From positions 21,159,054-21,223,053 of the forward strand of contig NC_092562.1 in assembly GCF_037975245.1 (NCBI RefSeq): a DNA stretch of 64,000 bases. Direction: 5' to 3'. The translations under genes were made by a program, and so were the position numbers. Positions 1 to 64,000 of the stretch are shown piece by piece. This DNA comes from Apostichopus japonicus. Its lineage: Eukaryota > Echinodermata > Holothuroidea > Aspidochirotida > Stichopodidae. The notes below the pieces were generated by a model. The model was not told the origin of the DNA. It saw nothing but the letters and a program-made list of their open reading frames with translations, and ran no database searches. Numbering within the stretch: the stretch's first letter is position 1; the number at the start of each line of letters is the position of its first letter.

Positions 1-3000
1 GCAGTCATCGCTAACGCGCAGTTTATATTGGCGGTATAAGAGCCTCATAGATCAAATTAACTTCACTTAACTGTAGGAGAGTTGGTAAAAGGTCTACTTC
101 TCCCAATACGATCCTCTTCCCTATTTCCCTGGAGGAGCTCGCTACGCCCCTGGATAAGCTTTACTCTGTACATGACTCCTATGAAACAGATTGCAAAGAA
201 CGTAAACGAATATTGTTATTTAACTTAATGACGTCTCCATCAAAGTTGGTTAATTGGAATGGCTTTGTAAGACAATGGTCTTACTAACTGTATTACAATA
301 GACACTCTAAATCACCCACACTGTTGAAACTGAAATACTCCTCTCCTTTGTTAACACACTGCACGAAGTACAGTAGATATCGTGAGAAATCAGTAGATAT
401 CGTGAGAAATCAACTGTCTTTGAGCGAAATCCATACACACTCCTGAAAGAACAAAGTTACAGTTACCTACTCACGTAATTAGTATGGCAATTAAGTTCAC
501 ATTTTCTTTGATTTCTCTCTTTAATCTTCAAATTATTTATCTCCAGATGAAGATAATAATCCTTGTACATTTTCATAAAAACAAAAAATCAAAAGGTCAT
601 TGCTGCGAAACCTTCACATTATAGTACGTATAGACAGATAAGCAAATATTCCAAAATGTCACCTTCAGAAAAACAGTCGAAAACAAGATTATAAAAGGAA
701 AGAAAACGTATTTGAATTTTGAAGCATATATATCACGATGGCAAGGCAGACCACCCATTGTGTTCCCTTTTTTCTGTGTACTAACGGAGGCATATTGCGG
801 CAAAAATGAGTGATAATCAAACCATGATAATACGCAGAGTAAAGGAACAAAGCTGTTAGATGAGTTTTTTTGTTTTCAAGTGGTGGGAGAAGTTACTCAT
901 TCTATGGAGTCCCACCTCCTGTTTAGTATAGTACCAACTATTGTATAAGGCGGTACACCACCGTTGAAAGTAATATCGTGACCTGTGGCCCTTTTGGCGC
1001 TCCATATCTTCCCGGTAAGAGCCACATTGCAACTCACCAAAATAAGCGAGTTAGAAGCGACCCGTTGAAAGCAACTTCATCTATTAGATGTCATCTTAAA
1101 GTTTAATGAACAGTACAAGAGAAAGTAAGAACAAAACAAAAAACGACTGAACACGAAAGTCTAAGCTTTTAACAGAGACGATTGTTTGGATAACCTCTGA
1201 TATATTTTTATAGTGCCTATTTATTACCAAAGAATAATACTGTGAGAATATCTTTAATTCGCCAATTAGCATTCCCCTACCATAACAACCCATCACCAGC
1301 CCGCCCCCCCCCACCTCCCCACCTCAAGCACCTTTCCATCCCAAGAAGGTACCTAGACGTGGTATAGATCGCAAGTATATATACAAGCTCTCTCAAAATT
1401 GATGTTATTGGTGTATTTAAAGCTAAACGGTAACCGTGACTTTCCCTCAACATGTTTTAGCAATCATGCATGGTGATATTTTCACGATTCACCGTTCGGG
1501 TGGAGAAACGCGCTTACGTAAATGATTACACAATAGTTCAGTCACTTCCGCCGACCGAAGGCAGCCATTTACAAAATCCTGGTAGACATCATTTGACTGC
1601 ATTTCATGTTTTATAAATTAATTTCTAGCGTACTTAGTCATCCAATGTCTTAGTCGTTTCTTCTTTATAGCCTATTCTATGCAGATATATATCTCTCCAA
1701 GCCACCCCACTCTCCCATTTTTCAAACTTGCCAGCACCCCGCGAGAATGAATACTTTCTGTTCATGCATATAGTACACTTAGTATAATCATCATATTATT
1801 AGTTAGCGCACGCTAACAGTAAATACTGATCCAAACAAGATGGTTACCATATTCTTAGGTTATTCTTTCTTTCTTTTCATCTTTTATAGGTTAAAACAGA
1901 TATTATGAACAAAAGAAGATAAAGTATATACAACTTCATACGAAATTACCTGTTAATTCATCGTAAATTTTTAACTCATTTATGATTAGGCTTTCATCGA
2001 CTTGGACAAATGAATAGAAACACTATGTATGGTTTCATAACAATGCAGTGATACAACAGCCCCTGGATCAATGAGTTATTATTCGCCGTCTCTTTTCTTT
2101 AATATATTACGCACATAAAAAAAAGTAGATCGGTGAAATATAAAGGATACTGGGCATTTCAAAAGTCGAAACTATCTGGCTGAATAGCTAGACTTATCCA
2201 TCCATGAAGTATGTTTTGAAAGTGCCTCGATAAAAGGAAGAGTTAAAACTTGTATGCAAATTATGTGTATCTAGCTAAAATATTTGTGTAAAAAAAATTG
2301 TTGGTTGTAAGTCAATAACCGTTGCAATGAATGAACCTGAGTGCAGATGGCCACGATGAAACAGCTGCTATTATGCCGGGTAGCGTATTTTTTTTTTGCC
2401 TATAGGGACGAATAAGGGCATCGGCCAATCAAATCCCTGGATTCCAAACATTTGACGCTTTATCAAGAAACATGTTCTGAATCTTTTTTCCTAGTTTTGA
2501 CCCCAGATTATGAACGACAATCCTTCATTTTCATAGGACGAGGATCCCTAACCCACTCTCTAAACCCTAACTCTGATTTCAAACGAATTTGTAAATTCCT
2601 GAAAAACCTGAAACCCTTATTCGTCCTAGGAATAAAAATTAGGCTGCCGGGTAAGGAAGGACAACAATGAGCTTGTCTGGCCGTTTTTAAAGGTCTTAAG
2701 TATCGCTTACAAAATAAGCTATAAGAACGCCGGCTTTTAAATGAAGTATTTTATTACCATCCGCGAAGCATTTTTCTTCACTGGGACTATTGAATCGTCC
2801 TCTTTGACATCCCTCAATATCTGGAAGTACTTGAAAATAGCCAAAACTCCAAGAGAGTATTTTTACTTGCATTGACATAAAGAGGGTTATCACAGCTTAT
2901 ATTACTCACAATATAGTGTGTCAAACATTTACAGCTGCTATGGGTCTTAGGCAATAACTAAAAAAAAGGGGGGCCCGGGAGAGCATTTAAATGATTAGTC

Positions 3001-3181
3001 CCTCTGTGTCAGTACATAGTTATTGCGTAATATATATTTTTACTATTACTTAAGAAACATGGAATAGATCGACATGCGGTGCGTAAAGGGGGGGGGGGGG
3101 GGGAGTGGTTGTTGGGAGGTCCCGGAGTAACCTTTTGAGTTCCCAAATTCGGAACATAAATACTTTGGTTAATCTGAAAAA
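1..3181. other. Intergenic DNA, no gene recognised
   Basis: Only short open frames (72 codons or fewer) with no recognisable domain, splice context or repeated protein motif. AT-rich with homopolymer runs, including a long G run near 3089-3103. One 20-bp direct repeat is listed separately. Confidence 0.6.
371..410. repeat. 20-bp tandem duplication
   Basis: Two perfect back-to-back copies of a 20-bp unit beginning CAGTAGATAT. Looks like a simple slippage duplication. Confidence 0.9.
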
Positions 3182-3494
3182 GTTAACTTTCTGTTGCTTG
3201 CAAGTGACGTTTTGTTCGTGTCGCTACAAAATGCAGACAGTAATGAAACGTGATACCTTGTTATCTTTAGCTGGACATGAGATGTCCATCGCTGTTTCGT
3301 TTATACACTGTGCTGTGGGTATTGACCGCAGCTGTATGTACTGACTGATATGTACACTAGTGACTAATTACCGACGGTAGCAAGCTGTGTGTGTATTTTC
3401 TGGGATCGATGGTGGTGTCTAACACTTCTGTTACACCTCATTCGAAACTAGGTCAGATTACCGGCATTATACGTTTCTTTTTGCGCGAGTCTTC
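3182..3494 (+). repeat. Dispersed repeat, left copy
   Basis: About 310 bp that recur in the same orientation at 52668-52968, by eye around 85-90% identical. Shared blocks include ACCTTGTTATCTTTAGCTGG and ATTACCGACGGTAGCAAGC. No coding domain, terminal inverted repeats or poly(A) tail were seen. The class is unknown. It could be a fragment of a longer interspersed element. Confidence 0.8.
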
Positions 3495-3915
3495 ACACCC
3501 TATAAGCTGTGGAGTGTCTTATATTCCAATTTACATGGGGAAGCCTTGTAACAATATCTCATTACAGAGACTTAACACTCAGCAAAGCTACAGCGTAGCA
3601 GGTATTTTACTTCTGGTTTTCCATTTAAGCATAATTGTTATAAAACCTAACTTATCGGGTTTCGCATGCAAAAGATGAAGAATATTAAAATGAAAGACGA
3701 AAATGGAGAATGCAAAGACGTATGTAACGCATCATTAACGTTCCCCCAAATTGAACATAATTATAAGCAGTTTAAATAAAAAGTCTGCAGTCATTAGGAA
3801 CTGAAATGTTCTCGAAACTTGTGTTTTTAAACGAATTACCCATGGTGTGTGAAACTGAAGCAAAATGTCTAAAAGTATCAGTGTGTGAACTGCCAAAAAA
3901 TTCGAAGTCTATGGT

Positions 3916-4074
3916 GTGCCTAGGGTGCCATAAGTTCTGAAATTGTCATATGTCGAATTAAATTGACATATCGACGTCGATTTCATCCAATAAATTCACG
4001 AGAAACAAACATATGTCAATTTAATTCGACATAGGCCTATGTCGATTTCAGGACTTCTGACACGCTATAGGCGC
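3916..4074. mobile_element. MITE-like inverted-repeat element
   Basis: The outer ends form imperfect inverted repeats of about 30 bp (left GTGCCTAGGGTGCC, right GGACTTCTGACACGC reading into TATAGGCGC). Inside, a perfect 22-bp inverted repeat pairs 3949-3970 with 4012-4033, so the whole unit can fold back. At 159 bp with no ORF this fits a non-autonomous DNA transposon. I could not identify a target-site duplication or superfamily. Confidence 0.55.
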
Positions 4075-4299
4075 ATCATATATAGAAGTCTCGCATTTCT
4101 GCTGTTCTGACTCCCATATGCATGATGCAGAAACCTTACAACATTTTTATTTTATTGGCATTTAACAAAGATTCCGTTCCCTAGCAACCATCGTAGTCTG
4201 TAAACACTGTAAACTAAGTTTGATTTCAAAAAAAAAAACATTAACATTGGTTATAACATATTACAACATTGTAGTTCAAGTGTGATAAAAAAGAAGTCG

Positions 4300-5012
4300 G
4301 ATATACTAACTGTCAATCACCATACATCACAATGTACTACACACTAGCAACCATTCTAGTTCGTGTACAATTACTGAGTATTAAATTGACTATTCTATCT
4401 GGCTTTCACCATACCCCACAATGTACTACACATAGCATTCATTCTAGTTCGTGTACAATCAGTATTAAAATGACTCTTCTATCTGACTTTCACCATACCC
4501 CACTATACTACACATATCATCCATTCTAATTCGAGAACATTCAGTATTAAATTTACTATTCTATCTGGCTATCACCATACCCCACTACTACACATAGCAC
4601 GATTAGCACCTATTCTAGTTCCAGAACATTCAGTATTAAACTGACTATTCTATCTGGCTTTCACCATGCCCCACAATGTACTGCACACTAGCATATCCAC
4701 TCTAGTTCGTGTACAATCACTGAGTATTAAATTGACTATTCTATCTGGCTATCACCATACCCCACAATTTGCAACCACTAGCAACCATATCCATTTCGTG
4801 TACAATCACTGAGTATTAAATTGACTACTTTATGCTTTCACCATATCCTGCACAATGTACTACACACTATAGCAACCATTCTAGTTCGTGTACAATCAGT
4901 ATTAAAATGACTATTCTATCTGGCTTTCACCATGCCCCACTATACTACACATAGCACCCATTCTAGTTCGTGTACAATCAGTATTAAATTGACTATTCTT
5001 TCTGGCAATCAT
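4300..5012. repeat. 82-88 bp tandem repeat array
   Basis: Eight or so diverged copies of a unit holding CACCATACCCCACAATGTAC, TTCTAGTTCGTGTACAATC and TTAAATTGACTATTCTATCT. The TAGTTCGTGTACAAT landmark falls near 4353, 4439, 4698, 4878 and 4960, with degenerate copies between. Period is about 82-88 bp. Short open frames across it are by-products of the repeat. Confidence 0.85.
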
Positions 5013-5029
5013 CATGGTCCACTGTTAGT

Positions 5030-5897
5030 CTGTTACGATGATAACAATGGTTCTTCTATCTATAGTAATCATTTTATCCCACTGCGACGTCGTAACATAT
5101 TCATAAATGTATGCAACGAACTGTGAAAACGTCCTTAATTGATATATTATTTCAAAAAAGCGCAGTATATATATTTCCAAACTAACTGACATGCACATGT
5201 TTCTGCCTACGCAGCTTTGTAGGTTATTCTCCCCAAGCATGCTTTTCATATAGAAGCTTATTATTCGGTCAAGTAAAGGGCCTTCAACCCGGAACAGAAA
5301 ATGAAATACGTGTTTTGCGGTCGGATAAAATAAAAAGGTAATGTTTAGATGAAACTGAGCCGCATGTTTTCTTCTTAATTTATATAAACATATTCTTTTA
5401 TTGGCGTAATGAAACTAGCTATACGATTGATTATTTAGGGCGATGTACTATCATGATAGCGTGGGTCTTAATTAATACTTCACAAACACACCAATGCACA
5501 TACTTATATTCAAAGCAACAATTGGAATTAATGTTTTTGAATGCTACGTTGAGATTGTTTCCTTAAATATCAAGTTAAACGAAACAGAAATGGAATATAA
5601 AGTGACTATAGTGAATGCCCGGCAGGATATTGACATGCCTGTTGTAATAGTATAGGTACTTATAATATTAAATGTCTAAATTTTTCGAAATAATTCCTTC
5701 AAATAAACCTTGTGACACTTGCATAATGTCGAAAGCAAAATAGTAGTAGAAGTAAATGACAATTGAAACACTGAAACAACTGTATTTGCATACAAATACA
5801 TATCATTATAGTGCGCGGTGAAGGTGAAGGTTGTTGATATTCAATGAAGGGTCTTTAACCATTATACTGCAACCCTTTTGAATGTTATTTCGGTCAA
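5030..5897. other. Intergenic DNA, nothing recognised
   Basis: AT-rich, without a plausible exon, RNA gene or repeat structure on either strand that I could see. Confidence 0.5.
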
Positions 5898-7066
5898 GAA
5901 TAAGCCAGTTCGGCGATTGGTAGACGAAGACGAGGCTATATTATGTAATTTTGATAAACAGTACTAGCTAGCATGCACTTGTAATGTAAACGAAGAAATC
6001 ATGACTGCAACAATCAATAACGGTTGTCAACCACAAATCACGCTTTTTGCGGATGTGACAGAGAATACACAAAGTCCCGGACACTGATTCTAAAAATGAA
6101 CAATATCCTCGCCTAGTAAGCGAAATTTACGAACATACGATGGATTATATCGAAGGTCTTATGCAAGATACATCTGTCTAATGGATAACATATTGTCGTT
6201 AGACAGGGATCATGTCCTATTCATCACCGGTTGTTAATTTTAGAATATACCATTCTATAATAGGTAGAACTTGAGTGTAATGATGGTAAAAGGTCGGGAT
6301 AGGTAAGGAATTGTTAATAATATAAGTAATATTAATTCATTAAATAATAATAGATGAAAGATGTGAATTTTCATTTTCAAAAATAAGTTCACAACGACAA
6401 TACAAGGACTACTTAAGATTGTATATAAATACAATGCACCCCTACCAAATAGTGAAATATTCCGACCAGCGTCAAATGGGACCCGATCCCCAAGTATTAT
6501 ACGCCATACACGGTCAACCATACGTACGGAGTAGCTAGCTGTAGAAACTAAACATCTCACGGTGTAGTACACAATGCCATGCCATTACGAGTGGCATTCC
6601 TTGTCCGAGATCACCATATAACACAGGGTCGTCGCGGATTCAAATGAGTTTGAAAAGACTTGTTACCTCGAATTTGTTCAAATGTTATCTATCTTGTTTA
6701 ATTCGAGAATGTTGAATCATAAAGTGGTGAATTAATTAGGCGTTCCGTTTTGGAGTAGTATGATTCTCACAGAAATATATTTTTCTGAACGTGCATAGAG
6801 TCAACAGTTATCCGCAACATAGTTTGGTGCTTGTCGAACCTGTGGACTTGATATACCTTCAATTAAGGTGTAAATTTTTTTTTTTTGTGTCCCTAGTGAA
6901 GAACATCCAACGATCAGCCAAGCAGATAATTGAACAGCAAATGAATAACAAAATACAGGTATTAGAATAGATGGCGCCATATCGATACTCTATATATCAT
7001 CCCTTTTACTCTTTGTAAATGAGCATTCAGTGTCTGAGTGATATTGAACAATGTGTAAAAGTAAGT

Positions 7067-7108
7067 AGGCCTGACGTTTCGATCCTAGCAGGATCTTCTT
7101 CAAAGGCT
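7067..7108 (-). ncRNA. Hammerhead-ribozyme-like motif (degenerate), copy 1
   Basis: Read on the - strand: stem I strand AGCCU, core UUGAAGA, stem II GAUCC/GGAUC closed by UGCUA, core GAAA, a short palindromic stem III ACGU, cleavage triplet GUC, then AGGC completing stem I (four pairs with GCCU). Consensus is CUGANGA, so the only core departure is C3 to U. Very short palindromic stem III is typical of hammerheads in Penelope-like retroelements, which tend to act as dimers. The C3 change should weaken or abolish cleavage. Confidence 0.55.
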
Positions 7109-8477
7109 AAATGACTTTTCTCTTACACGGGCTCGAGGATAAGCAGTTTGCAAACAGTTTTACTTTGATATTGAACAAGTATAAGTATTGTGCAACTTAG
7201 CGACGGGAAACGAAGACATACATGCTAAAAGTGCAATAATAATTCACGTTGTTGGGATTTCGATATATATAGTTATGTCATTGCATCAAATGATGTTACA
7301 GTGATGTAGGAATACATGTGATGTCACAATGATGAATGATAGTACAAATGCGAGCTACGATATTTGATTCCACAACATAGGTAAACTATATATATATTAA
7401 TTGTAATAAGTTATTATTGTTCCACATCCAGCGGTCGATCGAGTAAACCATCTTATAAGTCAATATTGTACCGTAGAACGTTTACCAGTATCATTGAAAG
7501 CATTCTCGTTATCCTGACATCGTGCAATGAAGGACGTTAATATTTTCCAGAAAATCAGGCAAACACCAGTGATACTTCCTCATGCACACAAAGGCAAATG
7601 TAAAAATTCCCTTCTTATAATTCTTGGGTATTTTAGAATACTAAAATTGCTAACAGTTTTCCAAAGTGCGGTTCCTCTAAAATATCCCTCGACATTGTAA
7701 AGAGTTAACGTAACCAATCACATGAAGAAAATGCTATGAGGTGGTCCAAGCTTGTTGAAGTGTTACTACATTGGTGTTTTATAGTACTGATATTTGTCTA
7801 GTATTATCGATCTTTCGGAGAACAGAACTGAATTTCGATAATATTTGGCGAGGATGGAAATGGACGACTGGATAACATTCGATGCGGCAGATGTTGTTAG
7901 ATCGCAAAGTCCGTCCAAGCTCGTGACACACACTTGGCCACGTTTGAAATCTAAATTCCATTGACCACGTGAACTTTCAAACCGCTTCATGCTAAGAAAT
8001 GGCTGGAAGCCGTTTTTGTTGAAGAATTCACAAGTTGGGGAACATTAAAATAGTGACTTTCACTCGTTTGATAATGTTATACAACTTTCCACAAACAACA
8101 AATTGGGTGAAAAATGAAGCAACGATAAGTTTTTCCTAAAATCAGGAGTTTTTAAAAAAATAAATTAAAGTAGGCTCCAAAATGTGGATCTCTGCCTGAA
8201 GGCGCGGGGTGGGGTGGGGGAGGGGGGAGGCTGACAGTCACTGCATGGTAACCAGCTATGACTACTTTTTGGAATTCTCTTAATCATGTCATTCAAAATT
8301 TCTCCAACACTCAATACTTTTAAGCAAAAATTAAAACAATACCTACTGTAGCAATCCATCTTAGTTGTACTTCCTGTTTTTATCTTACGTTTCTTTCTTT
8401 CTCTTTTCATAAGATTTTGACTTTGTTGGTTTTTTGGTGGGAGGGGGGGGGGTGGTGGGGTGGGTGTTGTACTTTGC

Positions 8478-8682
8478 ACTTTCTTTGTTACAAAGGGACC
8501 AGACCAGAAAAGTATCCACTTATTTCTGGTTCCTCTTCTTCCATCTCACATATATATTATTTCAATACTCTATATTTACTGTTTACTGTATTTGATACCA
8601 CCTATATTTATCCTAAACTGTTCAAAATGTAAAATAATGGAAATGGAATGTAGAAAATAAATTCAATTCAATTTTCTCGAAA
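8478..8682 (+). mobile_element. Probable non-LTR retroelement 3' end (copy 1)
   Basis: A T/A-rich tail reading TGTAGAAAATAAATTCAATT resembles the short-repeat tails that end many LINE copies. Upstream is a G-rich stretch near 8440-8460 and no reverse-transcriptase frame. The same segment recurs in copy 2 near 11470-11674. The call rests only on tail style. Confidence 0.3.
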
Positions 8683-8885
8683 TCTCTTTTCCTTGAATCT
8701 TTCCACTTAACACGTGGAAATGTAGACTTTTTATACCCGAATTTGGACTCAGTATCACAAACATTGGACAATATTATTTCAAGTGCTTTCGAACATTTCC
8801 TCGAAGTTGAGAGCTTCTTCCATTTCGTCAGTTTCATATTCTCATAACACCCCTTCGAAGTCACGCACACATGGTATGGTGTCAC

Positions 8886-11875
8886 GAATAAGCCAGTTCG
8901 GCGATTGGTAGACGAAGACGAGGCTATATTATGTAATTTTGATAAACAGTACTAGCTAGCATGCACTTGTAATGTAAACGAAGAAATCATGACTACAACA
9001 ATCAATAACGGTTGTCAACCACAAATCACGCTTTTTGCGGATGTGACAGAGAATACACAAAGTCCCGGACACTGATTCTAAAAATGAACAATATCCTCGC
9101 CTAGTAAGCGAAATTTACGAACATACGATGGATTATATCGAAGGTCTTATGCAAGGTACATCTGTCTAACGGATAACATATTGTCGTTAGACAGGGATCA
9201 TGTCCTATTCATCACCGGTTGTTAATTTTAGAATATACCATTCTATAATAGGTAGAATTTGAGTGTAATGATGGTAAGAGGTCGGGATAGGTAAGGAATT
9301 GTTAATAATATAAGTAATATTAATTCATTAAATAATAATAGATGAAAGATGTGAATTTTCTTTTTCAAAAATAAGTTCACAACGACAATACAAGGACTAC
9401 TTAAGATTGTATATAAATACAATGCACCCCTACCAAATAGTGAAATATTCCGACCAGCGTCAGATGGGACCCGATCCCCAAGTATTATACGCCATACACG
9501 GTCAACCATACGTACGGAGTAGCTAGCTGTAGAAACTAAACATCTCACGGTGTAGTACACAATGCCATGCCATTACGAGTAGCATTCCTTGCCCGAGATC
9601 ACCATATAACACAGGGTCGTCGCGGATTCAAATGAGTTTGAAAAGACTTGTTACCTCGAATTTGTTCAAATGTTATCTATCTTGTATAATTCGAGAATGT
9701 TGAATCATATAGTGGTGAATTAATTAGGCGTTCCGTTTTGGAGTAGCATGTTTCTCACAGAAATATATTTTTCTGAACGTGCATAGAGTCAACAGTTATC
9801 CGCAACATAGTTTGGTGCTTGTCGAACCTGTGGACTTGATATACCTTCAATTAAGGTGTATTTTTTTTGTTTTGTGTGTCCATAGTGAAGAACATCCACC
9901 GATCAGCCAAGCAGATAATTGAACAGCAAATGAATAACAAAATACAGGTATTAGAATGGATAGCGCCATATCGATACTCTATATATCATCCCTTTTACTC
10001 TTTGTAAATGAGCATTCAGTGTCTGAGTGATATTGAACAATGTGTAAAAGTAAGTAGGCCTGACGTTTCGATCCTAGCAGGATCTTCTTCAAAGGCTAAA
10101 TGACTTTTCTCTTACACAGGCTCGAGGATAAGCAGTTTGCTAACATTTTTATTTTGATATTGAACAAGTAAGTATTGTGCAACTTAGCGACGGGAAACGA
10201 AGACATACATGCTAAAAGTGCAATAATAATTCACGTTGTTGGGATTTCGATATAAGTTATGTCATTGCATCAAATGATGTTACAGTCATGTAGGAATACA
10301 TGTGATGTCACAATGATGAATGATAGTACAAATGCGAGCTACGATATTTGATTCCACAACATAGGTAAACTATATATATATTAATTGTAATAAGTTATTA
10401 TTGTTCCACATCCAGCGGTCGATCGAGTAAAACATCTTATAAGTCAATATTGTACCGTAGAACGTTTACCAGTATCATTGAAAGCATTCTCGTTATCCTG
10501 ACATCGTGCAATGAAGGACGTTAATATTTTCCAGAAAATCAGGCAAACACCAGGGATACTTCCTCATGCACACAAACGCAAATGTAAAAATTCCCTTCTT
10601 ATAATTCTTGGATATTTTAGAATACTAAAAATTGCTAACAGTTTTCCAAAGTGCGGTTCCTCTAAAATATCCCTCGACATTGTAAAGAGTTAACGTAACC
10701 AATCACATGAAGAAAATGCTATGAGGTGGTCCAAGCTTGTTGAAGTGTTACTACATTGGTGTTTTATAGTACTGATATGTGTCTAGTATTATCGATCTTT
10801 CGGAGAACAGAACTGAATTTCGATAATATTTGGCGAGGATGGAAATGGACGACTGGATAACATTCGATGCGGCAGATGTTGTTAGGTCGCAAAGTCCGTC
10901 CAAGCTCGTGACACACACTTGGCCACGTTTGAAATCTAAACTCCATTGACCACGTGAACTTTCAAACCGCTTCATGCTAAGAAATGGCTGGAATCCGTTT
11001 TTGTTGAAGAATTCACAAGTTGGGGAAAATTAAAATAGTGACTTTCACTCGTTTGATAATGTTATACAATTTTCCACAAACAACAAATTGGGTGAAAAAT
11101 GAAGCAACGATAAGTTTTTCCTAAAATCAGGATTTTTTAAAATAAATAAATTCAAGTAGGCTCCAAAATGTGGATCTCTGCCTGAAGGCGCGGGGGTGGG
11201 GTGGGGGGAGGGGGAGGCTGACAGTCACTGCATGGTAACCAGCTATGACTACTTTTTGGAATTCTCTTAATCATGTCATTCAAAATTTCTCCAACACTCA
11301 ATACTTTTAAGCAAAAACTAAAACAATAACTTCTGCATAGCAATCCATCTTAGTTGTACTTCCTGTTTTTTTTCTCTTATGCTTCTTTCTTTCTCTTTTC
11401 ATAAGATTTTGACTTTGTTGGTTTTTTGGTGGGAGGGGGGGGGGTGGTGGGGTGGGTGTTGTACTTTGCACTTTCTTTGTTACAAAGGGACCAGACCAGA
11501 AAAGTATCCACTTATTTCTGGTTCCTCTTCTTCCATCTCACATATATATTATTTCAATACTCTATATTTACTGTTTACTGTATTTGATACCATCTATATT
11601 TATCCTAAACTGTTCAAAATGTAAAATAATGGAAATGGAATGTAGAAAATAAATTCAATTCAATTTTCTCGAAATCTCTTTTCCTTGAATCTTTCCACTT
11701 AACACGTGGAAATGTAGATTTTTTATACCCGAATTTGGACTCAGTATCACAAACATTGGACAATATTATTTCAAGTGCTTTCGAACATTTCCTCGAAGGT
11801 GAGAGCTTCTTCCATTTCGTCAGTTTCATATTCTCATAACACCCCTTCGACGTCACGCACACATGGTATGGTGTC
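8886..11875. repeat. 3.0-kb tandem duplication, copy 2
   Basis: Direct head-to-tail second copy of 5898-8885. The shared sequence ends at ATGGTATGGTGTC (11863-11875), after which the flank is unique. No spacer separates the copies. The frames at 9243-9560 and 10751-10975 (-) mirror those of copy 1. Confidence 0.93.
10056..10097 (-). ncRNA. Hammerhead-ribozyme-like motif (degenerate), copy 2
   Basis: Same architecture and same C3-to-U core change as the motif at 7067-7108, as expected from the duplication. Stem I, stem II, GAAA and the GUC triplet are intact. Confidence 0.55.
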
Positions 11876-13066
11876 CAGTCATATACCCCACTGAAGTCAA
11901 TTGGCCTTAGAAGGTGTCTGTGACATACACTTTGTAAACACACATATATTACATATACTTAAGTAGATATAACGTGTAGTATTATGTTCCCTTTTAGGGG
12001 AAGCATGATACATAGTTGGCGATGATCACATAGTCACAGTCTCGATGCTAAGGGACTGGGGTTGAGAGCGAATCAGTCGGTTTGTTGTTTGGTTTTCGTG
12101 CCCTGGTTCTATCTTGGTTGACTTTTAGAAAGTAATCCGTGATCATCTACTATAATATACCAATTTAAGCCTACTGCCCTCGTTTTGGTCTTTTGTGTCC
12201 GAAGAGCCTCCAGCTTTTGTAAATGGTGTACACTGTACAGCACTGATTTGTATATACTAGCATTGGCGTTTGTTACTATCCTAACATGTTGGTGGTTTAC
12301 GTATGTCAGTGGTATTTTCGTTTAAACAAGTGGACGGAGGCCCCTTCTTCGCTGGAGACGCGGGTTAAATATAATTTCATGCAAATGACGTGTTGCGATG
12401 CAGTTGAGGATCCTACAGTTTAAATACTTACGGATGGTTTTCATGGTATCCTAAACGCTAATCGTATCAAATATTATGGATACCGTCTTTCGAAGGTGGT
12501 TTGTACGCTGAGGTACTACTACTAGGCCATTGCTTGTGTTAAAGGCCTATATAGACATACGTTTCTAACACAATAGCCTAAGCTATACTATAGAAAGGAC
12601 ACAGTACAATTAATAATAATAACAATTGAGTGATATAGCCTAACGTTACACTGAAGTATGAACAACGTCCGATATACTGCAGACTACAGACAGTACTACA
12701 ATGTAAGTGTGCTGTAGTACTAGTAGTAGAAGCCTAAACATTCATGTAAAAGATTCCTATGCTGCAACGGTTGGTATGACAACATAATCTGAAGTTAGGC
12801 CTGGCTAAATAGGCTTAACACTAACAACATTATAATTGAAGACTTAAGGAGATTGAGACCTTCAATTTTCAAAATTGGGACAGATTTAAGTCACTGGCAG
12901 ACATTAAAAGTGCTAGCCTTACCAACATGACTTTGGTGGAAGTGAGGAGGTGTTCCATCTCCAGTAACTGATATTTGGCTACAATTTGGTTCATCATTTT
13001 CACTGGCTGTACTAGGCCAAATTGAGGGAAAGTACAGTAAGGTTAGCTGTATTTTCAATAAGAAAA
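11876..13066 (+). promoter_or_regulatory. CACHD1 upstream region / 5' UTR
   Basis: No ORF of note. It ends at the chosen CACHD1 start codon and should hold at least part of the 5' UTR. I see no convincing TATA box, and a further non-coding 5' exon cannot be excluded. Confidence 0.35.
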
Positions 13067-13471
13067 ATGGCAGATCTATTGAGATATCAAACTTTAGTCC
13101 TGCTGGTAATCTGTCTGCTGTTATCCTACTGGAATCACAATGTCGGATGCTGTCTTGCCAATGCTGTCACAGAGAGCGCAACAGGTCCGACAGAGACAGA
13201 TGGAGACATTGAGAGAGGAAGCAGAAAACAGGAAAGGAAAGAATCCAAAACAAAGTCAGAATTCACTGGAATTAACTTCAATCATCCAGACTTTAAAAGT
13301 GTGCAAGATCTTAGTAAATATAGTAAAAAGAAGTCAAGTTTAACATTCAAGGTGAACAATGAGGCTGAAATCGGAACAGGAGTAACCACCCAGCTCGTGC
13401 AGGAAGCCAAAACCCTCTCTCAAGTAATGGAAGACATTGTCAAAGTTGAATTGCAGTCAAAATTTATGCAG
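13067..13471 (+). CDS. CACHD1: CACHD1 exon 1: signal peptide and N-terminal region
   Basis: Residues 1-135. MADLLRYQ followed by a Leu/Val/Ile-rich core and GCCLANA gives a cleavable signal peptide. Then comes a charged Lys/Glu-rich segment ending in a likely helical part ([17 protein letters not shown]). Donor CAG|GTAAAG, phase 0. Confidence 0.92.
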
Positions 13472-16400
13472 GTAAAGATAACCTTCCTATTTCTTGCTTC
13501 CCACATTGTTACATTTTTATACTGACTTAATTTTTCTATATATAGTGTTAAATTGTAACTTACTGAATTCATACTTTTGTACGTCTTTTTTTTGCATGTT
13601 GATCAAGTTATGTGTATTGATTACTGTATTTTAAGAGGCCGGTTGTTGTTGAGAGCAGATGATACAGCATTATTAAGAACACAGACAGAGTCAACATTTT
13701 AGCCAGTGCATGCAATGTCTTCAAACTCCAACCGACACAACCTATTTTTCACAGGAACGAGCACCAAGGTAACACACACTCACAAATAAGCTACTGTAGA
13801 TGCAAAACATGACACAACAAGTTATTTAAACGGATGTCATTTTATTTTTCTTCACAAAAGAACCAAAGCTTTTCCCAAATCTACAGGCGATTGAAATCAA
13901 ATCAGAACATAACAGTCAGCAGCAAGTTGCAATCGATGCTTTGGTGCGGAGCTGAGAATATTTCTATTACAGTGACTTTCATGCCGGAAATAGTCATCAG
14001 AGCTTTTCCGATGATTTGATTGGCTGTTAGTCTCTTACCTATGGTCTGCAGACATCCTTTGCATCTTCCGAAAATCAATTTACAAAGTATGTTGTTGAGT
14101 TCAGCTCAACTTCAGCTACTGTACTGGTAACATTACTGTTCCCTGTATAAAGATAGTGGTATTTGCATACTGCACTATATAGTCTATCAACTATCATAAA
14201 CTCATAGTAGGAAGCAGCCATTGTATGGTTTCTGTGAGACTGTCAAATAGTATTTGAATCATTGTTTTCATCACAAATGTTAGTGAGTTTGAAGTTTGTA
14301 TAGAAGTTAGCATCTATGAAAGTGAAAATGATTTTTGATTTCACAATACTGTATGTTCATTCTCCCACATGGAGTTGCATTCATAACCACAGTAGTTTCT
14401 TTCTTGCAAACTTGAATGTAACGTTTGTCCAATGTTAATTTAAAAAGTTCCAATTGCTGCTTTTGGCAATACCATATCTGAAGGAGTTTACACACAAATG
14501 TTGCGCACAGTAAACTACATACATAACAGAACCACATGGTCAGAAGAAACACAAAAAGTTAGGCAGGTTTGCAAGGTACTGTAAAATGCTCATTGTTTTG
14601 TAAGTGACTCTCAATATGGAGAGAAATATAGTTTTAAAAGTCCTTTTGAGAAGAACCTTTGGTTGAGAAAAAATAAATATGACTGAGTCAGATGGGTATT
14701 TGTAGGCGAAAGCAAGACCGTGTAAACCATGCATGGATTTACAGGTAGAGTAAGCATCGTCGTTCATTACTTGCCAAACCGATAAGTTTGGGGGATTTCA
14801 TGTCTATTAGCACATGTGGTAATATGACAGTTGAGTTAGTATGAAGTTAAATTTTGCCAAGCAAATTCATCAGTCTAAAGGTTACTGGTAGCAGGAATTC
14901 GCCTCAAACACTTCCAATAAAAATATTCATTAATTTAATGAGTTCTATCAGTATTACAAGATGCATTGTATAATGCAGGTAGAGCTGTCGGGTTGCAATT
15001 CTCTTTCTTTTAGTAGTATCGCAAAGTGCCTTAAAAATATGTTGGAAAATCAGTTTTTACCTATTTTCTTTCAAAGTTTATTTAATTTCCACTTGTGTAA
15101 AACAACAAGGATGGAACAAACATCAATAAAGATAAAAAAGAGAGCTGAAGAGGCCAGATGGTTTTTATACGCTGAGCCTCCAAATTACGGCACTGGTAGC
15201 CAAAGATTTAAGCAATTTTGATACAATTTTGACGAATAGGAGGGAAAGAAGAGTAAACAAAAGACAACTTTATAAAGAGAAACAGTACTTTTATCTGTAC
15301 CCAAGTAACAATTGATCTTATAATTTTTGTGCAGAACGTAGATAAACTTTTACCGATTTTAATATGATTTTGGAGCCATTCCATGAATTCTAACCAGACG
15401 AGTGAGTATCAAGCGATCAAACTTCAGCGCAAAAATTGCCTTGATGAATATTCCATAAATTTTGAGTGAAGTGATTGTGGTGATCACAGTTAAAGTTGAA
15501 ATAGTTATCAACGATTACAGACAAGAAGCCTATGTTCTTTCATGAAATTTGCTTCTTGTATACTGTACAGGTACATATAAAATACATTGGCATCTACTGT
15601 ATAGGCTATACTTTCTATGTTTATTGGTAGCCTTCATACTCATGAGGGTAAGTTAACAACGTACAGTATAACCTTAAGAGCCCAAAGACCAAATGGTACC
15701 TAGAACAGTAATAACTTTGATGTTGCCTATTGCGTAGAAAGGATTAGGAAACACTACTCTGCAGTTATGGATGTATTATGTAAGCCTGTCGCTGTTTTGC
15801 TCAAGATTTCATTTGCCGTCTGAACTAGCGTGTCCACAATTTGATAAATATCACACAGTCGTCTAGAAGAACATGGCACAAATTTGAGATCTAATAAACA
15901 AACATTGGTAAATTTGTATTGGTCAAACAAACTACAGGCTTCTTTGTGAGTTTGTTTGTTTTTGTATTGTACTTTGGGGAACATTTTTGATGACATTCTG
16001 ATATACTGTAAATTAGAGCACTGTGTCAGATTATTTTTTGGGGATTTACAGAAATAAAGCAGTAATTTACACAAATACATTCATAAGTTTGTTTTTGCTT
16101 GTCAGTGTGCATTTGTTGTTTAAAGAAGGAATCAGTGTTTATTAGGGACCTGCAAGCCATTACAAAATTGCTGTGAATCAATCACACGAATACCGTTAAT
16201 ACCTGATCCAAGCTGTAAATATGACTGACTTCCATTGAAATTATGAAAGATAATGGCATAAAGTTTTCGAATCTTGGAACTCATTAGATCAGCTGTATAG
16301 TAATCAATGAATAATTGAATATTCACAACCCAGGTCAGAGAGCGGGTCGGACACAAATGTAACCTATCCTAAACTTACGAACCTGATAAGAAGTAATTTG

Positions 16401-19400
16401 TCCACCTGTACGAAGTGAACTAAAACCTTTTGCTAGCTTTAAAGGATTGGTTCAGGTGTTTGACATGTCTATTTTGTATGAAAGAGCACAAAAAGACAAA
16501 AAGAACAGTGAAGAAACTACCATGATAGCATGCTCTGTTAAGGAGATATGACACTTTGAAGATATCAAAATTTCTTTGAAAATGACTGGTGTAGAAAGAC
16601 TAACTGTGAGGGTGTGATGTCACATCCTCACTTCCTTAACATGTGTGAATATATTTCTTTAAAAATTATTTACATTTTTTAACACATTTGAAAATAATGT
16701 AATCAAAAATTATTCAGATGAGATCTCCTGACATATCTTTTGGTTGAAAGTCATAAAATCTCACAAAATATTTAGAAAAAAAAACAAAGACTGTTCAGGA
16801 ATGTGAGGATGTGACATCACAGCTAGTCAGATTTCAGCAGTTTCTACACAATCTGATAAAACTTTACACTTGAATATCTCTTTAACCGAAAAAGATATTT
16901 GAACAGTTTTTTTCACCATTGTGTTTCTTTTGTCCTCTTTCATCATAAACATGTATGACAATTGAACCAATCCTTTAACAGTTGCCATCTGACAATTTCC
17001 TTTCCGATTCTCACTCTTTGAATGTCTGACTTCCAACGTTGCTCTCGCTTTCTTTCTTTCCTTTGTGGTGGGGTGGGCAACTTTCATCTGTTCGGGGTCC
17101 AAGCAATGTTGTCTGCAGACGCATGAAGTGTGCTGCATGCATGCCTGTACTGTGATACTTGCACTTATTATAGTATGTGCGTTTCTATACTGCGGCGGAG
17201 ATTGACCCTTCTGTATTTACTAATATTACTTCAAGGGCTCAATAGTGTTTGCAATACTTGCTTCCTGCTCATTGACTATTTTGAAACTCTTATGAGTTAT
17301 GAAGTAGGCTACTGGAAATTGGGAGGAATCTTATATGAAAAGGCCGCCGGCCGCCAAAAAACCCTGTGTTTCTTCAGGCAAATACTCGCTAATTAGTGAA
17401 TATATGTGCATGAGAAACTGGACATGTACAGTAGTAGTATTTACTGATAAGAGTAATGAATGAATGGCAGAAACTTCCCTGATAGGATAAAATAACAGTG
17501 AACATTTGAGACTTCAAACTCTGAATGCTGCTTTAATTGAGGGGATCAAAATATGTTTCATCATTGGATAGATTAGTACTTGAGGTCAGACTTGGTTTAA
17601 GAAAAAGTAACTATGTTTCAAACTGTCCAAAAATGAGACCCATTTTGGGTTCACTACATTTGTCGGACTACCAAATTTGACCTGGGACAACCACAAAAAA
17701 AAAAAAAATCCTCACAAATATGCCTTGGCATACTGTACATGTCATCAATATGAAAATCAAAACTACAGTTTGAAATGCTTCCCAAAAGGTAATGAGGTTG
17801 GTGGTGAATTACTTAGCATGCAGACTCCTGATGTGTGACCTGATTAATTCACTTTGCTACGGCTTTGAGTACAACGTTTCTGTATGCAGCCTGCCGTATT
17901 GGGTGAATGTAACCGTAATAGTAATTACCCGACTCTGTGATTCACATTATAGTCATTGCCGACTATGCAATCCGCGGTCCACCTCACAATTTTCCAAGGT
18001 TGGTAAGAGGGACACCATAGTTTTCCCTTTTGGAAAACCAAAACATACATGTGATTGACAAAACGGGAATTGATCATCAATTATGCAGTTTGATGCTGTC
18101 TAAATGTCCGTACATGTATATTGAAGTGATGTACAGTAGGAGGTGTATCTTACAGTAGTTTGATCAGTTGTCATCTTATGTTGAGTAATTTATAGCCCTA
18201 GTGAACTTCCCGAATAAAAGAGTCAACCAGCAAGAAGGCAATGGCGAATAAAAATACTAAACCCAGGGTTGGTTAAATTGGGATAAAAATTTCTGAGAGT
18301 TTTAAAAGCATTTTATTTTCCCGTACATTGGCTAGAGCAGGTCGCACAGTAGCAATGCATATGGATATGGTACTCGACATACGTACTACAGAAACCCAGA
18401 CTTGGCATGATTTATAGTGAAACTTCACACATACCAATTCATTGGCACGAAAAGGTACTGAACACTTCATGCAAAAGTATTGCATCGCTTTAATTCCAAA
18501 TAAGTACTGTCTGCATATGGAACATACAGTTATAGTTTAATCATGATGTTCACAACCTAACTCAATTTGATTACAGTGGGCATCAAGGCCATTTTGGTCT
18601 GATTAACTGCCAGTAAATAACATTTGAGCATGATTTATTCTTATGATTGTCCCAGAAGGCAGTTGTATTATGTCACAATCACATCATGGGGGCAGCTTGT
18701 TATCCTGTGAAGTGTAAAAGTTTTATTTCAATTTTCCATATCGGATTTGTTTTAGTACAGTCAGTTGGATGGCCTTATCAAGTATGGCCAAAACAAATGG
18801 GACGTGTTCATGCTTGAAGCAGCTACGTTTTATCTGTCGCACTAGGACTCCAAGCCACAACCACATTTTGAACCAATTCATATGTGCCTAAAGTTCACCT
18901 TTATGATCTCCCAATTATAGAGCATTTTTCTTTGACTTTTTAACATACAGAGACTATTTTGAGTTACCTTGAACAAAGAATATAATTTATTCATAAGAAA
19001 AGAAAGCAATGTACAAGGCTGATTATTATAGATTTTCCATACAAAGGTCCCAGTGTTCATTTCCTTGGACAGACCACTAAACATTAAAAGTGAACTCTTG
19101 GGAGAGATAGTGTGGGACTGGAGGTAACAACAACATTGTATAGTACTGTCATTAGTCAAACTCACAAGGCAACATTAAAGGTAATTCATGTATGAAAGAA
19201 CAATAGCCATTACTTCAATGGCCTAACTGGCCATAAGCCTGGCATTGGCTCTGGCCATCGTGGTCAGCTTAGTGCACATGTTATTTATGCAGTTCCAATA
19301 TATGTCATTCCTTCGGTATCATATCAGGATGGATGTGAAGTCTTTATTTCGCACAATTCTTGGGTTCTCACAGTTAATAATTGTAATTAGTCTATACAGT

Positions 19401-22400
19401 ATCTAAACCCCCTACCAACAGTATTGCAAATAGATGATGTACATACAAGAGCTGTGATGAATCTGTAATGTGTGTGTGTGTGTACACTGCATTTGAGCTT
19501 TGCTCTCCAACAATGTCAATAGTGTTAGGAGCAATAATCAACAAAGAGCAGAGGAATAAAGAAGTCAACTGGAACTAATTTCTTTACCAAACATTCCCTC
19601 TTCCAACCCCAGCATAGTGTGGTGAGATTCTTTGTTAATGGAATGGAGACTTAGTCCATTCAACTGTGCACATGATTGGATGATGTTATACAGTAGGCTT
19701 ATTATAGGCTTGTGTGGAAGTCTTATCCCAGTACAGCCCTGACTGGCTGTGTAAACTGAGGGCATACTGTAGGTACAGTACTGTACGTATACTGTAGCTT
19801 GTGCAATATACTGTAGGTAGGAGAAGGTATGAGAAGTATGTATGTAGTTCAGAACTATCAACAGACTACATGTCTCTCTCGATCTAGAGTGACTTTACTT
19901 GCAAAGTGCTTTATCTAATACATGTATTACACACATACAAACAAAACTGTAGACATTAAAAGGCCAAGGACTAGGAGCCAGTCGAATCCACTTTGGCTCC
20001 CGGTCCTTGGTTTTTGGCAGGACCGGGACCATTTTTCCAAGACCTGGAGCCATTTCTGAAATCAAGAAGATGAAATGTATATATTTGCATACACTGCAAA
20101 CCTCAGAGAATACTTGATAGATACAGTATATATGCACAATCCTTTGTTCAGTTTGTTTGTTTGTTTGTTTGTACGTTCTTCTTTTGTTTTGTTTTCTTGC
20201 ATAGACTCTCCTTTAAACCATAGAAGCTTCTACATTGTTGTTTATCAGTTTTATCAGATCTACAGTGTATTTCTCAAAATAAGATCAACTATGATCCCCT
20301 CTTAGATATTTGCACCAAATAAAGATCCAGTGAACGATTTGTGTACACTTTATTTAAATCTGATTTATGATGCCTGACATGTTCTTTAAAGACCGTTTGA
20401 TCTGTAATAAATTTACTGTATGTTTAGCAACGTTTGCAGTAACTCCAACCTAAAATAAAAAAATTTAGACTTTTCCTTCCTTGTAGAACCGACAAGCCCA
20501 GCTACTGAACCTGTGTTGAACTACATTGTATTGATATTTTGAATAACAAATAAAAAAAAGGACTATGAAACAGAATTAATCTAACACTGGAAATCAACTC
20601 AAAAAGTTTTTCTTTAACTTAACCATAATTAAGCCCATCTGATGATAATAAGTTAGATCAACAGTCCTATACATTTCCAATCTGACCAAGCTTCATTATA
20701 TAGCAATTCTCCTTGTAAAAAATCTACCACTAATACCAACACACAGATGGTATTACTTCCATGGAGAGAAGGTCTGGCCATAGTCTTCTCCACAGTACAG
20801 TGAGTTTCTGCACACCACCGTTTCAGTTGGTTTTTCCTCATCAGTTTTATTATCTGCGGTTAGCTGCTTCTGCTGTGCGCCATAAATTTCTTGCAAGCCA
20901 GTACGGAGAGCCTATTAAATTCTGAGTGATACCATGCATACAATATCTGCGGTTGTTTAGTACAGGTGAACTACTAAACTGCCAGGAGTTGGTGGACGAT
21001 GATATTATGTGGCTTTATAGACTGACCTGAGATACTCTGTACCCTTGGGGTGTCAGCACTGTTAGTATTGCATTCCTGAAAGTTTTATTGTCACTGTGTG
21101 CTTGCTGTACAGTGTGTGTGTGTGTGTATATGTGTGGCAGACATGACAGGCTCTTATGGAGTAAACAGAAAATATCTGGATGGACACTGACTCAAAAGGT
21201 GGTCTTGTTTCAAAATAGATGTACTTTAATAAGGTAGATTTGACAAAGGAACATACTTTTAAATGGAAGAAACTTGAAAAATTATAGGACTTTTGATTTA
21301 AAGTTGGATGCAAACAACCAAATTAAAACAATTAAGTAGTGTTACTAATTATGACATAAAGTAGAAGATAGCAAAAGAGGTACAGTCTTTGTATAAAATT
21401 CTGTGAATATGCCCCCTACATATATACATTACAATGTATAACATTTATAGTTCTGTGAATATGCCCCCTACATATATACAATACAATGTATAACATTTAT
21501 AGTTCTGTGAATATGCCCCCTACATATATACAATACAATGTATAACATTTATAGTTCTGTGAATATGCCCCCTACATATATACAATACAATGTATAACAT
21601 TTATAGTTCTGTGAAATGCCCCCTACATATATACAATACAATGTATAACATTAATAGTTCTGTGAATATGCCCCCTACATATATACAATACAATGTATAA
21701 CATTTATAGTTCTGTGAAATGCCCCCTACATATATACAATACAATGTATAACATTTATAGTTCTGTGAAATGCCCCCTACATATATACAATACAATGTAT
21801 AACATTTATAGTTCTGTGAAATGCCCCCTACATACAATACAATGTATGACATTAGTTCTGTGAAATGCACCCTACATTAACAATACAATGCTCATTAGTT
21901 CTGTGAAATGCCCCCTACATATGCTTAATGTATAACATTAGTTATGTGAAATGCCCCCTACACGTGTACAATGTAGATAACATTAGTTCAGTGAAATGCT
22001 CTCTACATATATACAATGTATAAAATTAGTTCTGTGAAATGCCCCCTACATACAATGTATATAACATTAGTTCTTTGAAATGCCCCCTCCACAGTGTATA
22101 GTGTAAGTGATGTGAAATGCCCCCTATATACTGTATGTGTACAATGGTGTAATAAAATAGTGACTAAAGTCAAAAAATTATCCTTGCGACTCACTGCATG
22201 TCGTCAGTTTCAGTTTCAAGATACGGAATTCATTTAAAGGTTTCAAAGTCTGGATTACACTTTTATAAAATAGATGCTACTGAAAAATTTTAAAATGAGG
22301 ATGTTAAGCAGATCTGTTGATTCTGAACCATTGTTTTTGGAATTACATGCACAGTTAGTCAGGTAACAGAGTTTGTGTAGTTACATACAGGTATATGTGA

Positions 22401-25400
22401 AATATCAATTTTGATGAGTCAAATCTAAAATAAGTAAAATCTAACACCATTTTACAAACTGCAGCATGCACGTGACAGATCTGCTGTATAATGTGAAACA
22501 TGTTGAATACAAAATATGTTAAACTTGTTTACTTCGCTTCCACACTTACCTGTCTTCTCACAACATTAGCAGTCTTGCTCCACCATTGCTAGAAGGAACT
22601 TGTAAACTTTTTAACACTGGACTACCAGTCACTACTGACCCTCCCTCCCTCTTCTGCCGCTCATTGTGTCTGAGTGTGAAAGCAGACGTCAATATCAGTT
22701 GGAATGTACTTGTCCGGGTTCCCGTCGAGACATGGCTCACTTTTCACTGTGTTTACTGGAACAAGTTACAGATGTAGTGCATAATGTATTAAACGTACTA
22801 TTTGGAAATTATACAAATTATTGTAATTTTTTGGGTTTTTTTTTTTTTTGTGAGGAGCTGATGTTGTGGTTGGTGAGATAAACAATTTTCCTTCACCTTG
22901 ATTAAAAATCTCCTGGTTTGAATTTTCTCAAAACTTAAAAATTTTATAGATGTAACTTGTCCTGATAGTTGTTTTAGTATGACTGCTACAATTGATTATG
23001 TTATCTCTATTTAAATTCGCAACACTTTTCTTTTTTCCCCCAATTTTTGGGTTTGTGAAATGTCAGCGAGAAAGGGGTTCTTTTCAAGTTTTTCTTAATT
23101 CTGTTTTTTTTTTTGCCCCCTTTCTGTTTCTGATTTCATAGGACACCTTTGACTCTCTTACATATTTGGATGGATCATCAAATGGAGGTTCTCAAGCAGT
23201 GGCTCAGGTAACTTAAATGTTTGTTTCCCTCTCTTCTCTCTCTCTTGTATCCACCCTTCTATTGGCCCACGGTATACCTGGTTTACCTGTATAACTGGTA
23301 TACTGGCCTACAGTATACCTGGTTTACAAGTTGGTTTCACACATGTTAGCACTGGACCAGTGGGCGTCCACTGACTCGCTTCATTCCAGTCCAGTTGGAT
23401 ATGCCCCTATCCTGTGAAGTTCACATAACTTAAGTTTGTACCATTGGGTAACATATTAAAACCTGTTTTTTTTTTGTTATATCATGATGATCCATGTTAT
23501 ATTATGATAGCCAGACACTTTATTGTCCATTTGATGAAATGGAAAATTACAACTAGAAAGTAAATTAAAAGTAAAGCCCAGGACCCAATGCACCGTTCCA
23601 GCTCTGCTCTGTCATATACACCTAGTCTTTTGCTATGGTAGGCAAACTGATCTTTTTCTATATAACAATATACCTTTTTCAGCAAGAAGAAGTTGAAGGA
23701 CCACCACCCTTTCCAGAAATTTCATGATCATCAAAATTGGCAACATTTTAGTACTTCCGTTAGTTCTACGTAATACTGTGTGCTAAAAATGTTTCCCCTT
23801 GTACCTGTAATATCGCCACTATTAAGTTGTGAAATAGAGCCAGAGGCCTGCAGTATTCCCTTTGCAGTATGTTAAAGTGGCTGGCTAAGAGTTTACTCTC
23901 TCGATCTGTGTGCATTTTGAACAAGTGAAGAACTTTATACTCGTAGACTGTTCACGTATTTCCTCTTTCTGAAACCAGGCTTCCTTTTGGGCTTGAATAA
24001 AGATGTCAGCAAACTTGACTGCTTTTACCTTTTGGTTGTGTTTTAGACCCGGAGGCTCTCTGGAGTCGGATCCATTATAGTCATAATTGTCTTGATAAAA
24101 CATATTTTAAGTTTCACATTTCAAGAAATGTTAATAAGTTTCAATAAAAGACGGAAATGAAGCTGTTTGGAAATATGTTTTAATGCCCTGTAAAATTGCC
24201 TAGATGTGCATTTGCTGGCAGGTATAATTTAGGTAGAGCGTCTGGCGTTGTTTCATCCTAGCTCAGGTAAACAGGGTTTTTTATTACTCCGGGATATTAA
24301 TGGAGTAATGTAGTACTGGAAGTGAGGTCTTTACTAGCGATGAACTCAAACACAGTGCAAATGGAATGTCATTTACCCTGTACACTAGAGAAAATTGTGA
24401 ACTTAAATACCTGGTTCGTCTTTGATTTCATGAGACTTGCAGATAGGCCCCATCATTCAGTAAATTGGTTAATAGAATGACCTAGTTACTAAATTGCTGA
24501 CTGCTAAATATATTTACTCATGCCCCCATTTTGGAGAACTCTGTATGTGAGTGCATATGAGTGCATTACACTATGAAGATGTCGTGAGATGAATCAGATG
24601 ATACAGAACCTACAGCATTATCGAAGGCTTTTATTGTCTGGTCGGAAGGCAATGAATGTATTAATGAGATTTATGCAGCAGTAGCATAGTTTGATCTCTA
24701 GAGTAAGGCAAATATGTCACCAAACACAGAACTAGTATTGTTCGATACAGGTGACAAACGCCTACAGTGGAATTATGACCTTCCTTACCGGTTCGAAGCT
24801 CTGGACATACAATCAGCGTCCATGGCCTAGTTGGTTAGGGTGTCCGCATATAAAGCGGGAGGCCCGGGTTCGAATCCCGATGGAGGCTGGTAGTTTTTTT
24901 CACTGTTCTAAAATTTCCAACTCATTACGTTTTCAATTATTTATATATATATTTATTTATATATATATATACATATACACATACATACATACATACATTT
25001 AGGTATCATTCATCTTAGCCTACAGTGGTTTGGTTTGGAGTATTTCTGTAAGCTTCCTAACTGTCAGTGATCTTCCATACCGTATGTTTTATGGGGATGA
25101 TGGTTACACAGCAGTTTAAGTTTCAACATGGTAATAAGCTACAAAGTTACAAACAGTAATACCTTCTTTATAACCTCACTTGTAAACTTGAGGTCTCTGG
25201 TTCAAATCCACTTCAAATTCTTTCCTCCTCTCAACCTAATATTATCAACACGGATTGAATGAAGCGAATTTCAAACATTCTTAAATTCCTTTGTATTCAC
25301 AATCGCAAGTTGTTGGCAACTGTGCTTGTATCTTCCCCTCCCCCCCCCACCCGCACCCCCCAAAAACCATAAATAAATATTGTATTACGTTTAACTTACG

Positions 25401-25499
25401 TCAAGTGAAACCCTTCAGCAGCTCATTTTTGGTTCCTTGCTTTTTGCAAAGCAAGGAACCTATGCGTTCAACTTGGCGTGTGTGTGTGTGTGTGTATGG

Positions 25500-25532
<33 letters not shown>

Positions 25533-28500
25533 ACGCTTGGCTTGTGTACACGATATCTCAATAAGGAAATGATGTATCATGATGAAACTTGTTGGGTGGA
25601 TAGCCCATAGTAAGAGGAAGATCCCTATTGTTTTTGGTGCCCGCAAAGGTCACCAAAGGTCAGTTAGATGCCAAAAACCAATATATTAAAAACAGCAATA
25701 ACTCCCATTGACAGGGTCCGACATGGTTGATATTTTGGGAGTAGTTGTGAATGGGGTAAGGCATCGTTTCCAAACATAACGGTAATGTGATCGAAGGTCA
25801 ACAAAGGTCAATTAATGATAAAAAACTAGTATTTTTGCGATAACTTGAGAACGAAATGTCCGTTAGGGTTGGGAGTTGCTTCAATGTAATCCAATTGTCG
25901 ACCCGCACCTGGGTGACCCTTGACCTCAATTTGACCTTTGGTGACCTTTACATGTTTTTGGGGATTTTTACAGTTTTGATGCTATTTTCAGATGTCAAAG
26001 GTACCTTCTGAACATAAATGTCAATAGGTTGACCCCGTGTGACCTTTATGTGCGAAGTTATATGGGGTCAAAGTTTTTCGGTCGGAGTTAGGATGGTTGC
26101 ACAGACTTGTCGTTTTGTTTTTTGGAATCAGGAGATTAAACTACATCTGAAACCAAGGTCAAAAGGTCAAAGGTCACATTAGAAAAAATGTGCTTATTTT
26201 GGGAGGAAACGAGCAAAAAAGAAAATGTTTGGTTTTGATGCTAGATTTGGATACCAAAGGTACCTTCCGATCAAAAATGTCAATGGGTTGACCCCCGTGT
26301 GACCTTCGTGTGCGAAGTTATACGAGGTCAAAGTTAATTTTCAGACATTTAATGCAATAACTCCCAGTTCCAAGGTGTGACGTGGTTGATATTTTTGGAC
26401 AAGTTGCAAATGGTATAGGGGAATATTTTCAAACTTAACGGTCATGTGATCCAAGGTCACCAAAGGTCAATTAATGATAAAAAACTAGTATTTTTGCGAT
26501 AACTTGAGAACAAATTGTCCGTTAGGGTTGTGAGTTGCTTCAATGTAATCCAATTGTCGACCCGCATCTGTGTGACCCTTGACCTCAATTTGACCTTTGG
26601 TGACCTCTGGTGACCTTTTTGTGTTTTGTGGATTTTTACAGTTTCGATGCTATTTTCAGATGTTAAAGGTACCTTCTGATCATAAATGTCAATGGGTTGA
26701 CCCCCGTGTGACCTTTGTGTGCGAAGTTATACGAGGTCAAAGTTAATTTTCAGACATGTAATGCAATAACTCCCAGTTCCAAGGTGTGACATGGTTGATA
26801 TTTTTGGAGTAGTTGCAGATGGTATAGGGTAATATTTTCAAACTTAACGGTCATGTGATCCAAGGTCACCAAAGGTCAATTAATGATAAAAAACTAGTAT
26901 TTTTGCGATAACTTGAGAACGAATTGTCAGTTAGGGTTGGGAGTTGCTTCTACGTAATCCAATTGTCCACCCACATCTGGGTGACCCTTGACCTCAATTT
27001 GACCTCTGGTGACCTTTTCGTGTTTTGGGGATTTTTACAGTTTCGATGCTATTTTCAGATGTTAAAGGTACCTTCTGGTCATAAATGTCAACAGGTTGAC
27101 CCCTCGATGAGCTTTGTGTGTGAAGTTATACGAGGTCAAAGTTAATTTTCAGACATTTCAGGCAATAACTCCCAGTGCCAAGGTGTGACAAGGTTGATTT
27201 TGTTGGACAAGTTGCGAATGGTATAGGGGAATATTTTCCAACTTAGCGGTCATGTTATCCAAGGTCACCAAAGGTCAGCTAATGTTAAAAAACTAGTATT
27301 TTTTATTTAGAAAATGGGCAAAGAAAACATGTTTGAATTTTTAGAGTTTTGATGCTCCGTTTAGGTCTCACCGATCAAAAATGTCAATTGGTTGACCTAC
27401 GGGTGACCTTTGTGTGTAAAGTTATGTATACAAGTTCAAAGTTAATTTTTAGACATTTAATGCAATTAAATCCCAATACCAAGGTGTGACACGGTTGATA
27501 ATTTGGGACAAGTTGTGAATGGGGTGGTGGAACATTTTCAGACTTAAAGGTCATGTCATCTGTGGTCACCAATGTTATCATATCTGTTGACCCGCTTGTA
27601 GGTGACCTTATACTTCTTACATTTTCGACGCCATATTTAGATCTCAAAAGTGCCTTTTGATCAAAAATCCGATCACATTTTGTGATCACAAAAGTGTTGG
27701 CTATAGTGTTGGTTACTTTATGTGTACATGTAGGGCCACAATTGCTTGGACTATTTGAGCCCAATCTTGCTTGATAATATGTGTATTGTAATATACCCCA
27801 AGCAAGGAACCACAGTGCCCTTGGGCTCTTGTTGAGTTGTCATTCTTCCTGTGAAAATCTCCGAAAAAAAGTAACGTATTAACTTTGTAACAAGACAAAA
27901 ACAAAATGGATCCCGTTTGGTCTGATGTACAAGATGCAGTTAGGGAGAACTTGACAAGGTTACAGTAGCTACAGTTAACTTAAAAAAGTAGAAAGAAAAA
28001 GTGCCTGCAGCTCACAGGAAAAGTAATGATATTAAAATATTCATCTAATAGTAGGTAATAAAATAACAGTATGATCTATTATGTTTATCTCTTCAGCTTG
28101 CAAAAAACATGAGATACAAGTTGGACAACTTTTTAGAAGTTTTAAACGCTAACAAGAAGACCGTGGAGAACCTCTACAAGAGTGACTTGGAAGGCAGACA
28201 GAATCCGTACAAGAGTTACCGATCGTTACCGCCCACGTCGAGCACAAACTGTTGTAATCTGGTCAATTCAGATCAACTTGAGTAAGTTCTTACATTTTGT
28301 CCTATTTCTACCATAAGTGGGTGTACCGTCTAAATTCCTGGTTGTCAGAAGAACATGTCATCTTCCAAACTTTCTTAAAATGAAATTCAGCCATTTATGG
28401 TCAAATAATTCCAAAAGATAGATTCACCAATCTCATGAACCTGTTTTTGGAAGTACATTGTATTTATCTCACTCCTGTCTTACATATCTTCTATCCACAA

Positions 28501-31500
28501 ATGAACATTCTTGACTAGTTTGTACATAATTGTGTATATTAAAAAAGCCTTGACACTGCATCCTATTAATTCTTCCGTTGTCGTTTGTAAGTAACCCAAA
28601 ATCAGGAAGTTTTTGCGTCTGTTGCAGTGCATCTTTACAATGATTGGATAATTTTAGCATACGTCTGCCATTGCTTTGCAGATACGACTTCATGTTTGGA
28701 GCTAATGTATCCAAGTCCAAGGCCTGTTACTCCATCTCTAAGATGACGTTAGACGGTGCTTTCAATCCCACCGGCAACCTATCTCAAGGTAAGAGTACCT
28801 GTAATTTAACTCCAAAGTCTTTAGTTTCTTGAACATTTCGATAATTGCGTTGAGTCCCTGTCAGTAGCTGCCAAAGGACAGTAGCTGCACACCCCTACTG
28901 CCAAACTGTCTGTTACTGTCTTTGCAGCTTGTGTGTTAGAAACGCTATTATTGTCTCAGGATACATTCCATGTTTGATGTTGGTTTTGAGCTCAAGGGTA
29001 AAGATTTTGAATAATCTTTGCTCATATGTGTAGAAGTCGATGAAAATGAGATCAATGACTAAAACCTGACATCCCTCAAAGGGTAAACCTTGACCACTGA
29101 ATCCTATTGATTGCCCAACCCCCCCAATCCTCCCCCCCCCCTCAAATCTACTTCCCTTCATGATGTAATGACTCAGCTTGATTTATTTGAACTCACATTC
29201 TGTTATCAAATTATATGACTAACCTCTCTTTGTGTGGCTTGTCTCCTTCCATTCAGTGTTTAAGAGAAATTTATTGCGCAACCCAACACTGAAATGGCAG
29301 TACTTCTCATCTGATGAAGGTGTTCACTCTGTGTTTCCTGGAGCTGCTCCAAAGATCTGCTCAACCTCAGAGAAGACTGTTGACATGAGGAACAGGTGAG
29401 CAGCAGGAATTGGGGGTAACTTGATCACCCTCTCAAGTAGGGTGTGTCACTTTAACCAAGATATTTCCAAACTACAAGAACTGATATAGACTTGCGTACT
29501 TTCGAGTACAACAGCATGAGCATGAGAACAAGTAGAATTACCCTTGGGTATGAATATGAGGATTGAGTGCACTGCCTCAAAGGGACAAGTATGAGTACAT
29601 CATTTTGCTTTACGTGCAGGGTTTCGATGATGCTACATGAATAATCTTATATGAATGTGACACACTAGGCTGTAGGGTATAACCAAGATGAACAACATAA
29701 TTCAACCTAAGTAGTACAGCAAAAAGATATGACAAACAATATTCACATCGGCAGCTGATGACTGAGATGGAAAATTTTCTTTTATTGATCATATAGATTG
29801 ATCACTACCAATTATGATGATCATTGAAACCAAAATGCAGTGATAGGAATCCAACTTTTCATTAACCCATGCCATCATCTGACATTAAAAAATTGGCTGT
29901 GAACACTAAATAGCAACAAATAAAGGTTCTTCTGCCTAGTTAACAGAGCAGTTTTATCTAATTAATTGTTAGGATAATTAACATTAGGATGTTTAACAGA
30001 CCCCCCCGCCCCAAGGTATGCTCACGCCTCCAGTGTCACAAACCAGTTACCGCCTCTCACACGAGAAAATCCCAGGGGAAACTCTGGCATGTATATTAGA
30101 TTTCCAAAATGTCCCTAAGTATTACTACAGATTCCTGAGGGCGAGAGTAAGAGTACAAGTGACTATTGCTCGTAACAATATGAGTACAAGCAAGATGCTC
30201 GCTACAATTCTCACTGAGTTTAGTATTTAGTTGTATGACTCACACAATCTGTTTGTATCCATGGTTACTGTATCCATGGTTATTGCATCCATGGTTATTG
30301 CATCCATGGTTATTGCATCCATGGTTATTGTTTCCATGGTCAGTTTTGTTCATCTTGTTTCATATGAACTACCGTGAACTGAAGGGTACTTGTTATGTCT
30401 GTTTTCTAAAGTTCTGTCGTAGTCATGTGATGATTCCCTACAAGAGCATGGTGTCACACCAGAGGATTGTTGTATCCATTTTACATTGAGAGGTAGTCAT
30501 CTGGCATCTTTAGATTAATTTGCTATCTTTATCGCTGAGCAATGAACCAGTTTCACAAGGACACTGGCTTGTTAAGATCGCTCTCATACAATTGTGTAAA
30601 GTTTTATCAATGTAACCATATGTTGGTGTTGTTATGTTTGAATTGTTTCTTTTAATTTTCAGTCCCATGTATGCTGTCACCGTGAGACCGAGACCCAAGC
30701 ATGTCTTAATCTTCATAGATAGAGGGTACGGTATTGGAGAGAATTCTTGGAAGATTGCCAAACAGGCTGCTGAGGTCGCACTCAAATCACTCTGTGAGAG
30801 AGATATGGTGAGTTTTACTATACAAGCTACTAGAGCATGTAACGTCATGACACCCCTTCCCACCCTCCCCCCCTCAAAATACACACCTCTTGATTTCTAG
30901 CAGACATCTGTGCATAATGTTTGTGTTTACTATGCACTGTTCTTTGCTATTACTTATGATAGGATGTGTTGGAAATCATTTTGATAAATCAAACATTTTT
31001 CAAGTAAGAGCGACAGACCGATATCTGTTGTTCAACCGGGAAGTTTAAAATGTACATTAAAGTATCAGTCATTTCTCCCTTTGTCCATATAGTAGACTCC
31101 AGATTCCTACTAAAGCAAATAATTTGTAATTTGAATTAATAAAGCAGATATTTTCTTTGAAAGCTGGAGTCAAGTAAATTGCACCCAGCCGATACAAAAG
31201 ATACAGCCTACAGATCTGTCCAGGCGTAAAATTAAGCCTTTAATTCCGAATAACTAGGACGGACAAAAAATCATGTAAAACGGCATCAGGAACGTTTCGT
31301 AAAATGTACAGCAATATTTCTGTAGTACTACTATTATGATGGTTGTATTGAACTCTGTCATAGTGAGAGCTGTGAAGATGAGCTCCTTATGTTTACTCAG
31401 CTTCACTCATTGTGACAAGTCCATTGACTAAACAGAAATAAACAGAACAGTGAAGAATGAAGTGTCGTCTGTCATCAAGGTTGACGACAAACTTCAGTGG

Positions 31501-34500
31501 AAAGTATTGGCCGGTAGAGATATAAGATGAGTCGAGACTACGGCTGAAAGACGTCAAAATATTTTCATATTTTAAAAAAATGGATGTCATGATTAGCTTG
31601 CCTGAATTAGTAGAATTTCATCCAGAGATTTCGATATAGACTTCTGCCGATTTCAGAATTTTGTAATAATTTTTTTTTGTTTTTTGTGGCTGTCAACTCT
31701 GTTGTCAAGGCTGATGACTCATTGTCACTGTCACGCAACATTAATTTGACAAAGTCATGCAACATTAATTTTGACATAGCTCGAAAAGTTGGTTTGACAT
31801 TCAGGTATTTATAGGTGAGCTATTGCGGTTTGCAATTAGAAGAAATACTTTGCAATTCGAGCATTTGTCAGGTTGCTACTTTGTTGCTCTTGTTTATATA
31901 CCTAACTTTCTACTTTCCTTGACAATTTGTTTTTTCTTCTTATGTTTGTTTCATATTTTGGGAGGGGCAGGAGGGGGGCATTAAATGATTCTATTGTTAT
32001 GATAATGTGAAAGTGTGTTCATGAATTATATTCCTTTAATTATGTGAAGAATGTACAAACAAAAGGGATATGAGCCTGTGGAATGTTATCAATGCCTTCC
32101 TAGATCAGCTTAAGGGTAAAAATGGCCTTTCTGCTAGAAGTGATAAAGCTGTGAGTTCCTCTGTTGTTAGCTCTCCAAATGTGACTATATTAACATGCAC
32201 CATTTCTGCTGGACACCCTCCATATGGAACAGCTGTGTTTAAATTTGGAGGCTCATGCCAGATCGATTGAACAACTACTGTCCTTTGAGAAATAAAAAAA
32301 AGAGGTACTGTAGAATTTTCACATGACCGATGAAAGATCCCAGATTCAATTCTTTGCTCTCTCTTTTTATATTAATGAGTTTGTATGTTTCTTTCATTAT
32401 AGGTGGGTGTACTTAGTGTTGGCTCTACCACTCAATACTGTGAAAGAGATAAATGTTACACTGACCAGCTGGCCCCAGCATCACATCTAACCAAACAGCA
32501 GTTAGTGCACTTCATAAGAGGAATCCAAGCAGAAACAGGTGATTATGGTGGCAGAAGTGGGATTAATTTTAAGTTTTTTTTTTCCCCCCTACAATGTGTA
32601 TTCAAAGATTACCAGCTGATATACTGTCATTACCATCTGTAACATTTTACCTGAGAAGAAACAAAACTGAAGGCATATTTTATAGGATAGAGGAGTCGGG
32701 GTGAAAATATTGAGAATTTTACTATTAGTTTGTTAAATTTACTTATCAAGCACAACCTGCAACTTAAGCAAGGTGTGGGCTCTCTTAGTAAACAAAAAGA
32801 GAAAGTTTCCTTGAAGACATATGGTGATAGGCCATTAAATTTAGCCCCAAAAAAAGTTTGGTATGAAATGCGTTCTTTAACCCTACCATTCCCGCCACGC
32901 AAAGACTCATTAGAATTTTACTGTCGTAACATATGTTCATTGTTTGAAGAGGATGGTTTTACTTTGGCTGAAGACCTGTCTTCCAAGAAACTAAACCAGA
33001 AGGAGTTCTGACACTTTCACCCCAGTTGTACATGTACCAAGTCTACATTACATTTTACATGAAAGTGTCTGCAGGATGATGTGATTGCCAACAAATCAAC
33101 AAATTAATTAGGTTAATCATCTCCTTCTTGCTAAATAATCGTGAAGAAGCACTTCAGAACATCCGCAGGGACCACGGTGCTAACCACTTGTATCTTGTTG
33201 GAAGTATGCAGGAGTTACTCAAATGTAGTCTAACTGAAAATACAGAGTGCCTGGGGTGACAAAACTTTTTGAAGAAAGGGATACATATTAAATATATATT
33301 CGTATTTATGTGTTTGTGTGTGTGTCATGAAAATAAGTTTGTGCAAGTCATGTGTGTTCTCTCCTTTTTGGTGTCAAAGATGATGGTTATTTTTGATGTC
33401 TTTATAATAATAATAATAACTGTTTTTTGTATAGCGCAGGTATCCAGAGCACAAGGCAATGTTCAAATGCGCTCCCATATAAAGGGTCTAACTGTGATAT
33501 TTCTGAAAAAGGATAGTTTTTAACTGTTTTTTGAGATCCGTCTTACTGGATGGAGAAATAGGTGCCTCTTGTTTGGCTATGAGATTGTTCCACAGTCGTG
33601 GGGCCATCACGGAGAAAGCTCGCCCGCCAAAGTTAGTTGAATGAAATGATGGCTCCGCAAGCAAATATTTATTTTGGGACCTCAGCGATCTTATGAAGCT
33701 GGGAAGCTGAGGTTCACTGTAAAGGTAGTTGGTGATTCGATTCATTTGACCTTTTACTCTCAAGAATCACTAAATGTAAGAAGAAGAAAATTCCACGCAA
33801 TTTTTATTCTTTACAAAAGTGTTTTAGGCAGTGTCATAGTATTGTACTACTTACTTGAAACATTTTCAGAAATTAATCAGAAAACGTGGGATGTGTTAAA
33901 CAGTAATTTAAGATAGATCTTTCTCATGTTACTGAAGAAGCTTATATGCATACTGTACAAAACCTGTATGATGGTAGATGCTTAACTGATGTAGCATATT
34001 GTATCACTGAGCATAAATTTAGGTATTTTATCATTGTTAAATTTACACGAAGATGAATTGCAATCATATGTACCAAATAAAGAGAAATCATTAACTAATT
34101 TACTTGACAATTAAAATATGTATCCTCTTTCTCTTAATTCTATTTACAGAACCAACCAATCACACTGAAGGATTACTGAAGGCCTTTGAACTGATTAGGA
34201 ACTCTGCCGCACCCGTGGAGAGTAATAATTCTGTGGCTGGTACGTATGTCACTTGCTCACGCCCCTGGGGGATCGTATCCCTTTAACATGAAACATGAAC
34301 GTCCAGTTGATGAAGATGTAGAAAGATGAAGAATTCCCAATAACTCAAAAAAAAAAGAAAACCTTTCATTGAAAATAATCAACTTGTGGTTGTGTATGGC
34401 CTGATGAGTAATCAAAGGGGGGAATTTTGATCACTTTTCTCCAAAAAAAAAAAGAGAACATAGTAAGAAACCAATGAGAATTAATCATGGTATACAAAGT

Positions 34501-37500
34501 TCATAATTTTTTCATCATACAAGATATTGAGAATAGATGTGTCACATGATATCAGTTAGATCAACTTACTTGAGTATTGATTTAGCATATACAAAAAATG
34601 CCAATCTTTTTGTTGTTTATATTATTGATTATAAAACCATTTCACACAATCATAAAAGGATTGTCAAGTCTGAGACAGAAACATTTATGTTCTTTTGAAT
34701 TTGAAATTTACAATCAGTCCTGATCAAAGTTGATGAAACCAAAATGCATCATTTGAATCTTTGTCGAATGTTCATAATCGTTTATTTTGTTTTCTCTTTC
34801 CTCAGATTCTCTGATTCTTTACATCAGTTCGGGACAGACTCTGGACCTGAATGAAACCAGCGCTATTATCAACACAGTCATTAATGAGAACAGACAATTA
34901 AACAATAGAGTCATTGTTATGACCTATGCTCTGTTAGCAGAAGGTAAGCAGGGTCTTGGGAAATTTGAATTAGGCCATATTTATGACTGACTATCCTTTT
35001 CCTATTGTAACCCCCCCCCCCCCCCAACCTTTTGTTATGTGTTATGTTGTTGGTTTCACCATGGTAGTTGGTTGAGCACTAAGTTACCATTGATAGTATA
35101 GATACTCATCTTTAAGTTTGGTACAAGATAAGTACATTGTATGGACTCGGTATAGAGCAGAGTTTGTTTCCCTGTGATAATCTTGCTTACTGTGCTTCAG
35201 GGGCTGTATTCATGTTGTGTGGATTCCTTTTGTAAATTGACAAATTGTCTAGGGAATAGAGAGATGGATTTACTGTCTGTTTGCAATTATACATCTGTGA
35301 TATATATTCATTAGGTATTAGTAACATCAATGTTTCTCATTAACAGTGATTGATGGGAAACCAAGCATGGTTGAACTTGGATTCCTGAGAGATCTGGCGG
35401 GACAGGATAACGGCATAGCTGAGCAGCACTCAAGCATGATGCCACTTAGACAGGTAAGGGAATGTAATGGTAATATATGTTTATGTCAGGAAGACAAATA
35501 GACATGGTGAGGGGGTGTGAACAGGGCCAAGAATGATGCCACTTAGACAGGTAAGGGAATGTAATGGTAATACATGTATGTGTATGTAAGGAAGACTGAA
35601 ATAAACATGGTGAGGGGGTGAACTAGTCTATGGCATGGTGAGAGGGGTGGACAGGGCCAGGAATGATGCCCATTAGACAGGTAAGGGACTTAAAGGTAAT
35701 ACATGTGTATGTAAGAAAGACTGAAATTAACATGGTGAGAGTTTCGGTAATCACTTTGGCAGGGGTGGGACATGCAATGAAGGTTATCAATAACATTCAT
35801 TTTGTTTTCTGTTCACAGAAAGGAGTGATGACAGTTTTGAATCAGATCAGCGATTTGCCATCGACAGTGGGTCGTTTCTATTCCATATTCCGTCCTCCCG
35901 CTGATTGGGGAGTCACTTACTCTTTACCGTACCAAGATCCTCTCGGAAAAGGTAAGCGTGACCGCAGGCGAACCGGACAGACAAACCTGGGGGGTAGTTG
36001 CTTCATTCCTCTGTTATTTTGAGTAAGAGGAATTAATGGACAATGAATGTCCCCAATTAACCAACTAAAAGTGCCAAACCATCTATCATCAATGATAGAA
36101 TGTGAGCAATCATCAATATGAATGGAAGAGTGATGATTTCATTCCTTAACCCTTTTGCAGAGAATTATCAGTATGAGAATATTATGAGCAGGGATTAATT
36201 TTAAGTGTTAAAATTTTATGTAGCAATTTTTGATGGATCTGAACTTTGGGTCTCTCATAATATACAACAGGTTTTATGTGTACAAAAGCTGTTATTCATC
36301 TTTGTACTTGTCTAGCAGTGGATCCATATCGTGCAAACTCACATCTTACCCACTTCACCCATTGGTTGTATTTGTGAAAGTCATTTCGGGATGGAAGATA
36401 TTCAAATAATCACTCACTTTTCTTGTTTTACAGGGTTGATCATCAGCGTGACCAAGCCTTGCTTCAAGGAAAGTCACTTGATTGGCGTAATCGGCCTTGA
36501 CATCAGCGTCGCCGATCTGCTACAGGAGGTGTCGTACTTCGAAGAGGGCATCAAATCATATGCATTTATGATTGACAAACAAGGTGAGTGGCTCAGAAAA
36601 AGGGGTTAATCGGACTTTGTGTCCCAATTGTCACCGACGTGACAGCCTTTTGATTGACAATCATCATTACCAAATGAACTTTAAGATCATACACCTGATA
36701 ATAACCTCATTCTCTTAAATTATTAAGGCGGCGTTGTAATTGCCAAGGATTTCTAAATTAAATCAATTTGGTGACAGTTCATCGTACAATATCCATTATC
36801 ATATCATGTGTCCGATATATCTCTTTATTCAATGGTATGTTTTTCTATTTTTACTTTCATTTTTACTGTGTTTCACAGGTTACACTGTAGCTCATCCCTC
36901 TCTGACCAAGCCCATCAAGATGACCGGTCCTCCTCTCTTTGCCAACATTGAACACTTTGAAGAAGCCGTGGACTTTGAAACGGTCAAAGCTGCCATGCTA
37001 AGGTATTATAACAGGTCTCTCCTTCTACTAGTATGTTATTGGTCAAATACAAAACACATCTTGTGGCCCTTCTTTAAGACCAAAGTTACAAAGTAAAGAA
37101 AAAATAATGTCCACCCACAGAGTGGTTCAAGAAAGGCCCGTTAAGAGTTATTAATGATTCAATAATGGACTTGAACAGTTAAATCTCTATTGTTGATGTT
37201 GGTGACAATGGTGAATTCACTCCCTCACCATTATCTTATTCCATCCCGTAAATCTTCATCTTGACACAGGTTAGATAAATTTATCTGCTCAACATTGTTT
37301 CGTTTTGCTTTGTCAATAATTTTTATCTTAGCTCATAATTTTGTCATTTGGTCTTATGGTTGTCTTTCAGAGGAGAACCTGGCACTGCGACACTGAAGTT
37401 ACCAGCTGGTACTAGTTCTCTTAAAGAGGTGATCTACTCTTGGCAACCGGTAAGTAACCTACCTTATCCATCCCCCCCCAACATCCACCCCCTCCCCACA

Positions 37501-40500
37501 CCAAATCCCTTCTGACAGCAGATATTTGTGTTGGCATTGTATCTGCCAGTTCATCGGCTCACATGTGTACACACTAACAATCTTATAATTAGCACCTTAT
37601 AATATATATGTATTCCTATGCAACAGTGGATGCACTTTTGCCGTCTATGACATTGGGAAATTTGATGAGATTAACCACCCTTTTAAATGAGTCCCACTTT
37701 TCAGGCATTGCACAATATTTTAACATGTAAAGTAAAATGGTATATTCTATGAGGTTATTAGTGTTTATCAACCAGAAGGTCTCAGGAGAATTGCCTCACC
37801 CGCCTGTACCAGTGCCTAAATTCTGGCCTACCATTTCATAAATCCGAACAAAACTTTGCATTTGATGTCCAGTCTTCATCGTGTTTTATCTTCATTCCTC
37901 TTTTAATTCAGGTTGAGGACACTCCATTCATTCTTTGTACAGTCTCAGAGAATATGCCAAGCAGACACATGAAGTACCAAACAAGTAAGAGCAAAGTCTT
38001 TATATGAAACTGTATGCTATGCATTCAGGCACCATTGTATGTGTGTTTTGTGTGGGATTGGTACGGAGAGGGGGGACATAGGGGTTACAAAGAGGATTGA
38101 CTTACGATTTTGAAGGATTGTACGAAATTAATTATTTCTGAATAATGACTTATCTGCAATAGGGTTAGAATCACACACAAAGTCTTTTTTCTCTTCCCCT
38201 AATAAGTTAAATTGTGCCTGTTCATAGAACTGATATTTACCAATATCTATTTCATTATTATTTTCTGTATGCAGTATTGCCTAATGGATCTTGAAGCATT
38301 ATATCTAAACCAGAATAAATGTTCAGGCCTTCTGCATGATGTAATATTCAGGACTTTTACAGAATGAATTATTCAGACCATCTGCAAATCAATACTTATA
38401 TATTAATCTGGTCATACATAATGCTTTGGTTTACCTTCAACAAGTTCCATAATCAATACTTATATATTTATCTGGTCATACATATTGCTTTCGTTTACAT
38501 TCAACAGTTCCATAATCAATACTTATATATTTATCTGGTCATACATAATGCTTTGGTTTACATTCAACAGTTCCATCAACAAAGTTATATTTCCATCGTC
38601 TGGATATCCTACCGGCCAAAGCTATGTGCATGAATTTCAAACAACTTTCAGCTACAGGTAAGTCACAGTTCCTTCCTCCTTCTTCTCCTTCTCATTTTCT
38701 TCTACCACCCTCTCCTTTCCTTCCCCCCTCCCCTCCCCCCACCTTCTACCTTATTGGTATATTAAGGCCTTTTACCACATAAGTGTTCCAAACTGTCCAA
38801 AGTGTTGAGTCACTTGGTTGAGTTAAATCTGAACATTTGCATTGTTTTGATGAAGGTTAGAAATAGCTAACATCAATTATTATTATTATTCTGCACTACT
38901 TAGGGTATTAATAGTTGATGGAACTATTTAACCTATAATCTCCCAAGTTTTGTTCAAGTGATAACTGCCATACTGTGTTCAAACTTCTATTGAATTATTT
39001 GTCTTTCTCAAGTAGTGCAATTAGCTGGCATTTTTCCTCAGTATGTAACGATAATAACAACTTTAGCCCCGATTCTTTTATGCAAAAGTAGTCTGGGCTA
39101 GATTCATATGCTATGCAGGTCTAGGTGAAGTGTTAACATTTTTATTTCAAAAGATTGAGACATTTTCATGATTTGACCATGAAATTTCCAATGTTATTTC
39201 AACTTAAATTGTATTGTAACTTGGAATAGCACAAGTAAAGTCCACTTTAATGTACTTCATACCACCGAGTCTTCACAGAAATTGTCTTTTTGTCTTAGAC
39301 TTAAAATTGTGAGCCAGAGATTGAGATTTTGAAGTTGATAATATCAATTGGTCTATTTATTTCTATGGCCATAATTGAAATTGAATCAAAATAAGTATTT
39401 CAGTTTATTTAAGTTTGTATTATAATTTTGTTAATAGAAAATTTTGGTATTGATCGTTCAAAAGATCTCAATAGGTGTACTGTATATCATCTCTCATTTC
39501 AGATACTTGTACCTTGATGCTGGCACCCAATGCATTCATTTCCCCATACGAGCATTTCACTCAAGAAGAAACCAAACTAGCCGTGCAGGCGTACATGGGG
39601 TACGTCAACGACGATACCAATCTCATCCAGAACCCGGGACTCAAGGTGAGGGCAGCAAACATTTTCTCAATTTTATTTTAAATCTAACAAAAAGCTAGAA
39701 ATTTGTCTTTACAATGTTGCCAGACATTTGGAAGTAGATGGGAAGGGGGAAGGGGGGGGGGGAGGGGACAGCAAATTCAGAGTAACATTTATTTGGGGTA
39801 ACAAATGGGCAATGCAAGCTGAGGTCCAGGGGTACACCACCGGGCACCCTGGTAGGGGTCAACAGAGAGCCCACTGAAGCTTTGTGGTATTTATCGTTTT
39901 CACAGCTTTTATCAGCTTTAAATCGGCAGAATTTTGTTATTTACATTCAGTAGAAGTCTGTGTCTAGTCATAGTTCTAATTTGTCAATGGTGATGTCGGT
40001 TACGTATTGTCATATCAAACTTCACTTGATTTCTAACAAATCTTGCTACATTTCTTTCTTCTCAACTCTTGATAATGCTCCTATATATGTCATATCGTAT
40101 ATGTCATGTGGGTCTGATTCTCGTTTCGTCCCTCAGCCGAGTATCAAGAAGCACGTTGCAGCCACCAGCAGTATTGACAGAGCTTGGAGGGAGCAAGTAG
40201 AGCGAAGCAGTATGAACAACTACGTCGTCAGAAGGTAACATCTTGTACCCACGAGAGCCCCCTCTCGTACATTTTGTCCCCTCTCGTACACCTCGCCCCT
40301 CTCGTACACCTCGCCCCTCTCGTACACCTCGCCCCTCTCATACACCTCGCCCCCTCGCATTCAAATTTTGACCGCAGTATTTCACAGAGGTGTAGCCTAG
40401 TAATTTTACTATACTTTAGAAATCAATATTTTGTTTATCCCTTGCTGAAAGCAAAAGGGAGTCTATGTGATGGTGACGGCACGCATAAATGGAGCAGTGG

Positions 40501-41690
40501 CTTTTAAACGTGATAACTCAAGAAAAAGAGAGTACAAGAATCATAGTGCTTCTTGCAGAGTTAAAAGGTGTGGTTGCTGTTGTGATACATTCACATCTTT
40601 CTGTTATGTTCTGTAGTCATGTGATATCTCTAGGCATAAATTGAATTGATATGCAGGCCATTGGAGAGGGGGAGCCATGGGGGAGGGGCCAATGCCCTTC
40701 GGCATTAGGTCATCCTGACGTGTCTCTCCATATCACTACTGACATGTACAATTTATCAAATTTTCTCGATAGTTTGATATTCATTGGCGTCATTTTTAGC
40801 TTTATATGGGATTGATAAGATAACAGTTTCACTTTATGTTTGTTATTCATAGCTGCCATATCAATAAATATATCAATATGATTTTATTGTTTTACATATA
40901 GGAACCATCCTAGTTATCTTGTTATATACTGTATTTGTTGGATTGCTATTTGTTACAGTACACCATCTTCACATTCACTGTTTCTTTGTTGCTAGGTATT
41001 TATCAACAACTAGTGGAGTGGTATGGATGTATCCTGGAACGCTACTAGCTAAGACCTTTGACCCTTCACGAAGATCATGGTATGTCTACTAGTAGAGTAA
41101 ACAGTATCTTAGAGCTTTTTCTAACAATGTTAAACATTGAGTGTTTTGGGATCTTGAGAAAAAATATATAAAGAAGATCCCTTAAATTTATATCTTTTCT
41201 ATTCTGTTTAAATCTGATATACCAAGAGTAAATTTAGCCTGCAGACGGTGTAGTCTGATGAAGTGATAACTCCCTGACCCTGTGCCTATTGCAGTGTTTC
41301 ACGATTTTTTCGTCGTTCAGACATTTCATTTGAAAACTGAAGCTAGAAATTTATATTGCTTTAAGTCTTTTATATTTTACTATATATATTAGTAAAGATC
41401 AACACACCAGAAAAATTGCACTTCAAGACCGGTTTCGTCCTTTTGGGACTCATCAGGCGATGGTTGGAGTCGAACCCTGTACCTTTGTGTCACAGACCTA
41501 AGTCTGTACCACTTAGCCACAGTGATTCTACTGGTGTGTGAATGCTGATGATAGGCTGTCTATAACTGTTATTGAGGGCGTATTACACACATGTGACGAT
41601 TGTACAGGGTGCACCCCTGGTGCTTCTGAACCTGACAATGTAGACAGAATGATCACTTTAAGAGGCAAGCCGAGCTTTAATTATTCATTA

Positions 41691-41733
<43 letters not shown>

Positions 41734-44700
41734 GTGTGTGTGTAGAATGTGTGTTTTTTATGCAATGTGTTGTTTCCTTTCAGGTATAAAGAAGCACAAA
41801 ACAACCCTGGATTGATCACACTCTCATCTCCGTATCTAGACATCGGGGGAGCAGGTTACATCGTTACCATCAGCACAACAATCTTTGACGGAAAGTGAGT
41901 TGTCATCTATGTCAAGTTATTACTGAATTTAAAATAAATAAGGAGGCACAAATAAAGTGATTCATTGAGTGAATTATTTGAAAGCTATATGGTAAGGCTG
42001 AAATTCTGAAAGAACAAGTTACAGTTTTATTCTCTCATTTGCTTTTATTTAACTGAATTTTTTTTTCCCTTCAAATTATGAATGGCTTAAATTTACTGGA
42101 CCATTAAGAATGTGCTCCAAAAATTCACTGTCTTCAAAACAAGGCAGCACTAATAGCAAATGAAGGAATTTCACAGCTCTTCACAATGTGTTTGTATTCT
42201 TTTTCTTTTTTTTCTTTCTTTCTGGAAGATTCTTTAGGATAAACGCAAAAAGATACAAGTTCATCATTTTAAAGGTTATCTGCATAACTCCTTGTTATGC
42301 CAGAAAGTCATACAAAACTGGTCACCTATGGTCAATCTTCAATTCATGTCATATTGCTCTCTTCTGAGAATTTGAGAACATATGTTCATATTAATTTTAA
42401 TCATAATTGGTTGCATTGGGATATTCGTGAGAGTGTAAAATATGTTTGGAAACCTGTAGCCATTTTTGGCATGCTGAAATCTGCTAACAATACAGCTGGC
42501 ATTTAGTCTGCTTTCAAACTCCACATGTTACTGTACAAAAATATAGATTTTAACTTTGTAAGAAAGATATTTATTAAAATTAAAAACCTGGAATCATCCC
42601 AACCTGAACAGACCTTAAGGTTGTCTGAGATATTAATAAAAAAAACTCTTGATAATCCAGGTTCTTACACTGTGGTGAAGTAGTTTTGCTATTTTGTAAA
42701 TGTAACAGTATACCAGGTCACCCGGTTCCATAACGTGAAATACAGAACCGTAGTAGAGTCCTTCCTTGTTTACTCTCTTTAGCTCTGTTCTTCCCATTTT
42801 GTGCTATACGTATACAAGAGTATAAATCAGACAAAAAACAGAAATATTTGACTAGTGACCAATTACATACCTAGTAGTATGTAGGATACACTACAGAATG
42901 AGGTGGTGGATATTACATTCTGATAATCCAATTTATTGTAAGGGTCCTAATAATCCAGGTTCAGCCGTAAGTCGAGACAAACTGTGTTCCAGTTGTAATG
43001 TATCTCCCTGATGGTGGTAGTCTTTAACTTAACGAGCGTCTCGTTTTTTGTTTTTCTTCGACAGCTCGGCTGGTACCCACACTGAGGCCGATCCTATTGC
43101 GGCCGTCATGGGCATTGACGTAACACTGCAGTATCTGTATAAGTTACTAGTGGATACACTGCCTGTATGCTTGGAGAAGAATATAAGGTACTGGCCAAGA
43201 CTCCGTCTCATAAACAACAACAAAATGTCACAGCACAATCAGGATAGCATGCCAATCTGAAAGATTGACATTGGAATGTGAAGTAGGAAAAAATTGTCTC
43301 GTGACAAATTTGCACTGGGTTTTCATCAGGAAATTAATAGTTGAAGTGCTCAATCATTTAAATTTAGTAAGAGCAAAATTTTGTAACCAGATAATTTGTT
43401 ACCAGATTAGTTGTGACTAGTTACACACATATCTAGCTAGATATTGTAACTATATGAAGAAAAAAAAATTAAATAGATAAAAATAGCATATGATGCATAG
43501 TTAATTGTGTTTGTGGGCAAGCTACTCATGCTAACATGCAAGGGGCGGAAGCACACATCAGAGAATGTCACTATGTATTTAAAAAATAATAATATTTCAA
43601 ATTATTATTATGATTTTTTTATTTGCTATTTACTTTTCCTATTTGGTAGGTGCTTTATAATGGACAACAAGGGGTATCTGGTGGCTCACCCTCACATGGT
43701 GGAACCGATACACAAGGCTCCTGTGGAACAACAACATATAACACACAAGGTATGTAGTAAGACTGCCCTCCCCTCTATCCTACATCCATTACATGCAATT
43801 GGATGCAGTCGAAACTTTGTTTAATTCTGACCATTGTAGTGGCTATGCTTTGGTTCCCCCATATTGGTGGCTCTGCTTTGGTCCCCCCCCCCCTCCTAAG
43901 TAGTTAACTTGGTAACTGACTAATCCAGTACAGAACTTTTTTTGCAAACCTTATGTGTACTTTTGGGAAGACCCCAGGTTAACTAAGTAGAATGTTCTTG
44001 TGTTAGAAAGGTTATACTATATGACATAAGATTTTCTTTTTCATACTTTCTCCACCTTGGTATCTTAGAAAAGGAAAACTTGGCAGAGTGTGATTCAAAA
44101 TTACCGTATGGGTGGTATGCTAGTATTGGGTACCTGTGTGAGTAATAATGGTGGAAATGTTACATTCTGTTATTAATTTCCTTCTTTACCTCTTTTCTTC
44201 TATCCCCCCATTTTTGATTTAGGAGGTCAGCATATCCAACGACCTCCTCTACCAGAGTGAATTTGTCCAGAAGTTACAGTGTAACAGTTACTTGAACGGG
44301 ACCATCCAGCGGTACTACTCATTCAATACCAGCTTCCAAGGTTTGCTCTCCAACAAGCATAACAGCGAACACTGCATCCTGTACAAGATGACAGGCATCT
44401 CGGGAACCAATGCGTTTGTGGGTATTGTGAACGAGACATGTGACACCATCACTGAATTCTGTCCCTGTAGTATGGTAAGCGTACCTGAGCACTGTGGCCG
44501 ATATCAATTTGAGGCCGTTTTTTGTTGCGGTTATCATCTTGGTTAATATTCTCCTGGAAAAACAAAACGTCCTTCTATGGTTTGCCCGATGGACCGGGTC
44601 ACCGGTTTATTTACAGTAATTAAAACACCCACGTCACCTTTTCCTTTCCACTGAACTGTTCAGACAAATGTAAAAGCAAAAGCGAGGGTCAATCGAAAAA

Positions 44701-47700
44701 TCCTGAATGCTCCCGGCTAACCAAGTATATTATCTATTCTCTCTATTTCAGAGTGATCGTATTTGCCTGAATTGCAATCGGATGGAACAGGCGGAGTGTG
44801 AATGTCCATGTGAATGTGACCTCAGGCTTGACCCCTGCTCAGGTGACCTAGTGAAAGATGAAGACAAGTAAGTCAATCCCACCATTTGTATATCAGAACC
44901 AACCCTCTTCCCCCCCCCCCCCGCCCCCTTTCCCATTTCCCCTCTGGTTATTCTATATGTTAAAGGTCTGCCTTTTACTTCATGACATCACAAAATTCCA
45001 CGAATATCTGTACCATACCCATACCACTCTTCCCAACCCCTCATCCCTCCCCGTACCCCTTTCTCCCCCTCCCCATACCCCTGTTCCCTCTATCTCCTAC
45101 CCCCTTTGGTTAATCCACATATAAAGGTGTACCCTGTGATAATGATATCAGAAGTTCTGTAGAGTGACATGGAGGTAATCTATTACTTGGTATTGGTTCA
45201 ATAGCCAATGATGCTTGTCTATGCATTTATGTCAGTAATGATTTCATTTGCACTTAAAAAGTGTCCTGTTTTCTTTTTAAACTAACCAATAACTTCTTAC
45301 ATTTGTCCAAGAAGTTTTCCTTTTCTTGCCTCGCTCTAATTCCTTCTCAGCAAATGCTGTCAAACTCAAATCATTCCTTGCTGGCAAGCTGGCAGGCTAG
45401 CTTCTTCCAATACATGTTTGTGTCATGTCATGTTAAATCCATGTGTTTTATTGTATCCAGTTAAGGGTTTATGAAAATGGCATCCTGGTATCAATATTCT
45501 TGCGTTATTTTCTTTAGCCAAGCCGTGTAATTGACTCCGTGTTTCCTGTAGGTGTTTTTTCAGGTAGTAACAATCACAAGAAAACAAGAGATATGAAACC
45601 CACATATCCATCCAAAATCTGGAACTCAAAACATGCAAAATAAATAGAAATAAAGTAAACAAAAACAAAACATTAATTAAACAGGGAAGAGGAAATAAGC
45701 TGATTTAATCACTGAGTGCTTATTAAGCAGTATAAAGAGTACATTATTAAATCTCCTTCATGAATTGTTCATTATATCCACATCGGTCTTGTGATGTTTG
45801 TTTATGGCAATATAACTTTCCTGCTGTGTTAAGATTCACACACAAAATTTGTGACTTTGTTGCACTTTGCGACTCCACAGTTGTTTGACAAATAGTCAGT
45901 CAGTTGACATGAGAGTGTTTTTCAATTTTCAGCGTACTGTCACAGCCCTAAAAAAAACACATTCAAACCAGATCTTTGGCTGATTGACCTATATGTCCCA
46001 CGGCCAACGATCTGTGACTGTAAACTGAGCGTACGTGTGCATTATCTACTGAAATTCTGTATTTCTCTATGGAATTTACTTTGCCACATGTATAGAACCC
46101 AAGAAAGAGATCATTGCAATGATTTCTTAGTTTACTTTGTGGGAATGCTAGACTATTTTACTCTTCTGGTATTATTTAGAGTTGCTGCATCTTTTTGGCA
46201 GGTATCAAGCCGTTTGATCAAGTTTCTTTGTTTTCTAAAGAAACAGCCGTCCTCTTCAGATATCAATGCAAAAAAATGTAGATAGTTGATTCCACTGTAC
46301 TAGTTATTGAAGGAATAATGATGAATATTAATGGTACACTGGCTGATTTCCATTTCTGTGGTTTGTTTTCAGGAATCCTGCATGTCCAGGACAAGAAGAA
46401 GATGATACTCTACCGGAATTACCCGAGAGCCTGATAGATGACCTGAAACAGTGTACAGATACCAAGTGTAAAGGAAGAACCAGTTGGGAGTAAGTGTCCT
46501 TCCTTTATTCTCAGCCCACCTTTCCATTATCCTGTCAGCCCCCCCCCCCCCCAAGAAGAACCAGTTGGGAGTAAGTGTCCTTCCTTTATTCTCAGCCCAC
46601 CTGTCAGCCCCCCTCCCCCAACCTCCACCATCATTGGTAAATGCTGAAATATAGACTCATTTTTATTTTTTCTTTAAAAAAATTATATATATATATTTTT
46701 TAAATTTATCTGATATTATTTATTTTATGATCAGTTCATGCTTTGGAGTTCTCAACTGTGAATGGTGCGTAATAGGGAGTGATAACAAAGCTTTGAGGGA
46801 GCCCTACTGTGCCAGCCAGATAGAGTGCTTTGGTGGTGTCGTTGGTGCTGCCACACCATATCAGGACCCATTAAGTAAGTTAATCTGCAAACGATTGGGG
46901 TACAAATTGAACTTAATTCTACAGTACGTAACAATGTGTAACTTAATAGTAAGTCAAACACCCAGTACCTCCATCTTAAATAGAAGATCAAACACCCAGT
47001 ACCTCCATCTTCCAGATCATCTCTTAAAAGTTGTTATATAAAGTTCATTTTTTACCAAATCATGTAATATTCAAAGCCTTATTAATTCTTTATATCCAAA
47101 TACGGATAATGAAAACAAAAATTGGGGACTACCAAAAATTTGATGAAATTATTTTATTGTTATGTTTGCAAATCTGTGACTTTTGTGACTAACCTGATTG
47201 TTTTTGCTGCAACTTTTTCTGGGGTAAGAGATTTACGTTATAGATTCCCTATCCAGGTACCCCTGTAATCTTCATAGTGGTCCCGCTCTGTACCACCAGA
47301 TTGTGACATCCATACAACTTCATGTCGCATACTGTCTTTAAATTTAAATTTTAATCTAAATTAAATTTTAAATTAGCAAAGTTTGATCCGGTACTCGGTA
47401 TGTCGCCAGTTCCCATTTAGGTAGATATCACTGTCATTGCTATATCTGATTTTCTTCCGGCAGATTTTAGCAAGGACCCCTACCACCACGGACCGGGGTC
47501 CCATATAGGATCAGTAGCTGGGGCCCTGCTCGGTATCGTCACCTTCCTCATCTTGGTCATTTACGTCTACTGCCACCACATTCATAAAGAGGCTCGTCGT
47601 CAGAGCGAGTTGGCCCACCACGGTTCCCACGCATCCGTCCGGGTCAACGTATCCACAGAGAACGTAGCCGTGATTGAGGGGCAAGACGGCGACGACCACG

Positions 47701-48793
47701 GAAACCCTCCAGGAGGGGGAAGATGTGAGTACGATTAAGGGCGACCTGTAAGCCAGAAGGTCATCGGCTTCAAGGAACTATAAAGTGAAGCATGTCTGTT
47801 GGAAGCATAGTTCAGTGGAGATTGCCTTCTTCATTGAATCAACCCAGTAAATGTGTGACCTAAATGGTTGTCATAGCATTGTAATAAAACCATGCATCTA
47901 GTTACTCCTGAAATGTCACAAGTTCACAGAATTTATTTCAAATTATTTTTACATCCGACCAGTTATTGTGTCTTTATATATATTTCCTTTAAGTCTATGG
48001 CCTGTTCATCGATTCTACCCATAAGTACTGTTATTATGAACAGAATCACATATATTAATTTCTTTAGTATCAGTCTTTTGAGCATCAGCACAGAGTCGCA
48101 TTTCAAAAGCTGTTAACCTTTACTAGTTGTGTTAGATAGTTTCAATGGTGACATGCTATCATTCTCTGGCCCTGCTGCTTATGGTTAGGTTTTCACACGA
48201 TCGAAAGACACATTTAAAGATTTGATCCAGTAAAGAATACTGTTCACCAATATATTAGTTCCCTTCTTCTGTGGCACGATATTTGTTAACTCGGTACAAG
48301 TTCATTTCATGCGACGTTCCAGCATTATTTTTGTTTAGGAGTAACCGACCTTGTACAATTTCCTGTTTCTACAGATGGACAGGGTAACATTGCTCTGGCT
48401 GCTATAGAACCTCCGAACCCTTACCACCAGGCACCGAGGAGGGGCATCAGAATCTGGAGAAGGCATCCCAACGCCCCCAGCGAGAGTGACCACGGTTACA
48501 GTACCATGACACCTCATGAAGACAGCGAATACCACTACGTGGAGCCTGAACCCATTGTGGTGGCGCCGAAACACCAAATGGTGGATCCGCCTCCTGGCGT
48601 GGTCCACCTGCCACGACCAGAGTCCCCGTCTGCGTTTACGTCGCTACTGGACTGCGAGAGCGACGCGGCGACCTGCGGCAGCGGGCCCATCACTATTCCT
48701 AAGATCGACCCACCTCCTCAAACAGTACTTCCAAGGAAATCACATAGAGTGAGGACTCAGGTACAGGTTCATTCTGTAGATACAGTCTTTTGA
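13067..48793 (+). CDS. CACHD1: CACHD1: VWFA and cache domain-containing protein 1 (27 coding exons)
   Basis: Type I membrane protein related to the alpha2delta subunits of voltage-gated calcium channels. The vertebrate protein enhances Cav3 (T-type) channels and binds Wnt receptors. Hand-spliced exons total 4041 nt, 1346 residues, close to the roughly 1270 of the human protein. Layout: signal peptide about 1-28; VWA-N region about 150-300; VWA about 310-505, with DRGYG (320-324) where a MIDAS would read DxSxS; Cache-like regions about 515-830 and 880-990; Cys-rich 997-1120; transmembrane helix about 1136-1157; cytoplasmic tail 1158-1346. All 26 introns are GT-AG and phase-compatible. The start at 13067 is the first ATG in frame and directly precedes a signal peptide. 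Exon limits are given in separate entries. An extra alternative exon cannot be ruled out. Family identity is very secure. Confidence 0.95.
16439..16978. mobile_element. 540-bp TTAA foldback element
   Basis: Begins TTAAAGGATTGGTTCA and ends with its reverse complement TGAACCAATCCTTTAA. Similarity continues inward as long imperfect arms. An inner pair, GTGATGTCACATCCTCAC near 16614 and GTGAGGATGTGACATCAC near 16802, is nearly perfect. TTAA at both ends suits piggyBac-type target choice. It has no transposase frame, so it is non-autonomous. Confidence 0.75.
19964..20010. repeat. Imperfect hairpin, 16-bp arms
   Basis: CCAAGGACTAGGAGCC at 19964-19979 pairs with GGCTCCCGGTCCTTGG at 19995-20010 (14 of 16), leaving a 15-nt loop. 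A third related block, CCAAGACCTGGAGCC, lies at 20037-20051. No function inferred. Confidence 0.6.
21399..22145. repeat. 52-bp minisatellite, about 15 copies
   Basis: Unit reads TTCTGTGAATATGCCCCCTA then CATATATACAATACAATG. The first copies keep an exact 52-bp period (21450 to 21502). Later copies shorten and diverge to the right, the expected decay at an array edge. Frames on the - strand repeating [17 protein letters not shown] are translations of the repeat. Confidence 0.95.
23142..23207 (+). CDS. CACHD1: CACHD1 exon 2
   Basis: Residues 136-157, 66 nt, reading [18 protein letters not shown] and on. Acceptor TTTCATAG, donor CAG|GTAACT, phase 0 on both sides. Too short to be found from frame length alone; accepted on splice sites and phase. 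Confidence 0.8.
24816..24887 (+). tRNA. tRNA-like sequence (pseudogene or SINE head)
   Basis: 72 nt folding as a cloverleaf: acceptor GCGTCCA/TGGAGGC with one G-G mismatch, A-box-like TGGCCTAGTTGG, anticodon stem TCCGC/GCGGG around loop ATATAAA, and B-box GGTTCGAATCC. A T run follows at 24894, a pol III terminator. The loop would give anticodon ATA (Tyr), which eukaryotes rarely encode with A34, and no intron is present, so a tRNA pseudogene or tRNA-derived SINE head is likelier than a working gene. Confidence 0.55.
24937..25000. repeat. TA/CATA microsatellite
   Basis: Imperfect TA run passing into CATA repeats, just downstream of the tRNA-like sequence. Confidence 0.85.
25431..27833. repeat. 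2.4-kb AGGTCA-rich interspersed repeat with 400-bp internal units
   Basis: Opens with a perfect 13-bp hairpin (GGTTCCTTGCTTT, loop TTGC, then its complement, 25431-25460), then a GT microsatellite. AGCAAGGAACC recurs near the right end (27801-27811), followed by CAGTGCCCTTGGGCTCTTG. The body consists of repeating units marked by CAAGGTGTGAC at 26371, 26780, 27179 and 27480 (periods 409, 399, 301). Units carry AGGTCACCAAAGGTCA or its complement many times. No transposase or reverse-transcriptase frame is visible. Confidence 0.8.
25477..25530. repeat. GT microsatellite
   Basis: Long GT run interrupted by one ATGGGTG, inside the left end of the 2.4-kb repeat. It creates spurious Cys/Val frames. 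Confidence 0.95.
28097..28281 (+). CDS. CACHD1: CACHD1 exon 3
   Basis: Residues 158-219, starting [20 protein letters not shown]. The [11 protein letters not shown] stretch is alpha2delta/CACHD1-like and leads into the VWA-N region. Acceptor CTTCAG, donor GA|GTAAGT, ends in phase 2. Confidence 0.92.
28682..28788 (+). CDS. CACHD1: CACHD1 exon 4
   Basis: Residues 219-255, VWA-N region ([20 protein letters not shown]). Acceptor GCAG, donor CAAG|GTAAGA, ends in phase 1. Confidence 0.92.
29257..29395 (+). CDS. CACHD1: CACHD1 exon 5
   Basis: Residues 255-301, VWA-N region. [20 protein letters not shown] matches the alpha2delta-type pattern before the VWA fold. Acceptor TTCAG, donor AACAG|GTGAGC, ends in phase 2. 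Confidence 0.93.
30258..30342. repeat. 15-bp tandem repeat in intron 5, six copies
   Basis: Unit TCCATGGTTATTGCA, copies starting at 30258, 30273, 30288, 30303, 30318 and 30333. Because 15 is a multiple of 3, it reads as a PWLLH peptide repeat in one frame. It lies within an intron. Confidence 0.95.
30663..30807 (+). CDS. CACHD1: CACHD1 exon 6: start of VWA domain
   Basis: Residues 301-349. [12 protein letters not shown] is the first strand and metal-site loop of the VWA fold. The canonical MIDAS DxSxS is replaced by DRGYG, so only the Asp remains. Then a helix, [16 protein letters not shown]. Donor ATG|GTGAGT, phase 0. Confidence 0.94.
32403..32538 (+). CDS. CACHD1: CACHD1 exon 7: VWA domain
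   Basis: Residues 350-395. [20 protein letters not shown] is the second VWA strand with a Cys pair. Then [17 protein letters not shown]. Acceptor ATTATAG, donor ACAG|GTGATT (weaker than usual), ends in phase 1. Confidence 0.9.
32730..33008 (+). mobile_element. Possible LINE reverse-transcriptase C-terminal relic
   Basis: Open frame in intron 7 with [20 protein letters not shown], which resembles the YGxRAFSxAAPxLWN signature at the C-terminus of CR1/L2-type LINE polymerases, followed by an [10 protein letters not shown]-like end. No upstream RT motifs. Divergent, so the call is tentative. Confidence 0.35.
33403..33763 (-). mobile_element. 5'-truncated LINE 3' end (CR1/L2-like)
   Basis: The - strand frame 33488-33763 contains [16 protein letters not shown] and [14 protein letters not shown], the standard C-terminal end of CR1/L2-group LINE polymerases. 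A short 3' UTR follows, then a TTA-repeat tail at 33403-33420, as in CR1/L2 copies. It is inserted antisense in intron 7 and lacks the catalytic part of the RT, so it is dead. Confidence 0.8.
34150..34239 (+). CDS. CACHD1: CACHD1 exon 8: VWA domain
   Basis: Residues 395-425. [18 protein letters not shown] has the VWA helix carrying the third metal-site position (Thr) and an N-glycosylation sequon NHT. Acceptor TTACAG, donor GCTG|GTACGT, ends in phase 1. Confidence 0.9.
34806..34943 (+). CDS. CACHD1: CACHD1 exon 9: VWA domain
   Basis: Residues 425-471. [20 protein letters not shown] is the strand-loop normally read as DGxxxD in VWA folds, then [11 protein letters not shown], the last central strand. 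Acceptor CCTCAG, donor GAAG|GTAAGC. Confidence 0.93.
35347..35453 (+). CDS. CACHD1: CACHD1 exon 10: end of VWA domain
   Basis: Residues 471-506, [14 protein letters not shown] then MMPLRQ. Acceptor TAACAG, donor CAG|GTAAGG, phase 0. Its last 16-20 bases and donor recur twice in the next intron. Confidence 0.92.
35435..35700 (+). repeat. Triplicated exon 10 end with 5' splice site
   Basis: The block ATGATGCCACTTAGACAG|GTAAGGGA sits at the real exon end (donor 35454). It recurs with donors at 35551 (perfect) and 35681 (ATGCCCATTAGACAG). Shared downstream sequence (ACATGGTGAGGGGGTG) shows tandem duplication of about 97 and 130 bp. Confidence 0.9.
35819..35951 (+). CDS. CACHD1: CACHD1 exon 11
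   Basis: Residues 507-551. [20 protein letters not shown] and [20 protein letters not shown] open the first Cache-like region. Acceptor TTCACAG, donor AAAG|GTAAGC. Confidence 0.94.
36434..36583 (+). CDS. CACHD1: CACHD1 exon 12: Cache region core
   Basis: Residues 551-601. [17 protein letters not shown] is the characteristic Cache strand-helix motif, as in alpha2delta proteins, followed by [10 protein letters not shown]. Acceptor TTTACAG, donor CAAG|GTGAGT. Confidence 0.95.
36879..37002 (+). CDS. CACHD1: CACHD1 exon 13: Cache region
   Basis: Residues 601-642. [18 protein letters not shown] continues the Cache motif (DKQG-YTVAHP), then the acidic helix [17 protein letters not shown]. Donor AAG|GTATTA. 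Confidence 0.94.
37371..37449 (+). CDS. CACHD1: CACHD1 exon 14
   Basis: Residues 642-668, [20 protein letters not shown] then IYSWQP. Acceptor TTTCAG, donor CCG|GTAAGT, phase 0. Confidence 0.92.
37912..37984 (+). CDS. CACHD1: CACHD1 exon 15
   Basis: Residues 669-693, [20 protein letters not shown] then KYQT. Acceptor ATTCAG, donor ACAA|GTAAGA, ends in phase 1. Confidence 0.9.
38386..38580. repeat. 63-64 bp tandem repeat in intron 15, three copies
   Basis: AATACTTATATAT recurs at 38391, 38455 and 38518 in a unit that also carries ATCTGGTCATACATA and TTACATTCAACAGTTCC. The long frame over it is an artefact of the 63-bp period. Confidence 0.92.
39503..39645 (+). CDS. CACHD1: CACHD1 exon 16
   Basis: Residues 693-740. 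[20 protein letters not shown] then [16 protein letters not shown]. Acceptor TTTCAG, donor AAG|GTGAGG, phase 0. Confidence 0.93.
40137..40234 (+). CDS. CACHD1: CACHD1 exon 17
   Basis: Residues 741-773, [20 protein letters not shown]. Acceptor CCTCAG, donor AGAAG|GTAACA, ends in phase 2. Confidence 0.92.
40262..40352. repeat. 18-bp tandem repeat right after exon 17
   Basis: About five copies of CTCGTACACCTCGCCCCT starting 27 bp past the exon 17 donor. Pyrimidine-rich, so it could look like acceptor tracts. No AG is well placed. Confidence 0.92.
40996..41079 (+). CDS. CACHD1: CACHD1 exon 18
   Basis: Residues 773-801. [20 protein letters not shown] then RRSW, the end of the first Cache-like region as in alpha2delta (RxxW). 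Acceptor GCTAG, donor ATG|GTATGT, splitting the Trp codon. Confidence 0.93.
41400..41541 (-). mobile_element. tRNA-derived SINE-like unit with hammerhead core
   Basis: Read on the - strand: A-box-like TGGCTAAGTGGTA (41507-41519) and B-box GGTTCGACTCC (41466-41476), the layout of a tRNA-type internal pol III promoter. A 6-bp inverted repeat (ACAGAC/GTCTGT) lies between the boxes. A hammerhead core follows nine bases past the B-box. The unit is bracketed by a 9-10 bp inverted repeat (ACACACCAG at 41402, CTGGTGTGT at 41531). It lies antisense in CACHD1 intron 18. Confidence 0.65.
41427..41456 (-). ncRNA. Hammerhead ribozyme core
   Basis: On the - strand: CUGAUGA, stem II GUCC/GGAC closed by CAAAA, GAAA, palindromic stem III ACCGGU, and cleavage triplet GUC (predicted cut between 41427 and 41426). 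All core residues match consensus. The stem II/loop is almost the same as in schistosome Sm-alpha hammerheads. Stem I is poor: the first flanking pair is C-U and only scattered pairs follow, so present activity is doubtful. Confidence 0.6.
41692..41745. repeat. TA/TG microsatellite in intron 18
   Basis: TA run then TGTGTGTG, ending about 40 bp before exon 19. Confidence 0.95.
41784..41894 (+). CDS. CACHD1: CACHD1 exon 19
   Basis: Residues 801-838. [20 protein letters not shown] then [16 protein letters not shown], the conserved alpha2delta/Cache strand pair. Acceptor TTTCAG, donor AA|GTGAGT. Confidence 0.95.
43065..43187 (+). CDS. CACHD1: CACHD1 exon 20: second Cache-like region
   Basis: Residues 838-879. 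[20 protein letters not shown] is the Cache MGIDV motif. [10 protein letters not shown] follows. Acceptor CGACAG, donor AAG|GTACTG. Confidence 0.95.
43650..43749 (+). CDS. CACHD1: CACHD1 exon 21: second Cache-like region
   Basis: Residues 879-912. [20 protein letters not shown] mirrors the DKQG-YTVAHP motif of exons 12-13, consistent with two related Cache units. Donor AAG|GTATGT, phase 0. Confidence 0.95.
44223..44474 (+). CDS. CACHD1: CACHD1 exon 22
   Basis: Residues 913-996. [20 protein letters not shown] then [20 protein letters not shown], with several Cys and N-glycosylation sequons. Ends EFCPCSM. Acceptor TTTAG, donor ATG|GTAAGC. Confidence 0.95.
44752..44867 (+). CDS. CACHD1: CACHD1 exon 23: Cys-rich segment
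   Basis: Residues 997-1035. [20 protein letters not shown] has alternating Cys, probably disulfide-bonded near the membrane. Acceptor TTTCAG, donor AA|GTAAGT. Confidence 0.94.
46373..46489 (+). CDS. CACHD1: CACHD1 exon 24
   Basis: Residues 1035-1074, acidic ([20 protein letters not shown]), then [12 protein letters not shown]. Acceptor TTTCAG, donor GGGA|GTAAGT. The exon end and donor are duplicated 81 bp downstream. Confidence 0.93.
46472..46620 (+). repeat. Duplicated exon 24 end with 5' splice site
   Basis: AAGAACCAGTTGGGA|GTAAGT appears at the real exon end (donor 46490) and again with donor at 46571. The flanking intron sequence TGTCCTTCCTTTATTCTCAG is repeated too, so this is an 81-bp tandem duplication. 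C runs mark the junction. Confidence 0.92.
46735..46874 (+). CDS. CACHD1: CACHD1 exon 25: Cys-rich segment
   Basis: Residues 1074-1121. [16 protein letters not shown] and [16 protein letters not shown] form a PSI-like Cys pattern (CxxxxxCxWC). Acceptor GATCAG, donor TTAA|GTAAGT. Confidence 0.94.
46952..47010. repeat. 34-bp direct repeat in intron 25
   Basis: TCAAACACCCAGTACCTCCA plus TCTT occurs twice, at 46953 and 46987. Confidence 0.9.
47464..47724 (+). CDS. CACHD1: CACHD1 exon 26: transmembrane helix
   Basis: Residues 1121-1208. [20 protein letters not shown] is the single transmembrane span (about 1136-1157). [11 protein letters not shown] starts the basic cytoplasmic side. A true membrane span with a long tail separates CACHD1 from GPI-anchored alpha2delta proteins. 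Donor AGAT|GTGAGT. Confidence 0.96.
48375..48793 (+). CDS. CACHD1: CACHD1 exon 27: cytoplasmic tail and stop
   Basis: Residues 1208-1346, stop TGA at 48791. Pro-rich tail with Tyr-containing stretches ([20 protein letters not shown]) that may be phosphorylated. Ends [10 protein letters not shown]. More GC-rich than its surroundings. Acceptor TCTACAG. Confidence 0.96.
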
Positions 48794-50938
48794 AAGGAGA
48801 AATAACTCCTTGCTGATACCTCTCGTCTGGGTCGTCTCACACTGCTGGCTGGTTGACGTATATTCCAATGGTGTCTACACTCATTACTGTAGGTCTCTTA
48901 AGTCGTGAAATGCTGAGTATCTTTGAGAAGATACGATATGCTGCAACATTTTATCTCTTAATTCGGATGTATTCAAAACACGATAACAGCCGACCTGTCG
49001 GTCTTGCGGTATCACCGAGGCACGAGGATGGAGTACACTTCAGGCCAGACACGTTACTACCATTCAGCCGGTAGGGTCTCAGAGACCAGGAGGGATACCC
49101 ATGGTCCCAGCATGGCTAATGGCCTATCTGTCGTCCGCATCGAGTAGCGACATGTTAGAACATTGCGGAGAAGAAGAATCAAAGCCATTTAGTTGCAACC
49201 GTCGTCGTGGAAAACGAGTCCCGACGATGCCGCCGGTCAATTTCTTTAAATGACATGTAATAGAAGATCAGTTGCTGGTCCCTTTAAGTATATCAGTGTC
49301 TGTGAGAGGCGATGTGAGCCTATGGGAACAGGTATTCATTGGTACTGCTGACAGAAATATCATTGGTTTATGATCTGAATGGGACACACAACTAACATTT
49401 CATTCAGTAGATGGCTGTTTGCTGGGGGAGTGTTGGATCAGATGAAAAGAGAGTATTTGCTGTCGTTTGATATATACTTACCTACCAGTACCCGTTATTC
49501 CAGCAGGCTGGCTAGCCACGGAACGTACTGTTAGTCCAGTATATAGTGTTTTGTTGAAAATTTGAGTGTATTACTACTTACAGGAGAAACTGGTTGGTTG
49601 CAGAGATTAAAAGTTTACTAAAACCTACCTGTGTAAGAATATGTGAGAAGTATTAAGGTATTTTTAGCAAGCAAGAAATTATAACGGTTGATGCCGAGAG
49701 TCTCACCTCGGTAATTTTCCTTACGGGGTTTAAAACAGGAGGATTAAAGGCGGAAAGATGGGGTGAAGTGAATGAAAATTTGGCCCCAACCATCCATTGA
49801 AGCCAATAAACTGCATTTGTAATGGGCATTACATCATGAAACATTTATCCTCATATGCAACCTACCTTGCTTCATAAAGTTGTTTTCCATGACATCATTT
49901 AACATCATATCTTAGATCCCTTCTATGTCTTAAGTTATTAATTAAATACTCTTCATTGTCTGGGAGACCAGAAAAATGCTGATACTGAATTCTTTCTTTG
50001 ATCAAATTTTTTAAGAAATTCATGATAATGGTCTATTTATAGACCCTCTGTAATAAGATCCAGTTTTATAATCGTAAGTCATTCATACAGGGAATTATGG
50101 CCAAAGAACAAATTGAAGCTATTAATCTTTGAGAAAAATTGTTTGCTTTGTGTCTGTAACAGTATTACATTTAAATATAATTGCAGGAGAGGAAGGACAT
50201 TGTGCTGGAAAGCCAAGTATTTTATCAAAAGAATTCAACAGAATTCCCCAAGACACCTTGCTGTGATTGTATATTTTCAAAATAAGTAAATGTTATTAAG
50301 AACGGAAAATATTTTGCTTTGTATCTTACCAAATTTACTATTTGAAGAGTATCAAAGGAGGGGAGAGGAAGATATGGGGCCAAAACATATTCAGAGACAC
50401 ATTCCTCTCCCCCCCCCCACCTGCCAAGACAACTTGTTGTATTCTATAAATTTTTAAACGGGTTAGTTAAGTATTCTCATTTTGGAATTGTGTTTATCGT
50501 TAGAAACAGGAAGCTGATCAGTAGTATGGATTAGAATTACACCAAAAGTTTGGATATACTAAAACAGAATAGTCAACATCTCCACCTCGGGATCTTAAGA
50601 CAGGAATCGGCCTCAAAATTGGACTATAATATCAACCCTATGTTCTTAGCTACCCTTTTGTTTTACAGAGCCTTTTGCAGTTTTATTTATACAAATCCAA
50701 TATTCTCCATTTTGTTAATTTGTTTTTACCGTACTTAAACTTACTCTGAAGATCAATTTGGTAGCTTTGAAGAGACATATTGTGACTTTTATGCGACAAA
50801 TAAAGAATAACAACATAATAGTTGTTGGCGTCGAATCAAAACAAAGGGACAGAATATGCATTTGCCAAAAACATAAATAAATAAACAGGGGGAGTGGTGT
50901 CATACATGTTAATGTGATGAGTATTCATATGCAATAAA
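48794..50938 (+). other. CACHD1 3' UTR (extent inferred)
   Basis: No further exon. AATAAA polyadenylation signals lie at 49805, 50799 and 50933 on the + strand. Which is used cannot be told from sequence, so the right end is a guess. Confidence 0.45.
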
Positions 50939-52667
50939 TATTCATTAGTTTGTATTCCTTCAAGAATTTTTTTTTCTCATAGCATTTCTCTTGATTGATT
51001 AATTGATTATGTAATTGGTTTATAGTTTGCGGTCACACATCAGGACAATGTGCCACCAGCAGCACAGGACACAAATCCAAACTGTCAGTAAAAATTCAAA
51101 ATTAAACTTAAAGTTAGAAAGAGGGGGAAAAGCATGGGGTCTTAACTAAATATTAATATTTCTCCAGAGATGCAACAGGTCACTTTGAGGTTAAGTCCAT
51201 TCCTTTTGAATCTTTGAAAATTTCTGACACGATCCACAGACTTGATTAGTTCTCTGAGTCAAAACAAAAGCGTTAATTTTCACCCAAAATGATCACATTT
51301 ATGTCACACAAATTATATATATATATTTTAAGCGGTTAAAGTGTGGGAGGGGGTGTGGAAGAGGGTGACAATTCATATTTTGAACTTTGAAGTCATTATG
51401 CAGCTTTGAATCCCACTCGATATTGATTTGCAAACGCATACCTACCCTACACAAGGAAAGGATACAAATTTATGCAGTTATACGCAGAGAATAAATAAAT
51501 ATGTCTATCTTTATATATAACATACATCTTCCAGTTATAAATCAATCACGAGAATTGCTTTTCCTATCCATAACGATGGTGCCAGTATTAAGTTTTATCG
51601 TATGAATTTTTTGTTCTTTTTTCCTTTTTAGTTCGAAACCCACCAAATAGATGTCTATTCTTTTTTTTTTCCTTATTAATTTTTCTCTTTTTTCTTTTTT
51701 TTGGAAATTTTATATTCGTATTTTTGCAAACTGATGCTGCAAGTTTGAAAGATTTTGTGGATCATTGTGATATAGGAATCGAATCAACTCCTGTAGAGAA
51801 AATCAAACAAGTCTAAGATTTGTTGATGGGATCATGCTTATCAAAAGGGATCGACTGTATTCATCAATTTTTTTTAAAGATTTCTCCCCTCACGTTAACC
51901 AATTGAATTTTACTTCATCTAAGAACATCTTTGTGATAGTTGACAGACTATCCATTTGTCTGTCAATTTTTTTTGTATTTTCATCAAGACTATTTGATGG
52001 TCTTTTGTAATGTGAATATGTAAATATAAGTATTTATGGAACCACCTTGCATTTGAAGTATGTTATTCTATTATTTCCAGTGATTGTTTTGAACAGTTCC
52101 TCTCGTTTCTTCAGTTATTACCACATCTGCTCGAGTAGTTACCCTCACAACATTTTGACACTGAACAAATTTAGCACACACCGGGAAGGGTGATGACTTA
52201 TACTCCAGTATTGTAAGATGTAACCAGTTAAACAGTCAAACAGTCAAAATAGAACCGTTTTATTTGAAGGGTGTCTGGGGCTGGAGGAGTGGCGTATGAA
52301 GGAGTAGTACAGCAATGTAAATGGAGAGTCCGTGTTCACCCAAGCCCAACTTTGTTTTTTATTGTGGATTTGGTATCTCTAAACGTCTCAAAATGGCACC
52401 CTCTGGCTTTCTTTGTTGAGGTCAGGATTTCTTTTCAGTTCCCATGTTGGTGGGTATGGGGAGAGAATTTAATCTGATTGTAGCAGGCCGACATAGGTGG
52501 GTTTGGTTTCTTTTTGTCCCCGGTACTTATCACGCTGCTCTCTGGTGGTATTACTCCATGCAGACTATTTTGTAGTAGTACGCTTCCATAGTTTGTGTAG
52601 CAGGCTTTGTAATGGCGTTAAAGGCATTGAAGACTCGCCCCAAACAGCGTGACGCCATCTTTAAAGT
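50939..52667. other. Intergenic or distal 3' UTR, nothing recognised
   Basis: AT-rich with T runs near 51660-51710. No exon, RNA gene or repeat structure seen. Confidence 0.45.
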
Positions 52668-52968
52668 GTTAACTTTCCCTTGCTTGCAAGTGAATTTTTT
52701 CTCTTGTCGCTACAAAATTCAGACAGTAATAAAACGTGATACCTTGTTATCTTTAGCTGGACCTGAGATGTCTGTATCGTTTGTACACTGTGCTGTGGGT
52801 ATTGACCGCAGCTGTATGTACTGACTGGACACTAATGTCTAATTACCGACGGTAGCAAGCTGTGTGTGTATGTTCTGGGATCGGGGGTGGTGTCTAACAC
52901 TTCTGTTACACCTAATTCGAAACTAGGTCAGATTACCGGCATAAGACTTTCTTTTTGCTCGAGTCTTT
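52668..52968 (+). repeat. Dispersed repeat, right copy
   Basis: Second copy of the element at 3182-3494, same orientation. It differs by single bases and small deletions, such as loss of a few bases in the ATGTCCATCGC stretch. Together the copies flank the CACHD1 gene at a distance of about 49.5 kb. Confidence 0.8.
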
Positions 52969-54425
52969 CTAATATATGCTTATCTGTGAAGGCTTTCCAG
53001 CGAGGCATAGCCAAAAACAAAGGAAACATTCACGATGTGCTATATATTGACGAATTATATTATATTGACTGATGGATTCTGTTTTACCTATCTGCACTCA
53101 TCTATCTTTTTATATACATGATAAAGTGCATCTTTAACAACTTAGCACTAGCAGCAACTGATGGTCTCTGATTACCCACAATCCTCCTCCTACTGTGGCG
53201 CCATGGTCTGGTTTTTAAAAGGTACAATAAATGTCATTCTAATTTCACTACGTTTTTCTCTCGTTACGGGTGAGTTATTTGCTCTGATTCCATATCTGAC
53301 TTTGCAGTATCAAATATTGAAGGACTCTTTTCATTCGCTATATGTGACATTTTCATGATTTAGGAATTATATTACATTATTAATCCAAATCCTGGATGTG
53401 TTGCCAAGGTTCTTTCCAATCTCTTAGTCTTACGGAATAACATGTGAAGTGAAAAATCATAAAATGAGCTTTAATAATTCCCATATTTCGTTTTGTTGTA
53501 ACACTAAAAGTATGTACACCATTCATGTAAGAGATCTTCAGAATTGGTTACTTGGAAAATAATACCCGATGCAGTCATTTGGCCTACGTTTATTCGTTTC
53601 TTATCTTCACACTTGCTGCTGTGAAGTCATACTGCCCGAGGAAAAATGACATGAAAGGGTAGGCCTACACACTTGACTTTCATTTGTCATTGTAACAAAT
53701 ATGTTGAGAATTACAATGATCTTTCCAGAAGAACATTTGGAAAGGTTAGATGCTGATCCGATAATACCCACAACCCATCACTTCATGTGCACACAGTCCA
53801 TAGTCAGACTTTACATTAACATCCCATCCATTACTCATGACCTACTTCCGTGTGTGCCGATAGATAATTGCCTTCACTCATTCTGTGCCTCCATGTTGAG
53901 CTCGTTGCTGGGAAGCTGTTATCTCGACAACTAGCAGCTCTCAGCTTTATGTAGATATAGTTACTATAGGTCTATACTGTATGTATGACTAACCGAAGAA
54001 GTCTACTGTACTCCTGCTTATCTGGATATCAAAGCTCTCTAAGATTGTCAGCATACATTATATCTGAGACAGACAGTCACTATGACTCACATTTTAATGT
54101 AAACAAGTAGCAAACTTGTACATCTTCACTAAGTTGATGCACTGCCGTACATACAGTACAGCTGTGTGTTATGGGAACACACCTTCTTTACAGTCAAACC
54201 TGTATTAGAATCAAACCTGTAAAAGCTATCAAAGTATTCTTCTTGTATTTTCTTTCCATTTAAATGCCAAGACAAACATTCAGATATATACTTATTCCTT
54301 CACATCTTGTGGAAGGACAATTATAAAGTCAATGGCGTTGTTCAGTAGAAATTACAACAATAATTAAAATATTGCACCCCACCTTGATAAGTATTATAAC
54401 CACTTGTTCTAGCTGTATGTAGAGT
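52969..54425. other. Intergenic DNA, nothing recognised
   Basis: Short frames only, without a supporting motif or splice context. Confidence 0.45.
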
Positions 54426-54826
54426 CAGTGGCGGAGCGTCCATACAGTCAGGGGGGGGGGCGGATGCCCCCCTGACGGACTCAAATGGACTGCTGGCACC
54501 CTTTTCAGCTTTTTTACTACTTTTTACTTATTCGCGATTTTTGACTTTTTATTGCGCTCTCATCTACTTTATGACATTTGTCATATTCTGTTGGTGTAAT
54601 TTTCTGACAAAATGGCGACGACACCTATTTATTCTTCGTTTATCTGCAAATTAGCAAGGCCCGGAAAGGGTCATTTCCAGCGATCTAGGGAGTATCTTTA
54701 CTCAAAAATTTACTGTACGCTCCATGCCAACCTGTGGTGGAGCTCCGCTTAGATAGTGTCGAAAGCGCCCCTTTACAGACCATTCTTGCCCCCCCCCCCT
54801 AACCATTACCCCTAGCTCTGCCACTG
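54426..54826. mobile_element. 401-bp hAT-type non-autonomous element
   Basis: Terminal inverted repeats CAGTGGCGGAGC and GCTCTGCCACTG (11 of 12). They are flanked by a perfect 8-bp duplication TGTAGAGT at 54418-54425 and 54827-54834. The 8-bp duplication and CAGTGGCG-type ends are hallmarks of the hAT superfamily. No transposase. G and C runs sit near the two ends. The intact duplication points to a fairly young insertion. Confidence 0.88.
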
Positions 54827-54834
54827 TGTAGAGT

Positions 54835-57800
54835 GCAAAGGACAGTAATAAATAAATAAAAGAAGAAGTGATTTATTGGGTACTATTCACCAAGTAAACA
54901 AATTGTTAAGATTGTGACATTACAAGTGCATAGAGTCTCATAGTGTACATAACACTTTGGAAATGAGCATGTTTCATGATTTTCAACTGCACATGCTAAT
55001 AAAAGGGTCATTCTGTATGTGATAAACAAAACCATGCTCGTATACACTGACCCTAATTTGGAATGACCTAATCTTTAATTCATGAAATATTGACAGTTTA
55101 TGGTTTGTAAAGTCACATGTTGGAGTCAAGCAAACCATTCAGTGAAAATTAGAAACCCACTTTGAAACTATATATTTCTGTGACAATGCTTTGAGATCTG
55201 TGACGTACACTTGGGTAGCCGGAGTTGTGTAACAATGTTCAGCTTACAACAAGAATCCAATTTCCAAAATTCCATCAATATCAATCTGCCATCTTGCAAT
55301 CAGTGCAGTACAGTCATTAACATTAACCTATAGAGGACATAAGAGTCATATAATTTGTAAATTTTTTCATATAATGGTATATCTCAGTTAACTATGATAT
55401 TTTAAGTTCAGTTCCATTAATATCAATTCCATAATTAAATTCTTTTCAAAATTATGCAATTTTTGAATTAGCAACAATATGAAATATGATCTCATGATGC
55501 CATCACTAAATATTTCCTTCATCACTTCCAGACAAAGGACTTTTTTGCTAAATACAAATTTTCTAAATTTTGGCATTTGACGATGTCAGAACAACACAGT
55601 ACTTGAAAGGAAATCTTTTTGCTTTGTAATTTTTTTTTTTTTTAGCAGTTTGTAAATCAAAGAAAAATTATGTGTGTGTGCTTTTTATGGAGTGAAAGGG
55701 ATTGTCTGTAATACTGTAAAACATGCCTGCACAGAAGCCAAGAAGTTGATTTATGACAATCAGGCATCCAACGCTATGACACACACCAGCCATTATGTCT
55801 ACAGTTTGAATTATGCTAGGCAGATAACCATGGAGACCGAGGTGTACATTGTCAGTTCAAGGTGTCATATCATCCAGGTATGTCATGTTCATTTGTAACA
55901 AAATATTAAGCAGTCCTTACTTAGATGAGTCGATCAAGATGATTATCATACAAGTAGCAGCTACAGTTCATGTTACATTACAAGGTGGTCCTTTATGATA
56001 TATTTACTTCAAAATGTTGCCATATCATTCAGTTTGACTCTAGGTGAGTTTTCTTATAATTTGATATTTGAATACCTGTTAGCCTGTCATAAGGAATTAA
56101 AATGGATGGTTTTTCCTTTAAGAATTCGAACCACTTGTGAATTGGTATGTCATAGTTTACATTTACATGTACATATAATTGCTCAGAGTGGCTACTGATC
56201 TAGAGCGCACCTTTCAGGGTTATAGTTTGCACATTGCTCTTGAATTACTGTATGAATTTATGCATCACCGGCAAGGTATTAAAAATCAGATGTTTTTCAG
56301 GCTTTCTGTCACAAATAAAGGGTGTTAATGAGTCCCATGCATGGTTTACACTATGTAATATCTCCCAATGCAAGTGTCAAATGAAGTATGAAAAGTTGGG
56401 ATAAAAAAAATTTTTAGCTTCGGTGTCTATATTCAAGTACATAACCATTTGCCAAGGTTTGAAGATTCTGAAAAAATTTCATAATCCCAGCATGGCCACA
56501 CAGGTATTAAATTCTGGCGAGATTAATGAATATTAAAAATGTTAGAATTAATGAATATTAATGAAAATATCGCATCAATTGTGCAACAGTACATGTGCAT
56601 CTGTGTTTTACAAAAAAATCTTGATTAAGATTAGTCAAAAACTTGAATCATCAAGAGCTATCGACAACAGTTGTAATTAAAACACCACCTTCTATAGATG
56701 CTGTGTTTTATTATTCATTGTCGTCTACTTTAGTCAGCTTGCTATATACTTCTTTAACAGTAGCTGGTCCAATACCTTCCAAAGATATTAAGTTATAACA
56801 AGTTAACTACCAGTATATCTTTCAAATCCAGTTAGAAAACTCTCAGACAAAAACCTGTTTCATCCCACTCAATACCAGTTTTAAAAAAAATGACCACACG
56901 ACGAAAGGACGAACACAAAAGAGAAGAAAACATTCCGATTTCTGTGTTAAGGGAATGAGAGAATTCCATTAAATTTATTCAACCTTTAATTAATGAGCAC
57001 AGATTCAGCTAGTTTTAGTATAAGACCTTATTCCGTTACCACTGTAAAAGAAATTACCCGGTACTTTTTTCCGTGCACACAGACACATTATATTATGATA
57101 ATGACACTTAATATCAGCCCATGATATCGGGTTGTGATTTACAGGATGCGGTAATTTAACTTATTAGGTCAACCATTAAGGTTTAATAACCCATCTACTG
57201 TGTAGGTTATAGGATGCTTCCTGCTGCTGTTTGTCTTCGGTGACAGGAAGTCAGTTTTAGAAGTATTGACACTTCGGCTGCGGTAGTAGGATACCGCTGC
57301 CATGTATACATGTGTACACATTTCACAGAGAGCCACTGATGTTATCCAGTAGTACACACCGGTATCTCTATACCCATACTGTACAAACTCCACAGGACAT
57401 GGTGCTTCACACAATTCACATTACACAGGCCATCAAAGGCTTATTTCTTTAGTTTTACCACCATACACCACATAGTGGTTTGATTGAAAATCAAACTACA
57501 CTGTGGGTGTGTCCATGTCTGCCTACATTTACATTCCGTGGTGCGGTGCACTCTTCCCTGGTGTGTCTCGAAGTCTGTCCAAAGGTCTTAAAAACGTTTA
57601 CTTAGCTCTTGGCATTTTCTAGCAGTAATCCCAGACATGACAAATACTATAAGAAGAACAAACAAATCCGTTGGTTGAAGATGAGAGGCAAAATAAGAGA
57701 CAAAGAATGCTTGAAGGAACCGAGATAATGACGGCATTTTCCAACCAATCATTTACCGGTTTAAGATTTCCAACATTAACAGGAAGGGTTTATATACTGT

Positions 57801-59116
57801 TACAAATTATGTAACCACATGATGAAGGTATCATTATTTTAAGCACAATCCTTCAAACTAAATAAGACCTCCTCCAGTCACCGTTTAACAGAGTAATCTT
57901 AAAAACCAGCAACTCTCTTTACCTTTATTTATATCCAAGTACTTGGAAACAGACTTAAGTTTCATGTTCTTTCAAATATTATTAACATGAAGGATATACC
58001 GTCACTAAAGTTGCAACTTGTCAGCTCATATCATGTGCCTAGATACTCTTACATCTGATTTAGCTACATTTACAATCCCTTACTACAAGTCACGTTGTCG
58101 TCCAACCTGTCCTTGTACTGTTCTTTCTTACAAACACTGAAACAGCATAACCCACTTTAAGTTGCACATTCCTCTCTAAATCATTTCCCAAACAAATGAG
58201 GTGTTTTACCGGTTGAACAATGCTGAACCTATTTCCAAGCAGAACGAGTCAGATGACATTTATCTTTTATTTGGATAGTGGCTTCCCTCCCACCCCCCCC
58301 CCACCCCTCCATGCAAATCACCCAATAGCAAGAGTTGGTGTAGCCAAGACTCCTGATAGAAATGACCTTTTTAAGTCACCGGTAAAGCAGAGAGACTCGT
58401 CTAGGATTTTGCGCCCTAAAAAAGCGACTTGGCCTCAACACTCTTTTGACCCAAAGATTTGAAAGCAGTTTATAGTTACGCACTCAAAGACATGGCTGTA
58501 TAAAACAAAAATCACAATAAAAGTTTGATCATGATTATGATGAAAAAGGGGGAAAATAATGGAATATATGGAAATGTTCAAAGTATTAGGAATGCTGCAC
58601 AGTCAATCCTTTTGAGGTATGGTCAAGAAAGTGACATTATCTGTCAATTTCAACTAGTAAAAGGGGAAAAAGATTGCCTTTACAAAACTTTTTTCTTTCC
58701 TTATTTTTGGGATCAATTTGAAAGTAACATATGGAAGACAAAATAATTGCTTTGGCATTAACAAATCTTATATTTACTTAAAGTCCTTGAATCAGAGGTA
58801 AAGGCAGCAAGCTTTCAAGGGTAGGTTAGTACAAAGAGTGACAAACATTGTTAAACTCAAACCCTACCCCTTTCAATATATCAGATTAAATCCATGACAC
58901 TTCATTAGAGTATTAAGTCAGTGTGTATAATTAATGACTAAAATAAAATGCCTTTCTCAGCCTTTTAAATTAAAAACAAAATCTATGAATTGTTTACTAA
59001 GAAAATGAGGGTTACTATTTCAGCGAAACATTAAGGACATTCTTCCTGCCCCTGTCATTCTTTAAAACTTACTAAAATAGAATGACAGGAGTTACTGATT
59101 TGTTTTCATGGTTACT
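54835..59116. other. Intergenic and probable 3' UTR of the calponin-family gene
   Basis: No recognised gene. A frame at 55674-55898 (+) ends at a good donor-like site but has no acceptor. On the - strand an AATAAA signal (TTTATT on +) lies at 58266-58271, about 850 bp past the calponin-family stop, and could end its transcript. Confidence 0.4.
57468..57506. repeat. Short strong hairpin
   Basis: CCACATAGTGGTTTGATT pairs with AATCAAACTACACTGTGG (15 of 18) around a GAA loop, and weaker pairing extends outwards. Too short for an ordinary pre-miRNA. It may be the core of a small palindromic element. Confidence 0.7.
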
Positions 59117-62873
<3,757 letters not shown>

Positions 62874-64000
62874 AACAAAAATAATAGTACCAGCCAGACA
62901 GACAAAGCCTAAAAAAACACTTGACCTCTATAGCCTCAATAACAGTGTATAGTTCCAAATGCTTACAACAAATACTGTAGTGTATTTGTGACCGTGCACA
63001 CACAATTAATATTGTAAAACGACTATATGAAATCGTCTAGTAATTCTTTTGCAGCACATAGAATTATTGTTAGGCAAATAAACTGGAGTTCAATCTTGTA
63101 AGATCCATATAATATCTTTCTGTTTTTCTGTCTGGTATTTGGTGTTTATCTGAGGCGTTGTCTTGTTTGTTGGAAGGTATTGTCATGGCCTCCTTGTATT
63201 CCAAGAGAGCACTTAGGGAGGGATAAATGTAAATCATAGACTCTTGTATCATAGCACACTTTTAGTACTGTGAGGAAAACGTGAGTTGAATGTGGCAGTA
63301 AAAAGGAGAGGGTATTTGTTCGAACAGCAGTTTGCCTATTTCTCGTACCTGGCTATAAGTAAACTGCATTCAGTGCTGTTTATACTGATATAATGCCTTT
63401 TTAATACATAATACAGCTCCTGTTGTTGAACATCTGAAGTCATACTGTACATATTTTCCCCACTGTGTAAATTAAATTAAAATTACAATATCATCTTTTC
63501 ATTCTTTTGATTTGTATCTGTTTCACAACTAGACTTATAAATAGGCATTGACAAGAAAAAAAATCTGTTATTTTACACATTAATAATACAAAATCTCAAC
63601 AGTTTTGTCTGTTCTTCCATCACTTTCACAACATTTATAAGCCATGCATGCGTTGTTGAGAAGGAGTTTGAGTCATCCATCCTGGCTACCTTTATTCTGG
63701 TTTTTCTTGGGTGATGGAGGGTAGAAAAGGAGGTGTGGGGAGGGGGGGGGGACCATGACATTACATAAATCCATCGGGAAGTTTGAGTGGAAAAGAATGA
63801 GCGAATCTCCAGGAAAAATCATTAATTAGAGTTGTAAAATGTTAGCACTGTGACGCGGTACGTAACATGGTAACCTCCCGAAAATGAAAAGCACAATTTG
63901 ACAGCACCTGATTCCAACTGAGTCATTACATTTTGTAATGTGTTTCTTTCGCTTTAGCCATCTTAATGTAGCTCAGTTTCAATTTGACAGACTGTTACTG
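62874..64000. other. Right edge, nothing recognised
   Basis: AT-rich. It may contain the 5' UTR or promoter of the - strand calponin-family gene. No exon with a recognisable protein was seen. Confidence 0.4.

Follow-up and report, generated by a model that had tools for sequence, protein, structure and literature searches.

A 341-bp repeat of the sea cucumber Apostichopus japonicus with A- and B-box motifs and a type I hammerhead: a probable retrozyme of Sm-alpha-like layout

The repeat described here, found on the minus strand of a 64-kb stretch of A. japonicus DNA (64,000 nucleotides, hereafter the window), probably represents a non-autonomous retroelement, here in a worn copy, of the kind known as non-LTR retrozymes or Sm-alpha, multiplied through the RNA steps proposed below. 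The sequence itself provides a 341-bp unit in which an A and a B box accompany a type I hammerhead, with the B box supplying part of stem I and a T-run after that stem; the copies are circularly permuted and at times longer than one unit. Judged on these features, the anatomy is that of a metazoan non-LTR retrozyme, with a layout closest to Sm-alpha of schistosomes, rather than that of a plain SINE. From these features we infer self-cleavage, transcription by Pol III and circular RNA. What sets the unit apart is the double role of its B box, which supplies one strand of stem I; the other strand is directly adjoined by a T5 run.

The copy in the window

The sequence-only reading of the window had described an A-box/B-box pair fused to a hammerhead core on the minus strand, and the layout is real: both boxes, CTGATGA, GTCC/GGAC, GAAA and GTC were all read in place (Table 1), the boxes and the core with its GUC together taking up 41404-41541 (-). 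The interval given for it, 41400-41541, holds for the motifs. The element itself is larger, the match to the family unit spanning 41381-41720 (-) with 78% identity over 348 columns to the unit of L079 (blastn, E 1.5e-69). Here and below, u1 is the first base of the unit after the predicted cut, L with a number denotes a fetched locus and C with a number a genome contig. The position of the cut, 3′ of C41427, follows established knowledge of hammerheads.

Table 1. Features of the window copy, with the forms found in the family
Feature	Position	Strand	Remarks
Whole element	41381..41720	-	about one full circularly permuted turn of the 341-bp unit; both ends TA-rich
A box TGGCTAAGTGG	41509..41519	-	direct reading; family form TGGTCGAGTGG at u249
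B box GGTTCGACTCC	41466..41476	-	family form GGTTCGATTCC at u292
Outer stem I, 5′ strand, inside B box	41466..41470	-	ACTCC here, ATTCC in the family; from folds and pair counts
Inner stem I, 5′ strand	41457..41462	-	CATCGC here, CTTCGC in the family
Hammerhead core CUGAUGA	41450..41456	-	nine bases after the B box
Stem II GUCC-CAAAA-GGAC	41437..41449	-	GTCC 41446-41449, GGAC 41437-41440
Hammerhead core GAAA	41433..41436	-	
Stem III, bare palindrome ACCGGU	41428..41433	-	monomer: one pair and CCGG loop; dimer: six pairs
GUC triplet	41427..41429	-	direct reading; predicted cleavage 3′ of C41427
Inner stem I, 3′ strand	41421..41426	-	TTGAAG here, GTGAAG in the family
Outer stem I, 3′ strand	41415..41419	-	GCAAT here, GGAAT in the family
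T5 run, Pol III terminator-like	41411..41415	-	abuts stem I

Two exact B boxes GGTTCGANTCC are present in the 64-kb window against 0.02 expected from shuffles; the second lies inside a tRNA gene at 24815-24889 (+), which ARAGORN (bacterial settings) assigned to Tyr with the unusual anticodon ATA and which scored 50.5 bits with Rfam. The loose core CTGANGA-N13-GAAA was found three times against 0.17 expected, and only the core of the repeat has the GTCC/GGAC stem II. The copy is worn. Its stem I, already called weak in the sequence-only reading, retains four of six inner and three of five outer pairs, and no hammerhead appeared in its predicted fold. No Rfam hammerhead family passed its cut-off within the window: the copy falls below that of Hammerhead_1, and its top score, 24.2 bits with Hammerhead_HH9, compares with a cut-off of 52.

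The element is antisense to exon-like plus-strand ORFs of a CACHD1 homologue and therefore presumably lies within an intron. The ORF at 36740-37096 (+) resembles PDB chains named VWFA and cache domain-containing protein 1 (E 3.9e-08). Exon-like ORFs of the plus strand are found at 36316-37096 and 43501-48793, one of them with a weak, sub-cut-off Cache match; six other ORFs that were tested gave no Pfam match. The window also holds minisatellite-like tandem arrays at 61197-61511, 26256-27303, 21399-22052 and 4335-5015, with units of 38, 409, 52/103 and 82/89 bp, respectively.

A deuterostome host had been supposed from the window, and the mitochondrial contig C35 bears this out. Its cox1 has AAA at expected Asn and ATA at expected Ile positions, which is the code common to echinoderms and flatworms. 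Next to it comes nd4L (Pfam PF00420, E 1.8e-19), in an echinoderm gene order. Pieces resembling cox1 were also seen in several frames on C29 (14745-31219), and may represent mitochondrial DNA in a rearranged or a nuclear copy.

The genomic family and its ribozyme

The repeat belongs to a family, as had been proposed. With up to three mismatches, its 30-nt core was found at 576 genomic places, and the core pattern with a free loop gave 220 matches; the reversed controls gave none in either case, which rules out a chance core. A 141-base query returned at least 44 matches when 40 of 986 candidates were scored. Places of the family are present on every contig from C1 to C23, and a search of the viral contigs with the family gave no match.

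The copies were studied in 76 fetched regions of 1201 bases and 60 shorter ones. As the 76 regions contain 79 exact cores, most fetched copies are single-core. Tandem copies define the unit of 341 bp (GC 41.6% in the L079 unit): dimers with a core spacing of 340 or 341 occur on C4, C9 and C10, one with a spacing of 352 on C8, and a trimer, three cores spaced by 341, on C14; three is the longest core run among the places listed. A side finding is a pair of 157-bp tandem units, 98% alike, at L007:1646-1959, in which core and tail are joined to another upstream piece that replaces the boxes.

The sequence-only reading would have failed had the boxes and the core belonged to different repeats. When the boxes alone served as the query, the ribozyme was present in 20 of 20 fetched loci (20 of 41 listed matches, 40 of 739 first-look candidates having been scored). 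When the upstream body alone was used, it was present in 19 of 20 (20 of 40 listed matches, 40 of 515 first-look candidates scored), the twentieth, L122, having a weak ribozyme of 20.5 bits. Boxes, body and core are therefore one unit in the loci tested, and separate repeats are ruled out for these; more distant heads without a ribozyme may exist. The converse sampling started from the hammerhead: 20 of 59 listed matches were fetched, and all 20 fitted the family model with at least 60.5 bits, so that the idea of several hammerhead families in the genome was rejected on this set. Two of these 20, L088 and L102, have missing or partial boxes upstream.

The family has the make-up of a type I hammerhead, with CUGANGA, GAAA and GUH, stems I-III and an opening at stem I. 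Stem I consists in the family of an inner helix, CUUCGC/GUGAAG, and an outer one, AUUCC/GGAAU, the two being separated by UAC and U. Once ten duplicate loci had been dropped, all six inner pairs were found in 54 of 69 cores, so that family members able to form the stem that is weak in the window copy do exist. At least four of the five outer pairs were present in 61 of the 69 deduplicated cores. Both features together arose in 496 of 200,000 random flanks of unit composition. The proposal to run a hammerhead covariance model on the genome was followed: Rfam Hammerhead_1 (RF00163) gave 13 matches over cut-off, covering nine of nine chosen loci, and its 34-bit cut-off was passed by 50 of 59 listed genomic matches (74 candidates scored). 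The best Rfam alignment of the family unit was obtained with Hammerhead_HH9 (RF02275), a conserved intronic motif of amniotes; it covered the full model with no non-standard pair, but its 40.0 bits stay below the 52-bit cut-off.

Covariation was examined in 127 aligned matches, drawn from 100 sources. In this alignment 93.8% of cells pair, six pairs have double changes, and double-change cells number 9 against 3.4 expected (sd 1.8), a count reached in 3 of 500 shuffles; since the copies closely resemble each other and the model guided the alignment, this covariation is modest and suggestive only. Among single loci, L027 has an inner stem I pair changed from C-G to U-A. In L085, which at 450-492 contains the top-scoring hammerhead of the genome scan, the stem III palindrome is ACGCGU instead of ACCGGU and thus still palindromic. 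The palindrome ACCGGU is lost in L095, L096, L102 and L103.

With no more than a palindrome for stem III, the ribozyme is likely to act as a dimer. The sequence-only reading had already held that ACCGGU favours a dimer, and such a fold was obtained in silico: the co-fold of two copies reached −51.5 kcal/mol against −23.7 for one monomer, with a six-base ACCGGU duplex between the molecules and the cores open, while the best fold of the monomer engages the palindrome otherwise. Folding z-scores of single hammerheads were unremarkable: −1.06, −0.32 and −1.33 for three family copies and 0.76 for the window copy.

Promoter-like parts, copy ends and mode of spread

On the unit map the A box stands at u249, the B box at u292, the core at u312 and the T-run at u12. 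The two boxes are thus 43 nt apart, at the spacing of tRNA genes, which suits a tRNA-type promoter of putative function. The B box has at most two mismatches in 61 of 69 cores and the A box in 44 of 69, copies truncated at the 5′ side being counted. Within bases 6-22 after the cut, a run of at least four T is found in 58 of 69 cores and one of at least five in 47. In its 3′ half the B box doubles as the 5′ strand of outer stem I, whose 3′ strand is followed by the T-run; owing to this overlap, conservation of the B box alone is no proof of promoter function. A tRNA identity of the head was considered and dropped: Rfam tRNA had no match at E≤5 in one family unit, and ARAGORN (bacterial settings) found no tRNA in eight loci.

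If the T5 run terminates, the promoter would yield an RNA of about 120 nt, leaving about 220 nt of the unit unmade, so full units would need read-through or transcription from outside. Promoter, ribozyme and terminator may even form an interlocked cassette of about 100 nt, a self-promoted Pol III circle factory that switches between a short RNA and a template, a reading of the sequence that we regard as possible though doubtful. Were it true, termination would yield a short RNA whose U-tail is removed by its own ribozyme, and read-through would yield multimers that are cut and ligated to 341-nt circles. Engineers have combined Pol III promoters, ribozymes and tRNA ligase for making RNA circles, and the cassette would be the natural counterpart of such a layout.

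It is also conceivable, but in our estimation unlikely, that the unit is a promoterless retrozyme, its A and B boxes being fossils, or the B box being kept as a strand of stem I, and its transcripts arising by read-through from host genes. This would leave the preservation of the A box at no more than two mismatches in the 44 cores unaccounted for, as this box lies outside the ribozyme; the 43-nt spacing and the upkeep of the T-run in 58 of the 69 cores likewise speak for a working promoter. The same idea accommodates the missing tRNA match, the role of the B box in outer stem I, which gives its conservation another cause, and a T5 run that would stop Pol III early. It also agrees with a review that, in the part drawn on here, describes retrozymes as seemingly lacking promoters (PMC7761336).

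The ends of the copies were analysed in 66 loci, i.e., the 76 less ten duplicates. The 5′ ends are spread round the circle from u2 to u335, and 52 of the 66 lie within u1-u236, upstream of the expected Pol III start. Spans exceed 341 nt in 23 of the 66 copies, 400 nt in 13 and 500 nt in five. By contrast with the scattered 5′ ends, 47 of the 66 3′ ends fall in two TA-rich places, u44-52 (29) and u73-88 (18). A (TA)6 tract was found within 60 nt of 37 of the 66 3′ ends and 20 of the 5′ ends, and at both ends in 15, the background being 16 of 554 distal 60-mers. An inverted piece is present inside the fetched 1.2 kb in 20 of 76 loci. No target-site duplication beyond the TA repeat was found in 46 loci, from which the 20 with inverted partners and the ten duplicates had been left out. 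Ends at u341 were seen in L019/L020 (one event) and in the second unit of L052; these were not counted as evidence, since the search pattern itself stops at u341.

A circular or multimeric RNA template, such as has been described for related repeats in other animals, would account for copies with arbitrary starts and lengths beyond one turn, and the 3′ ends fit priming on UA-rich stretches. Genomic copies as such cannot distinguish circular from multimeric linear templates, and the TA tails may reflect slippage instead of target choice.

These ends weigh against the element having been the plain SINE that the sequence-only reading saw in it. A conventional SINE of tRNA type would have its linear Pol III transcript copied by a LINE, and the ribozyme would be a passenger with a role in trimming the 3′ trailer. 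Both boxes, the short unit without coding capacity, the interspersed copies and the variable 5′ ends would all be at home in such an element. What disagrees is the 341-bp unit with the 52 of 66 copies that begin in u1-u236, ahead of the expected start, the 23 of 66 longer than one unit, common 3′ ends about 50 or 87 nt beyond the cleavage site and past T5, the 46 loci with no duplication other than the TA repeat, and the absence of an A tail from the 3′ flanks inspected. The conventional tRNA-type SINE is thus already disfavoured, and we consider it improbable.

The tandem units, the inverted neighbours in 20 of 76 loci and the 15 of 66 loci flanked by TA repeats on either side could bring to mind a satellite-like tandem repeat, fragments of which were scattered by DNA-level events such as TA-microsatellite recombination and inversion, with no RNA step. 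Such an origin seems very improbable to us in view of the mostly single cores (79 in 76 regions), their places on each of C1-C23 with core runs of three at most among the places listed, and the ribozyme fold kept in most copies, which suggests selection on RNA.

In the retrozyme reading that we favour, multimeric RNA would arise when the internal promoter of Pol III type is used and the T-run is read through, or else by transcription from outside. Neighbouring hammerheads would pair via ACCGGU and cut each unit, and the 341-nt RNA would be closed by a host ligase. A reverse transcriptase acting in trans, perhaps Penelope-like, would prime on UA-rich parts of the circle at TA-rich targets, and as a consequence of such priming copies would start anywhere and could exceed one turn. 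In this way, the copy ends suggest a means by which TA-rich targets may prime a template that has no ends.

The genome contains open frames of 910 aa and 835 aa in which both RVT_1 and GIY-YIG exceed their Pfam cut-offs, a make-up that looks Penelope-like. The 910-aa frame (C13; L152:3030-8786) sits among inverted, truncated Penelope-like copies, and the 835-aa frame (C16) adjoins a TA repeat. The nine GIY-YIG stretches that were read, 40.5 kb in all, gave no hammerhead at E≤1, so that the link to Penelope-like elements rests on the TA repeats and inverted arrangements of two stretches, and the frames are a candidate partner, no more.

Comparison with known systems

Sm-alpha is transcribed by Pol III. 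It and Sj-alpha of Schistosoma are SINE-like elements of about 335 bp with a type I hammerhead and high copy number, and Sm-alpha-like elements are reported to derive from tRNA-Gln, according to the descriptions consulted (PMC2770079, PMC8490949). The sequence-only reading had likened the repeat to them, which is fitting as to layout and size, SINE-like and hammerhead-bearing with a 341-bp unit, this being a likeness of layout known from descriptions. As far as those descriptions go, the sea cucumber unit differs in its phylum, in a head unrecognisable as tRNA, in a stem III that is a bare palindrome and in the B box being part of stem I.

Metazoan non-LTR retrozymes were described by Cervera and de la Pena in 2020, in the part of the paper used here, as non-coding tandem repeats of 170-400 nt with a type I hammerhead and GC below 50% (PMC7229834). 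The sea cucumber unit agrees with the retrozymes so described, which are tandem in units of about 150-450 bp, in having one hammerhead per unit and a GC content of 41.6%, and 341 bp leave little room for an LTR, PBS or PPT. Expression as linear and circular RNA of unit length further characterises retrozymes and would be expected of the 341-nt unit. Unlike the retrozymes so described, the unit also carries A and B boxes inside it, together with a T5 run. Neither "echinoderm" nor "sea urchin" appears as a word in the main texts of PMC7229834 and PMC7761336. In the titles and abstract beginnings of the open literature searched, neither a hammerhead in echinoderms nor a retrozyme with Pol III boxes was found. 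The genome paper of A. japonicus, in the portion considered, gives SINEs as 0.02% of the genome and has no ribozyme class in its table of non-coding RNA (PMC10344927).

A parallel for the palindromic stem III is given by satellite 2 of newts and HHR_Amex1 of the axolotl, with a unit of about 330 bp and a one-pair stem III closed by a palindromic tetraloop; HHR_Amex1 cleaves poorly alone and far better in dimeric constructs, as the consulted part of the paper has it (PMC7229834). The sea cucumber unit is of similar size and has a one-pair stem III with a palindromic CCGG loop. A and B boxes are not described for the newt and axolotl elements in that part of the paper (PMC7229834), the comparison being one of hammerhead and unit size. 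With an A/B-box pair fused to a ribozyme in a farmed and sequenced animal, the question of how retrozymes are transcribed becomes directly addressable. The family would add echinoderms to the hosts of retrozymes and link the SINE-like Sm-alpha to the retrozyme class.
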